Shown: positions 1 through 64,000 of the stretch, in pieces
Layout of the letters: every line of letters begins with the position of its first letter
How positions within the stretch are numbered: position 1 is the first letter of the stretch
Origin: an uncultured Pelagibacteraceae bacterium
GTDB taxonomy: Bacteria; Pseudomonadota; Alphaproteobacteria; Pelagibacterales; Pelagibacteraceae
DNA: 64,000 nt
Direction of reading: 5' to 3'
Assembly (NCBI GenBank): GCA_902570695.1
Contig: CACFZE010000001.1
Location: 186,001-250,000, forward strand
The notes under the pieces: generated by a model
Told to the model about the DNA's origin: nothing
Seen by the model: the letters and a program-made list of their open reading frames with translations, nothing else
Database searches by the model: none
Translations under genes and position numbers: made by a program

Positions 1-1163
1 AATCCCCAGGAGAAACTTGGTTTTACATTTCTTGCCTCATGTAATTCTTTATAAACCCAACTTTCTTTAAATTTTTGTTCATATGTAGATAAATTTAAAT
101 TTTTTGTAAGATGCTCATAAATTGTTTCAGCAGCGATCATTCCACTCTTCATTGCAGTATGTGACCCTTTTATTTTAGGCATATTTAATGTTCCTGCATC
201 ACACCCAACTAACAAAGCACCTGGCATAAACATCTGAGGTAAACTCTGTATACCACCCTCAATTAAAGCTCTTGCGCCATAAGAAATTCTTTTTCCACCT
301 TCAATTATTTTTTTTATATCTGGATGAGTTTTAAATCTTTGGAATTCATCGAAAGGTGAGAGATGAGGATTTTGGTAATCTAATCCAATTACGTAACCAA
401 GAAAAACTTGTTTATTTTCTGCATGATACATAAAACTTCCACCGTAGGTGTTATTGTCTAAAGGCCATCCAGCAGTATGCATTACTAAACCTTCTGTATG
501 ATTTTTTTCATCTATCTCCCAAATTTCTTTAAAACCAATTCCATATTGTTGAGGATTTTTACCTTTATCCAACTCAAACTTCTTAATTAATTCTTTTCCT
601 AAGTGACCTCTGCATCCTTCTGCAAAGACTGTAACTTTTGCATGCAATTCCATTCCAGGTTCATAAGTATCTTTTTTATTTCCCTCTTTATCAATACCCA
701 TATCTTGAGTTGCAATACCTTTAACTGATCCATCATCATTATATAAAACTTCACTTGCTGGAAATCCTGGAAATATTTCAACTCCTAATCCCTCAGCCTG
801 CTCAGCCAACCATCTGCAAAGATTTGCAAGACTTATAATATAATTGTTATGATTTTGTTGAACCTTAGGAAGTAACCATGTTGGCCAACTTATTGATTTT
901 TGTTTTCCTAAAAATAAAAATTTTTCTTTTGTAACTTTTGTTTTAATTGGAGCATTTAATTCTTTCCAATTAGGTATCAGTTCGTCTAAGGCACGTGTTT
1001 CAAACACGTTCCCTGACAAAATATGTGCACCTATTTCAGATGCTTTTTCTAAAAGGCAGACATTAATATCTGGATTTAACTGCTTTAATTTAATTGCAGT
1101 TGAAAGTCCTGATGGTCCGCCACCTACGATGACAACATCGTATTCCATCACTTCTCTGGACAT
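1..1163 (-). CDS. Electron transfer flavoprotein-ubiquinone oxidoreductase, C-terminus beyond window
   Basis: Passes electrons from reduced ETF to ubiquinone at the inner membrane. The reading frame opens at the ATG whose first base is 1163 and stays open to base 1, so about 387 N-terminal residues are present. I see the FAD dinucleotide motif VVIVGGGPSGLSTAIKL near the start, then EIGAHILSG, the GMELHAKVTVFAEGCRGHLG region and YGIGFKEIW, all typical of ETF-QO. The C-terminal [4Fe-4S] domain lies outside the window. It follows etfA by 24 bases on the same strand, so dehydrogenase, ETF and ETF-QO form one electron-transfer operon. An in-frame ATG five codons downstream is an alternative start. 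Confidence 0.93.
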   Translation of the reverse strand, partial: MSREVMEYDVVIVGGGPSGLSTAIKLKQLNPDINVCLLEKASEIGAHILSGNVFETRALDELIPNWKELNAPIKTKVTKEKFLFLGKQKSISWPTWLLPKVQQNHNNYIISLANLCRWLAEQAEGLGVEIFPGFPASEVLYNDDGSVKGIATQDMGIDKEGNKKDTYEPGMELHAKVTVFAEGCRGHLGKELIKKFELDKGKNPQQYGIGFKEIWEIDEKNHTEGLVMHTAGWPLDNNTYGGSFMYHAENKQVFLGYVIGLDYQNPHLSPFDEFQRFKTHPDIKKIIEGGKRISYGARALIEGGIQSLPQMFMPGALLVGCDAGTLNMPKIKGSHTAMKSGMIAAETIYEHLTKNLNLSTYEQKFKESWVYKELHEARNVKPSFSWG

Positions 1164-1187
1164 AATGATAATTTCTTACAGTATTTG

Positions 1188-2141
1188 CTATTTTTGTATA
1201 GTGTTTAATTTGTTCAATTCTGACAAAAACTGAGGAAGCGCCTCAAAAAGATCTGCTTCTAATCCATAATCTGCGACACTAAAAATTGGAGCTTCACCGT
1301 CTTTATTTATAGCTACAATAACTTTACTTTCTTTCATTCCTGCTAAGTGCTGTATCGCACCTGAAATTCCAACTGCAATATATAAATCTGGAACCACAAC
1401 TTTACCCGTTTGTCCTACTTGATGATCATTAGTAATATAACCAGCATCAACTGCTGCTCTTGATGCTCCAATTGCTGCATTAAGTTTATCAGCAATATCG
1501 CTGATTAATTTGAAATTTTCACCATTTTGCATTCCTCTGCCACCAGAAATAACTATTCTAGCCGTTCCAAGTTCTGGCCTGTCTGACTTAACTTCTTCTT
1601 TCTTAAGAAATTTAGTAGATGAACTAGCTTCTGCTGGATCAGATTTTGTAATTTCAGCCGATCCACCACTCTTATCTGCAGGATCAAATGATGTTGGTCT
1701 TATAGTAACACATTTTTTCTTATCATTACTTTTAACCGTAGCAAATGCATTTCCTGCGTAAATTGGTCTTAAAAAAGTATCTTCAGAAATAACTTTAATA
1801 ATATCACTTACCTGTGATGTATCTAACAAAGCCGCAATTCTTGGCATTAAATTTTTACCAAATGTATTTGCTGAGCTTACAATGTGTGAATAATTTTCTG
1901 CATGCTTGATTATTGCTGATGTATAATTCTCTGCGATATAGTTTTCATAAATCTCATTATCGACATGAATAACTTTTTTTACATTTGGAACTTCGGATAA
2001 AGATTTTGCAACTTCGTCAGCTTGATGACCTAAAACCAAAACATGAAGATCCTCGTTTATTTGAGAAGCTGCTGTAATAGCATTATATGTAAATGGTCTT
2101 ACTTCTTTATTGTTATGTTCTGCAATTAATAATACCGACAT
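1188..2141 (-). CDS. etfA: Electron transfer flavoprotein alpha subunit
   Basis: The FAD-carrying subunit of the soluble ETF heterodimer, which accepts electrons from dehydrogenases such as dimethylglycine or sarcosine dehydrogenase. The 317 residues match the family length. The C-terminal FAD domain is clear: [14 protein letters not shown], then [42 protein letters not shown] and [16 protein letters not shown]. The start directly abuts the etfB stop (etfB ends at 2142, etfA begins at 2141), indicating one transcript. Because the upstream gene is a flavin dehydrogenase that needs ETF, this pair probably serves methylated-glycine oxidation first, although ETF can also take electrons from other enzymes. 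Confidence 0.95.
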
Positions 2142-2891
2142 TTAGATTACCTTAGCCTCATTTTTTAATTTTTGCACCAATTCTTCAACACTAGCGACTT
2201 TTATTCCAGCTTTTCTTTTTGGTGGCTCTTCAACTTTAATTTGTTCGATTCTAGGATTAATATCAACTCCTAAATCTGAAGCATTTATCTGTTCTATTGG
2301 TTTTTTCTTAGCTTTCATAATATTTGGAAGCGAAGCATATCTTGGTTCATTTAATCTTAAATCACATGTAACAATTGCTGGAACATTTACTTCAATAGTT
2401 TCCAAACCTTCATCAATTTCACGAGTTACTTCTAAGGCATTATCCTTTACCTCAATTTTAGATGCAAATGTTGCTTGAGGCCAATTTAATAAAGCTGCAA
2501 GCATCTGACCAGTTTGATTACAGTCATCATCTATTGCTTGTTTTCCCATAAAAACTAAGTCTGGATTTTCTTTTTCCACAATTTTTTTCAAAATTTTTGA
2601 AACTGCTAGAGGCTCAATTACATTATCAACTTTGACATGAATTCCCCTATCTGCTCCTACTGCTAATGCTTTTCTTACAGTTTCTTGTGCTTTTTCCTCA
2701 CCAATAGTAATTGCAACTATTTCTTTAGCTTTACCAGCTTCTTTAATTTTTACTGCTTCTTCTATTGCATTATCATCTGGTGGATTTGTTGACATTTTAA
2801 CGTTGTCAGTAACAACACCTGAACCATCTTCTTTAACTCTTATTTGAACGTTGTAATCAATAACTCTTTTAACTGCGACTAGTATTTTCAT
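2142..2891 (-). CDS. etfB: Electron transfer flavoprotein beta subunit
   Basis: AMP-binding subunit of ETF, 249 residues, full length. Typical features are [14 protein letters not shown] at the N-terminus, [47 protein letters not shown], and the recognition-loop segment [21 protein letters not shown], which docks on partner dehydrogenases. The start codon shares one base with the stop of the dehydrogenase upstream (TAATG at 2891), so translation is probably coupled. Together with etfA it carries electrons from the DMGDH-type enzyme to the ETF-QO encoded downstream. Confidence 0.95.
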
Positions 2892-5323
2892 TAAGCTCTT
2901 AATAAATTGTTTTCTGGATCGTAAGGACTTTCATCTAAAATTGTTGCATCATATTTCTCACCTAATATTTCAATTTTTAGTTTTTGTCCAACATTTGCTA
3001 ATTCTGGTTTAACCATTCCTAAAGCTAAAGATTTTCCAATTCTAAAACCAAAGTCTCCCCCTGTTGCTCTTCCTATAACACTTCCATTTTCATAAATTGG
3101 ATTATTTCCTAAAACATCTGCATCTTTTGGATTATGAACCTCTAAAGTAACAAGTTTGTTATCAAAACCTTTCTCTCTCCACTTATTCAATGCTTCAAGT
3201 CCAATAAAACTTCCTTTATTAGGATGTATAAATCTATCAAGACCACTTTCATAAGGTGAGTATTCTATTGACAGTTCTGTTCCAACCAATTTATACGATT
3301 TTTCTACTCTCAAACTATTCATTGCTCTAATACCATATGGCTTTAGTCCAAGATCTTGTCCTGCTTCCATAAGTTTATCAAAAATGTGATTTTGATATTC
3401 AATTGGATGATGGAGTTCCCATCCTAATTCACCAACAAAATTAACTCTCATAGCATTTACTGGTGCGTACCCTACATCAACCATTTTTGCACTTAGCCAT
3501 TTAAAGTTTTCATTTGAAAAATCATCTTTTGAAACTCTTTGCATTAACTCTCTTGCTTTTGGACCTGAAACAACCAAAACTCCATTACTATTAGTTAAAT
3601 TTTCAAACTGTACTGAACCATCTGAAGGCATCCATTTTAAAATCCAATCATGATCTAATCTTTGGAAAGCTCCTGCTGATACTAAATAAAAGCTATCATG
3701 TGACTCTCTCATAATAGTAAATTCAGAATGAACTCCGCCTTTAGTATTTAAAGCGTGACATAAATTAATTCTTCCAACTTTTTTTGGTAATTTGTTTGCA
3801 ACTAAATTATCTAAAAATTCCTCAGCACCAGGTCCTTTAATTCTACATTTTGCAAATGCAGTCATATCCAAAAGACCAACATTTTCTTTTACGTTTTTGC
3901 ATTCTTTTTCCATTGCATTGAACCATTTTGATCTTCTAAATGACCAATCATCTTTTTGCTCCATTCCATCAGTTGCAAAAAAATTAGGTCTTTCCCATCC
4001 AAATTTTTGACCAAACACTGCTCCTAAATTTTTCATTCTGTCATAACACGGTGCAGTCCTTAATGGTCTTGCTGCTGGTCTTTCTTCATCAGGAAAGTGA
4101 GTTATAAAAACGTGACTGTAGGCTTCTTCATTTTTAGCTTTTAAATATGATTTAGAGCAATAATCTCCATACCTTCTTGGTTCAACACCAAGCATATCAA
4201 TTGTGGGTTCACCATCTACGATCCATTCAGCAAGTTGCCATCCTGCTCCACCTGCTGCAGTGATACCAAAACTATGACCTTCATTTATCCAAAAATTTTT
4301 TAATCCCCAAGCTGGACCAACAATTGGGTTACCATCTGGAGTGTAACAAATTGCACCATTATAAACTTTCTTAACTCCTACTTCTCCAAATGCAGGTACT
4401 CTATGTATTGCACCTTCAATGTGTGGAGCCAATCTATCCAAATCTTCCTGAAATAATTCATATTCAGAATCTTTTGAAGGTCCATCTACATAACAAGCTG
4501 GTGCTCCATCTTCATATGGTCCTAAAATTAATCCACCTGCTTCTTCTCTCATGTACCATCTGCTATCACTATCTCTTAAAACTCCCATCTCTGGTAATCC
4601 ATCTTTTTTTCTTTTTTGAATTTCTGGATGAGGTTCAGTAACAATGTATTGATGTTCTACTGGGATTACTGGAATATCTAAACCAACCATCTTTCCAGTT
4701 TGTCTTGCAAAATTTCCTGAACAAGAAATAATATGTTCACACTCTATAGATCCTTTATCTGTTTCAACAACCCAACCATCTTTGGTTTGTTTCATTCCAA
4801 CAACATTTGTATTTCTATAAATTTCTGCTCCTCTATTTCTTGCACCTGTAGCAAGAGCTTGTGTTAAATCTGCTGGTTGAATATATCCATCTTCAGGGTG
4901 TTGTATTGCACCTACTAAATCTGATGTATTACATAATGGCCAGATTTCCTTAACTTGGTCTGGAGTTAAAAATTTTACATCAACACCTATTGTTTGAGCA
5001 ACACCGGCGTATTGAAAGTATTCATCCATTCTATCTTTAGTGCTTGCTAATCTAATATTTGATACAACGCTGAAACCTACATTTTTACCTGTCTCTTCCT
5101 CTAAAGTTTTATATAAATTGACAGCATACTTATGAAGTTGTCCTACAGAATAACTCATATTAAATAGTGGTAATAAGCCCGCTGCATGCCAAGTTGAGCC
5201 TGATGTTAGTTCTTTTCTTTCAATTAAAGCAACATCTGACCAACCTTTTTTTGCTAAGTGATAGAGTGCGCTAACCCCTACTACTCCACCACCAACTACA
5301 ACAACTTTTGCTTTGGATTTCAT
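2891..5323 (-). CDS. Dimethylglycine/sarcosine dehydrogenase-type flavoprotein with GcvT domain
   Basis: Oxidative N-demethylase of dimethylglycine or sarcosine; the methyl carbon passes to tetrahydrofolate and the electrons to ETF. Residues 1-390 form a DAO-type FAD domain with [17 protein letters not shown]. The [10 protein letters not shown] motif around residue 46 holds the His that binds FAD covalently in DMGDH relatives. Residues 400-810 form the FAO_M and GcvT folate-binding domains ([35 protein letters not shown]). The 810-residue length fits bacterial and mitochondrial DMGDH/SarDH. ETF genes directly follow, which favours a dehydrogenase over an oxidase. Sequence alone does not separate dimethylglycine from sarcosine as substrate. 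An opine-type or other N-methyl amino acid substrate is possible but less likely. Confidence 0.85.
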
Positions 5324-5369
5324 TCTCAGATTCCTACTAAATTTTAATTACTAACGAAACAAAATTCTA

Positions 5370-5573
5370 TTATTCATCATCTGCGTCACGCCAGCCCATT
5401 CTGAACATTAAATAAGCGGCAACTATAACGGAAATTGTACCTACTACCATGCCAATATTAATCCCAACTTCACTTCCCCAAAAATACCACCCAAGTTGAG
5501 TGGATGAAATTGTTGGAAAGCATAATATAAACATTAGAATTGCATACCTAATATACATTGGAGGCTTTTTCAT
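5370..5573 (-). CDS. Small two-helix membrane protein, unknown function
   Basis: A 67-residue protein beginning MKKPPMYIRYAI. Two hydrophobic segments (about residues 8-25 and 33-53) are separated by a short loop containing GWYFWGSEVG, followed by a charged tail RMGWRDADDE. I chose the ATG at 5573 over the ATG at 5627 because it overlaps the upstream stop by one base (TAATG), the coupling seen repeatedly in this window; the longer version would lie inside the DUF4864 gene. I do not recognise the family. It sits between a secreted DUF4864 protein and the dimethylglycine dehydrogenase. Confidence 0.7.
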   Translation of the reverse strand: MKKPPMYIRYAILMFILCFPTISSTQLGWYFWGSEVGINIGMVVGTISVIVAAYLMFRMGWRDADDE

Positions 5574-6034
5574 TATATTGATGATCCCATTGGTATTGGT
5601 TGTGAAACCGCTGTTGTTAGCCAGCAATCTAAAAGATTGCCTTCTTTATTATTCTTTTCAACTTTCCATTTAAATTTAAAATATTGTTTGTCCTTATCCA
5701 AGACAACAACTTCATAAGTTGCCATTGTACTTGATTTGTAAATTTCAGTTACTGTATTTTCTTTGTGATCAATCAGCATCGAGTATGAAGCCCCTTTTAA
5801 CATTCTTTTAAATCTATCTAATGGACCTGTCATCCTTTGATTATTTGGATGTGCAAATTCCCATGTTTGCTCAATCCCTCTATCTTTATATGGACTGTCA
5901 TTTTTCATTAACGCCTTTAATTGAATTAAAACAACTTGTTTTGGATCTATATTCACACTTGGTTTTAAAACATCGGCAAATGAAGAATTAAAATAAAAAA
6001 ATGTAATTAAAAAAAATAAAATTTTGAATTTCAT
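5573..6034 (-). CDS. Secreted DUF4864-like protein
   Basis: A 153-residue protein with a clear Sec signal peptide (MKFKILFFLITFFYFNSSFA, cleavage likely after SFA). The mature part, with IQLKALMKNDSPYKDRGIEQ, FAHPNNQRMTGPLDRFKRML, TYEVVVLDKDKQYFKFKWKV and a GNLLDCWLTTAVSQP end, is what I associate with DUF4864, whose function is unknown. It is probably periplasmic. It is coupled by TAATG to the downstream two-helix membrane protein, so the two may work together. The DUF assignment comes from remembered motif similarity and is less certain than the open reading frame. Confidence 0.75.
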   Translation of the reverse strand: MKFKILFFLITFFYFNSSFADVLKPSVNIDPKQVVLIQLKALMKNDSPYKDRGIEQTWEFAHPNNQRMTGPLDRFKRMLKGASYSMLIDHKENTVTEIYKSSTMATYEVVVLDKDKQYFKFKWKVEKNNKEGNLLDCWLTTAVSQPIPMGSSI

Positions 6035-6100
6035 ATTTTAAATTTATCTTAAATTTAAAATGAAATAAAAGGTCTTAATATCACACTTAATAATTTGATA

Positions 6101-6526
6101 TTATATAGTTTTGAATAATCTATCGTATTCGTTTTTAATACATTTATTAGAGATATAATAAATTTTATTTTGAGATACTAATTTAGCTGCATTTTCGTTG
6201 TGAATTCCTAATTGCAACCATAATACATTTGCACCAATTTCTATTGTTTGTTTTGCTATTTCCTCAGCCTCTTCACTAGGTCTAAAAACATTAACAATTC
6301 CAACATGATCTTTTATATCAGTTAGTTTTTTATAAACTGGTTCTCCATGTATAATTTTATTATCTGTTACTGGATTAACAGGAAAAACTTTGTAACCTGT
6401 ATTTCTTAAATATTTCATTATTATATTGGAAGTTTTTTTTGAGTCTGGGCTTGCTCCAACAATGGCTATCGTCCGATAACTTAAATAAAGTTCTTTTATC
6501 TTTTCATCTACAAGTGTTGTGTCCAT
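6101..6526 (-). CDS. CoA-binding domain protein (YccU type), copy 1
   Basis: A 141-residue single-domain Rossmann protein of the CoA-binding family related to the N-terminal part of succinyl-CoA synthetase alpha. The nucleotide/CoA loop IAIVGASPDSKKTSN is near residue 20, followed by TGYKVFPVNPV, VDIVNVFRPSEEAEEIA-like spacing (here GIVNVFRPSEEAEEIA) and ANVLWLQLGIHNENA. No catalytic domain is attached, as usual for stand-alone members, whose role is unproven. It lies 8 bases from a homologous gene upstream, so the pair looks like an old tandem duplication. Confidence 0.85.
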   Translation of the reverse strand: MDTTLVDEKIKELYLSYRTIAIVGASPDSKKTSNIIMKYLRNTGYKVFPVNPVTDNKIIHGEPVYKKLTDIKDHVGIVNVFRPSEEAEEIAKQTIEIGANVLWLQLGIHNENAAKLVSQNKIYYISNKCIKNEYDRLFKTI

Positions 6527-6534
6527 AATTTAAT

Positions 6535-6984
6535 TTAAATTTTTAGATCTAGTCGCGGTTTCCAAAATGGTCTGAAGAGTTCAATTTTTGGACATCTATT
6601 CATAACTACTTTTAAACCTGCATCTTCAGCAATTTTTGCTGCATCATGATTAATTACACCAATTTGTCCCCATAATACTTTTGCTCCAATTGATATTGCC
6701 TCTTCTGCAATACCATAGAGGTCCTCGGATTTTCTAAATACTTCGACCATATCAACAGGTCTATCTATTGCAGATAAATTTGGATAAACTTTTAAATTTC
6801 TAATTTCTTTTATACCTGGTTTAGGATTTACAGGTATCATGTCATAACCAGTTTCATGCAAAACTCGTAATACACCATAACTAAATTTAGTTTTATCTGG
6901 GCTAGCACCAACCATAGCAATTGTCTTAACTGAACTTAAAATATCTTTTAAATATTCAGCGCTATAAGGTTCGTTGTGGTTCAT
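6535..6984 (-). CDS. CoA-binding domain protein (YccU type), copy 2
   Basis: A 149-residue homologue of the neighbouring gene with the same order of motifs: TIAMVGASPDKTKFSYG, TGYDMIPVNPKPG, VDMVEVFRKSEDLYGIAEEA, GAKVLWGQIGVINHDAA and a C-terminal MNRCPKIE. NRCPKIE is typical of stand-alone CoA-binding proteins. Copy 1 instead ends SNKCIKNEYDRLF. The gene begins 2 bases after the ferredoxin stop, in the methanethiol oxidase operon. A role in handling CoA thioesters from sulfur or C1 metabolism would fit the setting but is inference only. Confidence 0.87.
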   Translation of the reverse strand: MNHNEPYSAEYLKDILSSVKTIAMVGASPDKTKFSYGVLRVLHETGYDMIPVNPKPGIKEIRNLKVYPNLSAIDRPVDMVEVFRKSEDLYGIAEEAISIGAKVLWGQIGVINHDAAKIAEDAGLKVVMNRCPKIELFRPFWKPRLDLKI

Positions 6985-6986
6985 CT

Positions 6987-7352
6987 TTATTTTTTTTCTT
7001 GCTTTTTACTTGCGATATCTGCTTTTAATTCATGAGGTTCTAAAGGGTCAAGGAAAGGATTTCGGTACAATTTATCATGACTTTCAACTCCTATCTCAAT
7101 TGTGCAATCTGTTTTTGCTTTAGCAACACATAAAATAATATATCCATCATTTATTTGTCTATTATTTAAAGCAACTTGAGAACGTTGATCTACTTCTCCA
7201 TTAATTAGTTTAGCTGCACATGTAATACATCCTCCATACTGACATCCGTATGGAAGATCGACACCTTGATCTCTTAATTCATTTAATAAAGGTTTTTTTC
7301 CACTGACTTCAAATGCACTGTTATTTCTGTTTGAGATTGTAATTTTTGTCAT
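6987..7352 (-). CDS. [2Fe-2S] plant-type ferredoxin
   Basis: Electron carrier of 121 residues. The cluster ligands are visible as C37, C42, C45 and C75 (motif YGCQYGGCITC and later IILC). I chose the ATG at 7352 because its ATGA overlaps the stop of the methanethiol oxidase gene; a longer reading from 7373 adds seven residues (MHKRHLA) inside that gene. It may serve the methanethiol oxidase neighbour, or act as the redox partner of the Rieske oxygenase encoded 3 kb upstream in the same run, since no dedicated reductase gene is nearby. The N-terminal stretch KITISNRNNSAFEVSG is a normal ferredoxin beta-grasp start. Confidence 0.9.
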   Translation of the reverse strand: MTKITISNRNNSAFEVSGKKPLLNELRDQGVDLPYGCQYGGCITCAAKLINGEVDQRSQVALNNRQINDGYIILCVAKAKTDCTIEIGVESHDKLYRNPFLDPLEPHELKADIASKKQEKK

Positions 7353-8701
7353 AGCCAGATGTCGCTTGTGCAATCTCCACCTGGATATCTACTTTCATGG
7401 CACCTACTAGGTCCATTTGGCTCTTTACCAAAATCAACAATAAAATCTTTATTAATTTTCATCCCACCATTTTCAACATCACAATCAATCATAATCATTG
7501 CTCCACCCTGCTTTCTAATTTCAGGATAAAATTGATTATCCCATGTAGAAAATAATGATGTTGTTACATACATTCTTTTACCATCTAAGGATAATTGATA
7601 CATTTGAGGTCCACCAGCAATTTTAACACCATTTACTTCTGGAGCCTTTCCTAACAATCCACCCATCCAAACTTGACCTGTTAATTTAGGTTTGTGCGGA
7701 TCTGAAATATCATATTGCCTCATATCTCCATGAAGCCAATTATTTATATAGAGATATTTATCATCCATTGAAACTAATATCGCTGACATAACTCCAGGTA
7801 CAGGGATTGGCCAATCAGGATGTGGTTCATTTTCAACATCAATTATTTTTTCCCATTCCCATTTTCCCTCTTTTGATTTCCAAAAATGAATTACATTTGC
7901 GCTTAGCGCTGCACCGCAAAATCCATGACTACTGTCAGGATTATGCATAAATTTAACTTCTAATGGTATTAAACCATCTTCACCTAAATACATTGTTTGA
8001 ACTGGCTCTTTTTTTTTAAAATCCCAAACATGAAGCCGTCTACCATATTTCAAATGACCAACTTCCTCTAAATCAAATCCAGGCATGAAAGTATTTGGTG
8101 CAGCCCATTCAGAACTAACCATCACATTATGTCTTGGTTGGTACCAGAAGTCATAACTAAAAGGTATGTCCCCCATTGAATTTTCCCATCTACCGACAAT
8201 TTCAAAATCCTTATTTAAATGTAAATACCCTCCTGGCGCTTCTCCTCGAGCGTCTCCAAGAAAAGAAATGATAATTTCAGAACCTAGGCAATGAACTGTG
8301 TGTGGTCCTGATAAATTAGTTTTTTTCTTGATTTCAGATCCATCTACTACTTTATGTATTTTTGGAGATCTAGGATCAGATGCAGTATCAACAACATAAA
8401 TATTATTTGATCTAACACCTGGAACTAATAAATATTTTCTGCTCATGTTTGAGTCACCATGACAAGAAGAGCATGCATTCCATCCCATATGGTGCAATTC
8501 ATCACCAATACCTGGCATTTCAAGTCTGTGAATCACTTTAGAATATGTAGGGCTTTTAGGATCAACATCAACAGTTGCTAAATAATCTGGTTTTTGTATT
8601 CCTGTCCCTGTGTAAATAGCTATAGTATATAAAAGCTTTTCTTTTGGTGCTTTTATTGCTTCTGCAGGACTAGCATATCCAGGGCCACAGCATCCATCCA
8701 T
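7349..8701 (-). CDS. mtoX: Methanethiol oxidase (selenium-binding protein SBP56/SELENBP1 family)
   Basis: Oxidises methanethiol to formaldehyde, H2S and H2O2 in characterised bacterial members, which need copper. The 450 residues match human SELENBP1 closely from memory: CCGPGYASP at the start, PDYLATVDVDPKSPTY, DELHHMGWNACSSCHGD (H70, H71, C77, C80), GYDFWYQPRHNVM, NWLHGDMRQYDISDP, AGGPQMYQLSLDGKRMYVT and the end RYPGGDCTSDIW. The human selenium-binding Cys in the YCQVIHRL segment is Ser here (YSKVIHRL). A strong AGGAG precedes the ATG. No Sec signal peptide is seen, although some bacterial enzymes are periplasmic. Methanethiol could come from DMSP demethylation, which fits the DmdA-like gene at 15155. 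Confidence 0.88.
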   Translation of the reverse strand: MDGCCGPGYASPAEAIKAPKEKLLYTIAIYTGTGIQKPDYLATVDVDPKSPTYSKVIHRLEMPGIGDELHHMGWNACSSCHGDSNMSRKYLLVPGVRSNNIYVVDTASDPRSPKIHKVVDGSEIKKKTNLSGPHTVHCLGSEIIISFLGDARGEAPGGYLHLNKDFEIVGRWENSMGDIPFSYDFWYQPRHNVMVSSEWAAPNTFMPGFDLEEVGHLKYGRRLHVWDFKKKEPVQTMYLGEDGLIPLEVKFMHNPDSSHGFCGAALSANVIHFWKSKEGKWEWEKIIDVENEPHPDWPIPVPGVMSAILVSMDDKYLYINNWLHGDMRQYDISDPHKPKLTGQVWMGGLLGKAPEVNGVKIAGGPQMYQLSLDGKRMYVTTSLFSTWDNQFYPEIRKQGGAMIMIDCDVENGGMKINKDFIVDFGKEPNGPSRCHESRYPGGDCTSDIWL

Positions 8702-8761
8702 GATTGATTTTCTCCTTTGATTACAACTTAATCTTTTTTTTAAGTGACTTCAACTTAATGG

Positions 8762-9535
8762 TTATTTGTTTTTCCAACTTGGATTTCTTTTTTCGATAAA
8801 TGCGCTTATACCCTCTTTGGCATCATAAGATGACATATTAAGTGTCATCATCTTACTTGTATAATCATAAGCTTTGTTAAGGGGCATTTCTAATTGTTTA
8901 TAAAAACCCTTTTTACCTATTTTGATAGTTAAATTTGATTTTGAAGATATTTTTTTTGCAATATCTAAAACTTTTTTATTCAAAGTTTTTGGGCTGTAAT
9001 GATCATTAATTAATCCAATTTCCTTTGCATATTTTGCACTAATTGGATCTCCAGTAAGTAGCATTTCCATCATTCTTTTTCTGCTTATTTTTCGGCTGAC
9101 AGCTACCATTGGAGTACTACAAAATAAACCAATTTTTACTCCAGGTGTAGCAAATGTTGCTGAGTTTGTACTATATGCAAGATCACAACTGGCTGCTAAT
9201 TGACATCCTGCTGCATAAGCTGCTCCATGTACTTTTGCTATCACTGGTTTGTTTCCCTCCACAATTTGCATCATAAGTTTTGAACAAAGTTTAAAAAGTT
9301 TTAGATGATTAGATCCATTTTTTATACCTCTCACCTCTTTTAAATTATGACCTGCACTAAATCCTTTGCCAGCCCCTTCTAAAATAATAACTCTAGTCTC
9401 TTTGTCGTTATCTAATTTTTTGAATGCCTTTAATAAAGATGAAAGAGTTTTGTAGGATAATGAATTATAAGTTTTTGGATCATTAATTAAAACTCTTTTA
9501 ACGCCTGGTGATACTTTATTTATTTTTACAGTCAC
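8762..9535 (-). CDS. Enoyl-CoA hydratase/isomerase family protein, ECHDC3-like
   Basis: A 257-residue crotonase-fold protein: FSAGHNLKEV (oxyanion-hole segment), HGAAYAAGCQLAASCDLAYST, FATPGVKIGLFCSTPMVAVSR, LLTGDPISAKYAKEIGLI. The GLFCSTP motif places it near the ECHDC3 subgroup. The two positions that hold catalytic Glu in hydratases such as DmdD (in the GGGCE and PE..LG segments) do not hold Glu here, so ordinary hydratase chemistry is doubtful. The start is GTG at 9535, placed directly after the TAA of the upstream gene. The role is unknown; it stands next to methanethiol oxidase. Confidence 0.85.
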   Translation of the reverse strand: MTVKINKVSPGVKRVLINDPKTYNSLSYKTLSSLLKAFKKLDNDKETRVIILEGAGKGFSAGHNLKEVRGIKNGSNHLKLFKLCSKLMMQIVEGNKPVIAKVHGAAYAAGCQLAASCDLAYSTNSATFATPGVKIGLFCSTPMVAVSRKISRKRMMEMLLTGDPISAKYAKEIGLINDHYSPKTLNKKVLDIAKKISSKSNLTIKIGKKGFYKQLEMPLNKAYDYTSKMMTLNMSSYDAKEGISAFIEKRNPSWKNK

Positions 9536-9910
9536 TTATTTTAATTTACCTTCTTCTCTCATCTTGGCTCTAATTTTAGTTGCTGAAATTTTTTGAATTT
9601 CTTCAGACAAAACTATTTCTTCAATTTTATATCCAACACCTCTTCCATAACAAATATTTGTAATATTAGGGACAAGCATAATTTTGAACCTGCCCTCAAA
9701 CTCTGGATTAAGTTTTTCTTCAATATTTTTCTTAACTGTTTCAAAATCAAATGGATTATCATCAACACCTTGTACATCTCTAATTTGAATACATACTTGT
9801 CCTGTTTTTTTTATAATTTCCTTAAATAGAGTATAGTGACCATCATGAAATGGTTGCCATCTTCCTAACATTTGAGCTGTTGGTTTTTTGTTATCCCATT
9901 GATACGTCAT
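9536..9910 (-). CDS. Cytidylyltransferase-like/NMNAT-like nucleotidyltransferase
   Basis: A 124-residue protein of the HxGH nucleotidyltransferase superfamily. The nucleotide-binding motif GRWQPFHDGHYTL is near residues 16-28 and the second signature ISATKIRAKM near the C-terminus. Members transfer AMP or CMP to a phosphorylated acceptor; the substrate here is unknown. I chose the ATG at 9910 because it makes an ATGA overlap with the upstream kinase stop; the longer version from 9943 would start inside the kinase. The kinase-then-nucleotidyltransferase order suggests a pair that phosphorylates and then activates one metabolite. Confidence 0.8.
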   Translation of the reverse strand: MTYQWDNKKPTAQMLGRWQPFHDGHYTLFKEIIKKTGQVCIQIRDVQGVDDNPFDFETVKKNIEEKLNPEFEGRFKIMLVPNITNICYGRGVGYKIEEIVLSEEIQKISATKIRAKMREEGKLK

Positions 9911-10317
9911 TTTTTTATCTCCTTTAAAATCTTTGGTGCCCAAGACTTAGCATCTTGTGTGGTAACATGAAAATTATATTTTTCTGGTTTAACAAACATT
10001 TTATTAGTGTCATCAAATCTACCTTCTTTTATTGTATCTACCCAAACTACATAATCTGCAGGAAATAAACTTCTTGCCTTTGGAGTTGGACAAATAAAAT
10101 CTGCAATTACATAATTTCCTTCATCTTTTAATTTTAATGCAAAGTCAGCCATTCTTTTTGCTTGTCTTGTTCTTCCCTCTTCTGAAAAATCCCAATCGTT
10201 TGCAGCTTTTCTTACTTCATCTGCATTTAATCTTTTTGCATTTAATAGTGGTGCTAATTCTTCAGCTAATGTAGTTTTTCCAGCACCTGGAAGTCCCATG
10301 ATTAATATAATTTTCAT
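9907..10317 (-). CDS. P-loop kinase, adenylylsulfate-kinase-like
   Basis: A 136-residue P-loop NTPase with Walker A GLPGAGKTT at residues 8-16 and a CysC-like layout: RLNADEVRKAANDWDFS, GRTRQAKRMADFALKL, YVIADFICPTPKARSLF and VVWVDTIKEGRFDDTNKMF. APS kinases are about 180-200 residues and use a longer substrate lid, so this is a shortened relative and the substrate is not certain to be APS. It is coupled by ATGA to the nucleotidyltransferase gene. Sulfur metabolism is plausible given the neighbouring ergothioneine and methanethiol genes, but unproven. Confidence 0.75.
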   Translation of the reverse strand: MKIILIMGLPGAGKTTLAEELAPLLNAKRLNADEVRKAANDWDFSEEGRTRQAKRMADFALKLKDEGNYVIADFICPTPKARSLFPADYVVWVDTIKEGRFDDTNKMFVKPEKYNFHVTTQDAKSWAPKILKEIKK

Positions 10318-10332
10318 ATTTAGGTTTTAACT

Positions 10333-11508
10333 TTAAATTAAATTACCAGCAACCCACTTATGAAAATGATGTGTTGGATTGTCCATGTTTGGTGAAAAAT
10401 TACCACCATTATAAGCTGGAGAATTTCTTCCTATTTGCATACTTTGAATTATATCTACATCTTCTTTTTGAATATCTTCCCATTGTTTGTGATTTTTTTG
10501 TCTTAGAGATTTATATTTTGTTGAAGTTGCCGCCTCATCTCCTACATAATAAATTTCCATATGTTCTATTGTAAACTCATGATTGATTGGCTCTAACCAA
10601 TAAGCATAATAATGATCTTTGTGAATTCCCAACATTACGTTTGGGAATAACGCTACATACTCAGCTATATTTTCTTTTTCTTTAGGCCAATTAGGAAAGC
10701 AAGGAAACTTTTCTTTTCCTTCAAAACTTGGATTATAAACCACAGTTCCTTGTCCAGCGAAACGATTTGGCAGTCCTTGTATATGATAGTGATCTTCTAA
10801 CTTTGAATAAGAATTTAATCCTGGATGAACCCAAGGCAAATGATAGCTTTCACAATAATTTTCAATTGCAAATTTCCAATTACATTTTGCATCTAATTTA
10901 AAATAACCATAGTCATTTGCATGATAAATTAATTCTCTATCTTTCAATGGCCAAAATTTTTCCCATCTTTCACTTAAAGGACTAATGTAATCCTCAAATG
11001 ACATTTCATTGTTGTTAATATTAATCATAATTAGATCTAACCAAATATATGATCTTATCTCTTTTAAATTACTTTTTGATTTATCAAATCCAGGTATTTG
11101 ATGAATATTCATGCCTCCTATATGAGGTGTAGCAATTAATTTTCCCTCTAAGTCATAAGACCATGAATGATATGAGCACCTCATAACATTTCTAATTTTG
11201 CCAGCTTCTTTTACTAATTTGACTCCTCTATGACTGCAAATATTATGAAAAACTTTTATTTCTTTATTTTTCGTTCTAACAATAAGTAAGGGTATTCCAA
11301 GTAAATCAATTGGTTTCACATCGCCTTCATCTGGAATAGAACTTCCAACTCCAATGACGATCCACTTATCTTCAAATAATTTTTTTCTTTCAATTAAAGT
11401 ATATTCTTTACTGATGTAACATTCATTTGGTAAACCATGAGCTTCGCTAATTGGTTTAGATACAATATCTAACTTTTGTTTATCTATAATATTGTAAATT
11501 TCTGACAT
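10333..11508 (-). CDS. Rieske non-heme iron oxygenase, alpha subunit
   Basis: A 391-residue ring-hydroxylating-type oxygenase. The Rieske [2Fe-2S] ligands are C91, H93, C111 and H114 (CSHRG and CSYHSWSYDLEG). The mononuclear iron site is ENYCESYHLPWVHPG, with E220 as the inter-subunit bridge position and H223/H228 as iron ligands. The layout resembles enzymes that oxidise quaternary amines (choline, carnitine, glycine betaine monooxygenases), but the substrate cannot be read off. No reductase gene is adjacent; the ferredoxin at 6987 could supply electrons. It lies between a methyltransferase (3 bases upstream) and the small kinase. A glycine betaine demethylase role would feed the dimethylglycine dehydrogenase at 2891, which is inference. 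Confidence 0.85.
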   Translation of the reverse strand: MSEIYNIIDKQKLDIVSKPISEAHGLPNECYISKEYTLIERKKLFEDKWIVIGVGSSIPDEGDVKPIDLLGIPLLIVRTKNKEIKVFHNICSHRGVKLVKEAGKIRNVMRCSYHSWSYDLEGKLIATPHIGGMNIHQIPGFDKSKSNLKEIRSYIWLDLIMININNNEMSFEDYISPLSERWEKFWPLKDRELIYHANDYGYFKLDAKCNWKFAIENYCESYHLPWVHPGLNSYSKLEDHYHIQGLPNRFAGQGTVVYNPSFEGKEKFPCFPNWPKEKENIAEYVALFPNVMLGIHKDHYYAYWLEPINHEFTIEHMEIYYVGDEAATSTKYKSLRQKNHKQWEDIQKEDVDIIQSMQIGRNSPAYNGGNFSPNMDNPTHHFHKWVAGNLI

Positions 11509-11511
11509 GGT

Positions 11512-12141
11512 TTATTTTATCACTTGATATAACCCTAACCAAGCATTTACGTCTTTGCTCGCAATGTAATCTGATTTAAAAAATTTTATTTCTTTCCATT
11601 TATTTTGCTCTTTAAGTTGTTCAATTTTTTTATCAAAACCATATTCTTCATGTATTCCCTCATTAATAGTAAAACAGATAAATCCATCATTCTTTGTAAT
11701 CCTGATAAATTCCTCCAAAGCTGGTGGCTTTACATGTCCAAAAGTAAATGTACCAACACACATAACAGAGTCATATTCATCATCTTTTTTATTAATGGGT
11801 TGATTCAAGTCTACTTGTTCAAGCTTTTTATAAAGATCATTTGGTACTAATTCTAATAACTTTTTTGAAAGATCTGCCCCATGAAAATTTTTAAAACCAT
11901 ATTTTTTTAATTCAACACCCACCAATCCAGTTCCACAACCAGCATCATAAATTTTTGCATCTTTGTTTTTTTGGAATTCTGAAAATACTTTTGTTGTTTC
12001 TTTTGGTCCTGTGTAATTCCAATCAACCATATCTTTGTCATATTTATTACCATCTCCCCACTCATCATAATATTTCATTACTTCATCAGTGTCTTTTAGC
12101 TTATAGATGGGAATTTTGTTACCTACGTCTTTTTGAGCCAT
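11512..12141 (-). CDS. Class I SAM-dependent methyltransferase
   Basis: A 209-residue methyltransferase. The SAM motif I is IYDAGCGTGLVGVELKKYG, followed by FHGADLSKKLLELV (motif II acidic residue), a YDSVMCVGTFTFGHVKP segment and LEEFIRITKNDGFICFTINEG. It resembles the METTL27/WBSCR27 group. The acceptor is unknown. It is placed 8 bases after egtD and 3 bases before the Rieske gene, so it may act on a small methylated or thiol compound in the same pathway. Nothing suggests it replaces EgtD, which is encoded intact next door. Confidence 0.8.
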   Translation of the reverse strand: MAQKDVGNKIPIYKLKDTDEVMKYYDEWGDGNKYDKDMVDWNYTGPKETTKVFSEFQKNKDAKIYDAGCGTGLVGVELKKYGFKNFHGADLSKKLLELVPNDLYKKLEQVDLNQPINKKDDEYDSVMCVGTFTFGHVKPPALEEFIRITKNDGFICFTINEGIHEEYGFDKKIEQLKEQNKWKEIKFFKSDYIASKDVNAWLGLYQVIK

Positions 12142-12149
12142 AATAAAAC

Positions 12150-13112
12150 TTACTTCACTTTTAATAAAAAAACTCCAAAATAATTTTTTTTATCTGTAAA
12201 ATATTTTAAGACTTTAAAGCCTGATTTATTAACTAATTTAACAAAGTTATTTTTTGAATATTTGTGAGAATTTTCAGTATGAATGCTTTCGTCTTTAATA
12301 AATTTTATATTTTTTTTATTAATTTTTAACGTTAAATTTTTTTTTGAAATAAGATGCATTTCAATTCTATTTTTTTTTAAATTGTAAAATGCTTTATGAT
12401 CAAAATTCTTAGTTTGAAAATTTGAATTACAAATTTTGTTTACTACATTTAATATATTTTTATTAAATTTAGCTGTAACTCCCGATTTATCATTGTAAGC
12501 ATTTTCAAGGGTCTTCTTATTTTTGATTAAATCAACCCCAATTACTAAATAAGAATTTTTGCCTATAATTTTTGAAAAATTTTTTAGTATTTTTTTTGCA
12601 TTTTTAGGTAAATAATTTCCTATGGTCGATCCTGGAAAAAAACTGACTATTTTTTTTTTATTTTTTAAAATTTTATTTAATCTGTTTGTCTGACTAAAGT
12701 CTGCACATATTGCCGTTACTTTTAAATCTGAGAATTTTTTTGCAATTATTGATGCATTTTTAAACAAATATTCCTTGCTAATATCTATAGGAATGTATTC
12801 TTTAGGTTCACTTAATAATTTTATAAATTTATTAATTTTTTTATTCGAGCCACTACCAAATTCTACAATTGTTGAATTAATTGGTAATTTCTTTCTTATT
12901 TCTTTTTCTAAGTTATCTAGTATTCCTAACTCTTTATTTGTTGGGTAATATTCTTTGAGGTTTGTAATTTTATTAAATAACTTCGAACCTTTTTCATCAT
13001 AAAAATATTTAGGTAGTAAATATTTTTGTTTTTTATTTAATAATCCTTGTAAGATTAATTTTTTATCATCTTGAATTTGATTGTTTATGTTTATTAATTT
13101 TAAATTAGTCAC
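12150..13112 (-). CDS. egtD: L-histidine N-alpha-methyltransferase
   Basis: Trimethylates histidine to hercynine with SAM, the first step of ergothioneine synthesis. The 320 residues show the family signatures: YFYDEKGSKLFNKI and EYYPT near residues 37-57, the SAM site VEFGSGSNKK at 83-92, PIDISKEYL, and FFPGSTIGNY near residue 160. The start is GTG overlapping the egtB TAG by one base (TAGTG at 13112), which couples the two genes. The protein is very rich in Lys and Asn, reflecting the low-GC genome. Confidence 0.93.
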   Translation of the reverse strand: MTNLKLININNQIQDDKKLILQGLLNKKQKYLLPKYFYDEKGSKLFNKITNLKEYYPTNKELGILDNLEKEIRKKLPINSTIVEFGSGSNKKINKFIKLLSEPKEYIPIDISKEYLFKNASIIAKKFSDLKVTAICADFSQTNRLNKILKNKKKIVSFFPGSTIGNYLPKNAKKILKNFSKIIGKNSYLVIGVDLIKNKKTLENAYNDKSGVTAKFNKNILNVVNKICNSNFQTKNFDHKAFYNLKKNRIEMHLISKKNLTLKINKKNIKFIKDESIHTENSHKYSKNNFVKLVNKSGFKVLKYFTDKKNYFGVFLLKVK

Positions 13113-14329
13113 TAGATGTCGTCAGCTAGTCTGACACCACAAAACTGCCAAGTATCACTTGGGTAAAAGAAATTTCTATAAGATGCTCTGACATGATTAA
13201 TAGATGTAGAATGTGAGCCACCTTTTAAAACAAACTGATTACACATGAACTTGTTATTATATTCTCCTAGATTTCCTTCATAAGGTTTGTATTTTTTGTA
13301 AGGTGTGTAGTTACTACTTGTCCAAGCCCATAAATTTCCATAAACATCGTCTGCCTTTTCCTCTACTTCATGAAAAATTTTATTTTCTAAAAAATTACCT
13401 TTTTTTTCAGATTGTTTTAAAAAATACTCTAGTTCAAATTCAGTCGGTAATCTTTTGTTTTTGTATCTTGCAAAAGCATCTGCTTCATAGAAACTTATAT
13501 GAGAAACTGGCTTTTCATTATCAATTTTTTTTACACCGTTTAATGTAAAATAATTATTATTATCTATCCAATACATTGGTTTTTCTAATTTGTTATTATT
13601 TACAAAATCCCATCCATCAGATAACCAATACTCGTGGTTTTTGTATCCTCCATCATTAATAAATTCTTTCCACTCTCCATTAGTAACAAATGAATATATT
13701 TTAAAAGGATCTAATTGTGTTTCTGATACTGGTAATTCGTTATCGTAACAAAAAATATCCTCGTTATTTCCGTATTTAAATTTTTTAGTAGTTTCTAGTG
13801 TCAATTCATTTTCTTCTTTTGCAGTTGGTTTTTCGTCGTTTGAATTATAAGTCGGCATCAATGGATTGTTGTAAAAAATATTTTTAATATCCATTAACAT
13901 TAATTCTTGATGCTGTTGTTCGTGATTTGAACCTAGTTCAACTAAAAATGATGTTCTGTTATTTTTTGTTCTTTTTAAAAAATCAATAATATTTTCAGTT
14001 ACATAATGTCTATATTTTACAACATCTTTTAAGATGGGTCTATTTAGTGAACCTCTCTTATTTCGAGGATTGTACTCACCTACAGAATTATAATACGAAT
14101 TAAATATGTAATTATAATCTTTGTTAAAAGGTTTGTAACTTTCATCCAATTCTGACAAGATGAATTTTTCAAAGAACCATGTGGTGTGACCAAGATGCCA
14201 CTTAAGAGGACTAACATTTTTGCTGGGCTGTATGACCATATCCTCAGCCTCTAAATTCTCACACAGGGATAGAGTTTGTTGTCTTGTTTTGGAGAATAAT
14301 TCTGTGATTTGAGATAATTTATTTTCCAT
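13112..14329 (-). CDS. egtB: Ergothioneine biosynthesis protein EgtB (hercynine oxygenase)
   Basis: Iron(II) sulfoxide synthase joining hercynine to a thiol (gamma-glutamylcysteine or cysteine). The 405 residues comprise an N-terminal DinB_2 domain with probable iron ligands H48 (WHLGHTTWFFE) and H136/H140 (HEQQHQEL), followed by an FGE-sulfatase domain (RLPTEFELEY, GNLWAWTSSNY, VLKGGSHST, RASYRNFFYPSDTWQFCGVRL). It is too short to be OvoA, which carries an extra methyltransferase domain. No egtA, egtC or egtE gene is in the window, so the thiol donor and the C-S lyase are unassigned. It is the first gene of the long minus-strand run. Confidence 0.92.
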   Translation of the reverse strand: MENKLSQITELFSKTRQQTLSLCENLEAEDMVIQPSKNVSPLKWHLGHTTWFFEKFILSELDESYKPFNKDYNYIFNSYYNSVGEYNPRNKRGSLNRPILKDVVKYRHYVTENIIDFLKRTKNNRTSFLVELGSNHEQQHQELMLMDIKNIFYNNPLMPTYNSNDEKPTAKEENELTLETTKKFKYGNNEDIFCYDNELPVSETQLDPFKIYSFVTNGEWKEFINDGGYKNHEYWLSDGWDFVNNNKLEKPMYWIDNNNYFTLNGVKKIDNEKPVSHISFYEADAFARYKNKRLPTEFELEYFLKQSEKKGNFLENKIFHEVEEKADDVYGNLWAWTSSNYTPYKKYKPYEGNLGEYNNKFMCNQFVLKGGSHSTSINHVRASYRNFFYPSDTWQFCGVRLADDI

Positions 14330-14433
14330 GACTAAATTTAATTAAATTTTCAGATCATGACAATGGGTTACAATGTGTTCATCTGTTTAATATTTTTATA
14401 GACACGGAATATAAAATAATTAAGAATTTACTT
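14330..14433. promoter_or_regulatory. Divergent intergenic region, egtB / MTHFR-like gene
   Basis: These 104 bases separate two outward-facing transcription units, so both promoters should lie here. The region is AT-rich with TTTAATATTTTTATAGACAC and GAATATAAAATAATTAAG as possible -10 material for the plus side. I do not see a convincing -35/-10 pair, a long palindrome or a riboswitch fold. Confidence 0.4.
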
Positions 14434-15162
14434 ATGAATTTTTCTTTAGAAATAGGTCCTAAAACTGATTTAAGCACGTTACCGAAGGTAAAAGATGTTT
14501 ATGTTACAATGCTACCTGGGGGTGATTATAAAGAGACCGCTCAACAGTCTGGAGAGTTAGTTAAAGAGGGATTTAATCCAGTTCCTCACTTCCCAGCAAG
14601 GTCAATAAATGATGAAAATCAGCTGAAAGATTATGTTTCTAGATGTAAAGATTTGGGTGTTAAGCAGGTCTTGGTGATAGGTGGAAGTCGTGACCCGATC
14701 GGAAAATTTGATAGCTCATATCAAATGCTAGAGACAGGGTTTTTTGATGGTATCAAGATTGGAATTGCTGGACATCCCGAGGGGAGTCCTGATATATCCG
14801 ACTCTGATTTAGAAAAAGCTATGATAGATAAAAAGCCTTATGCTGATTATATAGTTACACAGTGGCTAATGGATACTCAGCCTATTATAGATTTTATCTC
14901 AAAACAAACAATACCAGTTCATGTTGGAATAACTGGGCCAATGAAAATATCTAGCTTAATTAAATTTGCTAATATTGTAGGGGCAAAAAATTCCATTAAC
15001 TTTCTTAAATCTAATTTTAGTAAGGCGTTAGATTTATTGAAACCTAAAGACCCTAATGATTTAATTGGGAAAGTTAAATCGCATACTGATTATTTCCACA
15101 TTTATACATTCGGCGGCTTGAAGGAAACTAACAAGTGGTTGAAGGAGAATAACTATGTCTAA
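14434..15162 (+). CDS. Methylenetetrahydrofolate reductase-like protein
   Basis: A 242-residue TIM-barrel protein of the MTHFR superfamily: MNFSLEIGP, DVYVTMLPGGDYKETAQQSG, FNPVPHFPARSI, KQVLVIGGSRDPIG, FDGIKIGIAGHPEGSPDIS and VGITGPMKISSLIKFA. It is shorter than MetF (about 290) and lacks the usual SFEFFPPK start, so it is a side branch. It overlaps the DmdA-like gene by 8 bases, meaning the two proteins are made together. Oxidising the 5-methyl-THF formed by that demethylase to 5,10-methylene-THF would be a natural job; this is inference from the pairing. Confidence 0.82.
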   Translation: MNFSLEIGPKTDLSTLPKVKDVYVTMLPGGDYKETAQQSGELVKEGFNPVPHFPARSINDENQLKDYVSRCKDLGVKQVLVIGGSRDPIGKFDSSYQMLETGFFDGIKIGIAGHPEGSPDISDSDLEKAMIDKKPYADYIVTQWLMDTQPIIDFISKQTIPVHVGITGPMKISSLIKFANIVGAKNSINFLKSNFSKALDLLKPKDPNDLIGKVKSHTDYFHIYTFGGLKETNKWLKENNYV

Positions 15163-16510
15163 TGAATTTGACTATAGTAAACTAAGACATACAACATCAG
15201 TAGATCAGTCTGATAGAAAAGTACCATACAATTTAAGACAAAGCGGACCTACTAAAGTTGAGATGCTAATATCAACAAGAGTAAGGAAATCTCCATACTG
15301 GCATTTATCTATGAAAGCAGGATGTTGGAGAGCAACTGTTTATAACAGAATTTATCATCCAAGAGGTTATGTTAAACCTGAAGATGGTGGTGCAATGGTT
15401 GAGTACGAGGCAATTAAAAACCATGTAACAATGTGGAATGTTGCAGTTGAAAGACAAATACAAGTTAAAGGACCAGATGCAGAAAAATTTGTTGATTATG
15501 TAATTACAAGAGATGCTACAAAAATTTCTCCAATGAGAGGAAGATATGTAATTTTGTGTAATGCATACGGAGGAGTATTAAATGATCCTATTCTTTTAAG
15601 AATATCTAAAGATGAATTTTGGTTCAGTTTATCAGATAGTGATATTGGATTGTATCTGCAAGGAGTAAATGCGGATGAAAGGTTTAATGTTCAAATTAAT
15701 GAAATAGATGCTTGTCCTGTACAAATTCAAGGTCCTAAAGCAAAAGCTTTAATGAAAGATCTTTGTGGAAGTGAAGTTGACATAGACAACATGCCTTTTT
15801 ATGGATTGGCATCTGCAAAAGTTGGTGGAAGAAGTTGTATTATTTCTCAAACAGGTTTTTCTGGCGAGTCTGGATTTGAAATATATTTAAGAGAAGCAAC
15901 TTTATATGCCGAAGATATGTGGAATGCTGTTCTTGAAGCAGGTAAAAAACATAACTTAATGGTCATTGCTCCTGCTCACCACAGAAGGATACAAGCTGGA
16001 ATTCTTTCATGGGGACAAGATATGGATCATGAACATAATCCATTTCAATGTAATCTTGGTTATCAAGTTTCTTTATCTGGCAAAGGTGAATGGAACAAAA
16101 AAGGTGATTATGTTGGAAAAAAAGCTCTCGAGAAAATGAAAGCTGATTTAAAAGCAGGTCATAAACCTTACAAACTTCAATTAGTTGGACTTGAATTAGG
16201 AGGAAAACCTATTGAAGAATATGCTCCAGATTTTTGGTTAATTTCAGAAAACGGCAGTGAGCCTGTGGGATTTATAACTTCTCCTTGGTATCACCCAGAA
16301 AAAGGGAAAAATATTGCTATGGGATACGTTCCATTTGATGGCACGCTAAATGCAAATGGTTTTCCAAGAGGTAAGGTTGGATCGAAATTTAAAGTCCATC
16401 TACCCGAAAAATATTCTAATAAACCTGGAGAACCGGTTGATGCAGTTGTAGTTGATATTCCATTTACAGAATCTTACAACGCAAATACAAGAGAAGTAGT
16501 CAGTAAGTGA
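15155..16510 (+). CDS. DmdA-like/GcvT-family THF-dependent demethylase
   Basis: A 451-residue protein of the aminomethyltransferase (GcvT) family without an oxidoreductase domain. Segments shared with DMSP demethylase DmdA, as I recall it, are GGVLNDPILLRISKDEFWFSLSDSD, CPVQIQGPKAKALM, ISQTGFSGESGFEIYLR, HHRRIQAGILSWGQDMDHEHNPF and LVGLELGGKPI. SAR11 DmdA is about 370 residues, so this one has extensions at both ends (an N-terminal 40 residues and a longer C-terminus) and may act on another methylated compound. The upstream MTHFR-like gene overlaps it, consistent with methyl-THF as product. Whether DMSP is the substrate is open. Confidence 0.75.
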   Translation: MSNEFDYSKLRHTTSVDQSDRKVPYNLRQSGPTKVEMLISTRVRKSPYWHLSMKAGCWRATVYNRIYHPRGYVKPEDGGAMVEYEAIKNHVTMWNVAVERQIQVKGPDAEKFVDYVITRDATKISPMRGRYVILCNAYGGVLNDPILLRISKDEFWFSLSDSDIGLYLQGVNADERFNVQINEIDACPVQIQGPKAKALMKDLCGSEVDIDNMPFYGLASAKVGGRSCIISQTGFSGESGFEIYLREATLYAEDMWNAVLEAGKKHNLMVIAPAHHRRIQAGILSWGQDMDHEHNPFQCNLGYQVSLSGKGEWNKKGDYVGKKALEKMKADLKAGHKPYKLQLVGLELGGKPIEEYAPDFWLISENGSEPVGFITSPWYHPEKGKNIAMGYVPFDGTLNANGFPRGKVGSKFKVHLPEKYSNKPGEPVDAVVVDIPFTESYNANTREVVSK

Positions 16511-16520
16511 TAAAAATTTT

Positions 16521-16547
16521 TTTAGGGGGAATTTAATTCCCCCTAAA
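16521..16547 (+). terminator. GC-rich hairpin after the DmdA-like gene
   Basis: TTTAGGGGGAATT and AATTCCCCCTAAA form a near-perfect inverted repeat with a minimal loop, 11 bases after the stop at 16510. It is the most GC-rich local element in this AT-rich stretch. No T-run follows (the next bases are TATGACG), so it is either a weak terminator or an mRNA 3-prime stabiliser, and it sits directly upstream of a 35-codon ORF. Confidence 0.6.
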
Positions 16548-16548
16548 T

Positions 16549-16656
16549 ATGACGAAAACCTTTTTCATAGTTGTTTGCATTATAATCGCTATTGCTCTAA
16601 TAATATTCCCATTAATCGTTTCGTATAAGGCGCAAAAAAAAAATAAAGATAATTAA
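16549..16656 (+). CDS. Tiny single-helix membrane protein (35 residues)
   Basis: An ORF of 35 codons starting ATG ACG AAA ACC encodes MTKTFFIVVCIIIAIALI, then IFPLIVSY and a charged tail KAQKKNKDN. It is one hydrophobic helix followed by a positively charged end, suggesting an inner-membrane peptide. Its stop overlaps the start of the Yip1-like gene by one base (TAATG at 16656), the coupling used by genuine genes in this window. No ribosome-binding site is obvious because the hairpin at 16521 occupies that position. Confidence 0.55.
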   Translation: MTKTFFIVVCIIIAIALIIFPLIVSYKAQKKNKDN

Positions 16657-17201
16657 TGTTTGCTCAGTTTTTAGATATTGTTTTTAAATCTTTAAAGCTT
16701 GATAAAACTCTTTATAGAACTCCAAGATATTATGGAGAAGCTGGAATTTATTTTGCAATTCTAATTATGATTTTAGATGGGGTTGCTGGAGCAGTTGCGG
16801 CTAATACGATTGTAAAAACATCTGTTGGTATATCTGGTTTAACAGCATTATTAACTTGGTTGGTGTGGGCAATTTTTATCTTTGTAATTGGAGTTAAAAT
16901 TTTTCCTGATAAAGATAGAAAAATTCCATTTAAAAGAGTTCTTATAGCCGTTGGGTACGCACACGCTCCAGGACTGATAAGATTTTTTGCTGTCACACCA
17001 GAATTAGTACTTTTAATTATTTTTCTTACTCAATTTTGGATTTTTGCTTCATTAATTATAGCAACAAGACATATTTTAAATTTAAAATCAAATCTAAAAG
17101 CATTTGGAATTATATTTTTATCTTTTTTAATTATTTCTTTTTTGACAATTTCATTTGTAATGACAAAAATTAATTCATTACCTATAAGTACAAATATTTA
17201 A
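16656..17201 (+). CDS. Yip1-domain membrane protein
   Basis: A 181-residue integral membrane protein with about five hydrophobic segments (near residues 28-48, 57-78, 90-108, 114-135 and 145-165). The segments TLYRTPRYYGEAGIYFAI, KRVLIAVGYAHAPGLIRFF and IATRHILNL fit the bacterial Yip1 family. Function unknown. It is coupled to the 35-residue membrane peptide upstream and its last four bases overlap the end of the convergent zinc-ribbon gene. Confidence 0.75.
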   Translation: MFAQFLDIVFKSLKLDKTLYRTPRYYGEAGIYFAILIMILDGVAGAVAANTIVKTSVGISGLTALLTWLVWAIFIFVIGVKIFPDKDRKIPFKRVLIAVGYAHAPGLIRFFAVTPELVLLIIFLTQFWIFASLIIATRHILNLKSNLKAFGIIFLSFLIISFLTISFVMTKINSLPISTNI

Positions 17202-17365
17202 AGCGGAAATAAAGTTTTAGATGTTCTGCAGGAGTTACAAAGTTTATATCCTGTGAGTATTAAATTTTGAGTTACTGTCTCATCTTCTTTTTTGCATTCA
17301 TCACAAATATCATTTAATTCATTATTATCTGACTTGTCTGATTTATATTCAAAGTTATCAGTCAT
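17198..17365 (-). CDS. Small zinc-ribbon-like protein (55 residues)
   Basis: An ORF of 55 codons, MTDNFEYKSDKSDNNELND then CDECKKED and LCNSCRTSKTLFPL at the end. The two CxxC pairs suggest a bound zinc. It starts at the ATG at 17365, inside the last codons of the DUF3726 gene (8-base overlap), and ends 4 bases inside the convergent Yip1-like gene. The overlap on both sides and the paired cysteines support it as a real gene of the dipeptidase operon. Function unknown. Confidence 0.7.
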   Translation of the reverse strand: MTDNFEYKSDKSDNNELNDICDECKKEDETVTQNLILTGYKLCNSCRTSKTLFPL

Positions 17366-17966
17366 TATCTGTTAATCCTGCGCCTGCAGTTTTTTGTTTT
17401 AACTCATCAGTTTCTTCTACAAATGTGTTTTCTGATAATTTTGTTAATTCTTTCCAATCTTCTTCAGAAAAATTATTCTTATTTTCTAAGAATTGAATTT
17501 TAATTACATCAGCTTTTTCTACAATCTCACTACTTAAGTAATTCGAATAAATTGATTGATTGAAATTTAATAAAAATTCTTTTTGATCTATCTTTAAAAA
17601 AATTCTCTTTCCCGTTATTTCCGAAGATCTGCTGACAAACGGCAAAAATATCAATGGATAAGCCATTTTTTCAATTTCTATATCATTTAGTTCTTGGATA
17701 GAGATTGATTGATCAAAAAAACTTAATCCAAGTTTAATCGGACAGTAAAAGTTTTGAGGTCTGTTGCTTTTTTTAAAAGATTGGCAATTTTCAAACTTCT
17801 CATTATTAAAAATCTTAAAATATTGGTTTATGTTTTTTATTCCTGGTAAACCAAATAACTCAAGTTGTTTAATGTTCTTTCCTATTTCTTCGGCAACACC
17901 CCAAGAGAAACCTTTTGCTTTAGTTGAACGTTTAACAATTGTATCGATTTCACTATAACTTCTCAT
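17358..17966 (-). CDS. DUF3726-like protein
   Basis: A 202-residue soluble protein. The N-terminal MRSYSEIDTIVKRSTKAKGF followed by SWGVAEEIGKNIKQLELFGLPG is the DUF3726 hallmark as I know it; function is unknown for the family. It follows the 550-residue unknown protein by 8 bases and precedes the zinc-ribbon gene. No catalytic motif is evident. Confidence 0.7.
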   Translation of the reverse strand: MRSYSEIDTIVKRSTKAKGFSWGVAEEIGKNIKQLELFGLPGIKNINQYFKIFNNEKFENCQSFKKSNRPQNFYCPIKLGLSFFDQSISIQELNDIEIEKMAYPLIFLPFVSRSSEITGKRIFLKIDQKEFLLNFNQSIYSNYLSSEIVEKADVIKIQFLENKNNFSEEDWKELTKLSENTFVEETDELKQKTAGAGLTDND

Positions 17967-17974
17967 TAATTACT

Positions 17975-19627
17975 TTAGTTATATATCCAATATTGATTAA
18001 ATGAATTAAGTTCATTTGGTAATGGAGCTCCTTGAAACATACAAATCCTTAACCATTTGTCAGATCTTGGATCAAACTTTACTGCCCCAAAAAAAGATAG
18101 TTTAAGTCTTAACATATCAATAGGAACTAATTTTGAGCCGATGGTGTTATCTTGAATTTCAGAATATGGATATTTCTCTGTTATAAACACTCTTCTTACA
18201 ATATGTCTTAAATCATTGTTCTGTAACAGAAATTTACCAATCTTTAAGCTGTTTTTTAATGTAAAAATAGTTTCATAAAGTTTTTTTATATCTCTAGCAA
18301 TAGCTGTAGGCTGCTCAAGTTCTGAACCATTATCTTCAAAACGATCTCCAATCCTAGGTTCTTCTTTATTTTTTGATATGAACCAAAATTTTTTATTATT
18401 TTCATTTTTTGAAAAATCAATTTTTAAAATATCTGAATAATTTTTTTCAATTATTTCCCTTAGGTCATTTATAGTTCTATCTACAGGTATATTAAAACTA
18501 CTATCCTCGTCTGAACTCATTTTAGAAATTAAAGGATCAGTTATTTCATTATATGGCTCCATCATTATAGAAACCAAATACTCAACTCCTTCTTCAGATA
18601 AATTTTCCTCTGCCCAGTTATATAATTTATCAAATATATAAAAATTTGATTTATCAATATTATCTTTCAAATAATTGATTAAATGTTGTAAATCATTAAT
18701 TAAATTGTTTATTTTTTTCTTTTGGTATTCGCTTTCAGTATTCCATGAAGTTACATTTTTTAAAGATTTTATTAAACAATTGTAAAAAATTTTAAACTCT
18801 TCTTCTGATACTTTTTCTATTTCTCTGATTTTTTTTAAAGCTGTCTCTTTAGCGAGAATCCAATTATTTAATAATGAAGGGTGGTTAATAATAAATGGTG
18901 CCATTCCTAATCCAGTTGAATTTCCAATTCCTAAATTTCTGCAAATATCCAAGTCTAATTCTACAGCATCTTTAGGATTTTTATGTTTTGCTATATGATT
19001 GACTTGATCGAAAGTGAATTGTCTTACAAGGTAAACTAACATCATTTCCAATCTAAAAGGACCATTTATTTCATCTCTATTTTTAATTCTAAACCTGTCT
19101 GCTAATCCAAATTTTCCTGAGCCATATACTGCAGTTGTTCTGTACAAATATCCAACTTTTGAAAGCTCATTAGTATTGGGCTGGATGCCTTTTGATAAAC
19201 ATTCAACCACATAATTAAAAGCTCTAACTGATCTATTTGCTCTTGAGAGAGTTAGTTCTTTATAAGAAAGTCTCCCTACTTCTTGTTTAGGAACATTTTG
19301 TGAAAGTCTATCAATATCAATTTTTGAAGGAATGCCATCATACAATGCAAATGCAGCATCCCATTTAGTTGCTATTACTCTATCAGATCTTTCCTCATCT
19401 TTAAGTTCATTAGCAAAACAAACTAAAGAATATGTTTTTTTATCTTTTGAAAATGAATAAATAGCGACTCCATATCCCCTATCATTCAAGTCAAACAAAT
19501 CTCTGTTATATTTCCAATCTTTGAACTCATTTAAAAATGATCTTAGAAAAGATAATTTAGATTGATGAAATGATCCAAGTCTAGAAAGTTTCATTACAAT
19601 TTTAGGATCTCTTAGTGGAACTTGCAT
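17975..19627 (-). CDS. Conserved protein of unknown function (550 residues)
   Basis: A large soluble protein with no motif I recognise. Visible points are MQVPLRDPKIVMKLSRLGSF at the start, DRGYGVAIYSFSKDKKTYSLVCFANEL, DRVIATKWDAAFALYDG, a VGYLYRTTAVYGSGKFGLADRF segment, LGIGNSTGLGMAPFIINHP, a Lys/Glu-rich helical middle (about 270-390), and the C-terminal LRHIVRRVFITEKYPYSEI, DMLRLKLSFFGAVKFDPRSDKW. The start overlaps the dipeptidase stop by one base (TAATG at 19627), so the two are probably made in fixed ratio. The Gly-rich GNSTGLGMAPF loop could bind a ligand, but that is speculative. Confidence 0.7.
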   Translation of the reverse strand: MQVPLRDPKIVMKLSRLGSFHQSKLSFLRSFLNEFKDWKYNRDLFDLNDRGYGVAIYSFSKDKKTYSLVCFANELKDEERSDRVIATKWDAAFALYDGIPSKIDIDRLSQNVPKQEVGRLSYKELTLSRANRSVRAFNYVVECLSKGIQPNTNELSKVGYLYRTTAVYGSGKFGLADRFRIKNRDEINGPFRLEMMLVYLVRQFTFDQVNHIAKHKNPKDAVELDLDICRNLGIGNSTGLGMAPFIINHPSLLNNWILAKETALKKIREIEKVSEEEFKIFYNCLIKSLKNVTSWNTESEYQKKKINNLINDLQHLINYLKDNIDKSNFYIFDKLYNWAEENLSEEGVEYLVSIMMEPYNEITDPLISKMSSDEDSSFNIPVDRTINDLREIIEKNYSDILKIDFSKNENNKKFWFISKNKEEPRIGDRFEDNGSELEQPTAIARDIKKLYETIFTLKNSLKIGKFLLQNNDLRHIVRRVFITEKYPYSEIQDNTIGSKLVPIDMLRLKLSFFGAVKFDPRSDKWLRICMFQGAPLPNELNSFNQYWIYN

Positions 19628-20595
19628 TAATTAATTCCTTTATAAAAATTAAACCAGTTATTACCAAGTATCTTATTTATCTCTTCTTTCTGAAAACCTT
19701 TATTTTTTAGTTCTGTACTTAAATTATTAAATCCTCTTGCATCCAAAAACCAATCTGGTTGTTTTGGAAAACCAGGTTTATCTTTACTGCCTTCTCCAAA
19801 ATTTTTTGATTTTGACCAAGTTCCATTTCTCATCCACTCAACTACACTGTCTGGTTGGTTCAAACATAAGTCTGATCCTATACCAACATTATTAATACCC
19901 ATAATTTCAACTGTTCTTGCAACCATTTCACAAAAACTTTCTATTTTACACTTCGTTCCATCTTTTAAATGATGAGCATACAATGATAACCCTAACATTC
20001 CTCCACTATCGGATAAAACTTTTAATAATTCTGTAGATTTATTTCTTTTCGCTTCAAACCAAAAAGTTGGATTTGCATGAGTGATCGCAATTGGTTTTTG
20101 ACTAATTTCAATTGCATCAAGTGTACTTTTTTCTGCTGAATGAGACATGTCAACAACGATACCTACTCTGTTCATTTCTTTAATAGCCTCTTTTCCAAAA
20201 TTAGTAACTCCACTATCATTTTTTTCATAACATCCAGTGGCTAATAATGATTGGTTGTTATAAGTTAATTGCATAAATCGACAACCTTGTGAGTGTACTT
20301 TTTCTATAAGGCCTATGTCATCTTCAATTGGTGAACAATTTTGAAATCCAAAAAAAATTGCAGTTTTGTTTTCTTCTTTTGCTTTTGTAATATCATTGTA
20401 GTTATTGCCTAGAAATATAAGATCTTCATTTTCTTCAAAATGTTTATTCCACTCTTGTATTCTTTGTTGTAATTCATCATAGTCTTCATGATAAACTAAC
20501 GTTACGTGAACCGCATTTAATCCAGCTTTATTATTTATTTCAAAGATTTCTCTAGACCATTTACAATACTGAAGATTATCAATTCGATAATTCAT
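19627..20595 (-). CDS. Membrane (renal) dipeptidase family M19 hydrolase
   Basis: Zinc-dependent amidohydrolase-fold dipeptidase, 322 residues. Family motifs: GFQNCSPIEDDIGLIEKVHSQG, MQLTYNNQSLLATGC, VVDMSHSAEKSTLDAIE (zinc ligand region), AITHANP, and NNVGIGSDLCLN. It lacks a signal peptide, so it is probably cytosolic despite the family name. Homologues often stand in gene clusters for betaine or dimethylglycine use, and here it lies between C1 genes. It is first in an operon with three uncharacterised genes. The substrate is unknown; a small amide or dipeptide is likely. Confidence 0.85.
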   Translation of the reverse strand: MNYRIDNLQYCKWSREIFEINNKAGLNAVHVTLVYHEDYDELQQRIQEWNKHFEENEDLIFLGNNYNDITKAKEENKTAIFFGFQNCSPIEDDIGLIEKVHSQGCRFMQLTYNNQSLLATGCYEKNDSGVTNFGKEAIKEMNRVGIVVDMSHSAEKSTLDAIEISQKPIAITHANPTFWFEAKRNKSTELLKVLSDSGGMLGLSLYAHHLKDGTKCKIESFCEMVARTVEIMGINNVGIGSDLCLNQPDSVVEWMRNGTWSKSKNFGEGSKDKPGFPKQPDWFLDARGFNNLSTELKNKGFQKEEINKILGNNWFNFYKGIN

Positions 20596-20699
20596 ATTTG
20601 GTATACACTATTATTATTATTGTGATTGTCACTAACTTAAACTGTCCTTAGCTAAAAATTGCAATTTAAGGGAAATATCTGTAAATTGATATTGGTTTC
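20596..20699. promoter_or_regulatory. Divergent intergenic region, M19 dipeptidase / purE
   Basis: These 104 bases must hold both promoters. They contain a TTATTATTATTATTG run and the short dyad GTGATTGTCAC. No strong SD precedes either gene and I see no riboswitch-like fold. Confidence 0.35.
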
Positions 20700-21194
20700 A
20701 TGAAATACAAAAAAAAATCACATAAAGTATCAATTGTAATGGGCAGTCAGTCTGATTACAAAACAATGAAAAATTGTGAAAAAGTTCTTAAGATTTTAAA
20801 AGTTAATTATGAGACAAGTATCGTCTCTGCTCACAGAACGCCTGATAGACTTTATACCTATGCAAAGAAAGCAGAAAATAATAATATTTCTATTATTATT
20901 GCTGGAGCCGGAGGATCAGCACATTTACCTGGTATGATTGCTGCAATAACTAGAATTCCAGTAATAGGTGTTCCCATTGAAAGTAAAAAGTTAAAAGGTT
21001 TAGATAGCCTACTATCAATTGCTCAAATGCCAAAAGGAATTCCTGTTGGTACAGTTGCTATTGGAGAAGATGGTGCAATCAATGCTGGTTTATATGCTGC
21101 TTCAATTATAGCTACGTATGATAACAATGTAAAAAAAACACTTTTAAATTGGCGAAAAAAACAAACATCAAAAGTAAAAAAAAAACCAAAGTAA
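20700..21194 (+). CDS. purE: N5-carboxyaminoimidazole ribonucleotide mutase
   Basis: Purine synthesis enzyme converting N5-CAIR to CAIR. The 164 residues carry the class I PurE motifs: VMGSQSDYKTMKNC, SAHRTPDRLYTYA (catalytic His), IIAGAGGSAHLPGMIAA, VIGVPIES, LLSIAQMPKGIPVGTVAIG and NAGLYAA. A Lys-rich tail (KKQTSKVKKKPK) extends past the usual end. It is followed 3 bases later by purK, the standard pairing. Confidence 0.96.
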   Translation: MKYKKKSHKVSIVMGSQSDYKTMKNCEKVLKILKVNYETSIVSAHRTPDRLYTYAKKAENNNISIIIAGAGGSAHLPGMIAAITRIPVIGVPIESKKLKGLDSLLSIAQMPKGIPVGTVAIGEDGAINAGLYAASIIATYDNNVKKTLLNWRKKQTSKVKKKPK

Positions 21195-21197
21195 TTA

Positions 21198-22241
21198 ATG
21201 TCTAAACCTGATCTAGGAATAATAGGTGGTGGACAATTAGGAAGTCTATTAGCATCTGCTGCAAAAAAACTTAATATTAAAACAGTTATTTTATCAGATG
21301 ATAAAGATGCACCCGCAATTAATTTTGCAGATGAATTTATTTATGGAGATTACCAAGACATAAATATCATCAATAACTTTTTAGAAAAAGTTGATCTTGT
21401 TACTTATGAGTTTGAAAATATCCCATATGATATATTGAAAAAAATTAATGAAACCAAATCTGTATTACCAAGCCCCGAAATAAATAAATTAATTCAAAAT
21501 AGAATGACTGAAAAAGAGTTTTTGAATAAAAACAATATAACTACAACACAGTTTGTAAGTATTAACGATTTAGATGATATAAAAATAAACGATAGATTAA
21601 TACCTGGTTTATTGAAAACTTGTACACTTGGTTATGATGGAAAGGGCCAATATAAAATAAATAATGCAAATGATTTAAATGAAGATTTTGATTTTTCAAA
21701 AGGCTACATCTTGGAAAAGATAGTAAATTTAAAAAAAGAAATCTCAGTGGTGGTTACAAGATTTGGTCATCAAAAATATGAAATTTATGATCCAATTGAA
21801 AATTATCATGAAGACCAGATTTTAAAACACTCCAAAATTCCCGCTGATATAAGTGATGAAATTAAAAATAAAGCATTGGACTGGGCAAAAACAGTGGCTG
21901 AAGAGCTTGATTATATTGGTACTATGTGCGTTGAATTCTTTATAGATAAAAATAATAATTTATATGCTAATGAAGTTGCGCCGAGAGTACATAATTCTGG
22001 ACACCTAACTATAAATTCACACAACATTAGCCAATTTGAAAATCATATCAGAGCTGTATGTGGACTTGAAAAATTAGAAACAAAAAAAATTTATAATGCA
22101 AAAATGCTTAATTTGATTGGTGAGGATATATTAGATTATAAAAATAAAAAATTTAAAGAAAATGAATTTTTTTATGATTATTTAAAAAAAGAAGTTAAAG
22201 CTAAAAGAAAAATGGGACATTTAACAACTATAGAAAAATAG
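21198..22241 (+). CDS. purK: N5-carboxyaminoimidazole ribonucleotide synthase
   Basis: ATP-grasp enzyme that makes N5-CAIR from AIR, bicarbonate and ATP; product passes to PurE. The 347 residues show LGIIGGGQLGSLLASAAKKL at the N-terminus, DLVTYEFENIP, LLKTCTLGYDGKGQY, the ATP-grasp segment GYILEKIVNLKKEISVVVTR and YANEVAPRVHNSGHLTINS. The gene ends 2 bases before the end of the convergent SRAP gene. Confidence 0.96.
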   Translation: MSKPDLGIIGGGQLGSLLASAAKKLNIKTVILSDDKDAPAINFADEFIYGDYQDINIINNFLEKVDLVTYEFENIPYDILKKINETKSVLPSPEINKLIQNRMTEKEFLNKNNITTTQFVSINDLDDIKINDRLIPGLLKTCTLGYDGKGQYKINNANDLNEDFDFSKGYILEKIVNLKKEISVVVTRFGHQKYEIYDPIENYHEDQILKHSKIPADISDEIKNKALDWAKTVAEELDYIGTMCVEFFIDKNNNLYANEVAPRVHNSGHLTINSHNISQFENHIRAVCGLEKLETKKIYNAKMLNLIGEDILDYKNKKFKENEFFYDYLKKEVKAKRKMGHLTTIEK

Positions 22242-22243
22242 TT

Positions 22244-22867
22244 TTAAGATATAGTTTGTATCAAAGAAATATTATTGTTTGTAGGTTTATTAACTTCCTT
22301 TGAAACTTCATGAAAGTTTAATTTTGTTTTTTTACACTCTTTAAGAAAACTCGATCCTGTTAATTCAAGATTTAAATATCTATTAACATCATTTTCATTA
22401 ATTATAACAGGTTGTCTATGGTGTATTTCTTTAATATTTTCATCTGCGTCCTCGGTTATTAAACAAAATTGATCATTGTCATAAATAGCCGCTAAATACA
22501 TAAGCTTTTTATCCTCTCTTAAAAAATAATAAGGTGTTTTATTTTCTTTTTCTCTTTTCCACTCATAAAAACCATCTGCTACAGCTACACATCTATGTAG
22601 TCGAATTAATTTTTTGAAAGAAACTTTTTCATCTATAGTTTCTAGTCTTGCATTTATTAAAGGTTTAAAATCTTTTTGCTTAGCCCAGCTAGGTACTACT
22701 CCCCACTTTAAATTTTCTAGAGTATTTCCATTATTATATTTTTTAATTACAGGTAATTTTTGAAATGGATGTGCATTATAATTTTCAGTATCTTCAACTT
22801 GTATAGCTGACTTAACAAGTTTTTTTGTTTTTGTAACAGGGCTAGTTATTACGTATCTTCCACACAT
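22244..22867 (-). CDS. SRAP-domain (YedK/HMCES) abasic-site protein
   Basis: Forms a covalent crosslink with abasic sites in single-stranded DNA through Cys2. The 207 residues start MCGRYV, which leaves Cys2 as the N-terminal residue after Met removal. Other motifs are WGVVPSWAK, INARLETI, CVAVADGFYEWKR (active-site Glu) and IHHRQPVI (the active-site His, usually HxRMP). It is convergent with purK, with 2 bases between them. Full length; no sign of damage. Confidence 0.92.
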   Translation of the reverse strand: MCGRYVITSPVTKTKKLVKSAIQVEDTENYNAHPFQKLPVIKKYNNGNTLENLKWGVVPSWAKQKDFKPLINARLETIDEKVSFKKLIRLHRCVAVADGFYEWKREKENKTPYYFLREDKKLMYLAAIYDNDQFCLITEDADENIKEIHHRQPVIINENDVNRYLNLELTGSSFLKECKKTKLNFHEVSKEVNKPTNNNISLIQTIS

Positions 22868-22903
22868 ATTTAATTTTCTTGGTTTAATCTAAATTTAGAT
22901 TAT

Positions 22904-23374
22904 ATGTTTTTCAAAACTATGAAATCAATAGAAAATAATTTTGATGATCCGCAGGTAAATGAGTTGCTAACTAAGCATTTTATTGAATTGAGATCAGTTT
23001 CTCCTGAGGGGAGTTCTCATGTATTAGATATTCCTGGATTAAAGGATCCAAGTATAAAATTCTGGAGTTTATGGGAAAATAATGAATTAATTGGTTGTGG
23101 AGCTTTAAAATTATTTGATGAAACGCATGGAGAATTTAAATCTATAAGAGTTTCAGATAAATTTAGAAATAAAAAATATGGTGGAAAAATAATTTCACAT
23201 CTTATTGAAAAATCTAAACAAATAGGAATTACTAAACTAAGTGTCGAAACTGGTGCAGGTGATTTTTTTGCACCCGCTAGAAAACTTTTTAAAAGTTTTG
23301 GTTTTAAAGAGTGTGGGCCTTTTGCGCACTATAAAGATGATCCTAATTCATGCTATTATTCAGTAGATATTTGA
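22904..23374 (+). CDS. GNAT family N-acetyltransferase
   Basis: A 156-residue GNAT protein. Motif A (acetyl-CoA pyrophosphate loop) reads EFKSIRVSDKFRNKKYGGKI (R/Q-x-x-G/A equivalent KKYGGK), preceded by IGCGALKLFDETHGE and followed by KLSVETGAGDFFAPARKLFKSFGF and a short end with YYSVDI. The FFAPARKLFKSFGFKECGPF pattern is common in YhbS/ElaA-type acetyltransferases with small or peptide substrates. The acceptor is unknown. An internal ATG at 22919 is an equally plausible start. Confidence 0.85.
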   Translation: MFFKTMKSIENNFDDPQVNELLTKHFIELRSVSPEGSSHVLDIPGLKDPSIKFWSLWENNELIGCGALKLFDETHGEFKSIRVSDKFRNKKYGGKIISHLIEKSKQIGITKLSVETGAGDFFAPARKLFKSFGFKECGPFAHYKDDPNSCYYSVDI

Positions 23375-23384
23375 GGAGTTTAGT

Positions 23385-23825
23385 TTGGAAACTGATAAAT
23401 CGAGACCATTTGTATTATATGTTGCCGAAATCATTTATCAAAAGATATATGAAATCAAAATTAAGAACCCTAATTTAACTAATATTCAAGCTTTTGAAAT
23501 ATTTATTGCATCAGATGATTATAATGAAATTAGTTCAGGAAATTTTCATGATAAATGGTTTAAAGAACTTGAGAGCAATGACTACGTAGATAAATCTACA
23601 AAAAAAAAGATTAATCAAGAAACTATAAGACTTTTACAAATACAAAAAGATACTATGATTAAACAATTAATGAAAATCCCAAAATTATATTATGCAAAAA
23701 GTCACTTTCCTTTGGAATTATCTCAAAGAGCATTTGATCATTTGTGGAGAGTTTGTGAAAATTATGAACTTTGGTGTAAAGAAACTAAACAAAATGGATT
23801 AATATTATTAAATTTAACAGAATAA
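23385..23825 (+). CDS. Hypothetical protein with TTG start
   Basis: A 146-residue protein with no recognised domain. The first codon is TTG at 23385; a strong GAGGAG at 23373-23378 stands 6 bases upstream, which decides the start (the next in-frame Met is far into the protein). The sequence is predominantly helical and charged (FVLYVAEIIYQKIYEIKIKN, NLTNIQAFEIF, HDKWFKEL, LLQIQKDTMIKQLMKIPKLYY, ELWCKETKQ). It stands between GNAT and a transporter on one transcript. Function unknown. Confidence 0.65.
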   Translation: METDKSRPFVLYVAEIIYQKIYEIKIKNPNLTNIQAFEIFIASDDYNEISSGNFHDKWFKELESNDYVDKSTKKKINQETIRLLQIQKDTMIKQLMKIPKLYYAKSHFPLELSQRAFDHLWRVCENYELWCKETKQNGLILLNLTE

Positions 23826-23828
23826 TTT

Positions 23829-25445
23829 ATGAGTGATAAAATTTTGAGATTTATAGATAGTACTTTAATAGATTTAGGAAGACAGTTTAAGTGGACCTAT
23901 CTACCACCATTGATGATTTATCTTGCTGCTGGTATTTCAGGACTAACAGGTATTGTTGGAACTTTTTTTGTTAAAGACTATCTAAACTTATCTGCTGCTT
24001 TTCTTGCTGGACTGGGTTTTTGGGCTGGAATTCCATGGGCATTGAAGATGCCTTTAGGTCATCTTGTTGATCTAATCTGGAATAAAAAAAATTACATGGT
24101 TTTTGTTGGAGCATCCTTAATCTCATTAAGTTTAATTATAATGTACGGTTTAATAATTCATACTGAGTGGATGTCATCAATTCTTTCAGTAGAAACATGG
24201 TTTGTGATCAGTGTTTTACTTGCTCCGATTGGTTATGTTGTTCAAGATGTTGTGGCTGATGCTATGACTGTAGAGGCTGTTCCTTTAGTTGATGACAGTG
24301 GAAATAAATTTTCAAGAGATGAAATCAAGCTTATGCATACAACAATGCAAACTCTTGGAAGATTTGCAATAATTGGTGGAACTGTTTTAGTTGCTTTAGC
24401 TAACGTTATTCTCTTTAAAGGAGTAGACGAACTTGAACAGGCAGATAAGATAAGTTTATACGGTTCAATTTATATATATGCTTTAATTATTCCAATTGTA
24501 TCTGTACTAGGAATATTTCTTGCCTCATATCTAAAAAATCAAAAGAAAAGAAAACTTATTGAACAAGGTTTAGAGGGTGACCAAGATTATGCCCCTTCAG
24601 AAAAAACTGAAGTAAACTGGTGGATATTAGGTGGAAGCTTGGTTTTTGTTATTTTCACTTTAGGTATTGGATCATTCAAAGTGCCTTTTGCTCAAGAAAT
24701 TGTTTTCGTAGGTTCAATGGCAATTATTCTATTTTTAATGAATAAATTAGTTAAAGAACTTCCTCAAGATTTAAGACTTACTGTTGTAGGAACAGCAATA
24801 ATAATTTTTATTTTTAGAGCAATGCCAGGACCTGGTCCAGGTTTATCTTGGTTTGAAATTGATGTTCTTGAATTCAATGAACAATTTTTTTCTGTATTAT
24901 CTCTTATAGCCTCTGTTTTAACGCTTGTGGGTATTATCTTATTAAGACCATTTATGGCAAACAACTCAATAGCTAGAATAATTGTGATTTTATCTGTTGC
25001 AGGTGCAATTTTATTTTTACCAAGTGTAGGAATGTATTATGGATTTCACAATTGGACATCATCAATTACTAATGGAGTTGTTGATGCCAAGTTTATTGCA
25101 ATATTAAATACTGCACTCGAGTCACCTTTGGGACAAGTCTCAATGATACCTTTACTTGCATGGATTGCTAAAAATGCGCCTTCGCACTTAAAAGCAACTT
25201 TCTTTGCAGTATTCGCATCTTTTACAAATCTTGCTTTATCAGCAAGTGCTTTGGGGACTAAATATTTAAATGAAATTTATATTATTACTAGAGAGGTAAA
25301 AGATAAGGTAACAAACGCTATTCTTACTACCGCTGATTATTCAGATCTAGGTATTTTGCTGATAACAGTAACACTAATAACTTTAATAATTCCAATTGTG
25401 TTTGTTGTTATTATTCAAAAAACTAAATTTAAAACTTCAGAATAA
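23829..25445 (+). CDS. Major-facilitator-type transporter, BT1 (folate/biopterin)-like
   Basis: A 538-residue membrane protein with about 12-14 hydrophobic segments. The segments LAGLGFWAGIPWALKMPLGHLVDL and PIGYVVQDVVADAMTVEAVP resemble the BT1 folate-biopterin transporter pattern (a substrate-site motif followed by DVVADxxVVE), as far as I recall. A cytoplasmic charged loop (KNQKKRKLIEQGLEGDQDY, near residue 237) precedes the second half. If the BT1 relationship holds, it could carry a pterin or folate, which would fit this C1-rich region, but other MFS substrates cannot be excluded. Confidence 0.6.
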   Translation: MSDKILRFIDSTLIDLGRQFKWTYLPPLMIYLAAGISGLTGIVGTFFVKDYLNLSAAFLAGLGFWAGIPWALKMPLGHLVDLIWNKKNYMVFVGASLISLSLIIMYGLIIHTEWMSSILSVETWFVISVLLAPIGYVVQDVVADAMTVEAVPLVDDSGNKFSRDEIKLMHTTMQTLGRFAIIGGTVLVALANVILFKGVDELEQADKISLYGSIYIYALIIPIVSVLGIFLASYLKNQKKRKLIEQGLEGDQDYAPSEKTEVNWWILGGSLVFVIFTLGIGSFKVPFAQEIVFVGSMAIILFLMNKLVKELPQDLRLTVVGTAIIIFIFRAMPGPGPGLSWFEIDVLEFNEQFFSVLSLIASVLTLVGIILLRPFMANNSIARIIVILSVAGAILFLPSVGMYYGFHNWTSSITNGVVDAKFIAILNTALESPLGQVSMIPLLAWIAKNAPSHLKATFFAVFASFTNLALSASALGTKYLNEIYIITREVKDKVTNAILTTADYSDLGILLITVTLITLIIPIVFVVIIQKTKFKTSE

Positions 25446-25448
25446 TTT

Positions 25449-26027
25449 TTATTCAGCTTTATAGCCAAATTCTAAACAAGCATCAGTTACTGAATGATAA
25501 AGAGATTCACCAAAACTTCTTAAAGCAAATATTCTTACTTTTCTTGGATTTGAACTAATAAAATCAATAGTTATTGTAATTGCATGAAAAGCAGAATTAG
25601 AACATTTTCCTTCATCAAGACCATCTAAATTTAATGGACAACCTTTTTTCAATACTTCATCTACCAAAGAACCTTCTAATTCAAGTATTGTTCTTGAATG
25701 AGATAGATCAGTTAATGCAAAATCATCATGACTTAGGTTTTCTAAAATAGATTTTTCTATTTCTTTATTCGTAGAAACGACTAACCAATTATCAGGTCCC
25801 ATCCATAAAATTCTTGTATTATGATTTGAAGATACCAAAAGAGTCTGAGGTAAATTTAAATTATCTATTTTTATTTTATCGATACTAATTGAAGATTTTT
25901 TATATTTAACAATTTGATAAATCAAAACATCTTTGATTTCTCTAATATTTATTAGCTCATCTTTGCTATCGTGATTACCAAACAATCCATGTTTATGAAT
26001 ATTTTCTAGTGCAGAAACATTTTTCAT
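25449..26027 (-). CDS. soxG: Sarcosine oxidase gamma subunit-like
   Basis: Smallest folate-associated subunit of the heterotetrameric oxidase, 192 residues. The motifs ILWMGPDNWLVVS, LTDLSHSRTILELEGSLVDEVLKKGCPLNLD and a C-terminal FALRSFGESLYHSVTDACLEFGY are typical of SoxG. The ATG overlaps the soxA stop as ATGA (26024-26027), so this is the last gene of soxBDAG. It is convergent with the MFS gene, with only 3 bases between them. The NMG dehydrogenase subunit MgdD is homologous, so the substrate class is open. Confidence 0.88.
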   Translation of the reverse strand: MKNVSALENIHKHGLFGNHDSKDELINIREIKDVLIYQIVKYKKSSISIDKIKIDNLNLPQTLLVSSNHNTRILWMGPDNWLVVSTNKEIEKSILENLSHDDFALTDLSHSRTILELEGSLVDEVLKKGCPLNLDGLDEGKCSNSAFHAITITIDFISSNPRKVRIFALRSFGESLYHSVTDACLEFGYKAE

Positions 26028-29020
26028 GATCTAACTCTTTTTCCCTCTGGGTCAACATAGTGTGAAGATATAACTTCTACTTCAATTGATTTATTTTTTA
26101 ATGGTGATACCGCAAAAAACTTTTTGCCAATCATATTTTTTCCATCTTTCATAATTGCTAGAGAAAATGGATTATTATTTTCTACACTCCAACAAGAAGA
26201 AGAAACGTGACCAAGCTTAGGATTAGGTAATTTTGCATTCTGATCTTGGACGATATGAGATCCTTCAGGAATACTAGACTTTCTATCAATTGGAATAAGT
26301 CCAACAATTTTTTGTCTGCTTTCAACGTTAAATGCTTCTCTTCCTAAAGAATTTTTACCAATAAAATCTTTTTTCTTTGAAACTAATCCATTTAGTGAAA
26401 CATCTGATGGGATTGTTCGGCCATCTAATTCTGGTCCTGCAACGTGTCCCATTTCTATTCTTAATGTTGATAAAGCTTCAGTACCATAAGGCTGATTTCC
26501 AAATTCTTTTCCTACTTCCATCATTTTCTCCCACATAAACATGCCATGATCTGATTTGACATTAATCTCATATGCAAGCTCACCAGAAAATGAAATTCTA
26601 AAAATTCTTGATGGAACACCAAAAAATTCTGCTTCTTTATAGCCCATAAAAGGCAAAGCATCATTTGAAACATCTAACTCTGGATATAATTTTGACAACA
26701 TGTCTCTAGATTTAGGTCCAGCAATTGCAGCTCCTGCCCATTGCTCAGTTGTAGAAACAACATTTACGTTTAATTCTGGCCAAACAATTTGAAGATAATA
26801 TTCTAAGTGAGATAAAACATTTGCGGCTTGTGCTGTTGTAGTAGTCATATGATAATGATTTTCTGAAATTCTTGTTGTTGTTCCATCGTCCATGACAATT
26901 CCATCTTCTCTGAGCATTAATCCATATCTTGCTTTTCCAACAGGTAATTTCATCCAAGCATTTGTATAAACTCTATTTAAAAATTCTGCTGCGTCTGGAC
27001 CTTTAATATCAATTTTTCCTAATGTTGTTACATCGCATATACCAACATTTTCTCTAACATTTTTTGCCTCTCTCTTTGAAGCTTCAAATAAAGTTTCACT
27101 TCCTTGCTTATAATATCGAGGTCTTTTCCAAGCACCTGCATCAACAAATACAGCATTATTTTTCTCATGCCATTCATGCATTGGAGTTTTTCTAGTCGGC
27201 ATATATTCCATACCAACTTCTCGACCAACTATTGTCCCGATTGTAATTGGTGTGAAAGGTGGTCTAAATGTTGTGTGTCCCACTTCAGGAACTATTTTAT
27301 TTTCTATATTAGATACCAACTGAAGACCATTTAAATTACTTGTACGGCCTTGATCTGTTGCCATTCCAAGAGTTGTATATCTTTTGACGTGCTCTATTGA
27401 TCTATAACCTTCTCTTAGTGCGATTTCTATATCAGAGACAGATACATCATTTTGAAAGTCAACAAATCTTTTTGGATTTTCATTTTTAGGTAACGGCATA
27501 CACCAAAATTTATCATGAGCTCCATATTTCTTTTCATTTACATTTGGAATTGAGATTTCTGTTTTAGTCTCTGTTATTTTTGCGGAAAGATTTGAACCAT
27601 TTTCAAAACCATGTTTTAAACTTTCTTCTAATGTAAATGATCCATTTGCTGCACCGACTGATGTCTCATGTTGTTTTTTCTTATCGGGAATAAATGCATC
27701 AATTTTTTCTTCATACTTAAGTTTATTTCCTGATTGTGATGCTAAATGAACAGATGGTGTCCAAAATCCAGATACACAAATACAATCACAATCTACAGTT
27801 TCTATTTTCTCAAAAGAATTTTTATCTTTATTCAGTTTGCCAATTTTTGCAGATTTAACTTTTTTGTATCCATTAGCGACAATAACACCATGTGAAAATC
27901 TTATATCAATTCCCTTTGATTTAGCTTCATCGATTAATTCTGATGAATGTTCTTCTCTTGTATCTAATATAATTGGTTCAACGTTATTTTTTTTGAATTC
28001 TAAAGCTGTTTCATATGCACTATCGTTATTTGTAAATATTAAAGGTTTCTTTCCAACTAATACTCCGTAGACTTTCATATATTCTTTTGCAGCTGCTGAT
28101 AAAAAAATTCCTGGAGTATCATTGTTGCCAAACACAATTGGTCTTTCAATTGAACCCGTTGATAAAATTGTTTCTTTGGCTCTAATATACCAAAGTCTTT
28201 GTCTTGGAGTAAATTTTGATTTTTTCTCTAAATGATCACTGACTCTCTCAAACATGACCAGCATATTATGATCATAGTAACCAAAAACTTGAGATCTATT
28301 TTTTACAGTGACATTAGGCATAGATTTTAATTCAGTAATTATTTTTTCTGCCCAATCTTTTCCTGATAAATTATCGATGCTTACGTCATCAGTTAAAAGT
28401 GTTCCTCCAAATCTTGGTTTATCCTCAGCTAAAATTACTTTTGCTCCATTTTTTGCAGCAGCATAAGCGCTTGCTAATCCTGAGGGTCCGGATCCAGTAA
28501 CTAACAAATCGCAATACTCAAATTTATGTTCATATCTTTCTTTATCTTTTTCTATTGAAGCAACCCCTAAACCTGCGGCTTTTCTAATGAAAGGTTCGTA
28601 AATTTTATACCAGAAACTTTTAGGCCACATGAATGTTTTGTAATAAAACCCAGCAGGGAAAAACATTTTTAAAAAATTATTAATTGCACCAATATCAAAA
28701 TTAACTGATGGCCAACAATTTTGGCTCGTTGCAGACAAACCTTCGACGAGTTCCATTTCTGTTGCATTAACATTTGGCTCTGAATGACCGTTGAATTCTA
28801 CTTGTAGTTTTGCATTTGGCTCCTCTACTCCTGCACCAAAAAAACCTCTTGGTCTATGATACTTAAAACTTCTACCAACTAAGTGTATTCCATTTGCTAT
28901 TAAAGCAGATGCAATTGTATCACCCTCATATCCAAATAATTTTTTACCATTAAATGTAAAAGATATTTTTTTTTTTCGATTAATTAATCCCTCTTTATTT
29001 AATCTAAATGGTTGGCTCAT
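26024..29020 (-). CDS. soxA: Sarcosine oxidase alpha subunit (or N-methylglutamate dehydrogenase large subunit)
   Basis: A 998-residue multidomain flavoprotein that binds NAD and THF. Order: an N-terminal 2Fe-2S-like fold (residues 1-100, SFKYHRPRGFFGAGVEEPNA), FAD/NAD domain with LLVTGSGPSGLASAYAAAKNGAKV near residue 172, a second Rossmann region (GVLVGKKPLIFTNND), then GcvT domains from about residue 610 (VGICDVTTLGKIDIKGPDAAEFLN, ISFSGELAYEINVKSDHG, TLRIEMGHVAGPELDGRT). The first domain shows no four-Cys ferredoxin motif, as in known SoxA. It makes 5,10-methylene-THF from the methyl group. Overlaps soxD and soxG by 4 bases each. SoxA and MgdC cannot be separated by eye. Confidence 0.9.
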   Translation of the reverse strand: MSQPFRLNKEGLINRKKKISFTFNGKKLFGYEGDTIASALIANGIHLVGRSFKYHRPRGFFGAGVEEPNAKLQVEFNGHSEPNVNATEMELVEGLSATSQNCWPSVNFDIGAINNFLKMFFPAGFYYKTFMWPKSFWYKIYEPFIRKAAGLGVASIEKDKERYEHKFEYCDLLVTGSGPSGLASAYAAAKNGAKVILAEDKPRFGGTLLTDDVSIDNLSGKDWAEKIITELKSMPNVTVKNRSQVFGYYDHNMLVMFERVSDHLEKKSKFTPRQRLWYIRAKETILSTGSIERPIVFGNNDTPGIFLSAAAKEYMKVYGVLVGKKPLIFTNNDSAYETALEFKKNNVEPIILDTREEHSSELIDEAKSKGIDIRFSHGVIVANGYKKVKSAKIGKLNKDKNSFEKIETVDCDCICVSGFWTPSVHLASQSGNKLKYEEKIDAFIPDKKKQHETSVGAANGSFTLEESLKHGFENGSNLSAKITETKTEISIPNVNEKKYGAHDKFWCMPLPKNENPKRFVDFQNDVSVSDIEIALREGYRSIEHVKRYTTLGMATDQGRTSNLNGLQLVSNIENKIVPEVGHTTFRPPFTPITIGTIVGREVGMEYMPTRKTPMHEWHEKNNAVFVDAGAWKRPRYYKQGSETLFEASKREAKNVRENVGICDVTTLGKIDIKGPDAAEFLNRVYTNAWMKLPVGKARYGLMLREDGIVMDDGTTTRISENHYHMTTTTAQAANVLSHLEYYLQIVWPELNVNVVSTTEQWAGAAIAGPKSRDMLSKLYPELDVSNDALPFMGYKEAEFFGVPSRIFRISFSGELAYEINVKSDHGMFMWEKMMEVGKEFGNQPYGTEALSTLRIEMGHVAGPELDGRTIPSDVSLNGLVSKKKDFIGKNSLGREAFNVESRQKIVGLIPIDRKSSIPEGSHIVQDQNAKLPNPKLGHVSSSCWSVENNNPFSLAIMKDGKNMIGKKFFAVSPLKNKSIEVEVISSHYVDPEGKRVRS

Positions 29021-29286
29021 CTTATTTCTTCTGTGACTTTTGCTGTTTGGAAAATTTCATGCGTAGCGGTGTCTCTTTGCACCTTAATCCATTGTCTACA
29101 TCCAGCTATATGTTGCCATAACTCTATATGTTTCCCTCTTGGACTTTTTCTCATATAAACAAAATTATCCCAATCCTCGCTTGATACTTCTTCATTTATA
29201 TTAGGTCTTTTTACAGTTGCATCACCTCCATATGAAAATTCTTTTTGTGCTCTTAAACCGCAATAAGGACATTTGATGTATAACAT
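29017..29286 (-). CDS. soxD: Sarcosine oxidase delta subunit
   Basis: Small zinc-binding subunit of the heterotetrameric sarcosine oxidase, 89 residues. Zinc ligands are visible: C6 and C9 (KCPYCGLRAQKEF), then a His and Cys in WQHIAGCRQWIKVQRDTATH. The RPNINEEVSSEDWDNFVYMRKSPRG segment is characteristic of SoxD. The start is the ATG at 29286, 3 bases after soxB; the stop overlaps the soxA ATG as ATGA. Confidence 0.93.
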   Translation of the reverse strand: MLYIKCPYCGLRAQKEFSYGGDATVKRPNINEEVSSEDWDNFVYMRKSPRGKHIELWQHIAGCRQWIKVQRDTATHEIFQTAKVTEEIR

Positions 29287-29289
29287 TTT

Positions 29290-30546
29290 TTAACCAATCC
29301 AGGTTTTGGTTCCTAAACCTTTTTCATCTAAAAGATGGCCTGTAGAAAATCTATTTAATCTTAATTCTGAATTTAATTCATGAACTTGATCTTGTGCAAT
29401 TGTATGAGCAAATGTCCAACCTGAGACAGGGGTTGATTTAAAACCCCCATAACACCATCCGCAGTTTAAATATAAACCTTCAATATGAGTTTTATCAATT
29501 ATTGGAGAACCATCCATAGACATATCCATAATCCCTCCCCATGTCCTTAACATTTTTAATCTACTTAAAAATGGAAACAAAGCTAAGCCACCTGTCAATA
29601 CATGTTGTATGGTTGGCAAGTTACCTCTTTGAGCATAACTATTATATCCATCAAGATCACCTCCCATTACCATCTCACCTTTATCTGATTGACTTATATA
29701 AAAGTGGCCTGCTCCAAAAGTTACTACTCCGTCTAATAATGGTTTTACAGGTTCTGAAACACAAGCTTGCAGTACATGAGTTTCTATTGGCAGTGTCATA
29801 TTTAATTTTTCAGCTAGTATATTTGTGCTACCTGCAACACATAATCCAACTTTTTTTGCTTTGATATCTCCTCTTGACGTTCTAATTCCTTTTATCTTTC
29901 CATTAACAACATCAAAACCAGTGACCTCACAATGTTGAATTATATCTACGCCCATATCATCTGCTTGACGTGCATAACCCCAAGCAACAGCATCATGTCT
30001 TGCGGTACCAGCACTTGGTTGCATTAAGCCTCCAAAAATTGGGAAACGCACTTCATCACTAAAGTCAGCCATTGGAATTAATTTTTTAACATCGTCTCTA
30101 TCCAATAACTTTGCATCTATTCCATTCAATCTCATAGAGTTTCCTCTACGAGCATATGCGTTCATTTGAGCATCTGAGTGGGCTAAGTTTATTATTCCCC
30201 TTGGAGAAAACATTACATTAAAGTTCAGTTCTTGACTTAAGTTTCTCCATAAATCCATTCCAAATTCATTAAATCTTGCATTAGCATCGTACATAAAATT
30301 TGATCTTATAATCGTTGTATTTCGACCAACATTTCCACCACCAATCCAGCCTTTCTCAATGATAGCTACATTTCTAATATTATGTTCTTTTGCTAAATAA
30401 TATGCAGTAGCAAGACCGTGTCCTCCGCCTCCAATGATGACTACATCATATTCACTTTTTGGAGTTGGATCTTTCCAAGCAACTTCCCAATTTTGGTGAT
30501 TGGAGAAAGCATTTTTGATTAGACTAAATACTGAATATTTCTGCAT
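29290..30546 (-). CDS. soxB: Sarcosine oxidase beta subunit (or NMG dehydrogenase equivalent)
   Basis: Catalytic flavoprotein of 418 residues that oxidises N-methyl amino acids. The FAD motif is DVVIIGGGGHGLATAYYLA (residues 34-52), followed by GWIGGGNVGRNTTIIRSNF. The TARHDAVAWGYARQAD segment contains His184, the position that carries covalent FMN in heterotetrameric sarcosine oxidase. C-terminal GGIMDMSMDGSPIIDKT and CGWCYGGFKSTPVSGWTFAH are also typical. First gene of soxBDAG. It faces fhs across a 121-base intergenic region. MgdA of the N-methylglutamate pathway is its close relative, so the physiological substrate may be sarcosine, NMG or both. Confidence 0.9.
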   Translation of the reverse strand: MQKYSVFSLIKNAFSNHQNWEVAWKDPTPKSEYDVVIIGGGGHGLATAYYLAKEHNIRNVAIIEKGWIGGGNVGRNTTIIRSNFMYDANARFNEFGMDLWRNLSQELNFNVMFSPRGIINLAHSDAQMNAYARRGNSMRLNGIDAKLLDRDDVKKLIPMADFSDEVRFPIFGGLMQPSAGTARHDAVAWGYARQADDMGVDIIQHCEVTGFDVVNGKIKGIRTSRGDIKAKKVGLCVAGSTNILAEKLNMTLPIETHVLQACVSEPVKPLLDGVVTFGAGHFYISQSDKGEMVMGGDLDGYNSYAQRGNLPTIQHVLTGGLALFPFLSRLKMLRTWGGIMDMSMDGSPIIDKTHIEGLYLNCGWCYGGFKSTPVSGWTFAHTIAQDQVHELNSELRLNRFSTGHLLDEKGLGTKTWIG

Positions 30547-30667
30547 CCGTAAGTTTTATAAAATTAAATATAAGTTTTTGCTAATTTTTTTTATATATAT
30601 TTTTTAGATGTTTAAATACGTGACAAAAAAGGATAGTAATTCTGCTCATTAATAAGTAATTAGATTT
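30547..30667. promoter_or_regulatory. Divergent intergenic region, soxB / fhs
   Basis: 121 bases between soxB (minus) and fhs (plus), including a T-rich block (TTTTTTTTATATATATTTTTT) in the middle. Both promoters must be here; a TTGTCA (minus strand, near 30620) is a possible -35 for soxB. I see no hairpin, riboswitch or clear operator. Confidence 0.4.
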
Positions 30668-32347
30668 ATGTCAAAATCAGATATCCAAATTGCACGAGAA
30701 GCAAAAATGAAACCCATAAATGAGATTTTGGGTAAAATTAATGTTCCAGACGAACCAAGTGCTTTTAGCCCTATGGGACGTCATATTGCTAAAATAAATT
30801 TAGAATATTTAGATAGTTTAAAAGATAAACAAAATGGAAAATTAATTTTAGTTACTGCTATTACACCAACTCCTGCAGGTGAGGGAAAGACAACTACGTC
30901 AGTTGGTTTAAATGATGGATTAAATAAAATTGGTAAAAATTCTATAGTATGTTTACGTGAACCTAGTTTAGGTCCATCATTTGGAATGAAAGGCGGAGCA
31001 GCAGGTGGAGGATATGCTCAGGTTGTTCCAATGGAACAAATCAATTTACATTTTACGGGCGATTTCCATGCAATTACATCTGCTCACAATTTATTATCAG
31101 CGTTAATTGATAATCATATTTATTGGGGAAATAAATTAAACATAGATGTAAGAAGAGTGGTTTGGAGAAGAGTTATGGATATGAATGATAGATCTTTAAG
31201 ATCTATCAATATTAATTTAGGTGGAGTTGCTAATGGTTTTCCAAGAGAAGACGGTTTTGATATTACAGTAGCATCTGAGATAATGGCTATCTTTTGTTTA
31301 GCAAATGATCTTGAAGATTTGGAAAAGAGAATAGGTAATATTACAGTTGCTTATACTAGAGATAGAAAGCCTATTTTTGCAAAAGATTTAAATGCTCACG
31401 GACCAATGACTGTTTTGTTAAAGGAAGCAATCAGGCCTAATGTAACTCAAACGTTAGAAAATAATCCTGCCATTATTCATGGTGGTCCTTTTGCAAACAT
31501 TGCGCACGGTTGTAACTCTGTAATAGCAACTAAAGCAGGTTTAAAACTAGCTGATTATGTTGTAACTGAAGCTGGATTTGGAGCAGACTTAGGAGCAGAA
31601 AAATTTCTAGATATTAAATGTAGAAAATCAAATTTAAAACCTGAGTGTGTAGTTATTGTTGCAACAATTAGAGCATTAAAAATGCACGGTGGCGTAGCTA
31701 AAGATGATTTAAAAAATGAAAATGTAGACGCGTTAAAAAAAGGTTTAGTAAATTTAGAAAGACACATTGAAAATGTAAAAAAATTTGGTTTACCGGTAGC
31801 GGTTGCTGTTAATCATTTTGTTGCTGATACTGATAATGAAGTAAAAGAGTTAATAAATGCTTGTGATAATATGGGAGTTAAAGCTACTTTATGCACTCAT
31901 TGGTCAAATGGTGGCGAAGGGACAAAAGAACTTGCTTCACATGTTGTAGATTTAATTGATCAAAAACAAGCAAATTTTAAATTTTTATATGATGAAAAAA
32001 CACCTTTGTTAAAGAAAGTTGAAACTGTTGCAAAAGAAATATATCGAGCAAACGAAGTTGTTGCTGACAGTAAAATAAAAGATCAATTAAAATCTTTTGA
32101 AGAAGCAGGTTATGGAAATTTACCGATATGCGTAGCGAAAACACAATATAGTTTTTCTACTGATCCAAACGCAAAAGGTGCTCCAACAGGCCATTCATTA
32201 CCAATTAGAGAAGTAAGATTATCTTCAGGTGCAGAATTTATTGTTGTTATATGTGGAGCCATCATGACAATGCCTGGACTCCCAAGGGTTCCTGCAGCAG
32301 ACTCTATCAAGCTTAATGAAAAAGGTGAAATAGAAGGCTTGTTCTAA
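30668..32347 (+). CDS. fhs: Formate-tetrahydrofolate ligase
   Basis: Interconverts formate, THF and ATP with 10-formyl-THF; in SAR11 it connects methyl oxidation to formate and can gain ATP in reverse. The 559 residues are full length with the P-loop [16 protein letters not shown] near residue 67, [59 protein letters not shown] and [14 protein letters not shown] at the end. It stands back to back with soxBDAG, whose methylene-THF product it helps to process. Its stop overlaps the convergent glutamine amidotransferase gene by 4 bases. Confidence 0.97.
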
Positions 32348-33126
32348 TTTAAATTATTTAGCCAATTTTCTAATTCTCTCATCCTTGCATCTTTATTAGA
32401 AATTTTATTTTCTTCTTCTATAATTTTTACATGAGAGTCTATTTCTATTTGGTCAATAAAGGCTTTTTTTTCTAACAGTCGATCTTTCCTAAAATGAATT
32501 AAGCTTATCATTTTGGCATAAGTTATCTCTGGGTGATATTGAATTCCCCATACATTGGTTTGACCAACGTTAAAATTTATACCCATGACTTTATTTATTG
32601 GGTTTGATGAAAGTAATGTAGAGCCCTCAGGTAATTTTACAACCTCATCAAAATTAAACGCAGGGGTATTAAATTTTTTATTTTTATTTTTATAAAGCGG
32701 ATGTTTAAGGCCGTTTTCGTTTATTTCTATGTCATGAGCTATTCCTCTATGAGCACCATTAGGGCATTTCTTTACTTCACCACCAGCAACAGTTACAGCA
32801 ACTTGCATTCCCCAACATATTGCAAATATATTTTTTATATTCTTTTGACATTCCCTCATAAAGTTTATTTGTCTTCTTATTTCTGGAGTATCATTGTAAA
32901 TATTTAAACTACTACCGCCCCATATCATTCCATGATATTTAGTTAAATCTTTAGCTACTTCACTAATATTTTCATCAGATGAAGGATTTACAACATCAAT
33001 ATCTAATTGATCTGTAAAATAACTAATACTATCTTTTAAACTTTCAGTATGTGTTTTAATTCCACCATCAGTAAAGCTTTGATTTTCTTCTCTAAGGTTA
33101 CCTTCAACTATCAGAATTCTTTTCAT
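32344..33126 (-). CDS. Class I glutamine amidotransferase-domain protein
   Basis: A 260-residue protein of the GATase1/GMP-synthase-like superfamily. The nucleophile motif is [11 protein letters not shown] (Cys near residue 104), with [15 protein letters not shown] upstream and [14 protein letters not shown] carrying the catalytic His and Glu. A C-terminal tail of about 40 charged residues follows. No synthetase domain is fused, so ammonia may be passed to a partner or the enzyme may hydrolyse another glutamyl compound. The ATG shares a base with the Fe-ADH stop (TAATG at 33126). Substrate unknown; its place beside C1 genes makes a gamma-glutamyl amide substrate worth considering. Confidence 0.82.
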
Positions 33127-34283
33127 TAAAATAATTTACCTGAAATACTATGTTCATAAAGTGCTTTCATGTCATCCTTACTCATTGTTCTTGGATTGGT
33201 AGAAGTTGAAGGATCTTCTAATGCCATAACTGATAACTGGTCTAAATTTATTTTATTTACATCAACAATTTCTGATAATTTATGCGGTATATTTAATTCT
33301 TTTCTTAGTTCTAAAATCCAGTGTAAAAAACTATCAAAACTTTTATCGAGTTCGAGATAATCACATATAGAAATTATCCTTTTTTCAATCATTTCTTTGT
33401 TAAAAGTTAATACATAAGGCATAAAGATAGCATTTGATAAACCGTGGTGAACATTAAATTGGGCATTAATAGGGTGGCTCAGAGAATGAATGGCTCCAAG
33501 CCCTTTTTGAAAAGCAGTAGAGCCCATGCTAGCTGAAGCTAATAATTCTGCTCTAGCATTTAAATCTTTACCGTTTTTAACTGCTTTAATTAACGAGTTT
33601 TTAATTAATTTCATTCCCTCAATCGCAATTCCATCAGCCATCGGATGAAATCCAGGTGCACAAAAAGCTTCTAAATTGTGTGCCAAAGCATCCATACCTG
33701 TAGCCGCAGTCAATCTTGGAGAAAGATCTAAAGTTAAATTAGGATCTAAAATTACTATTGAGGGTAAAAATTTCGGGTGGAAAATAATTTTTTTTATACT
33801 TGTTTGTTTATTGATTATAGCTGATGCTCTGCCAGTTTCTGATCCTGTTCCTGCTGTAGTGGGTACAGCGATGATAGGTGCAATGTTAGTTTCATCTGCT
33901 CTTTTCCAATAATCACCAATATCTTCAAAATCCCATATTGGTCTAGACTGTCCTGACATAAAAGCAATGGCTTTACCTACATCAAGACCACTACCACCAC
34001 CAAATGCAATAACTCCATCACAACCTAATTTTTTAAACTGCCCTACTCCCTCATCTACATTCTCACCTACTGGATTTCCTGAAAAATTTGAAAAAACCTG
34101 AAGATGATTATAGATTTTTTTTAAATCTATAATTATATCTTTAACCATTTTTAGATTAATTAAATCCTTATCTGTGACAAATAATGGTTTATTAATTTTA
34201 AGATTTTTACAAGCTAAGCCTAAATCTTGAATTCTGTTCTCTCCAACCCAAATTGTAGTAGGATAATTCCAATTAATTTTCAT
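33126..34283 (-). CDS. Iron-containing alcohol dehydrogenase
   Basis: NAD-linked Fe-ADH of 385 residues. Coenzyme site GVIAFGGGSGLDVGKAIA (about 93-110), substrate/coenzyme segment PTTAGTGSETGRASAI, and the iron ligands in TGMDALAHNLEAF, GAIHSLSHPINAQFNVHHG. I recall a SAR11 Fe-ADH close to fhs that has been proposed for methanol or other short alcohols; this one may be the same. Alternatively, standing downstream of the glycoside hydrolase, it may serve glycerol or glycerate metabolism. It overlaps the hydrolase by 11 bases and the amidotransferase by 1. Confidence 0.88.
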   Translation of the reverse strand: MKINWNYPTTIWVGENRIQDLGLACKNLKINKPLFVTDKDLINLKMVKDIIIDLKKIYNHLQVFSNFSGNPVGENVDEGVGQFKKLGCDGVIAFGGGSGLDVGKAIAFMSGQSRPIWDFEDIGDYWKRADETNIAPIIAVPTTAGTGSETGRASAIINKQTSIKKIIFHPKFLPSIVILDPNLTLDLSPRLTAATGMDALAHNLEAFCAPGFHPMADGIAIEGMKLIKNSLIKAVKNGKDLNARAELLASASMGSTAFQKGLGAIHSLSHPINAQFNVHHGLSNAIFMPYVLTFNKEMIEKRIISICDYLELDKSFDSFLHWILELRKELNIPHKLSEIVDVNKINLDQLSVMALEDPSTSTNPRTMSKDDMKALYEHSISGKLF

Positions 34284-35541
34284 TTTTTTGCATCACTAGA
34301 TCTAGGTATAAAGCAGCACTCCAAGAAAAATTGTTTGCGCCCATAACTGAACCATCATTACAGCTATAGTATTCATGAAAACCTTTATTTTCAATTAAAG
34401 ATATTGTTTCATTTTTAATTTTAATTGAATACTCTTTGTCTTTGTTTTTTATCCCTTCATAAATTAACCAGTTGCAATTTATCCAAACTGGACCTCGCCA
34501 ATATCTTTTTTCTTCAAAAGTTTGATGATCAGGTTTTATGGTGGAAAAAATATATTTCTTATTTAAATTATGATTTTTTAAATTATTTATTATTTTTTTA
34601 TTTAATTTATCGTTTTTTAAATCAGCAATTAAAATAAAGTAGTTAGTAATCGAAGGTATTATAATATCTTTATTAGTATTTAAATCTTTAGATACAAATT
34701 CGTCACTATCATAATTATATAATTTAATTATTTCACTTTCACTTTTTGAAATAAAGAAATCTAATTCATCATAATTTAATTTAAATTTTTTCAACAATTT
34801 AACTAAATCTTTGTTTGCTTTTAAAAAAAGTGAATTAAATCCAACATCAACTACATTAAATATTGATAGTTCATATAATTTATTAGGGTTATAATTAACA
34901 TCTCTAAATTGATCCCTGATAGTAACATATCTGTCATAATCTTTTTTAAGAGGTCTCTCGTCTGAATTAGATACCTCTAAATCTCTTCTTTGATAATTTA
35001 GGTCTTTATCAACTAAAATATTACTCATAGGTTCGTCCCAAATTGGTGAATTGTCATAACCGCTTTCCCATGGATGTAAAATAGATACTAATCCAGTTTT
35101 ATTTGGATCTCTGAATTTTATAAACCATTCATGATATTTTTTTATTTTTATTAAAATTTTTAAAATTCGTAAATTTTGATCATCATTTAATTTATTATTT
35201 TCAATAATTTTCTTTAATATAATGGCTAGCACAGGTGGCTGAGTAATTCCTGATGATGGTATGTTTTTTCCACATTTCCAAGTGGTATGATTTGGAAAAT
35301 AAGATGTATCTTTTTCATGGAAAAGAATATGTGGCACCATTCCGTCGTCCCACTGACCATCAAGCAATGTTTCAATTTCTGTGATTGAAAAATCTAAATT
35401 AAAATGTGAGTAACCAAGCGCAATAAAAGCTGAGTCCCAATTCCATTGAGCGGGATATAATTTGTTATTTGTGGGAAGTGTGTAACCATCTTTTCTGTTG
35501 CCTAATAATAATTTTTTTGCCTCTTCTACTTTATTTTGCAT
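34273..35541 (-). CDS. GH63-type glycoside hydrolase (glucosyl/mannosylglycerate hydrolase-like)
   Basis: A 422-residue (alpha/alpha)6-barrel hydrolase. Signatures of the GH63 mannosylglycerate/glucosylglycerate hydrolase group are LYPAQWNWDSAFIALGYSHF (residues 28-47), LLDGQWDDGMVPHILFHE, HPWESGYDNSPIWDEPM, KRYWRGPVWINCNWL and NNFSWSAALYLDL. No signal peptide, so it acts in the cytoplasm on an imported glycoside. It follows the permease gene with a TAATG overlap. Together with the ABC transporter this suggests uptake and hydrolysis of a glycosylated compatible solute. The exact substrate is not determinable from sequence. Confidence 0.78.
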   Translation of the reverse strand: MQNKVEEAKKLLLGNRKDGYTLPTNNKLYPAQWNWDSAFIALGYSHFNLDFSITEIETLLDGQWDDGMVPHILFHEKDTSYFPNHTTWKCGKNIPSSGITQPPVLAIILKKIIENNKLNDDQNLRILKILIKIKKYHEWFIKFRDPNKTGLVSILHPWESGYDNSPIWDEPMSNILVDKDLNYQRRDLEVSNSDERPLKKDYDRYVTIRDQFRDVNYNPNKLYELSIFNVVDVGFNSLFLKANKDLVKLLKKFKLNYDELDFFISKSESEIIKLYNYDSDEFVSKDLNTNKDIIIPSITNYFILIADLKNDKLNKKIINNLKNHNLNKKYIFSTIKPDHQTFEEKRYWRGPVWINCNWLIYEGIKNKDKEYSIKIKNETISLIENKGFHEYYSCNDGSVMGANNFSWSAALYLDLVMQKNEN

Positions 35542-36734
35542 TATCCTTTAACACTTCCAGCTGTAAGACCGCTAACTAAATATTTTTCAAAATAAACAAA
35601 AATTATTAAAATTGGTAAAGTGACTACAACAGACCCTGCCATCAAGTATTGTCTTGGAGTTTCAGCTCCTACATTTAAAAACTGAATTGCTCTTGATAAC
35701 GTAAATGTATTAGGTCTGTCCAAAAACATTAATGAAAATAAAAATTCATTCCAAGCTATCATAAATACATACAAGGCTACTGATGAAATTGCAGGCAAAC
35801 TTAATGGAAGTATAATTTTAAATATAATACCAAGCCAATTTTGACCGTCTATTATTCCAGCCTCTTCGAGTTCTTTTGGTATGCTTTTAAAGTAACCTTG
35901 CAACATATAAATTGCTACAGGTAAGGTCGTAGCTGTGTAAACTATTAGCAAACCCTCAATAGAATTTCTTAAACCAAGTTGACTAAAAATTGTATATAAA
36001 GGTATTACTAAAACTATTGCTGGAAACAAATAAATTATCAATATGGATGTTGATAAAAAATTTTTTCCAAAGAAATTAAGTCGAGCAACTGCATAAGCTG
36101 CTGGTATTGCAAAAATTAATGTTATAATGACAGTTCCTAGAGAGACTATTGTGCTAGTAAGCATATATCTTCCAAAATTATAATCTTTGAATACTATAAA
36201 ATAAGATTTGAACAACTCTGGTAAACCCTTTGTAAAGTTAATACTAAAGTCTAATGGATTTAATAATAATAATGCTTGAGTTTTAAAGCTTGTAACTAAC
36301 ATCATGTAGAAAGGGAAAAGAATTACAAAAGAAAACAGTGTAATTCCAAACAATGTTAAAAAATTAAAGAATAATTTTTGAGATGAATGATTTTTTGACA
36401 AAAAACTCCTGTCGTAGTTTTTTATATTATTGAAAAAAAATAAAGAAATTAAGAATATGCCAATACTATACCAAATAGGTAAATTTATTGAGATAAAATA
36501 ATCAAAGATAGAAAATAAAAGTGCAAGTATAGTAATTTTAATATTTAAATTTAATTTTTTCCCAATAAGAAGATTTATTGCACAAAGAATTATTCCAAAT
36601 ATAAATAATTTATTAAAATTAAAATTTGTTAATTCAATTCCTTGTAATGTAACTAAAATTTTCCAAATACAAATTAATGAAAACAAAAATAATGATGAGA
36701 TAAAACAATAAGTAAATATATTTTTAATTTTCAT
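35541..36734 (-). CDS. Sugar ABC transporter permease (MalG type)
   Basis: Inner-membrane subunit of a carbohydrate importer, 397 residues. The EAA loop is PKELEEAGIIDGQNWLGIIFKIILPLSLP near residue 290-318, and the PFYMMLVTSFK segment (about 145) marks the usual MalG N-terminus. An N-terminal extension of about 120 residues adds four extra hydrophobic segments, longer than typical MalG (about 280-300). It ends with the GLTAGSVKG tail usual for this family. Linked by TAATG to the hydrolase and overlapping the MalF gene by 11 bases. Confidence 0.9.
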   Translation of the reverse strand: MKIKNIFTYCFISSLFLFSLICIWKILVTLQGIELTNFNFNKLFIFGIILCAINLLIGKKLNLNIKITILALLFSIFDYFISINLPIWYSIGIFLISLFFFNNIKNYDRSFLSKNHSSQKLFFNFLTLFGITLFSFVILFPFYMMLVTSFKTQALLLLNPLDFSINFTKGLPELFKSYFIVFKDYNFGRYMLTSTIVSLGTVIITLIFAIPAAYAVARLNFFGKNFLSTSILIIYLFPAIVLVIPLYTIFSQLGLRNSIEGLLIVYTATTLPVAIYMLQGYFKSIPKELEEAGIIDGQNWLGIIFKIILPLSLPAISSVALYVFMIAWNEFLFSLMFLDRPNTFTLSRAIQFLNVGAETPRQYLMAGSVVVTLPILIIFVYFEKYLVSGLTAGSVKG

Positions 36735-37983
36735 CAGCTCTTTTTCCTAAAAGTTTAAAATAGATAAACATAAAAATTAATAGAAATACTACAATCACAA
36801 TAGAGACTGCAGAACCCATACCAATATCCCCGATCGAAAAACCTTGTTGATATACATTGATTGGCAATGTTCTTGTGCCTGATGCCCCACCAGTGAGTAA
36901 GAAGATGTCTTCAAACTTATTAAAATTCCAAATAAATCTGATCATAAATAGGATTGAAATCACTGCTAATATCTGGGGTAAAGTTATATTAAGAAATTTT
37001 TGGATAGGATTTGCGCCATCAACATCAGCTGCTTCATAAAGTTCTTTTGGCACTGCTTGAAGACGAGCAAGAATAAATAAAAATGCTAGAGGAAAATATC
37101 TCCAAATTTCAAAAATAATTACAGTTGTTAATGCTAACCTTAATTTAAAATCAAAACCAAGTATATTTAAAGTTACGTATTTTTGTCCTAATAAATTTAT
37201 TGGTCCATCAATAATTTGATAGTTAATTAACAAATTATTTAAAGTTCCACTTGTTGGATCAAGTAAAAGTTCCCAAGTATAAGCAAGAGCAACAACTGGC
37301 GCAACATAAGGAAATAAAAGAACACTTCTCATAAATGTTCTTCCAAAAAAATTTTGATTTACCATTTGTGCAGCCAAAATTCCAAAAACTATTGCACCTA
37401 TGGTTCCAAAAAAAGTGTAATAAAAAGTTGTTGATAATAGATCTATGAAAGCTTTATCTTTGATTACTTTTTTAAAATTATTTAAAGTAAATTCATAAGT
37501 TAGTAATATATTTTGTGACTTACCTGATAGTTTAGGTTTATAAGATTTTAGTTCCTTCTTGGAAATTTCTTGATTATTATTATTTTGAAATACTATTTCT
37601 AAATTTTCTCGGTATTTTTTTGGCCAATTACCTAACTCACACTTAAGTAAATTTGATTTAAATTGACATTTGTTATTTAAATTTATTGGTTCAATATTGT
37701 CAGGATATTTATCTTTAAATTTTACACTAGTAATTTCTTGTGTAAGAGAACTATTTCTTAATTTATAAATTATTTTTATTTGATTAGGATTATCTTTAAT
37801 TGATTTTACTAATTTTTTTGCTCTTGGCTCAGGAATTCTTAAATCTTTAAGTTCTACGTTTTTAAAGCTGATCCAAATGTTGGAAAATATTGGAAATAAA
37901 ATAATAGAAAATACTAAAAGAACCGATGGTAATATTAATAGATAAGCTGTTCTTTTTTCAATTTTTGCAAGTTTTGTACTCAT
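36724..37983 (-). CDS. Sugar ABC transporter permease (MalF type) with periplasmic insert
   Basis: 419-residue permease. TM1 lies at about residues 12-33. Between it and the next membrane segment (about 185) there is a soluble, Lys/Asn-rich stretch of roughly 130 residues with two Cys (NKCQFKSNLLKC), which is a periplasmic domain like the one in MalF. The EAA loop is PKELYEAADVDGANPIQKFLNITLPQI. The ATG at 37983 lies directly after the T-run of a terminator-like hairpin, so expression may be limited relative to the binding protein. Confidence 0.9.
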   Translation of the reverse strand: MSTKLAKIEKRTAYLLILPSVLLVFSIILFPIFSNIWISFKNVELKDLRIPEPRAKKLVKSIKDNPNQIKIIYKLRNSSLTQEITSVKFKDKYPDNIEPINLNNKCQFKSNLLKCELGNWPKKYRENLEIVFQNNNNQEISKKELKSYKPKLSGKSQNILLTYEFTLNNFKKVIKDKAFIDLLSTTFYYTFFGTIGAIVFGILAAQMVNQNFFGRTFMRSVLLFPYVAPVVALAYTWELLLDPTSGTLNNLLINYQIIDGPINLLGQKYVTLNILGFDFKLRLALTTVIIFEIWRYFPLAFLFILARLQAVPKELYEAADVDGANPIQKFLNITLPQILAVISILFMIRFIWNFNKFEDIFLLTGGASGTRTLPINVYQQGFSIGDIGMGSAVSIVIVVFLLIFMFIYFKLLGKRADEN

Positions 37984-38020
37984 AAAAAAAAGCGGATAAT
38001 TAATATTACCCGCTTTTTTT
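37984..38020 (-). terminator. Rho-independent terminator between binding protein and permease genes
   Basis: Read on the minus strand: AGCGGGTAAT, loop ATTA, ATTATCCGCT, then seven T, preceded by seven A. The 10-bp stem includes one G-U pair that exists only in minus-strand RNA, which fixes the orientation. It begins 14 bases after the binding-protein stop and its T-run touches the permease ATG, so it should lower permease expression relative to the binding protein. Confidence 0.85.
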
Positions 38021-38034
38021 AATTTTTTAAATTA

Positions 38035-39363
38035 CTAGAAACTAGCTAGCACAGTATTAATTTCATCTACTGCTTCATCTAGCGTCAATTGATCGTCTAT
38101 ATATTGTCTAGTGATTCTATTTATAAATTTATTGTTGATAATTTTAGATGCTCTCGATAATTCACCTTCTTTAACACCCCATCTATTAGCAGTATCTAAT
38201 CCAGCAACAATATTATTTATTACATCTGCTGAATATAGATCTGTTAAAGGAGCTTTTCTATCAACTCCAACAGGCAGTTTACTCCAAGCTGTTGTAAATG
38301 CATTTGGATCACTTGCATTACCTCTTCTTACAGGGAACTTACCCTCTGGCGCTATAGATAAAGTGCTAGTGTATCCTTCATCCATTGAATAAAGAATAAA
38401 CTGTTTAGCTTCATCGGTATCTGCATCTGCAGTTACACCAAAGTATCTAACATCCGCCCAAGCTGCACCTTTTACATTATTTGGTCCACTAAAATTAGTT
38501 ATAAAACCAGTTTTAGATGCCAACTCTGGTGAAGTAGGATCGCTGTTAATTGTTGGTGGAGCTGAATCTCTTAAACCAGCTAATTCATCCATAATAAATG
38601 GTGACCATATTATCATTGGTGTTTTACCAGCAAAATAAAGTTCTCTTGATTGTTTCCAATAAAGTTCTCCTGGAGGACTAGCCTTAGCTAATTTTTTATA
38701 AAACTGTAAAGAATTTTTTAAAGCTCTACCTTGTTTTTTTGTTCCACCTTTTTTTACAATATTTACACCGTTTGCAAGCAGAACATGTTCCAAAACCTGA
38801 CTCATAAAGTTTTCATCAGTTTTAGTTGCAGCAACAAATCCAAACATATCATTGCTAGATAAAGCATCAATTGCTTTTTCAATATTTGCATAAGTTGTTG
38901 GTGGCTCTAAACCAGCAGCTTTAAATAAATCTTTTCTGTATACGACCATTTGCGTCCAGCCATCTACTGGAACGGCTGCAATTTTGCCACCTTTTTTAGC
39001 CATCTTTAAAGCGCCTGGAGCAAAAGTATCTTTTCCAAGTGTTTTAATTATATCATTATTTGCATCAACGTCTAAAATTCCCGCTTCAGCCCATGGCAAT
39101 ACATATTGCAATGTATGATAAATTACATCAGGAAGATCTCCTGCTGCAGCTGCTGCAGTAGCTCTTGTTCCTAAATCTTTTTCATCAATCGGGATAACTT
39201 CAACTCCAATTCCAGTTTTAGCTTCAAATGCTTTAGCCATCTCTTCTTGCTTAGCCATCCTTGCTGGTTGAGTTTCTGTTGTCCAGAATTTGATATCTGC
39301 AAATGCAATTGAATTAAAAACAAAAGCTATTGCAGAGATTGTTATTAATATATTTTTAAACAT
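38035..39363 (-). CDS. Sugar ABC transporter substrate-binding protein (family 1)
   Basis: Periplasmic receptor of 442 residues. Signal peptide MFKNILITISAIAFVFNSIA with cleavage near AFA-D. The mature protein begins IKFWTTETQPARMAKQEEMA, with DLPDVIYHTLQYVLPWAEAG and IAAVPVDGWTQMVVYRKDLF characteristic of family 1 solute-binding proteins. A GAGGGG ribosome-binding site precedes the start. The terminator downstream is what one expects for an abundant binding protein. Ligand unknown; a glycoside such as glucosylglycerol or glucosylglycerate is suggested only by the hydrolase in the operon. Confidence 0.9.
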   Translation of the reverse strand: MFKNILITISAIAFVFNSIAFADIKFWTTETQPARMAKQEEMAKAFEAKTGIGVEVIPIDEKDLGTRATAAAAAGDLPDVIYHTLQYVLPWAEAGILDVDANNDIIKTLGKDTFAPGALKMAKKGGKIAAVPVDGWTQMVVYRKDLFKAAGLEPPTTYANIEKAIDALSSNDMFGFVAATKTDENFMSQVLEHVLLANGVNIVKKGGTKKQGRALKNSLQFYKKLAKASPPGELYWKQSRELYFAGKTPMIIWSPFIMDELAGLRDSAPPTINSDPTSPELASKTGFITNFSGPNNVKGAAWADVRYFGVTADADTDEAKQFILYSMDEGYTSTLSIAPEGKFPVRRGNASDPNAFTTAWSKLPVGVDRKAPLTDLYSADVINNIVAGLDTANRWGVKEGELSRASKIINNKFINRITRQYIDDQLTLDEAVDEINTVLASF

Positions 39364-39475
39364 ATATTCCCCTCTTTTTTCGTGTTTTCTAAAGTTATTT
39401 AAAAATTAACACATAATGAACATTTAAAAGAAGAATAACAAGTATGTAAATTACACAATACTACCTGAGATTGAT
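39364..39475 (-). promoter_or_regulatory. Leader between ATPase and binding-protein genes
   Basis: 112 bases without a gene. The side next to the binding protein has the ribosome-binding site (minus strand AAAGAGGGGAATAT before ATG). Room for an own promoter exists, which would let the binding protein be made apart from the ATPase; I could not identify specific -10/-35 boxes with confidence. Confidence 0.35.
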
Positions 39476-40561
39476 TTAGGAATTTTCAAAAGAAATGCCT
39501 TTATTATCAAATAAATGGCAACGAAATGGATCAAAACCAATTTTAACAGTGTCACCTACTTTAATATCTGTGTCCCCATCAGTTTGTACAACAAGAGGAT
39601 CTCCCTCTTTCTCTAAATATAAATATGTTCCTGATCCTAATTTTTCTACTACGAAAACCTTACTTTCCCACAATGAATCTGTTTTTGCATTTAATATCAA
39701 GTGCTCTGGTCTTATACCAATTTTTATACTATCCCCTTCTTGAATATTTTCAGAAATTTTTGGTACATTTAACTTTCCAGTCCCCATTATATCTACTTCA
39801 GAACTCTTTGAACTTTTACTTAAAATTTTACTATCTATAAAATTCATTTTTGGAGATCCAATAAAACCAGCAACAAATAAATTATCTGGGTTATTATATA
39901 AGTTCATGGGTGATCCCTTTTGTGAAACTATCCCTTGATCCAAAACAACAATATCGTTTGCAAGGGTCATGGCTTCAGTCTGATCATGAGTTACATAGAT
40001 CATTGTTGCATTAAGTTGATCATGTAATTTTGCTAATTCTACTCTCATTTGTACTCTTAATGCTGCATCTAAGTTAGATAATGGTTCATCGAATAAAAAA
40101 ACTTTTGGTTTTCTTGTAATAGCTCTACCTATAGCTACTCTTTGACGTTGTCCTCCAGATAGTTGTTTGGGTTTTCGTTCAAGATACTCTTCTATTTGTA
40201 GAATTTTAGCAGCCTCCATTACTCTTTGCTCTATCTCTTCTTTTGATTTTTTTTCAATCTTTAAACCAAAAGCCATATTGTCAAATACTGTCATATGCGG
40301 GTAAAGGGCATAAGATTGAAATACCATTGCAATATTTCTTTCTTTAGGTGGTAGATCGTTAACAACTTTATCATCAATAGATATTGTGCCAGAGTTGATT
40401 TCTTCTAAACCAGCAATCATTCTTAAAATTGTAGATTTACCACAACCACTTGGTCCTACTAGAACAGTAAAAGACTCGCTCTTTATATCAAGAGAAACAT
40501 CTTTGATAACATGTGTGCTTCCAAAATACTTATTTACTTTATCTATTTTAATACTCGCCAT
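39476..40561 (-). CDS. Sugar ABC transporter ATP-binding protein (UgpC/MalK type)
   Basis: A 361-residue ATPase. Walker A GPSGCGKST (about 38-46), Q-loop MVFQSYALYPHMTV, signature LSGGQRQRVAIGRAI, Walker B VFLFDEPLSNLD, H-loop YVTHDQTEAM. The C-terminal TOBE-type regulatory domain (from about 240) is present with GIRPEHLIL. It starts 2 bases after the gpsA-like gene and drives the MalF/MalG-type pair downstream. Confidence 0.95.
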   Translation of the reverse strand: MASIKIDKVNKYFGSTHVIKDVSLDIKSESFTVLVGPSGCGKSTILRMIAGLEEINSGTISIDDKVVNDLPPKERNIAMVFQSYALYPHMTVFDNMAFGLKIEKKSKEEIEQRVMEAAKILQIEEYLERKPKQLSGGQRQRVAIGRAITRKPKVFLFDEPLSNLDAALRVQMRVELAKLHDQLNATMIYVTHDQTEAMTLANDIVVLDQGIVSQKGSPMNLYNNPDNLFVAGFIGSPKMNFIDSKILSKSSKSSEVDIMGTGKLNVPKISENIQEGDSIKIGIRPEHLILNAKTDSLWESKVFVVEKLGSGTYLYLEKEGDPLVVQTDGDTDIKVGDTVKIGFDPFRCHLFDNKGISFENS

Positions 40562-40563
40562 TT

Positions 40564-41523
40564 TTAATTTAATATTAATTTTTTATTGTTAATTATAGAT
40601 TTAATTAATTTTGTCATCAAAGGGATTTTTTTTTGTTGGATTTTTTTTAATATAAATGGAGCAATTTCTCTTGCAAGTTGCTCTCCCTCTACAGTTTCAT
40701 TTGCCATAAATTTTCTTTTAGCATTATTAAATGTATAGCCTTGCCCCAAGTATCCTCCCATTTTACTATTTCTACCTCCAGCAGCACTGACGTATAGATC
40801 TCCAACTCCAGCTAATCCAAGAGCGGTTTCAATTTTTCCTTTAAAATATTTAGTAATATATATCATCTCATTAATAGATTTTTTGAATAAACTTGATGAC
40901 ATATTCAAACTATCACCAGCTCCAATTATCATAGAATAAATATTTTTTATTGCTGAACAAATTTCTATTCCAATAATATCTTTTGAAGTTTCTGTTATGT
41001 AATATTTTGTAGAAATCATTTTGCATATATTCTTTGCAGTTTTTATATTTTTATTAGCAACAACAACACTTGTTTGTTTTTTATTAGAAAGTTCTTTTGC
41101 TAAACAAGGTCCTTTTAAGACAGATATATTTATATTTTTATTATTTTTTTTTATATCTTCAGAAATAGTATAAATTTTTTCCTTTTTTCTATCATACTTT
41201 AAGCCTTTAGTAAGAATTAGAACTGGACTTTTGGTTTTTGATTGTTTGAATTCTTCACTTATAAATTTTATTCCCGATAAACTTAAAGCAACAACAATTA
41301 AATCATATTTTTTTTTTAGTAAGTTTGTTGAATATTTTTTATATTTTAGCTTGCTAGGTAAATTTTTTTTCAAACTTGAATGATATTTATTATTTGTGGA
41401 TAAATCTTTAATAAAAACTTTATTATATGGCTCTGTTATTATTACTTTGTTTTTATTATCAATACATGGAAAAGTAAAAGCTGATCCCATTGCTCCTCCA
41501 CCTATTATTAATATTTCTTTCAC
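40564..41523 (-). CDS. NAD(P)-dependent glycerol-3-phosphate dehydrogenase-like
   Basis: 319-residue GpsA-family protein: VKEILIIGGGAMGSAF (NAD motif), LKGPCLAKELS, GIEICSAIKNIYSMIIG (catalytic Lys region), GLAGVGDLYVSAAGGRNSKMGGYLG. I chose the GTG at 41523 that overlaps the tmoW TAG (TAGTG); an upstream ATG at 41565 would add 14 residues inside tmoW. Its amino acids are far more Lys/Asn-rich and divergent than a housekeeping GpsA, and it stands in a sugar-transport cassette, so it is probably a second copy dedicated to the glycerol part of an imported glycoside. Confidence 0.83.
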   Translation of the reverse strand: MKEILIIGGGAMGSAFTFPCIDNKNKVIITEPYNKVFIKDLSTNNKYHSSLKKNLPSKLKYKKYSTNLLKKKYDLIVVALSLSGIKFISEEFKQSKTKSPVLILTKGLKYDRKKEKIYTISEDIKKNNKNINISVLKGPCLAKELSNKKQTSVVVANKNIKTAKNICKMISTKYYITETSKDIIGIEICSAIKNIYSMIIGAGDSLNMSSSLFKKSINEMIYITKYFKGKIETALGLAGVGDLYVSAAGGRNSKMGGYLGQGYTFNNAKRKFMANETVEGEQLAREIAPFILKKIQQKKIPLMTKLIKSIINNKKLILN

Positions 41524-43550
41524 TAATTGATAAATCCTAATTTTTTCTTCATTTGATTTGACCATTCAACTAACAATCTATCTGCAGTCAAACCTATAAA
41601 TGCAACACATAATCCTATTATTAAACCTTTGCCCCCATCACTAAAAGACAATGCCCTAAATATTTCTTGTGACAAGTCAACAGTTCCAATAAATCCAGCT
41701 ATCATTACCATAAATAAAGCAAACATTAATGTTTGATTTGCGCCTAGTATAATTTCTGGAAAGGCTAAAGGCATTTTTACTTTCCATAATAATTGTCTTT
41801 CTGTACATCCAGAAGTTATAGACGCTTCTATAATTTGTTGTGGAACATTTCTTAATCCAAAAACAGTATATCTTATCATTGGTATTGAGGAATATATAAC
41901 TATTGCAAATATTGCTGATACATCACTTATTTGAAATAGCATTATTGCTGGAAGTAGGTAAATAAATGATGGAAATGTTTGGAAAATATCACAAATATTT
42001 AAAACTAACTTTGTTCTGCTCTCTTTCTTTGATGCCCATATCCCTAAAGGAATTCCAATAAGCGCACATATTACTAATGATGCAAATACCATGTATAAAG
42101 TAATCATTGCTCTTACCCAATAACCAGATGATGCTATAAAAAATACGAATAACATTACTGTTAACGCTAATCTCATTTTACCAAGTTTCCACCCAATTGC
42201 TCCGACAAATAAAATTACTCCAGTCCATGGCATAGATTGAAATACAGCTTTAAGAGGCATCAAAAAATATATTAACATCCAATCTCTAAAGGCTCCCAAT
42301 GGTACAAATAAAGATCTTGTAAATGATTTAATGGCATTATCTAAATATACAGATGCTGAAACTGTTAACTCTTTTGGATATTCATTAAAAAATGGAAAAA
42401 GAAAAACTAAGATAGAGCAAATTATAATTGCAAAAAAAGTTGCGCAAAAATATGGATTTCTCTTTACAAAATTTCCCTCTCTTCGCTCTGGTTCTTTTAA
42501 TGCTAAAGCTTGACTATACCTATCAAGTGTAATTGCGATCAAAACAACTGCAACACCAATTTCAAAAGCCTCACCTAGCCTTAAGCCTTGTAATCTAATT
42601 AACAAATCGTGACCTAAACCAGGTTGTCCAATAAATGCTGCTATAACTATCATTGCAAGACATTGCATTATAACTTGATTTATTCCCAGCATAATTGGAG
42701 ATCTAGCTGCCGGAATTTCAACTTTAAATAACATTTGCCATTTTGTGCAACCAGCCATCACACCAGCTTCTTTTATTTCTTGTGATATATTTTGTAATCC
42801 TAAAATAGTTAATCTGGCCATTGGTGGAAAAGCAAATATTACAGTAGCAATTACTCCAGCCTTAGTCCCTATTCCAACAAATATAACTACTAGTATTAAA
42901 TAAGAGAAATGAGGCAAAGATTGTAAAATATTTAACATTGGCCATAAAAAGTTTGCAAATTTTTTTCTTTTGACCGCAAGTATACCCAAACACAATCCTA
43001 TTAATGCAGCCAAAGGTGCGGAGACAGAAATAGCTGCTAAAGATTTCATTGATAGCTCCCATATTCCCCGTTTACTAAACAATATTAAGTACGCAAAACA
43101 TGTTCCCCCCAACAATGCCAATCTCCAACCTCTCAAATAAAAACCTAAAATCACTGTAAGAGTTATTATAAATATCCACGGCAAAGGTCCTATTTCGTAG
43201 CTTGGAAAACCTTTGTGCAAGACTGCTTCTGTAAAATCTAAAAATTTATCGACGTAGTTTGCTATACCTCTTGTGAAATCTCTAAAAGTAAACAAACCGA
43301 AAATTTCATACTTTCTTAGAAATTGAATTAATGCATTTGTCCAATCTACAAAAGGTATAAATCCATCTATTGATCCACATCCTCCCAAGCAACTTTTTGG
43401 AGGTATATAGGCCCAATGTGGTGTTTTGGATGAAATCGTATAATTAGGAACAACATAACGAAGTAACCATAACAAAAAGAATGGTCCAAAAATAAATAAA
43501 AATTTTCCTTTAAAAATGGTTTTAATTTTATTCATTCTTATCTTCTGCAA
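41523..43550 (-). CDS. tmoW: TMAO/glycine-betaine-type ABC transporter permease, duplicated
   Basis: A 675-residue permease made of two ProW-like halves. Each half has an EAA loop: EIKEAGVMAGCTKWQMLFKV in the first and QIIEASITSGCTERQLLWKV in the second. The N-terminus carries an extra membrane segment plus a periplasmic stretch with paired Cys (CLGGCGS). The ATG lies 23 bases inside tmoV. Because the divergent neighbour is tdm, TMAO is the preferred substrate; glycine betaine or related quaternary amines remain possible. Confidence 0.85.
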   Translation of the reverse strand: MQKIRMNKIKTIFKGKFLFIFGPFFLLWLLRYVVPNYTISSKTPHWAYIPPKSCLGGCGSIDGFIPFVDWTNALIQFLRKYEIFGLFTFRDFTRGIANYVDKFLDFTEAVLHKGFPSYEIGPLPWIFIITLTVILGFYLRGWRLALLGGTCFAYLILFSKRGIWELSMKSLAAISVSAPLAALIGLCLGILAVKRKKFANFLWPMLNILQSLPHFSYLILVVIFVGIGTKAGVIATVIFAFPPMARLTILGLQNISQEIKEAGVMAGCTKWQMLFKVEIPAARSPIMLGINQVIMQCLAMIVIAAFIGQPGLGHDLLIRLQGLRLGEAFEIGVAVVLIAITLDRYSQALALKEPERREGNFVKRNPYFCATFFAIIICSILVFLFPFFNEYPKELTVSASVYLDNAIKSFTRSLFVPLGAFRDWMLIYFLMPLKAVFQSMPWTGVILFVGAIGWKLGKMRLALTVMLFVFFIASSGYWVRAMITLYMVFASLVICALIGIPLGIWASKKESRTKLVLNICDIFQTFPSFIYLLPAIMLFQISDVSAIFAIVIYSSIPMIRYTVFGLRNVPQQIIEASITSGCTERQLLWKVKMPLAFPEIILGANQTLMFALFMVMIAGFIGTVDLSQEIFRALSFSDGGKGLIIGLCVAFIGLTADRLLVEWSNQMKKKLGFIN

Positions 43551-44556
43551 ATAAAGCTTTGATTATTTCTTTTTTGCTTAATGAACCAATAACTTTTTTA
43601 TTTTCATCAATAACTGAGTAAGATCCTTCAGATTTTAAAACTTTCGATGCAATTTTTTCAATCTTTTCGTTATAGTTAACAGTATTATCATAGAGTTTTT
43701 TATCCTCATTATTCATAACACTTTCAGCGTTTAATAACTTAGACCTAGGAATATCTTTTGTAAATTCTGCAACATAATCAGTAGCTGGTTTTGTGATTAA
43801 TTCTTCAGGAGTGCCTACTTGCACTATTAATCCTTCATACATTATTGCTATTCTATCTGCCAATCGTATAGCTTCATCAAAATCATGGGTTATAAAAACA
43901 ATTGTCTTTTTAAGCATACTTTGAAGTCTCAAAAACTCGTTTTGCATCTCTTTTCTAATCAATGGATCTAAAGCTGAGAAAGGTTCATCTAAAAACCAAA
44001 CATCTGGTTCAACCGCTAAAGACCTTGCTAGTCCAACTCTTTGTTGTTGACCACCCGAAAGTTCTCTAGGATAATATTTTTCTCTACCTTCAAGACCAAC
44101 TAATTTAATGACCTCTTTTGCTCTTTCTTCTCTTTTAAGAGGCTCTATTCCTTGCACCTCTAAAGGAAATGCAACATTTTGTAAAACTGTTCTGTGAGGT
44201 AATAAAGCAAAATGCTGAAATACCATTCCCATTTTATGTCTTCTTATTTCGATTAACTCTTTATCGCTAGCTTTTAATAAATCTTTACCCTCAAAAAAAA
44301 CTTGACCATCAGTTGGTTGAATAAGTTTAGACATACATCTTAATAATGTTGACTTACCAGATCCACTCAATCCCATAATAACCAATATTTCTCCAGTTTT
44401 TACATCGATTGATGCATCTCTAACCGCAGGTATATATTTATTTGATTTTAGTTGTTCGGTTGATGGATTATTATTATTTTCTTTTAAAAACTTTTCTGGA
44501 TTTTCTCCATATAATTTCCAAATATTTGAACATGAAATTTTGATTTGATCGTCCAT
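43528..44556 (-). CDS. tmoV: TMAO/glycine-betaine-type ABC transporter ATP-binding protein
   Basis: A 342-residue ProV-like ATPase. Walker A GLSGSGKSTLLRCM (about 62-75), Q-loop MVFQHFALLPHRTV, signature LSGGQQQRVGLARSL, Walker B VWFLDEPFSALD, H-loop FITHDFDEAIRLAD. The C-terminus (about 275-342) has one degenerate CBS-like repeat (GSYSVIDENKKVIGSLSK) where ProV proteins usually have two. Two hairpins in the 90-base leader separate it from tmoX. Confidence 0.88.
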   Translation of the reverse strand: MDDQIKISCSNIWKLYGENPEKFLKENNNNPSTEQLKSNKYIPAVRDASIDVKTGEILVIMGLSGSGKSTLLRCMSKLIQPTDGQVFFEGKDLLKASDKELIEIRRHKMGMVFQHFALLPHRTVLQNVAFPLEVQGIEPLKREERAKEVIKLVGLEGREKYYPRELSGGQQQRVGLARSLAVEPDVWFLDEPFSALDPLIRKEMQNEFLRLQSMLKKTIVFITHDFDEAIRLADRIAIMYEGLIVQVGTPEELITKPATDYVAEFTKDIPRSKLLNAESVMNNEDKKLYDNTVNYNEKIEKIASKVLKSEGSYSVIDENKKVIGSLSKKEIIKALFAEDKNE

Positions 44557-44566
44557 AATAAAAAAA

Positions 44567-44582
44567 GTTAAGAGAACTTAAC
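44567..44582 (-). terminator. Second small hairpin directly before tmoV
   Basis: Minus strand: GTTAAG, loop TTCT, CTTAAC, followed by seven T and then ATTATG, where ATG is the tmoV start. Six-bp AT-rich stem with U-tract; weak as a terminator, but its place over the tmoV start could also hide the start region. Confidence 0.5.
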
Positions 44583-44587
44583 ATAAA

Positions 44588-44630
44588 ATAAAAAAAAAAC
44601 GAACCGACTTAAGATTATGTCGGTTCGTTT
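44588..44630 (-). terminator. Strong rho-independent terminator after tmoX
   Basis: Minus strand: AAACGAACCGAC, a 10-base loop, GTCGGTTCGTTT and then a continuing T-run. The 12-bp stem is perfect. It begins 17 bases after the tmoX stop, so most transcripts should end here with partial read-through into tmoV and tmoW, giving an excess of binding protein. Confidence 0.92.
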
Positions 44631-44646
44631 CTAAATAGACTAAAAA

Positions 44647-45591
44647 TTACTTAATCCAATTGCTCCATTTAGATTTGTGTTCATCTAACCATTTTTGAGC
44701 AGCTGCTGATACTTCTAAACCATCCGTGTCCTTGTAGTTAGCCATTTTATCAATGTCTGGACCAGAAAAATTCATCTGTTTTAACAACTTATATCCCGCA
44801 GGATGATTTTTTTTGAAATCAGCATTAACTGCTAATTTTAAATAACCACTTGCTGGGTTTCCACAATCATAAAGTGCGGTTTTATTGATTCCCCATGAAG
44901 GATCCTTTGTACAAGCCGGATCATGTTTAGGGAACTCTACAAACTTACCTGGATATTTTGCACCGATGAAATTTGGTGACCAGTTAAACACAACTACAGC
45001 TTTTCCTTGCGCTACACCTGCATCTAACTCAGCCCAAATTGCATCTGCAGAACCTGCATTTCTAACCATGAAGTTCATTCCTAGAGCCTCAACTTTTTCA
45101 GCATCATGTTTTAACCAATCAACAGGACCACCGATAAATACTCCTTTACCTCCAGAGTCTGCTCTTGCAAAAAGATCTGCACATTTATTTAGAGCTTTCC
45201 AATCTGGTAGACCAGGACAAAGTTTTTCAACATGGTTTGGATACCACCAGTCCTCTCTAGTTACTGCATCGTGAGTAAGAATTTCTTCAATTCCACCACC
45301 AGCTTTTGCTTTTTCATAAGATGCTCCAAACGCACCTTCCCAAATTTCATGAACTAGATCAATATCACCATCTGCCATTGCTTGGTATACTGCTTGTGAG
45401 TCCATATTAATATACTCTACTTTCTCACCTACCATTTTTAGTAATTCACCAACAACTTCAGCTCCAACTAATTGACTTGACCAATTGTGTGTTGGGATTT
45501 TAACAACTCCGCTTTTATCTGCATTCGCACCTGTAAAACTTAGAGCAAATGTAATCAAAAAAGCAGAAATTATTGATAAAAGTTTCTTCAT
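44647..45591 (-). CDS. tmoX: TMAO/glycine-betaine-type ABC substrate-binding protein
   Basis: Periplasmic binding protein, 314 residues, OpuAC family. Signal peptide MKKLLSIISAFLITFALSFT followed by GANADKSG. Tryptophans suited to a cation-pi box occur in HNWSSQ, HEIWEGAFG, REDWWYPNHV and FNWSPNF. A loop with paired Cys (LCPGLPDWKALNKCADLF) is what I remember of TMAO-binding TmoX proteins. A strong GAGAGGAG ribosome-binding site precedes the ATG. Divergence from tdm supports TMAO as ligand. ProX for glycine betaine is the main alternative. Confidence 0.85.
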   Translation of the reverse strand: MKKLLSIISAFLITFALSFTGANADKSGVVKIPTHNWSSQLVGAEVVGELLKMVGEKVEYINMDSQAVYQAMADGDIDLVHEIWEGAFGASYEKAKAGGGIEEILTHDAVTREDWWYPNHVEKLCPGLPDWKALNKCADLFARADSGGKGVFIGGPVDWLKHDAEKVEALGMNFMVRNAGSADAIWAELDAGVAQGKAVVVFNWSPNFIGAKYPGKFVEFPKHDPACTKDPSWGINKTALYDCGNPASGYLKLAVNADFKKNHPAGYKLLKQMNFSGPDIDKMANYKDTDGLEVSAAAQKWLDEHKSKWSNWIK

Positions 45592-45732
45592 TTATTTCTC
45601 CTCTCTTAATATATTAAGTATTTAATTATCCTTAAATTTAATCTTACAGTCAACAGAAGTTGGTACTAAAATTTATATATACAATTAATCAGTACTGATT
45701 TATTCTCAAACATAAGTAATCATTGATTTAAA
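45592..45732. promoter_or_regulatory. Divergent control region, tmoX / tdm
   Basis: 141 bases between the TMAO transporter and the TMAO demethylase. It holds the tmoX ribosome-binding site (GAGAGGAG, minus strand) and must hold both promoters. The perfect palindrome at 45687-45700 is the only conspicuous dyad. No ribosome-binding site is obvious in front of tdm. Confidence 0.6.
45687..45700. promoter_or_regulatory. 14-bp perfect palindrome, candidate operator
   Basis: AATCAGTACTGATT reads the same on both strands. It lies in the shared tmoX/tdm control region, 32 bases upstream of the tdm ATG, a normal place for an operator. The winged-helix protein encoded at 48072 is a nearby candidate binder, which is inference. 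Confidence 0.5.
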
Positions 45733-48072
45733 ATGTTAGATGAAAATTTAAGAATAAATGAACCTGGTTTAAATGTTTTGCCACCTGGGGTTGAAAGATA
45801 TATAATTAATGGTGGTGGACTTACAGGAGTTCAGATTTTCCCAGATGATGAAATTGAAATTATTAATAATGAAGGAAATCAAATTTGCGAAATAGTTGTT
45901 TTTAATTCTGATGGAAATTCAGATCCATCGATTTTAAATTTAAAATCTTCTAAATCAGAAAATGATATAATTAAAATTTTAAACAGAAATGAAGAAAGTT
46001 CAAAAATTGCATTGCGTCAATTAGAGAAAAGAAATCTTAAAATTGCAAATTCTAAATCTTCAATCCTTTTTGATAAAGACACTCCACCAGGAGAAAAAAT
46101 TAAAATATGTTCAAAAGATAAATGTTATTGTATTTTTGCTGCACCTGGCAATGATATGTTAGTTCATGAACAAAACCCTCCTACTGAACTAACTTTATTT
46201 ATTAAAAGAAATAATATTGTTGACTATAAAGAACATAGAATAATTCCAGATCCAATTTTTGATCCTCTAGACGAAAAAAATATTGCAAAACAATCAGCGA
46301 TTTCTTTTGAAGTTAAAGAGGGAGATTATATTCAAATAATTTGTCCAACTGGTAGACAATGTTCAGATTTTGTTGCTTTCGATACAGCTAAATTAGGTAA
46401 AGGTGTAGAGAAAGGTTTGGATTGGCAAACAACCAGGACCTTTATGGGTAATACTTTTCCAGGACCAGGATTGTATTCAAAATTTTATGATACAGATCAT
46501 GAACCTTTAGTAGAGGTAATAAGAGATACTGTTGGTAGACATGACACTTTTAATCTTGCTTGTACATCAAAGTATTACGAAGATGCTGGTTATTTTGGGC
46601 ATCCAAATTGCTCAGATAACTTAAGTGGTGCTATGGAAATTTTTGGGGTTAATAGACAAAAAGGATGGCACGCTATAAATTTATTTTTTAACACTTCGGC
46701 AGGAGGTTTAAATACTGTGCTTTCTGATGAGTCATTTGCTAGACCTGGAGATTATGTAATATTAAGAGCTTTAAAAGATTTAACTTGTGGAACATCAGCC
46801 TGTCCAAGTGATATAGATCCATGTAATTCATGGAACCCTACAGATATTTTTGTTAGAACTTATGAAAAAAAAAGAGAATTTACAAAATCTTTTGCATTTA
46901 GAATGAAACCAGACTCAGAACTAAAACTAACAAAAAATACAGGATTTCATGAAAGAACTTCTAAGTTAACAAGAAACTTTGTTGATGCTAGAGGATATTG
47001 GTTGCCCAATGATTACACTAAACACGGAGTAATAAATGAATATACAGCTTGTAGAGAAAAAGCAGTTTTAATTGATTTATCTTCCTTAAGAAAATTTGAA
47101 ATATTAGGTCCGGATGCAGAAGAATTAATGGACTATACTTTAACTAGAAATATTAAAAAATTGTCAGTTGGACAGATTGTTTATTCATCGATGTGTTATG
47201 AAAATGGTTCTATGTTTGATGATGGAACATTGCTAAAAATGAGTGATCATGGATTTAGATGGGTATGTGGTGATGAATACGCAGGTGAATGGTTAAAAGA
47301 ACAAGCAAAAAAGAAAAGGTTTAATGTTTTAGTTAAAAACTCTACTGATCAAATAAATAATATTTCTCTACAAGGACCAAATAGTAGAAAAATTTTAGAA
47401 AAGTTTATTTTTACTCCACCAACACAACCTTCTATTTCAGAATTACAATGGTTTAGGTTTACAATCTGTAGAGTAAAAGAACTTAGTGGAATTCCATTAA
47501 TGGTTTCTAGAACTGGGTACACAGGAGAGTTAGGATATGAAATATGGTGTCACCCTTCTGATGCGCCAGCGGTTTGGGATGTGCTTATGGAAGCTGGCAA
47601 AGATGAAGGATTAATACCTGCTGGTTTTGGAGCATTAGATTTATTAAGAATTGAAGCTGGACTAATATTATTTGGTAATGAATTTGACGGCCAAGTTGAC
47701 CCCTTTGAAGCTGGTGTTGGATTTACAGTTCCTTTAAAAACAAAAATAGCAGATTTCATTGGTAAAGAAGCATTAATAAAGAGAAAAGAAAATCCCCAAA
47801 AGAAATTAGTTGGATTAGAACTTGTAGGCAAAGAAAAAGCTAATCACGGTGATTGCGTTCACATTGGAAGATCCCAAGTTGGCGTAGTTACAAGCGGATG
47901 TCTATCTCCTACTTTGAATAAAAATATTGCTTTGTGCAGAATTGATGTAGGTCATTCAGAAATGGGTATAAATGTTGAAGTAGGTAAAATTGATGGACAT
48001 CAAAAAAGAATACCTGCCAAAGTTGTTGGTTTTCCACATTACGATCCACAAAAAACTCGTGTAAAATCATAA
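45733..48072 (+). CDS. tdm: Trimethylamine-N-oxide demethylase (aldolase)
   Basis: Splits TMAO to dimethylamine and formaldehyde; the folate domain can trap the formaldehyde. 779 residues: an N-terminal region (1-180, with GVERYIINGGGLTGVQIFPD), a DUF1989 domain (about 190-385) and a C-terminal GcvT domain (about 395-779; VLIDLSSLRKFEILGPDAEE, SRTGYTGELGYEIW, ALDLLRIEAGLI). C277, C293 and C357 have spacings of 16 and 64, the same spacing I recall for the three zinc cysteines of the characterised Methylocella enzyme. C352 and C364 lie nearby. The next gene starts on the last base of its stop (TAATG at 48072). Adjacent to the TMAO transporter. Confidence 0.9.
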   Translation: MLDENLRINEPGLNVLPPGVERYIINGGGLTGVQIFPDDEIEIINNEGNQICEIVVFNSDGNSDPSILNLKSSKSENDIIKILNRNEESSKIALRQLEKRNLKIANSKSSILFDKDTPPGEKIKICSKDKCYCIFAAPGNDMLVHEQNPPTELTLFIKRNNIVDYKEHRIIPDPIFDPLDEKNIAKQSAISFEVKEGDYIQIICPTGRQCSDFVAFDTAKLGKGVEKGLDWQTTRTFMGNTFPGPGLYSKFYDTDHEPLVEVIRDTVGRHDTFNLACTSKYYEDAGYFGHPNCSDNLSGAMEIFGVNRQKGWHAINLFFNTSAGGLNTVLSDESFARPGDYVILRALKDLTCGTSACPSDIDPCNSWNPTDIFVRTYEKKREFTKSFAFRMKPDSELKLTKNTGFHERTSKLTRNFVDARGYWLPNDYTKHGVINEYTACREKAVLIDLSSLRKFEILGPDAEELMDYTLTRNIKKLSVGQIVYSSMCYENGSMFDDGTLLKMSDHGFRWVCGDEYAGEWLKEQAKKKRFNVLVKNSTDQINNISLQGPNSRKILEKFIFTPPTQPSISELQWFRFTICRVKELSGIPLMVSRTGYTGELGYEIWCHPSDAPAVWDVLMEAGKDEGLIPAGFGALDLLRIEAGLILFGNEFDGQVDPFEAGVGFTVPLKTKIADFIGKEALIKRKENPQKKLVGLELVGKEKANHGDCVHIGRSQVGVVTSGCLSPTLNKNIALCRIDVGHSEMGINVEVGKIDGHQKRIPAKVVGFPHYDPQKTRVKS

Positions 48073-48422
48073 TGTCAAAATCATCAAAGGATTTACTTGA
48101 ATTTTGGGAAGATCAAATGAAACTATCCCATACATCCAGTAATTACTTTTTCAGAAAATCTCCTTCACATTATCACATGATGTTGATTGTGATGAATTCT
48201 TATAAATTAAATGAAAACTTATCTGTCGAAGAACTTAAGACTAGACTCTTTAAAACCTCAAGACCTAAATCTGCACTTATGATCAAGGAAGCTTGTGATA
48301 AAGAATTTTTTTACCTCGAGAAAACAGGAAATGACCATAGAAAAAAGTACGTTTTACCCACACAGAATTTTGTTAATGAATTTAACGAATATTTGAAAAC
48401 TCTCAAAAATTTAAGTTTTTAA
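48072..48422 (+). CDS. Winged-helix (MarR-like) DNA-binding protein
   Basis: A 116-residue protein with the order helix, helix, wing: ELKTRLFKTSRPKSALMIKE as the helix-turn-helix and DHRKKYVLPTQNFVNEFNEY as wing plus last helix. This is the pattern of MarR-like regulators in which the wing is followed by a dimer helix. It is coupled to tdm by TAATG, which makes it a candidate regulator of TMAO genes. The ligand and targets are unknown. The assignment rests on pattern, not on a family match. Confidence 0.6.
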   Translation: MSKSSKDLLEFWEDQMKLSHTSSNYFFRKSPSHYHMMLIVMNSYKLNENLSVEELKTRLFKTSRPKSALMIKEACDKEFFYLEKTGNDHRKKYVLPTQNFVNEFNEYLKTLKNLSF

Positions 48423-48511
48423 ATAAAATTCTCAGTAATATTTAGAATTTATATAAATTATATATAAAAATTATTATATTCTTTCCTCTGTTAAAAAATT
48501 AAAATTCGTTC

Positions 48512-49840
48512 ATGTCGTTACCGACAAAAGCAAAAGTAGTAATAATTGGTGGAGGAATTCACGGGTTAAGTACCGCTTGGAAACTTTCTGAAAAATATAA
48601 AAATCCAAACGATGTAGTTGTCCTAGAAAAGAAGGACACAGCCGCAGGTGCAAGCGGAATTGCATGTGGAGTTGTTAGAAATAATTATTTTCAACCAGCA
48701 ATGAGAGAATTAATGGCTCATTCAGTTAGTGTTTGGGAGAGTGATCCAGAGGCATTCAAATATAATGCTGTTGGTTATATGCAAATTTCTCCAGAAGTAA
48801 TGCATAAAGATGTTGCAAGTATCTACGAACAACAAAAAGCTATTGGATATGAGTCAGAATTTATAGAAGGTGAAAAAGATTGCATGAAATATATGCAAGG
48901 AATTTTTAGTGATTGGCAAGCAAAAGGTATTACTTCAGTTTTACATGAAAAAAAAGGTGGATACGCATTTAATAAAGACTCAATTAAAGCATTGGAAAAA
49001 AAAGCAAATTCAAACGGTGTAAATGTTCATAAAGGTGTGAAGGTTACAGGTTTCAAAAGAGGAAGTAACAGCAATGCAATTACTGGCGTGGTTACAGATA
49101 AAGGAACAATTGATTGTGATCAGGTAGTTATTGGAGCAGGACCATGGGTAAGAGATTTTTGGAACATGTTGGAGTTACCAAAAACGACAAACATAAAAGA
49201 TGCTAAAAATGGGAAAATGCATGAAGTTGAAATGTGGAAGTATTGGTTTTTACAAGAAGGTGTATTAGGTGTAGACGCAGACTATTTAAAAACAAATGAA
49301 GGTAAAGCACCTCCAGTAATCCATGTTGATACAGATGCTCCACTTTATTCTGATAAAGATGGTAAAATAATTACAGAAGACTTATGGGGTATTTATTATA
49401 AACCTGATATTGAGGGATTGGGAGTTCAAGGCGGAACATCACCCTATATTGTTCAAAAACATTTTGATGAAGTTAATGTTGATCCATATGGAATAGATTC
49501 TCCAGAATATCAAACTACCGATAAATTTTCTGACATGTGGACTTCAGCACTTGCACATATTCAGAAACGTTTTGTCGGTAAATCTCATTTGTATAGAAAA
49601 GGACCATCAGGAGGATTGGGTTGTTTAACTCCAGATTCATTCCCAATATTCGATAGATTTTTTGAAAATGTTTACATGATTGCAGATGCAAATCATGGTT
49701 ATAAAATGATAGGTGTTGGGCACCTTGTTGCGCAAGAAATTTTAGGTCAAGAAAGTGAATTATTAAAACCGTTCAGGTTCGATAGATATGAAAAAGGTAA
49801 ACTTCATCCGACATCGAACAGTCCGTTTCCTTGGAGCTAA
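48512..49840 (+). CDS. FAD-dependent oxidoreductase, sarcosine oxidase beta/DAO family
   Basis: A 442-residue DAO-fold flavoprotein: VVIIGGGIHGLSTAWKLSEKY near residue 10, GASGIACGVVRNNYFQPAMR, VVIGAGPWVRDFWN, and a C-terminal FAD loop YMIADANHGYKMIGVGHLVAQEIL. It has no GcvT domain and no partner soxA/D/G genes beside it, so it works as a single subunit or with the glutamate-synthase-like set that follows. Good candidate for oxidation of an N-methylated amine or amino acid made from TMAO. An 89-base leader precedes it. The substrate is unknown. Confidence 0.8.
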   Translation: MSLPTKAKVVIIGGGIHGLSTAWKLSEKYKNPNDVVVLEKKDTAAGASGIACGVVRNNYFQPAMRELMAHSVSVWESDPEAFKYNAVGYMQISPEVMHKDVASIYEQQKAIGYESEFIEGEKDCMKYMQGIFSDWQAKGITSVLHEKKGGYAFNKDSIKALEKKANSNGVNVHKGVKVTGFKRGSNSNAITGVVTDKGTIDCDQVVIGAGPWVRDFWNMLELPKTTNIKDAKNGKMHEVEMWKYWFLQEGVLGVDADYLKTNEGKAPPVIHVDTDAPLYSDKDGKIITEDLWGIYYKPDIEGLGVQGGTSPYIVQKHFDEVNVDPYGIDSPEYQTTDKFSDMWTSALAHIQKRFVGKSHLYRKGPSGGLGCLTPDSFPIFDRFFENVYMIADANHGYKMIGVGHLVAQEILGQESELLKPFRFDRYEKGKLHPTSNSPFPWS

Positions 49841-49865
49841 TTTATCTAAGTAGACAAACGTTTTT

Positions 49866-49891
49866 TTTTCAGTTACCTTTTGATCTGAAAA
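49866..49891 (+). promoter_or_regulatory. Hairpin upstream of the GS-like gene
   Basis: TTTTCAG (49866-49872) and CTGAAAA (49885-49891) can pair across a 12-base loop, just before the GGGGGAAG ribosome-binding site. Upstream is a run of nine T. It is too weak to call a terminator, but it could modulate the start. Confidence 0.3.
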
Positions 49892-49906
49892 TTCAAAGGG
49901 GGAAGA

Positions 49907-51376
49907 ATGACGGATCTTGAAAAACACGTAAACCAATCAGGTAGAGCTAAACTCGTCAAAAAAGTTAGAGAAAAAATAAACGAATTAGGAATTACTTATA
50001 TCTATTATCAATTTATTTCAGTAACTGGAAGAGTTGTTGGAAAAGGAATACCAGCAGATCACTGGGAAAGAACTGCAGAAAAAGGTTTTCAATTAGTTTA
50101 TGGAGCAACTGCAAATTTATTTTTAGATCGTCATAATAATTATATTGGCTACGGCCCGGAAGCTATGGAATTGGTAGGAATACCTGATCCAGAAACTTTT
50201 GTTCAGTTACCTTGGGATAAGAGAGTTGGAAGAGTTTTTGTTACGTGCTTTAGAAACAGAGAAGAAAGAAAAAATCCAGGTGGTCATTTAACAAGTGACT
50301 GCAGAGGTAATCTTAGAATTTTCATGAATGAATTCAAAAAGAAACATGGATTAGAATTAAGAGTTGGAACAGAGCCTGAAATGATGTGGTTAACAAAAAA
50401 TCCTGACGGAACTCCAACTGGACAAGGTTTCTCAAAACCGTTCTGTTATCATATTGATCAATTTGAATCTTTAAGACCTGTGTTTATGAAGGTTATTGAA
50501 TACGCAAAAGCGATGGGTCTTGATATGATTCAAGGTGACCATGAAGATGCTCCTGGTCAATTAGAACTTAACTGGACATTTGATAATGTTTTAAGAAACG
50601 CAGACAGACTATCTACATATCGACAAATTTGTGCTCAAGTAGCAAGAGAACACAATCTTATTGCTTGTTTCATGACCAAGCCATTTATGGGGGTTTCAGC
50701 GAGTGGATGTCACACAAACATGTCTTTATGGAAAGGTGGTAAAGTATCTGTAAATAAATTAGGTAACAAAAAACTTCCAGGTGTAGAAGAAGTCTTTAGC
50801 TATGTATCTGGTGGAACTAATACTTTCATGCCAGATACTAAAGATATGCAATTGCCTGGAAAAATTGGATTACAATCAATTGCAGGAATAATGAAACACT
50901 TGCCAGCTTTAACAGCAATTGGTTCTTCGACAGTGAACTCATATAGAAGATTATGGGATCAAGGTTTCTGGGCACCAGTATATGCTGACTGGGGTTATCA
51001 AAATAGAACTTGTGGTTTAAGAGTATCAGCTCCGGGTAGATTTGAGTACAGATCAGTTGATTCTATGCATAATCCATATTTATTAGGTGCAGCATTGCTT
51101 AAAGCTTGTGATGAGGGAATATCTAAAAAAATGAAACCAGCTAAACCAGAGTCTAGAAATATATATGAAGCTCAAAAAGCCGGTAAAGATGTTAAAAAAC
51201 TTCCACTAAGTTTAGGTGAGGCTTTAGATAGATTGGCGGAAGATGAAGTAATAAAATCATCAATGCCAGATGAAATGTATAAAGTATTTAATTGGTACAA
51301 ACGAGATGAGTGGGAAAAATTCCTTGGTGCAACAACACAATGGGATCTTGATACTTATTTAGATTGTTTACCGTAA
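49907..51376 (+). CDS. Divergent glutamine-synthetase-family enzyme (amt-linked)
   Basis: A 489-residue GS-fold enzyme. The beta-Grasp N-terminus reads GITYIYYQFISVTGRVVGKG, the metal/glutamate site VGTEPEMMWL (about 153-162) and GDHEDAPGQLELNW, and the C-terminal SAPGRFEYRSVDSMHNPYLL. It is longer than GmaS (441 here) and clearly different in the first third, with no PAQAIAEMQKNGAGFAGF region. It forms the head of an operon with three glutamate-synthase-like genes and an Amt transporter. Ligation of an amine to glutamate is likely; the amine (ammonia, methylamine, dimethylamine or other) is unknown. A good GGGGGAAG ribosome-binding site precedes the ATG. Confidence 0.8.
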   Translation: MTDLEKHVNQSGRAKLVKKVREKINELGITYIYYQFISVTGRVVGKGIPADHWERTAEKGFQLVYGATANLFLDRHNNYIGYGPEAMELVGIPDPETFVQLPWDKRVGRVFVTCFRNREERKNPGGHLTSDCRGNLRIFMNEFKKKHGLELRVGTEPEMMWLTKNPDGTPTGQGFSKPFCYHIDQFESLRPVFMKVIEYAKAMGLDMIQGDHEDAPGQLELNWTFDNVLRNADRLSTYRQICAQVAREHNLIACFMTKPFMGVSASGCHTNMSLWKGGKVSVNKLGNKKLPGVEEVFSYVSGGTNTFMPDTKDMQLPGKIGLQSIAGIMKHLPALTAIGSSTVNSYRRLWDQGFWAPVYADWGYQNRTCGLRVSAPGRFEYRSVDSMHNPYLLGAALLKACDEGISKKMKPAKPESRNIYEAQKAGKDVKKLPLSLGEALDRLAEDEVIKSSMPDEMYKVFNWYKRDEWEKFLGATTQWDLDTYLDCLP

Positions 51377-51387
51377 TAGGATAAAAT

Positions 51388-52329
51388 ATGTGTGGGATTG
51401 CAGGATTAATTCATAGAGGAAATACTTCAAACGTTGGTTTTGAACTTCAAGGTATGCTTCAAGCATTAAAGCATAGAGGAGAAGATTCAACTGGATACGC
51501 TTTATATGGAAAAACTGACGGTCAAAATTTTATCATGAGATTTAAAGTTGGAGAAAATGTCGGTGAAGGCAGCACTTCAGTCATGGAAGATGTCTCTGTA
51601 TATGATGAAAGAAAAAAAATAGTTGATGGATATTTATCTGATTTGGGAGCAAAGATAATTAAAGAGGAAAGAATACTTCCTTATTCGTTAAGATATGAAA
51701 TTGAGTACAATAAAGATCTTATGGAGTTTTCGCAAAAAATAGAAAGCGTGCCTGGTGTTGAAATTCTGTCAATGGGTAAGTCTTTAGAAGTAATTAAAGA
51801 TTTAGGAAATGCTGAAGCTGTATGCAAGAGATATAACCTTGATAAATTAGTTGGTACTCATGCAATTGGACATGCAAGAATGGCAACAGAGTCAGGCGTT
51901 GATATTAAGTCAGCCCATCCATTCTGGGGATATCCTTTCAGTGATGTATCTGTTGTTCATAACGGTCAATTAACTAATTATTGGAATAATAGAAGAGTAT
52001 TAGAGAATAAAGGAATGAGATTTATGTCAGAGTGTGACTCTGAATTAATTGCAGTTTATTTGGCTGAAAAAATGAGAAATGGAGCAACACTAGAAGAAGG
52101 AATGAAAGAGTCTTTAGCGGGCTTAGATGGAGTTTTCACTTACTTCGTTGCTACCAAAGACTCTTTGGGAATGGCTAAAGATACTATGGCTGCAAAACCA
52201 CTGGTATTATATGAGTCTGATGATCTTGTAGCTATGGGTTCTGAAGAAATAGCAATTAGATCAGTACTACCACAAGAAATAGAAACATATGATCCTTTTG
52301 ATGGAGAAGTTAAAGTATGGCAAATTTAA
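51388..52329 (+). CDS. Class II glutamine amidotransferase subunit, set 1
   Basis: A 313-residue Ntn-hydrolase of the GltB N-terminal type. Cys2 (MCGIAGLI) is the nucleophile, RGEDSTGYALYG follows, and HAIGHARMATES, HPFWGYPFSDVSVVHNGQLTNY and FMSECDSELIAVYL are the glutamine-site segments. It should cleave a gamma-glutamyl amide and pass the amine to the FMN subunit. It is 20 residues longer than the paralogue at 56951. Its end overlaps the GXGXG gene by 13 bases. Confidence 0.85.
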   Translation: MCGIAGLIHRGNTSNVGFELQGMLQALKHRGEDSTGYALYGKTDGQNFIMRFKVGENVGEGSTSVMEDVSVYDERKKIVDGYLSDLGAKIIKEERILPYSLRYEIEYNKDLMEFSQKIESVPGVEILSMGKSLEVIKDLGNAEAVCKRYNLDKLVGTHAIGHARMATESGVDIKSAHPFWGYPFSDVSVVHNGQLTNYWNNRRVLENKGMRFMSECDSELIAVYLAEKMRNGATLEEGMKESLAGLDGVFTYFVATKDSLGMAKDTMAAKPLVLYESDDLVAMGSEEIAIRSVLPQEIETYDPFDGEVKVWQI

Positions 52330-53171
52330 AAACTTCAGAAAAAAAAACTAAAGCACAATCAATGGGACTTCATTCAGAGGTCTTAACTGGAAAAACACAA
52401 CAAAAATTTTTTAATCCTGATGAAGCAGAAAATTTTTATTATTTTGGAACATATGATGTTGATTTCAACAAAAGAACAGAAATCGATGTAAAAAATATGG
52501 AATGCAGAGAAGCCAATAAAAAAATTGATGAATTAATGAAAGATGGATATGGAACAATAGTTATAAAAAATCCTCAAGGAAAACATAGTTTAGGTGTAGG
52601 AATTTTGAATAAATTAAATTTAATATTTGAGGGAAGTTTAGGTTATTTTGGATGTGGATCAATGGATGGTCCAATAGTTAGAATTAATGGTAGAGTTGGT
52701 TGGTCTTGTGCTGAAAATATGATGGCTGGCAAAGTTGTCATAGAAAAAAATGCGGGGTCTTGCTTTGGGGCAGCTATAAGAGGTGGCGATCTGATATGCA
52801 AAGGAAGCGTAGGTGCAAGAACTGGTATTGATCAAAAAGGTGGAACTATAATAGTTGGTGGAGATGCTGGTGCTTTTACAGGTTTTATGATGCAAAGAGG
52901 TAGAATAATAATCTTGGGTGACGTAGGTATAAACTTAGGAGACTCTATGTATGATGGGACAATTTTTGTAGGTGGAAAAATTGGATCATTTGGTAGTGAT
53001 GCTGTCGAAACTGAATTGACTGATTCAGATCAAGATTGGTTAAAAAGAAAATTAAAGGTTGCGGAGATCGGGGAAAACTTCGATGTTTCTAAAATGACCA
53101 AAGTTGTTGCAGGAAAAAAACTTTGGAATTACGATGCTCTTGAACCTACAGAGAAAAAAGGAGCAATTTAA
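52317..53171 (+). CDS. GXGXG-domain glutamate-synthase-like subunit, set 1
   Basis: A 284-residue protein consisting of a right-handed beta-helix with GXGXG repeats (VGWSCAENMMAGKVVIEKNAG, IVGGDAGAFTGFMMQRG), the GltB C-terminal domain made as a separate chain. It carries about 60 extra residues at the N-terminus compared with the set 2 copy (227 residues), including YYFGTYDVDFNKRTEIDVKN. Part of a three-subunit enzyme with the genes on either side. It overlaps the amidotransferase gene by 13 bases and ends directly at the FMN-subunit gene. Confidence 0.85.
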   Translation: MANLKTSEKKTKAQSMGLHSEVLTGKTQQKFFNPDEAENFYYFGTYDVDFNKRTEIDVKNMECREANKKIDELMKDGYGTIVIKNPQGKHSLGVGILNKLNLIFEGSLGYFGCGSMDGPIVRINGRVGWSCAENMMAGKVVIEKNAGSCFGAAIRGGDLICKGSVGARTGIDQKGGTIIVGGDAGAFTGFMMQRGRIIILGDVGINLGDSMYDGTIFVGGKIGSFGSDAVETELTDSDQDWLKRKLKVAEIGENFDVSKMTKVVAGKKLWNYDALEPTEKKGAI

Positions 53172-54563
53172 ATGGCAAAGAAAAAAAACGGTAATGGAAA
53201 GTCAAATGGTCATTCCAACGGAAATGGAGTAGCGTCTAGAAATAAAAGTTTGCTAGGACACAATGCAATCTTCACTCCTGAAGTAATGGATGACATCCAT
53301 ATTAAATCAGAATTAGGTAGATACAGAATGCGTGGTATGGCTTTGATGAAGAAAATACCAACTTTTGATGATCTAGTTTTCTTGCCAGGTACATTAACAA
53401 GATTTGTAATTGAAGGTTATAGAGAAAAATGTGAAACTAAAACTATCATTGGTCCAAGATGTGAAAATCCAATTGAACTTGATATACCAGTTTATATTAC
53501 TGGAATGAGTTTTGGAGCATTATCTTATGAGGCTAAAACAGCATTAGCGAGAGGTGCTACTATGGCTGGTAGTGCAACATGTTCTGGTGAAGGTGGAATG
53601 ATACCAGATGAAAGAAGATATTCAGAAAAATGGTTTTATCAGTGCATACAATCAAGATACGGTTTTAATCCACATCACGCACAACTAGCTGATGGAATTG
53701 AAGTTTTTATTGGACAAGGTCAAAAAGTTGGAATGGGAGGTCATTTAATGGGTCAAAAAGTTACTGACCAAGTTGCAGAAATGAGATCACTACCCGCAGG
53801 TATAGATCAAAGATCTCCAGCAAGACACCCAGATTGGTTAGGTCCAGATGATTTAGCTTTAAAAGTTCAAGAGCTTAGAGAATTAACAAAAAACAAAGTG
53901 CCAATTCAGTTAAAGCTTGGTGCAGCAAAAGTTTATGATGATGTTAGGATGGCAGCAAAATGTGATCCAGATTCAATTTATCTTGATGGAATGGAAGGTT
54001 CAACGGGTGCTGGACCACATATTGCAGCTGCTAATACAGGAATTCCAGGAATAGCAGGAATTAGAGAAGCTAGAAGAGCATTGGATGATGTTGGCAAAAC
54101 TGGAAAAGTAACTTTAATTTATGCAGGTGGTGTTAGAGATGGTGCAGACATGGCTAAAGCTTTAGCGCTTGGTGCAGACGCAATTGCAATTGGAACTGGC
54201 GCAATGGTGGCTTTGAATTGCAATAAAGAAATACCAGAGTCTAACTTTGAAAAAGAAATGGGTGTACCTGCAGGTCATTGCTATCACTGTCACACAGGTA
54301 GATGTCCGGTAGGAGTAGCTACTCAAGATCCTAAATTAAGAAAAAGATTAAATCCTGATGACGCAGCATTAAGAGTATACAATTATTTGCATGCAATGAC
54401 ATTAGAGGCTCAATTGTTGGCTAGAGCATGTGGAAAAACAAATATTCACTCGCTAGAACCAGAAGATATGGCTGCATTGACTATGGAGGCTTCTGCATTA
54501 GCTAAAGTACCACTTGCAGGAACAAATCATACAGTAGGAGTTAAAGATTTCCATAAAATCTAA
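53172..54563 (+). CDS. FMN-binding glutamate-synthase-like subunit, set 1, with Fe-S cysteines
   Basis: A 463-residue TIM-barrel FMN enzyme of the GltB central-domain family. Motifs: VYITGMSFGALSYEAKTALARG, GEGGMIPDE, RSPARHPDWLGPDDLALKV, IQLKLGAAKVYDD, DGMEGSTGAGPHIAA, YAGGVRDGADMAKALALGAD. The Fe-S cluster motif is present with C370, C373 and C378 (CYHCHTGRCPVGVATQ), as in bacterial glutamate synthase. The N-terminus has a low-complexity Lys/Asn/Gly tail (KKKNGNGKSNGHSNGNG). It should make an N-substituted glutamate or glutamate from 2-oxoglutarate. It differs from the set 2 copy at the cluster motif. Confidence 0.87.
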   Translation: MAKKKNGNGKSNGHSNGNGVASRNKSLLGHNAIFTPEVMDDIHIKSELGRYRMRGMALMKKIPTFDDLVFLPGTLTRFVIEGYREKCETKTIIGPRCENPIELDIPVYITGMSFGALSYEAKTALARGATMAGSATCSGEGGMIPDERRYSEKWFYQCIQSRYGFNPHHAQLADGIEVFIGQGQKVGMGGHLMGQKVTDQVAEMRSLPAGIDQRSPARHPDWLGPDDLALKVQELRELTKNKVPIQLKLGAAKVYDDVRMAAKCDPDSIYLDGMEGSTGAGPHIAAANTGIPGIAGIREARRALDDVGKTGKVTLIYAGGVRDGADMAKALALGADAIAIGTGAMVALNCNKEIPESNFEKEMGVPAGHCYHCHTGRCPVGVATQDPKLRKRLNPDDAALRVYNYLHAMTLEAQLLARACGKTNIHSLEPEDMAALTMEASALAKVPLAGTNHTVGVKDFHKI

Positions 54564-54571
54564 TAGCAAAT

Positions 54572-54982
54572 ATGCCAAAGAAAAAAGGTAAGAAAAAAGT
54601 CAAATCGAAAGAGATCAAAGGTCAATTAGGTAAGAAAAAAGAGACTGCTAGAGAAAAAATGATTGGCCAAACAATTGGCTATCGATATGACGTAAATCTT
54701 TTGCCTGACTATAGTCGACTAACTCCATTTTTAAAAAAATATATAGAAGCTATGGGTTGGGACGATCTTAATTGGTTAGAAGATGTTCATATGGGTTATG
54801 AAGAAAATAGACCTGCTGTTTTTGATAGAAATGCTAATGGTTGGGTAACGATACCAAGTAAAATAAAATTACCTAATAATCAGCAGGATAGAGATATGAT
54901 AGCTAGAGAATTATTAGTAAAGTTTCAAATGTCGCCGAATCATCCGTTGGTTGATCTTAAAAAAGCATATTTAAAATTCTAA
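54572..54982 (+). CDS. Lysine-rich hypothetical protein (136 residues)
   Basis: The first 30 residues are almost purely basic (MPKKKGKKKVKSKEIKGQL), followed by a folded-looking part with TIGYRYDVNLLPDYSRLTPFL, MGWDDLNWLEDVHMGYEEN and ARELLVKFQMSPNHP. I do not recognise a family. It is 8 bases after the FMN-subunit gene and in the same operon, so it may be a fourth subunit or a regulator of set 1. Set 2 has no counterpart. Confidence 0.65.
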   Translation: MPKKKGKKKVKSKEIKGQLGKKKETAREKMIGQTIGYRYDVNLLPDYSRLTPFLKKYIEAMGWDDLNWLEDVHMGYEENRPAVFDRNANGWVTIPSKIKLPNNQQDRDMIARELLVKFQMSPNHPLVDLKKAYLKF

Positions 54983-55099
54983 TTTTCAATTTCAAGTTGA
55001 TAAAATAATTATTAACTTCTACTTTTTATAAATAAATTAAAATTGTCAGCATAAAAAAAATTTCATAGAGTCAATCAACTATTAATAGGAGAGAGAAAT
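54983..55099 (+). promoter_or_regulatory. Leader of the amt gene
   Basis: 117 bases without a gene, with an AGGAGAGAG ribosome-binding site 6-14 bases before the ATG. TTGATAAAATAATTATTAAC and TTTTTATAAATAAATT could hold a promoter, but the spacing is not standard. No hairpin seen. Confidence 0.35.
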
Positions 55100-56500
55100 A
55101 TGACTGATCAATTAGGTGCTCTCACATCGATATTTACAGAATTTTACTATTGGGTAACTGTGGTTCTTATGTTTTTGATCCACGTAGGTTTCTGTATGTA
55201 CGAAGTTGGGGCATCTCGTTACAAACATCACCAACATACTCTTATGAAAAATACAATGCTGATACCTCTGGTAACAGTTACATGGTTTTTCTTTGGTTGG
55301 TGGATATACTGGGCATTTCCAACAGGACCCGGATTAGCTCCTTCGATTATGACCGAAAGTACTGGTCTAGTTCTTGGAGGTGGATTTGGTGGAAATGATC
55401 TTGCTAACCCTACAAATGCATTGATGGCAGTAAATCTGAATGATCATATAATGGGTGTCTTCTGGGCAGCCTTCTTATTATTTTCATGGACTGCAGCCTC
55501 AATTGTATCTGGGGCTGTTATTGAAAGGATAACTACTTTTGCATTTGGGATACTTGCAATTGCAATTGGATCTGTTTTCTGGACAATAGATGCTTCATGG
55601 GGATGGCATTTTGATGGATGGATGTTAAAAATATTAGGATATCACGATGCTTATGCTTCTGGAGTAATTCACGCAATTGCTGGGGGTTTTGCTTTAGGTG
55701 TTCTAATTGTTTTAGGACCAAGAATTGGAAAATTTTCATCTAGCGGAGAACCAAGAAACATTGGACCAAGAAATCCTTGGTTAGTGACAGTTGGATTATT
55801 TTTAATCTATACTGGTTTTTGGGGTTTTTACGCAGCATGTAATGTGCCAATATATGATCTTGGACCAGAGTATGGTATGGAAGGTGTAACTTTCTTTACT
55901 GCAACTAACATCTACCTGACGCCTACAACACTCAGTGGAATAACGATGAACTTTTTAATGTCGTTGTCTGGAGGTTTGTTGGCTGGATATGTAATATCAA
56001 AGGGAGATCCTTTCTGGACTTATTCATCAGGACTTGCGGGTATAATATGTGCATCTGCAGGAAATGATTTATATCATCCAATACAATCAATGATAATCGG
56101 TATGATCGGAGTGGTTATAGCTTACAAAATGCATTACTGGGTCGAGAAAAAATATAAAATCGACGATGCAGTTGGAGCAGTAGCTGTTCATGGTTACGCT
56201 GGATTTGTTGGTCTTGTAATATGTGGTTTTGTTTTAAATGGTTATCCTTCATCTGGATACAGTGTTGGAGCTATGTGGGACGGAACTAATTATGCAGCAA
56301 TTAATCCACTAGGAATGTTTATCGGAGCAATAATAATGTTTTTTGTTTTAGGTATGCTTCCTGGATATATAATTGCAAAAGTTCTCAATGGAATGGGTAA
56401 ATTAAGAATACCTAGAGAAGTAGAGCTTGCAGGACTTGACTATACAATAATGGAGGAGGCTAAAGAAGACGAAAAAGCTGTAGCCTCGGCCAGTAGATAA
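55100..56500 (+). CDS. Ammonium/methylammonium transporter (Amt/MEP family)
   Basis: A 466-residue channel with 11 or more membrane segments. The twin-histidine pore is present: H191 (SGVIHAIAGG) and H364 (VAVHGYAG). Other marks are MYEVGASRYKH, SWTAASIVSGAVIERITTF and WTIDASWGWHFDGWM. The sequence differs much from AmtB, for example at NNxxAA-type segments, so it may favour an alkylated amine. It is placed after the GS/GltB-like set 1, in line with supplying amines to it. I recall similar Amt genes next to GS/GltS-like clusters under nitrogen control in mycobacteria and SAR11. Confidence 0.9.
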   Translation: MTDQLGALTSIFTEFYYWVTVVLMFLIHVGFCMYEVGASRYKHHQHTLMKNTMLIPLVTVTWFFFGWWIYWAFPTGPGLAPSIMTESTGLVLGGGFGGNDLANPTNALMAVNLNDHIMGVFWAAFLLFSWTAASIVSGAVIERITTFAFGILAIAIGSVFWTIDASWGWHFDGWMLKILGYHDAYASGVIHAIAGGFALGVLIVLGPRIGKFSSSGEPRNIGPRNPWLVTVGLFLIYTGFWGFYAACNVPIYDLGPEYGMEGVTFFTATNIYLTPTTLSGITMNFLMSLSGGLLAGYVISKGDPFWTYSSGLAGIICASAGNDLYHPIQSMIIGMIGVVIAYKMHYWVEKKYKIDDAVGAVAVHGYAGFVGLVICGFVLNGYPSSGYSVGAMWDGTNYAAINPLGMFIGAIIMFFVLGMLPGYIIAKVLNGMGKLRIPREVELAGLDYTIMEEAKEDEKAVASASR

Positions 56501-56513
56501 AGGAGGTATGTAA

Positions 56514-56735
56514 ATGGCAACAGTAACAAATTGGATAGATCATTTAAGTGCCTCTGAGGTACAAGGATCTGTCTATCCAGGAGTTGGTTCAGAAGGAGTG
56601 CTTGTAATAATAGCAATTCTTATTTGGGTTGGTTGGCATGTAATTTCATCTAAACAAGAAGATGGGAAGATGAATGAGATTGTCAGAAAAAGACCTAGTT
56701 CTAACGACTGGAAGAGTAATATAACAGACGGTTAA
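56514..56735 (+). CDS. Small single-helix membrane protein (73 residues), Amt operon
   Basis: 73 residues with one membrane helix (LVIIAILIWVGWHVI, about 29-43). N-terminal part MATVTNWIDHLSASEVQG, C-terminal charged part KQEDGKMNEIVRKRPSSNDW. An excellent AAAGGAGG ribosome-binding site precedes the ATG. It is 13 bases after amt and just ahead of a strong terminator, so it is the last gene of the amt transcript. It may be a small partner of Amt. No family recognised. Confidence 0.75.
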   Translation: MATVTNWIDHLSASEVQGSVYPGVGSEGVLVIIAILIWVGWHVISSKQEDGKMNEIVRKRPSSNDWKSNITDG

Positions 56736-56742
56736 AACTTTG

Positions 56743-56776
56743 AAGAGGGCACATGAAATATTGTGCCCTCTTTTTT
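56743..56776 (+). terminator. Rho-independent terminator ending the amt operon
   Basis: AAGAGGGCACA, an 8-base loop, TGTGCCCTCTT and a T-run. Perfect 11-bp GC-rich stem followed by T bases. It separates set 1/amt from the second set. Confidence 0.93.
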
Positions 56777-56779
56777 CAA

Positions 56780-56941
56780 ATGGAAAATTCAGAAAATAAA
56801 AATCAAGACGAAAATAGAACTCCTAGTAAAATGGCAAGACTTGCTTGGCCAAAAGCTAAGTATGGTGTCTATGCCGCAATCATCATTATTGTATTAGTAA
56901 ATCTCCTTTACTATAAAGATTTTTTGTTATCTTTAATTTAA
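56780..56941 (+). CDS. Small membrane protein (53 residues)
   Basis: MENSENKNQDENRTPSKM followed by WPKAKYGVYAAIIIIVLVNLLYY and KDFLLSLI: a charged N-terminus and one helix. I rejected the ATG at 56753 because it lies inside the terminator stem. It follows the terminator by 3 bases, so it heads the next transcript or is read through. It stands directly before mgsA (9 bases). Unknown function; a tail-anchored peptide is likely. Confidence 0.55.
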   Translation: MENSENKNQDENRTPSKMARLAWPKAKYGVYAAIIIIVLVNLLYYKDFLLSLI

Positions 56942-56950
56942 TTAATTTTT

Positions 56951-57832
56951 ATGTGTGGAATTGTTGGAATATACCTAAAATCAAAAAAGTTTGAAAAAGA
57001 TTTAGGTAAAATGTTATCTGGAATGTTGATAAATATGGAGTCCAGAGGACCTGATAGCGCTGGTTTTGCTATTTATAAGAAAGAAAAAAAAGAGGAAATT
57101 AAATATTCAATATGTATTAACAATTTAGCTTTCGAAAAATTTAAGAAAGGAATCACAGGAAAAATTAAATTTACTAAAATATTAAAAAACTCAGACCACG
57201 TAATTTTAAGCTCCAAAGAAAAACCAAAAAAAGTTTTGGATATTTTAAATGAATTTAAGGGAGTTTCCTTGGTTGGTTATGGTAAATCTATTGAAATATT
57301 TAAGCAAATCGGAAATCCTAAAGATGTAGTAAAAAAGTTTAATTTAGAAAACTTTAGTGGAACACATGGAATAGGTCATACTAGAATGGCTACTGAAAGT
57401 GCTATAACAACTGATGGATCTCATCCCTACTCTACAGGCTCTGATGAATGCCTGGTCCATAATGGATCTTTATCAAATCACAATAACCTAAGGAGAGATT
57501 TAACTAAAAAAGGGATAAATTTTAAATCTGAAAACGATACTGAGGTAGCAGCAGGATATATTTCAAATCATTTATCAAGTAAAAAAAATTTAAAAGAGAC
57601 TCTTATGAGTGGCTTGGGTGACTTAGATGGATTTTACACTTTTATAACAGGCACAAGAAAAGGATTTGCTATAGTTAGAGATGAAATTGCATGCAAACCT
57701 GCTGTTGTTGCTGAAACTAAAGACTATGTTGCAATCGCATCTGAATTTCAAGCAATGGCACATTTGCCTAATGTTAACATGGCTAAAATTTTTGAGCCTG
57801 AACCTGGTATTGTATATTCTTGGGGCAATTAA
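56951..57832 (+). CDS. mgsA: N-methylglutamate synthase subunit A (class II amidotransferase)
   Basis: A 293-residue Ntn-type amidotransferase with Cys2 nucleophile (MCGIVGIYL) and RGPDSAGFAIY, HGIGHTRMATESAITTDGSHP, CLVHNGSLSNHNNLRR, SENDTEVAAGYI. In the N-methylglutamate pathway this subunit takes gamma-glutamylmethylamide and passes methylamine to the FMN subunit. Length matches MgsA (about 290-300). Its stop overlaps the mgsB start by one base (TAATG at 57832). The gmaS at 59881 makes its substrate. Confidence 0.87.
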   Translation: MCGIVGIYLKSKKFEKDLGKMLSGMLINMESRGPDSAGFAIYKKEKKEEIKYSICINNLAFEKFKKGITGKIKFTKILKNSDHVILSSKEKPKKVLDILNEFKGVSLVGYGKSIEIFKQIGNPKDVVKKFNLENFSGTHGIGHTRMATESAITTDGSHPYSTGSDECLVHNGSLSNHNNLRRDLTKKGINFKSENDTEVAAGYISNHLSSKKNLKETLMSGLGDLDGFYTFITGTRKGFAIVRDEIACKPAVVAETKDYVAIASEFQAMAHLPNVNMAKIFEPEPGIVYSWGN

Positions 57833-58515
57833 TGAAATTAGATTTGAGAAAATTGAAACTTAGAAAAGTAAATGAGACATTGCAAACTGTAGATCCAAAA
57901 AGAAATAATAAAAATTATACAATTTTAAATCCAGAGGGAAATCATGCTATCTGCGCAGGTTTGACGGATGACATAGATGTGACTGTAAAAGGTCATGTTG
58001 GATATTATTGCGGTGGAATGAACCAAAACGCAAATATAACAGTTGAAGGAAATGTTGGAACGGGCGTAGCTGAAAACATGATGTCTGGTAAAATTCACGT
58101 AAAAGGAAACGCCTCTCAGTCTGCTGGAGCTACGGCACATGGAGGATTTTTAGTAATTGATGGAGATGCAAGTTCCAGATGTGGAATTTCAATGAAAGGA
58201 ATTGATATTGTTGTCAAAGGTTCTGTAGGTCACATGTCAGCTTTTATGGCACAGTCTGGTAATTTAGTAGTTTGTGGTGACGCGGGTGAGGCATTAGGTG
58301 ATAGTTTATATGAAACAGATATCTATATTAAAGGTAGGGTCAAGTCTTTAGGAGCTGATTGCGTAGAAAAAAAAATGGATAATAAACATTTAAAAAAATT
58401 AGATAAACTTTTAAAAAAAGCGAAGTTAGATAAATTAAAATCTAAAGATTTTAAAAGATATGGTTCAGCAAGAAAACTTTATAATTTTAAAATAGACAAT
58501 GTATCAAATTATTAA
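57832..58515 (+). CDS. mgsB: N-methylglutamate synthase subunit B (GXGXG)
   Basis: A 227-residue GXGXG beta-helix protein (NVGTGVAENMMSGKIHVKGNA, VVCGDAGEALGDSLYETDIY), equivalent to the C-terminal domain of glutamate synthase. I chose the ATG at 57832 with its TAATG overlap; a TTG at 57820 would add four residues. The C-terminus is Lys-rich. Same order A-B-C as in known mgs operons. Confidence 0.87.
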   Translation: MKLDLRKLKLRKVNETLQTVDPKRNNKNYTILNPEGNHAICAGLTDDIDVTVKGHVGYYCGGMNQNANITVEGNVGTGVAENMMSGKIHVKGNASQSAGATAHGGFLVIDGDASSRCGISMKGIDIVVKGSVGHMSAFMAQSGNLVVCGDAGEALGDSLYETDIYIKGRVKSLGADCVEKKMDNKHLKKLDKLLKKAKLDKLKSKDFKRYGSARKLYNFKIDNVSNY

Positions 58516-58517
58516 AT

Positions 58518-59843
58518 ATGAAAAAAAATAATAAGACATTTCCAAGACAATCTTGGACTTTCGACGAGTATACAAATTCTGAAATAAGAAGAGCAGCTGA
58601 AACAGGAATTTATGATATAAGAGGAGGTGGATCTAAAAGAAGACTTCCTCATTTTGATGATCTTTTATTTTTAGGTGCATCAATGTCCAGATATCCTTTG
58701 GAGGGCTATCGAGAAAAATGCACGACTAATGTAACCTTGGGAACGAGGTATGCAAAAAAACCTTTAGAACTTGATATACCAATAACAATTGCGGGAATGA
58801 GTTTTGGCGCATTATCTGGATCTGCTAAAGAAGCATTGGGTAGAGGAGCTAGTATTGCAGGTACATCAACAACAACAGGTGATGGAGGTATGACACCTGA
58901 AGAAAGAGGACAATCAAAAAATTTAGTTTACCAACTTTTACCTTCTCGATATGGAATGAATCCTAATGATTTAAGAAAAGCAGATGCAATAGAAGTTGTT
59001 ATTGGACAAGGTGCAAAGCCTGGTGGAGGTGGAATGCTTCTAGGTCAAAAAATTAGTGATCGTGTTGCAGAAATGAGAACTTTACCAAAAGGAGTTGATC
59101 AACGTTCTGCATGCAGACATCCAGACTGGACTGGACCTGATGATTTGAAGATCAAAATATTGGAATTAAGAGAAATTACTAAGTGGAAAGTCCCAATATT
59201 TGTGAAAATTGCGGGAGCAAGACCTTATTATGATACCGCATTAGCAATTAAAGCTGGTGCAGATGTAGTTGTTTTAGATGGTATGCAAGGAGGAACTGCA
59301 GCGACACAAGAAGTATTTATTGAAAATGTAGGTCAACCAACATTAGGATGTATAAGACCAGCCGTTGATGCTCTACAAGATCTAGATATGCATAGAAAAG
59401 TTCAATTAATTATTTCTGGTGGGATCAGAAATGGAGCAGATGTAGCTAAAGCTTTGGCCCTTGGAGCCGATGCAGTTTCAATAGGTAGTGCAGCAATGAT
59501 TGCTATCGGAGATAATGATCCTAAATGGGAAAAAGATTACAATAAACTTGGAACTACTGCTGGCGCATACGATGATTGGCATGAAGGAAATGATCCCGCA
59601 GGTATTTCAACCCAAGATCCAAAATTAATGAAAAGATTAGATCCAATGAAAGCTGGAAAAAAACTTTCAAACTATTTAAAGGTAATGACATTAGAAGCTC
59701 AAACACTTGCAAGAGCATGTGGTAAAAATAGCTTACATAATTTAGAACCAGAGGATATGTGTGCTTTAACAGTTGAAGCTGCCGCGATGGCTAGAGTTCC
59801 TTTAGCTGGTACTACGTGGATACCAGGTATAAATAACAAATAA
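58518..59843 (+). CDS. mgsC: N-methylglutamate synthase subunit C (FMN), Fe-S cysteines absent
   Basis: A 441-residue FMN TIM-barrel subunit. Shared motifs are ITIAGMSFGALSGSAKEALGRG, GDGGMTPEERG, MLLGQKISDRVAEMRTLPKGV, RSACRHPDWTGPDD, VVVLDGMQGGTAATQ, and VEAAAMARVPLAGTTWIPG. The three Fe-S cysteines of glutamate synthase are replaced by Y351, W354 and D359 (AYDDWHEGNDPAG). I recall the same AYDDWHEG stretch in alphaproteobacterial MgsC-like proteins, so this is probably normal for the group. Two bases after mgsB. Confidence 0.88.
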   Translation: MKKNNKTFPRQSWTFDEYTNSEIRRAAETGIYDIRGGGSKRRLPHFDDLLFLGASMSRYPLEGYREKCTTNVTLGTRYAKKPLELDIPITIAGMSFGALSGSAKEALGRGASIAGTSTTTGDGGMTPEERGQSKNLVYQLLPSRYGMNPNDLRKADAIEVVIGQGAKPGGGGMLLGQKISDRVAEMRTLPKGVDQRSACRHPDWTGPDDLKIKILELREITKWKVPIFVKIAGARPYYDTALAIKAGADVVVLDGMQGGTAATQEVFIENVGQPTLGCIRPAVDALQDLDMHRKVQLIISGGIRNGADVAKALALGADAVSIGSAAMIAIGDNDPKWEKDYNKLGTTAGAYDDWHEGNDPAGISTQDPKLMKRLDPMKAGKKLSNYLKVMTLEAQTLARACGKNSLHNLEPEDMCALTVEAAAMARVPLAGTTWIPGINNK

Positions 59844-59880
59844 ATATTGATACTAAGTAATTTAACTCATATTATAGATA

Positions 59881-61206
59881 ATGCCTAAAAATTTATCTCA
59901 AATAGCTAGATCTAAAAAAATTAAATATTTTTTAATCAGTTTTGTTGATTTGTTTGGAGTATTGAGATCAAAATTAGTTCCAGCACAAGCAATTGCTGAA
60001 ATGCAAAAAAATGGAGCAGGTTTTGCAGGATTTGCAACATGGCTAGATATGTCACCTGCAGATAGTGACATGTTCGCAATACCAGATCCAAATAGTTTAA
60101 TTCAATTACCATGGAATAAAGAGATTGGTTGGTTAGCTTCAGATTTATATATGGATGGTGGACCTGTAGATGCATCTCCAAGAGTAATGTTGAAAAATCA
60201 GATAAAAAAATTAAGTGAAAAAAAACTTCAAATGAAGTCTGGTGTTGAGTGTGAATATTTTTTAATTTCTGAGGATGGTTCGTCTATTGCAGATCCTAGA
60301 GATATCCAATCAAAACCTTGTTATGATCAATCAGCTCTCATGAGAAGATATGATTTAATTAAAGAGATATGTGACAGCATGATTGAGTTAGGATGGAAAC
60401 CATATCAAAATGACCATGAAGATGCTAATGGCCAATTTGAAATGAATTGGGATTATTCTGACAGTTTAATAACTGCAGATAGGCATGTTTTTTTCAAATT
60501 TATGGTAAAAAATTTAGCTGAAAAACATGGTCTTAGAGCTACATTTATGCCAAAACCATTCAATAATCTAACTGGTAATGGTTGCCATGCGCATGTTTCT
60601 GTTTGGGGGAAAGGAAAAAATCAATTTTTAGACAAAAAAGATAGATTGGGTTTAAGCAAAATGGCTTACAATTTCCTAGGCGGGGTTATAAGGAATGCTC
60701 AACCTCTATCAGCTTTCTTTAATCCGACTATTAACAGTTACAGAAGAATAAATGCTCCACCAACAAAATCAGGAGCTACTTGGTCTCCTAGCAGCATATC
60801 TTATACAGGAAATAATAGAACACATATGATTAGAATTCCCGACCCAGGAAGATTTGAACTTAGATTAATGGATGGATCAGCTAATCCATATTTATTACAA
60901 GCTGGAGTTCTTGCAGCTGGTTTGGAAGGTATAAATAAAAAAATAAATCCAGGTAAACCTTTATTCTGCAATATGTATACAGATTATAAAAAATACCCAA
61001 ACTTGCCTAAACTTCCTAATAACGTTTCTGAGGCATTAAATATGTTAAGTGGTAGCAAAGTCCTTAATAAAGCATTTGGAAAAAAAGTTATTGATAGTTA
61101 TATAAAATTAAAAAGTAACGAAATAGATAATTTCAATAAACAAGAAGTCTTTGATAAGAAAAAATCAGTTACTAAATGGGAAAAAGATAACACCTTAGAT
61201 TGTTAG
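59881..61206 (+). CDS. gmaS: Gamma-glutamylmethylamide synthetase
   Basis: ATP-dependent ligation of methylamine to glutamate. The 441 residues match the GmaS pattern as I recall it: YFLISFVDLFGVLRSKLVPA, AIAEMQKNGAGFAGFATWLD, GVECEYFLIS (about 121), KPYQNDHEDANGQFEMNW, ATFMPKPFNNLTGNGCHAHV and IPDPGRFELRLMDGSANPYLLQ. It follows mgsC by 37 bases. It is quite different from the GS-like protein at 49907, so the two ligases probably use different amines. Confidence 0.9.
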   Translation: MPKNLSQIARSKKIKYFLISFVDLFGVLRSKLVPAQAIAEMQKNGAGFAGFATWLDMSPADSDMFAIPDPNSLIQLPWNKEIGWLASDLYMDGGPVDASPRVMLKNQIKKLSEKKLQMKSGVECEYFLISEDGSSIADPRDIQSKPCYDQSALMRRYDLIKEICDSMIELGWKPYQNDHEDANGQFEMNWDYSDSLITADRHVFFKFMVKNLAEKHGLRATFMPKPFNNLTGNGCHAHVSVWGKGKNQFLDKKDRLGLSKMAYNFLGGVIRNAQPLSAFFNPTINSYRRINAPPTKSGATWSPSSISYTGNNRTHMIRIPDPGRFELRLMDGSANPYLLQAGVLAAGLEGINKKINPGKPLFCNMYTDYKKYPNLPKLPNNVSEALNMLSGSKVLNKAFGKKVIDSYIKLKSNEIDNFNKQEVFDKKKSVTKWEKDNTLDC

Positions 61207-61208
61207 AA

Positions 61209-62339
61209 ATGAGTTTAAATAATATTTCTAAATGGAAATATTCTAATTTTCTAATTAATAAATCTTATAACTTTGATCGTAAAAGAATTCTAAAACTTAT
61301 ACCTTCTAACTTGCTATTGAATTCAAATAAAACTATTTCGAACTGGAAAAATTACAAGAAAACACCTCTATTAAAATTAGAAAAACTAAACCGAAATTTA
61401 AAACTTAATAATATTTTTTACAAAGATGAGTCAAAAAGATTTCATTTAAAATCATTTAAAGCTTTAGGTGGAGCATATGCTGTAGAAAAAATATCTAAAG
61501 GGAAAAAAAATATTATAATATCATCTGCAACAGCTGGAAATCATGGTAGATCAGTTGCTTGGGGCGCTCAAAGATTGGGTCTGCAATGTAAAATTTTTGT
61601 TAGTCAATATGTAAGTGAAACTAGAGTAAAAGAAATTAAAAAATTTGGAGCTGATGTAATTAGAGTTAGAGGTAACTACGAAAATTCATTAAATGAATGT
61701 AAAAAATTATCAAAAAAGAATAATTGGATTATTGTTCAAGATGTATCTACTAAGAATTATAGTCATGTCCCCTTGTTAACTATGGCTGGATATTCAATTA
61801 TGATTAAAGAAATTTCAAAACAAACTACCCATTATATTACACATATATTCCTTCAAGCTGGCGTTGGTGGAATGGCAGCAGGTGTAGTAGCAGGAGTAGC
61901 AAAATATTTTAAGAGAATTCCTAAAATAATAATAGTTGAGCCGGATGGAGCTGATTGCGTACTGCAAAGCATAAAAAGTAAAAAATTAAAAAAAATTAAA
62001 ATAAAAAAAGAAAGTATAATGGGCGGAATGTCATGTAATGAAATGTCTTTAATACCTTGGCATGTATTAAAGAAAGCTAGCGATTGTTGTGTTACTGTAA
62101 ATGACTCAAAAGTTCCTAAAACTGTTGCAATGCTAAAAGACAAGAAACTTAGTAAAAGAACAATAGTAGGTGGTGAATGTGCTACACCAGGAATTATCAG
62201 TCTTGTTAGTCTCTGTAATAATCCTAAAACAAAGAAATTAATAAATCTTAACGAAAAATCTAATGTTTTAGTTATTGGATGCGAAGGTAATGCAGATGTA
62301 AAACTTTACAAACAATTGCTATCTAAAGGCAGAAAGTAA
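61209..62339 (+). CDS. Diaminopropionate ammonia-lyase-like PLP enzyme
   Basis: A 376-residue fold-type II PLP enzyme: YKDESKRFHLKSFKALGGAYA (PLP Lys in SFKALGG), ATAGNHGRSVAWGAQRLG, FGADVIRVRGNYENSLNECK, FLQAGVGGMAAGVVAGVA, and GGECATPGIISLVSLC. This is the diaminopropionate ammonia-lyase (DpaL) pattern, which cleaves 2,3-diaminopropionate or related amino acids to pyruvate and ammonia. I chose the ATG at 61209, 2 bases after gmaS; a TTG at 61200 is possible. Why it stands with methylamine genes is not clear. Confidence 0.82.
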   Translation: MSLNNISKWKYSNFLINKSYNFDRKRILKLIPSNLLLNSNKTISNWKNYKKTPLLKLEKLNRNLKLNNIFYKDESKRFHLKSFKALGGAYAVEKISKGKKNIIISSATAGNHGRSVAWGAQRLGLQCKIFVSQYVSETRVKEIKKFGADVIRVRGNYENSLNECKKLSKKNNWIIVQDVSTKNYSHVPLLTMAGYSIMIKEISKQTTHYITHIFLQAGVGGMAAGVVAGVAKYFKRIPKIIIVEPDGADCVLQSIKSKKLKKIKIKKESIMGGMSCNEMSLIPWHVLKKASDCCVTVNDSKVPKTVAMLKDKKLSKRTIVGGECATPGIISLVSLCNNPKTKKLINLNEKSNVLVIGCEGNADVKLYKQLLSKGRK

Positions 62340-62344
62340 ATTAT

Positions 62345-63763
62345 ATGTCAAAAAAAGCTGTTGTTTGGATAAGAGACGATTTTAGAATAAAAAATAATTC
62401 TGCGTTATCTTATGCAACAAATAATTACGATACTGTCACGGCATTATATATTTATAACAAGAAAAATTTTGATGATGTTAGAGAAGCACAAAAATGGTGG
62501 ATAAATAAATCATTAATAAATTTTAAAGATGAATTAATTAAATATAATATTGAATTAGAGTTAGTATTTTCTGATGAGATAACTTTCTTTAGCAAAATCA
62601 AAGACAAACAGGAAATTTCTATTTTTTGGAATAAAATATATGAGCCATCTCAATTAAAGTTAGATGATGATCTCATTAAAATTTTTGAAAAAAACAAAAT
62701 ACTCTCAAAATGCTTTAAAGGAAATGTTCTTAATGAATATAACAATGTTACAAAAGATGATGGAAGCCCTTATAAAGTTTATAGTCCATTTTGGAGAGTG
62801 GGAGAACAAATTTACTTAGATAGTATCCCAAGCAAATCATTAAACGTAAAAAGAGCTAAGAGCAAAATAAAATTATTCAAAAATAATAATAATCCAGATC
62901 AAATTTTACCAAAGAAAAATTGGTATAAAAAATTTGAAAAATATTGGGTTCCATCTGAAAAACAATCCGAAAAATATTTAAAAGAGTTTGTTGAAAATAG
63001 AATGTTGAAATATGGAGTTGATAGAGATTATCCAGCTATAAATGGTTCTTCAAAACTTTCGCCATTCATTAGAAACGGACAAATACACGTAAGTAATATT
63101 TGGGACAAATGTTATAAATATAAATCAAAAAATATTAGTGTTAAAAAGTATCTAAATGAATTAGGCTGGAGAGAATTTTCACATAGTTTAATTAATCATT
63201 TCCCTGAAATGCTAAAAGGTAATTTAAGAAAAGAATTTGACAAATTTCCATGGGATAAAAATGCAAAAAATTTGAAAGCTTGGAAAAATGGTATGACTGG
63301 ATATCCAATTGTTGATGCTGGGATGAGACAACTTTATGAAACAGGTTGGATGCATAATAGAATTAGAATGGTAGTTGGTTCTTTTCTTGTAAAACATTTA
63401 AGAATTAATTGGAAAGACGGTGAAAAACATTTTAGAAATTGTTTGTTAGATTTTAACGAAGCAAACAATGTTGCTCAATGGCAATGGGTTGCTGGCTGTG
63501 GTGCAGATGCGGCCCCTTATTTTAGAATTTTTAATCCTATATTGCAGGGTGAAAAATTTGATAAACAAGGTCTGTATGTAAAAAAATGGGTACCTGAATT
63601 AGAGAGAGTTCCAAATAAATTTATTCATAAACCGTGGGAAATGGAAACTAAATATCAAGAAGATATAAAAACTAAAATTGGTTCTGATTACCCTTTCCCA
63701 ATAGTCGTGCATGAAGAAGCTAGAAACGCAGCTCTAAAAGCATTTCAAACATTAAAAAATTAA
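62345..63763 (+). CDS. phrB: Deoxyribodipyrimidine photolyase (class I)
   Basis: Light-driven repair of cyclobutane pyrimidine dimers, 472 residues. The N-terminal antenna domain begins VVWIRDDFRIKNNSALSYA; the C-terminal FAD domain carries ELGWREFSHSLINHFPEML, TGYPIVDAGMRQLYETGWMHNR and DFNEANNVAQWQWVAGCGAD. Consistent with a surface-ocean bacterium. It starts 5 bases after the ammonia-lyase gene, probably by genome compaction and not shared function. Confidence 0.94.
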   Translation: MSKKAVVWIRDDFRIKNNSALSYATNNYDTVTALYIYNKKNFDDVREAQKWWINKSLINFKDELIKYNIELELVFSDEITFFSKIKDKQEISIFWNKIYEPSQLKLDDDLIKIFEKNKILSKCFKGNVLNEYNNVTKDDGSPYKVYSPFWRVGEQIYLDSIPSKSLNVKRAKSKIKLFKNNNNPDQILPKKNWYKKFEKYWVPSEKQSEKYLKEFVENRMLKYGVDRDYPAINGSSKLSPFIRNGQIHVSNIWDKCYKYKSKNISVKKYLNELGWREFSHSLINHFPEMLKGNLRKEFDKFPWDKNAKNLKAWKNGMTGYPIVDAGMRQLYETGWMHNRIRMVVGSFLVKHLRINWKDGEKHFRNCLLDFNEANNVAQWQWVAGCGADAAPYFRIFNPILQGEKFDKQGLYVKKWVPELERVPNKFIHKPWEMETKYQEDIKTKIGSDYPFPIVVHEEARNAALKAFQTLKN

Positions 63764-64000
63764 TTAATCTCCAATAAAATGATGAATAATAAGCCTTTTC
63801 GTAGAGGCTAACCTATGTTCAAAAAGGTAAATTCCTTGCCAAGTTCCTAACAAAAGTTGTTTGTTTTTTATACTGAGGGATATTTGATTGTTAGTTAAAG
63901 CTGACTTTATATGAGCTGGCATATCGTCCTTACCTTCTATTGTATGAACATATAATTTATTATCCATTGGAGCAATTTTATCAAAATAATTAATTAAATC
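63764..64000 (-). CDS. YjbQ (UPF0047) family protein, N-terminus outside window
   Basis: The frame is open from its stop at 63764 to the window edge, giving the last 78 residues of a protein of about 138. DLINYFDKIAPMDNKLYVHT, then DDMPAHIKSALTNNQISLSI, LLLGTWQGIYLFEHR and IHHFIGD are the UPF0047/YjbQ signature. The Met at 63967 is internal and not the start. Some members have secondary thiamine-phosphate synthase activity; the real role is unknown. It is convergent with phrB with no gap. Confidence 0.9.
   Translation of the reverse strand, partial: DLINYFDKIAPMDNKLYVHTIEGKDDMPAHIKSALTNNQISLSIKNKQLLLGTWQGIYLFEHRLASTKRLIIHHFIGD

Follow-up and report, generated by a model that had tools for sequence, protein, structure and literature searches.

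A cassette of six genes beside tdm in a SAR11 genome most likely lets this organism consume dimethylamine by tying it to glutamate, as judged from sequence and genome context. SAR11 ranks with the ocean's most abundant groups. The cassette occupies positions 48512-54982 of the window, the whole stretch of 64,000 nucleotides that was analysed, and encodes a FAD oxidase, a divergent ligase of the glutamine synthetase (GS) fold (LIG1), GlxB, GlxC, GlxD and a 136-aa protein (P136), flanked by tdm on one side and by amt-mgsABC-gmaS on the other. LIG1 and the three Glx chains, here called set 1, are, with somewhat better than even probability, the dimethylamine branch of the N-methylglutamate pathway. 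The chances seem about even that SAR11, together with no fewer than 12 further families of Alphaproteobacteria, uses dimethylamine (DMA) by a previously undescribed glutamyl route that needs no Dmm; this route would pass through gamma-glutamyl-dimethylamide and N,N-dimethylglutamate and be encoded by FADox-LIG1-GlxBCD-P136. A literature search on dimethylglutamate and gamma-glutamyldimethylamide, judged by titles and the beginnings of abstracts, found no such route.

The SAR11 representatives considered in one study were reported there to be without dmmDABC, although Tdm yields dimethylamine; the same study called the dimethylamine step of SAR11 a metabolic bottleneck, from which DMA may pass into the atmosphere as a source of aerosol (PMC5520151). 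Strain HTCC1062 has been described as growing weakly on TMAO as sole nitrogen source, and a Dmm isoenzyme was supposed (PMC8918994).

The locus and the proposed route

The features of the window that bear on the route are as follows.

25449..30546, minus strand: SoxB/A/G-type operon; soxB and soxA models above cut-off, soxG below
41523..45591, minus strand: tmoXWV-like TMAO ABC transporter, whole
41523-43550, minus strand: its permease part (ORFs)
43528-44556, minus strand: its ATPase part (ORFs)
44647-45591, minus strand: its binding protein; ProX/choline-binding models matched below cut-off
45733..48072, plus strand: tdm, trimethylamine N-oxide demethylase, dimethylamine-forming; NF053776, 1102.4 bits
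48072..48422, plus strand: 116-aa protein between tdm and the FAD enzyme
48512..49840, plus strand: FAD oxidase, DAO fold; PF01266, 122.9 bits
49907-51376, plus strand: LIG1, GS-fold ligase, 489 aa; PF00120 (Gln-synt_C)
51388-52329, plus strand: GlxB1, class II glutamine amidotransferase chain with N-terminal Cys, 313 aa; GATase_6/7
52317-53171, plus strand: GlxC1, GXGXG chain, 284 aa; PF01493
53172-54563, plus strand: GlxD1, FMN chain, 463 aa; PF01645, 303.6 bits
54572-54982, plus strand: 136-aa protein
55100-56500, plus strand: Amt-family channel; PF00909, 175 bits
56514-56735, plus strand: 73-aa membrane protein, amt companion
56753..56941, plus strand: 62-aa membrane protein
56951..59843, plus strand: mgsABC, N-methylglutamate synthase chains, whole
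56951-57832, plus strand: MgsA
57832-58515, plus strand: MgsB, 227 aa counted from its own ATG
58518-59843, plus strand: MgsC, Fe-S cysteines missing
59881-61206, plus strand: gmaS, gamma-glutamylmethylamide synthetase, 441 aa; TIGR03105, 626 bits (cut-off 469.6)

The original prediction of two paralogous sets holds: all their genes lie at these coordinates on the plus strand, set 1 with its ligase first, and the sizes differ as foreseen (ligases of 489 against 441 aa, GXGXG chains of 284 against 227). From set 1 through amt and the 73-aa gene to mgsABC and gmaS, spacers are short or negative, the exception being 117 bases upstream of amt. Tdm is barely above its curated NF053776 cut-off (1102.4 against 1100 bits), and the name TmoXWV is borrowed from the HTCC1062 literature (PMC8918994). 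GmaS of the window scores 579 bits to structure 7cql, annotated as a type III glutamate--ammonia ligase and presumably the RhGmaS of PMC7948447. Family models gave nothing above cut-off for the 116-aa protein, found in 76 of the 80 SAR11 loci with the best LIG1 matches, and no match for the 62-aa protein; the 73-aa protein adjoins Amt1 in L199-L201 and further loci.

In the route whose substrate, intermediates and roles for the FAD enzyme and P136 we infer, Tdm would convert TMAO to dimethylamine, which LIG1, with ATP and by the GmaS mechanism, would join to glutamate to give gamma-glutamyl-dimethylamide. GlxB1 would free the amine within a GlxBCD1 complex, with P136 as a possible subunit, and the FMN of GlxD1, its electrons fed via the protein's own Fe-S cluster, would place the amine onto 2-oxoglutarate to form N,N-dimethylglutamate. 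The FAD enzyme would strip one methyl group to leave N-methylglutamate, and a SoxBDAG-type dehydrogenase would strip the second, yielding glutamate and one-carbon units.

We propose that the FAD enzyme is an N,N-dimethylglutamate and/or N-methylglutamate demethylase. It belongs to the DAO family, as do sarcosine oxidase beta and dimethylglycine oxidase, both among its solved relatives: beta subunits of heterotetrameric sarcosine oxidase score highest, and dimethylglycine oxidases come lower down. It reaches 82.8 bits against the soxB model (cut-off 529). The published label of SAR11_1304, monomeric sarcosine oxidase, was rejected for it (TIGR01377, 41 bits against a cut-off of 479.65). An ortholog is present in 32 of the 35 cassette genomes tested (missing from G214, G218 and G491) and in one dmm genome, G296. 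In the SAR11 genome G092 the gene stands directly upstream of mgsABC-gmaS and set 1 is absent, with tdm possibly beyond the contig end, which indicates that set 1 is not the only partner of the FAD enzyme; when apart from the cassette, it adjoins SoxBDAG-type genes or amt and gmaS (L199-L201, L203). The SoxB/A/G-type operon is the probable N-methylglutamate dehydrogenase (mgd), the last step of the route. A SoxA ortholog of 71-72% identity adjoins mgsABC in L046/L047, and the delta chain was not located within the 64-kb window.

P136 occurs in 30 of 34 cassette loci with a median pairwise identity of 0.72. It had been described as lysine-rich; the lysine-rich stretch is a variable N-terminus, and it is the remainder that is conserved. 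The protein has no Pfam match and no credible PDB relative; it is linked to GlxD1 and is perhaps a small subunit.

The ligase and the synthase-like chains

Its residues and its place in the tree set LIG1 apart from ordinary glutamine synthetases. Against TIGR03105 (GmaS/GlnT) it reaches 294.5 bits, under the curated cut-off of 469.6, and in a quick IQ-TREE tree with several long branches 18 LIG1 rows form their own clade (SH-aLRT 99) and 11 GmaS rows another (100). LIG1 also stands apart from GlnA; grouping with ordinary glutamine synthetases of proven ammonia activity is what the original prediction had named as evidence against the amine route. Seven amine-pocket residues of GmaS (K30', Y147, Q175, D177, E179, E186 and N188) are kept in 18/18 aligned LIG1 rows, as are R312 and the Glu-flap Trp, the roles of the RhGmaS pocket and catalytic residues being taken from PMC7948447. 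Both ammonia-specific acids, Asp50' and the Glu-flap Glu, are gone; the Asp50' site is Val or Tyr and never an acid, as read by eye in the displayed rows of the alignment. Since a paralogous clade from another setting likewise has D177 and the flap Trp (7/7 rows), these residues mark alkylamine-type ligases and not dimethylamine. One GmaS is reported to take DMA weakly, with a Km of 16 mM (PMC7948447). We propose that LIG1 is a gamma-glutamyl-dimethylamide synthetase.

The plain alternative offered at the outset was nitrogen scavenging, with LIG1 as a high-affinity glutamine synthetase, GlxBCD1 as a small glutamate synthase and ammonia entering via Amt. Although the GS and GOGAT folds, the neighbouring Amt and the Fe-S motif retained in GlxD1 would suit it, this reading is disfavoured to the point of being very improbable, given the missing acids, the separation from GlnA in the tree, the ordinary GlnA and GltB that the genome also carries and a cassette distribution that tracks Tdm.

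GlxBCD1 has the three-chain make-up of N-methylglutamate synthase (GATase, GXGXG and FMN), and the MCGIAG of GlxB1 is kept in at least 95% of a 34-sequence alignment. The window's GlxD1 retains an unbroken Cys motif, CYHCHTGRCPVG, as predicted, and its MgsC has lost this motif, which was seen in 32/32 GlxD1 rows inspected. GlxD1 is not in the MgsC clade, 12 GlxD1 rows (95) being separate from 9 MgsC rows (100), and we propose it as the core of an N-methyl/N,N-dimethylglutamate synthase.

Set 1 had been regarded as an extra to a standard mgsABC-gmaS. Among the 80 best LIG1 matches, however, 58 SAR11 loci have set 1 followed by gmaS with no mgsC, 6 show mgsC and 16 end too early, i.e. mgsABC is absent at this place in 58/64 informative loci; it is also absent in L207 and L208, which were read directly. 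In SAR11, set 1 thus seems to be the usual one of the two, with mgsABC often absent. GmaS without detected MgsC is likewise found in 13 of the 29 GmaS-containing cassette genomes, and both counts indicate that GlxBCD1 probably makes N-alkylglutamate. The genome count suggests that it makes N-methylglutamate from gamma-glutamylmethylamide, and where mgsABC is absent GlxBCD1 probably also serves GmaS for methylamine.

Set 1 could instead be a second methylamine pathway, with LIG1 as another methylamine ligase and GlxBCD1 as an alternative N-methylglutamate synthase, which would follow TMAO use simply as another trait of methylated-amine specialists. LIG1 has the fold and amine pocket of GmaS, MgsABC is seemingly replaced by GlxBCD1 in the 13 genomes just mentioned, and LIG1 could be the methylamine ligase of the 7 cassette genomes from which GmaS is absent. 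But GmaS is already in 29/36 cassette genomes, dimethylamine would be left without a known enzyme in 13 families with Tdm, and neither the avoidance of the Dmm marker nor the link to Tdm among MgsC-containing genomes, both given below, would be explained. We consider a second methylamine pathway unlikely.

Distribution with Tdm and the Dmm marker

LIG1 recurs in 34 fetched loci from 18 other alphaproteobacterial families, with the three Glx genes alongside in 33. Loci from 17 other families hold LIG1-GlxB-GlxC-GlxD as a group, a recurrence far above chance; the FAD gene (48512-49840), originally described as stand-alone, joins them in 13 and belongs to the cassette. Among the 34 loci, tdm, tmm, a TMAO permease or tmoX is found in 12 (5 families), and a GntR/FCD gene in 20. 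The latter are likened by family, not by orthology, to TmoR of R. pomeroyi, a GntR regulator reported to respond chiefly to DMA (PMC13390433).

In a survey set of 386 alphaproteobacterial genomes, with at most four or two candidates scored per genome depending on the search, so that some absences may be misses, Tdm was found in 34, the cassette ligase in 36 and both in 27 (p = 1.7e-27; genomes of the same family are not independent, which affects the genome-level p values). By family code, 13 have both, 6 the cassette only and 5 Tdm only (p = 5e-11, taking 159, the highest code seen, as the number of families). In SAR11, where the two are adjacent, they are nearly always jointly present or absent (51 both, 94 neither, among 148), as expected if the cassette travels with tdm merely by sharing one genomic island. 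Outside SAR11, however, they co-occur though distant or on separate contigs (e.g. G179, G300, G312, G390, G418), and such hitch-hiking can hardly be the explanation.

The Dmm marker, PF11927 above 100 bits (HODM fold, part of Dmm), is a proxy only, with dimethylamine dehydrogenase outside the survey. It was found in 0/36 cassette genomes against 49/350 others (p = 0.008) and, among genomes with Tdm, in 0/27 with the cassette against 5/7 without (p = 8e-5; by family, 0/13 against 4/5, p = 0.002). Matches of 51-59 bits in G176, G462 and G388 were left out as Dmm; counted in, they give p = 1.4e-4 among genomes with Tdm. For G168 the count rests on the PF11927 match itself. Tdm is above its curated cut-off in 29 genomes, 24 with the cassette and 4 with dmm genes (loci read); in the remaining one, G388, tdm lies at a contig end. 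In G412, G383 and G437 the dmm genes lie on one stretch with tmm or tdm, and in G296 they are on a separate contig; G460 has a Tdm-like gene with neither set 1 nor PF11927. The window's own genome gave no PF11927 match, in agreement with the earlier remark that no monooxygenase was visible. An MgsC ortholog was found in 48 genomes; among these the cassette is present in 12/17 with Tdm against 4/31 without it (p = 9e-5), and in 0/17 with PF11927 against 16/31 without it (p = 2e-4).

Both Tdm and Tmm are absent from 9/36 cassette genomes, so that TMAO need not be the source of the amine. L079-L084 and L179-L182 show related ligase or Glx sets for unknown amines, many with ABC transporters. These sets and the nine genomes would be compatible with the same chemistry acting on some other secondary or N-methylated amine of these organisms, e.g. 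an N-methylated ethanolamine or diamine. Another amine nevertheless seems doubtful, given the link of the cassette to Tdm and its avoidance of the Dmm marker, and given that Amt, which suits a small amine, is the only transporter clearly recurring beside it (10/34 loci). Tdm, Tmm, GmaS and MgsC are all missing in just 2/36 cassette genomes (G227 and G328), whereas frequent occurrence of set 1 without methylamine genes had been foreseen as counter-evidence. That set 1 handles dimethylamine by a gamma-glutamyl route, at first only an idea to be tried, appears supported by Tdm co-occurrence, Dmm-marker avoidance, genome context and active-site residues.

Known amine systems and meaning for SAR11

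The N-methylglutamate pathway (GmaS, MgsABC, MgdABCD) resembles set 1 in its GS-fold ligase with an identical amine pocket and in its GATase, GXGXG and FMN chains. Set 1 differs in that LIG1 and GlxD1 fall in separate clades, LIG1 is below the TIGR03105 cut-off, the FAD enzyme and P136 are additional, and it tracks Tdm among MgsC-containing genomes. DmmDABC, as described for Ruegeria pomeroyi and Methylocella (PMC5520151), fills the same gap after Tdm as proposed for set 1, but the cassette has no Dmm subunit, and Dmm releases free methylamine whereas set 1 would pass through glutamyl intermediates. The rhizobial glxBCD-glnT cluster (R. johnstonii pRL11) has the same kinds of genes and adjoins genes annotated as dimethylamine monooxygenase; its GlnT, which shares 32% identity with LIG1, falls in the GmaS clade. 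PuuA (gamma-glutamylputrescine synthetase) is, like LIG1, a GS-fold amine ligase, but LIG1 scores 215 bits against a cut-off of 650, and E. coli PuuA, unlike LIG1, has Val at the place of D177 and Tyr at that of the flap Trp.

If the proposed route is true, a question standing since 2017 comes down to one enzyme assay. Set 1 would be the missing DMA step of SAR11, the glutamyl route would remove the bottleneck supposed for dimethylamine in the surface ocean, and the picture of marine methylated amines would change.

Gene order and conservation of set 1

The window genome is small (1.30 Mb, 97% complete) and is placed in SAR11 by the named genomes closest to it. The original prediction had described two sets of ligase and glutamate-synthase-like genes at 49907-61206; both are real, and their sizes and motifs proved correct when ORFs and alignments were re-examined. 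The genes run on the plus strand in this order:

45733, plus, tdm, TMAO demethylase (Tdm), which makes dimethylamine
48072-48422, plus, 116-aa protein of no known family
48512-49840, plus, FAD oxidoreductase (FAD enzyme)
49907-51376, plus, glutamine synthetase (GS)-fold ligase, LIG1
51388-54563, plus, GlxB1, GlxC1 and GlxD1 (GlxBCD1)
54572-54982, plus, 136-aa protein, P136
then, plus, amt and two small membrane proteins
56951-61206, plus, mgsABC and gmaS

The genes from the FAD enzyme to P136 are called set 1, or the cassette. The order in HTCC1062 is apparently alike (SAR11_1304 FAD enzyme, 1305 ligase, 1309 hypothetical, 1310 amt, 1313-1315 glxBCD), as assembled from statements in parts of the text, rather than the sequence, of PMC3160333, PMC2704228 and PMC5069961. 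In the relevant section of PMC3160333, SAR11_1304 bears the label monomeric sarcosine oxidase, and SAR11_1313-1315 are put forward as a possible N-methylglutamate synthase. The 116-aa protein is present in 76 of 80 SAR11 loci, which are the best 80 LIG1 matches in the contig scan, all from SAR11 and taken with an 8-kb flank. At its end, gmaS overlaps with a diaminopropionate ammonia-lyase gene (61200-62339; above the NF006058 cut-off), which has the same position in loci L207, L208 and L210. An Rfam scan of 45000-63000 gave no match at E 0.1.

Searching 386 alphaproteobacterial genomes with LIG1 (E <= 1e-60) gave matches in 38. Forty stretches were fetched: 34 carry LIG1 proper, in 18 families besides the window's, and six a paralogous ligase clade. 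GlxB1, GlxC1 and GlxD1 each occur in 33 of the 34 LIG1 loci. P136 is encoded in 30 of these loci and the FAD enzyme in 26, with several stretches truncated at contig ends. Pairwise identity has a median of 0.84 for GlxD1, 0.74 for LIG1, 0.72 for P136 and 0.67 for the FAD enzyme. Near the P136 gene, 15/34 cassette loci have a candidate ORF family of ~196 aa with no Pfam match (cluster c1, L046-L085). P136 had a single PDB match (E 0.036), judged to be chance. Its structure model, from 29 SAR11 sequences, reached a mean pLDDT of 41.7, and that of the FAD enzyme, from 28 sequences, one of 37.7; neither was good enough to search for related folds.

The paralogous clade shares 53-64% identity with LIG1 and, in its six stretches, is mostly accompanied by ABC transporter genes and another GS-like protein; it likely acts on another amine (L079-L084, L175). 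A P450 and a 2Fe-2S protein are also present there in Ruegeria. The matches in genomes G395 and G497 belong to this clade and were dropped, leaving 36 cassette genomes. Among plasmids, LIG1 matched 250 records, every one below 60% identity and none accepted as the cassette ligase, and P136 had no match. A third GlxBCD plus GS-like set occurs in L179-L182, with ABC transporter ATPase genes in 3/4 stretches.

Distribution relative to Tdm and the Dmm marker

Tdm was called by NF053776 (E <= 1e-150) in 34/386 genomes. PF11927, used as a proxy for the dimethylamine monooxygenase Dmm, was found in 52/386, three of these weak (51-59 bits). At genome level, where relatedness within families inflates p values and some absences may be misses because few candidates were scored per genome, cassette and Tdm occur together in 27 genomes, the cassette only in 9, Tdm only in 7 and neither in 343 (p = 1.7e-27); PF11927 above 100 bits is found in 0/36 cassette genomes vs 49/350 others (p = 0.008) and, among Tdm-positive genomes, in 0/27 with the cassette vs 5/7 without (p = 8e-5), or 2/27 vs 6/7 when weak matches are included (p = 1.4e-4). 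The safer counts, by family codes, give PF11927 in 0/13 of the Tdm-positive with the cassette vs 4/5 without (p = 0.002). An MgsC ortholog is present in 48 genomes, 47 of them scoring above 640 bits and one holding a fragment; of these 48, 12/17 with Tdm have the cassette vs 4/31 without (p = 9e-5), and 0/17 with PF11927 have it vs 16/31 without (p = 2e-4).

When Tdm is above the curated cut-off, 24/29 genomes have the cassette. Four of the five others carry dmm genes (G412, G383, G437 and G296), the small DmmA-family chain being detected by the screen in the last two only, and in the fifth, G388, tdm lies at a contig end. Below the cut-off, G168 has a Tdm-like gene with PF11927 on another contig, and G460 has one with neither cassette nor PF11927. 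Among 148 Pelagibacteraceae (split or partial genes counted), 51 have tdm and LIG1, one tdm only, two LIG1 only and 94 neither; all three with just one gene have a contig edge right at that spot. The PF11927 scan of set-1 Pelagibacteraceae covered the window genome and G003. Two SAR11 genomes with GmaS and without set 1, G092 and G009, were discarded as support for set 1 tracking Tdm, as their stretches stop at contig ends.

In 12/34 cassette loci, from five families, tdm, tmm, a TMAO permease gene or tmoX lies within the fetched stretch, and G176 has genes for the whole path from TMA to glutamate inside 26.5 kb (GmaS, P136, GlxDCB1, LIG1, FAD enzyme, MgsCBA, SoxA, Tmm, Tdm). A GntR/FCD gene is present in 20/34 loci; R. 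pomeroyi TmoR, a GntR regulator and possible ortholog, responds mainly to dimethylamine according to part of PMC13390433. In sulfur-limited stationary HTCC1062, an excerpt of PMC5069961 (15 genes listed) gives a drop of about fivefold for both tmoX and the 49907 ortholog; as evidence of co-expression this is weak and was left out of the argument.

The ligase and the FAD enzyme

Alignment with GlnA and GmaS indicates that the Glu-flap Glu of GS is Trp in LIG1, and that LIG1 has all the residues given to the methylamine pocket by the GmaS structure paper; at the D177 place, GlnA has His and PuuA Val. The Asp50' position of LIG1 holds no acid, as read by eye from the printed rows. In a quick IQ-TREE phylogeny with 14 weak forks and several long branches, LIG1 forms a separate clade (99) and GmaS another (100). 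The pocket residues recur in the paralogous ligase clade, and so they point to an alkylamine, not specifically to dimethylamine. For a GmaS, the portion of PMC7948447 consulted gives a Km of 16 mM and a kcat of 2.6 per second with dimethylamine, a Km of 27 uM for methylamine, and a kcat with trimethylamine similar to that with dimethylamine. Given this similarity, the dimethylamine assay may show phosphate release, not amide formation.

The FAD enzyme is found in 32/35 cassette genomes tested and in 1/5 Tdm-positive genomes without the cassette. Among its relatives of known structure are sarcosine oxidases and dimethylglycine oxidases, which strip methyl groups off N-methylated amino acids; the FAD enzyme fits a step in which N,N-dimethylglutamate would be demethylated to N-methylglutamate. 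Apart from the cassette, its gene adjoins SoxBDAG-type genes (L200, L201, L203) or amt and gmaS (L199). In G092 it directly precedes mgsABC-gmaS and set 1 is gone, an arrangement that weakens its tie to set 1. L205 (G296:C23), from a dmm-bearing genome, holds an ortholog (61%) whose neighbours include no recognised methylamine gene.

A synthase probably shared with GmaS and a proposed route for dimethylamine

GlxD1 and MgsC form two clades, and an MgsC ortholog was not detected in 13/29 cassette genomes with GmaS. Among the best 80 SAR11 loci, 58 have gmaS after set 1 without mgsC, six have mgsC and 16 have neither; stretches carrying mgsABC end ahead of gmaS, so the fair mgsC-free figure is 58/64. 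In 48 Pelagibacteraceae genomes with LIG1 and a gmaS-like match on one contig, the spacing is short in 35 and long in 13; two short-spacing genomes, read directly, have no mgsABC at that place, and a genome-wide search for MgsC in the single-contig genome G003 found none. The picture in the original prediction, of mgsABC-gmaS as the explained set and set 1 as a second one, is reversed, with mgsC absent from 58/64 SAR11 loci able to tell; the window genome is a member of a smaller SAR11 group with both sets. Since mgsABC is missing from most of those loci, GlxBCD1 must serve GmaS too in many SAR11, unless another synthase exists, and we infer that GlxBCD1 is an N-alkylglutamate synthase.

The Cys motif is kept in 32/32 GlxD1 rows vs 3/9 MgsC rows. 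The Fe-S cysteines (DDWHEGxDPxG) are gone in the MgsC of the window (58518-59843), L047, L173, L174, L184 and L185 and retained in L046, L055 and L202, so that loss in 6/9 rows was rejected as a general feature of MgsC. N-methylglutamate synthesis via amine exchange perhaps requires no outside electrons.

Available text of PMC5520151 states that dmmDABC is absent from all SAR11 representatives and that there is no evidence of dimethylamine oxidation by SAR11. Passages of PMC8918994 report weak growth of HTCC1062 on TMAO as sole nitrogen, and a Dmm isoenzyme was supposed. We found no proposal of a glutamyl route for dimethylamine in the literature searched, most subscription journals lying outside its scope. 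For the idea that set 1 handles dimethylamine through gamma-glutamyl intermediates, the support comes from distribution, context and residues. Taken together, these make dimethylamine the best supported reading of set 1, and somewhat probable as the function of this cassette.
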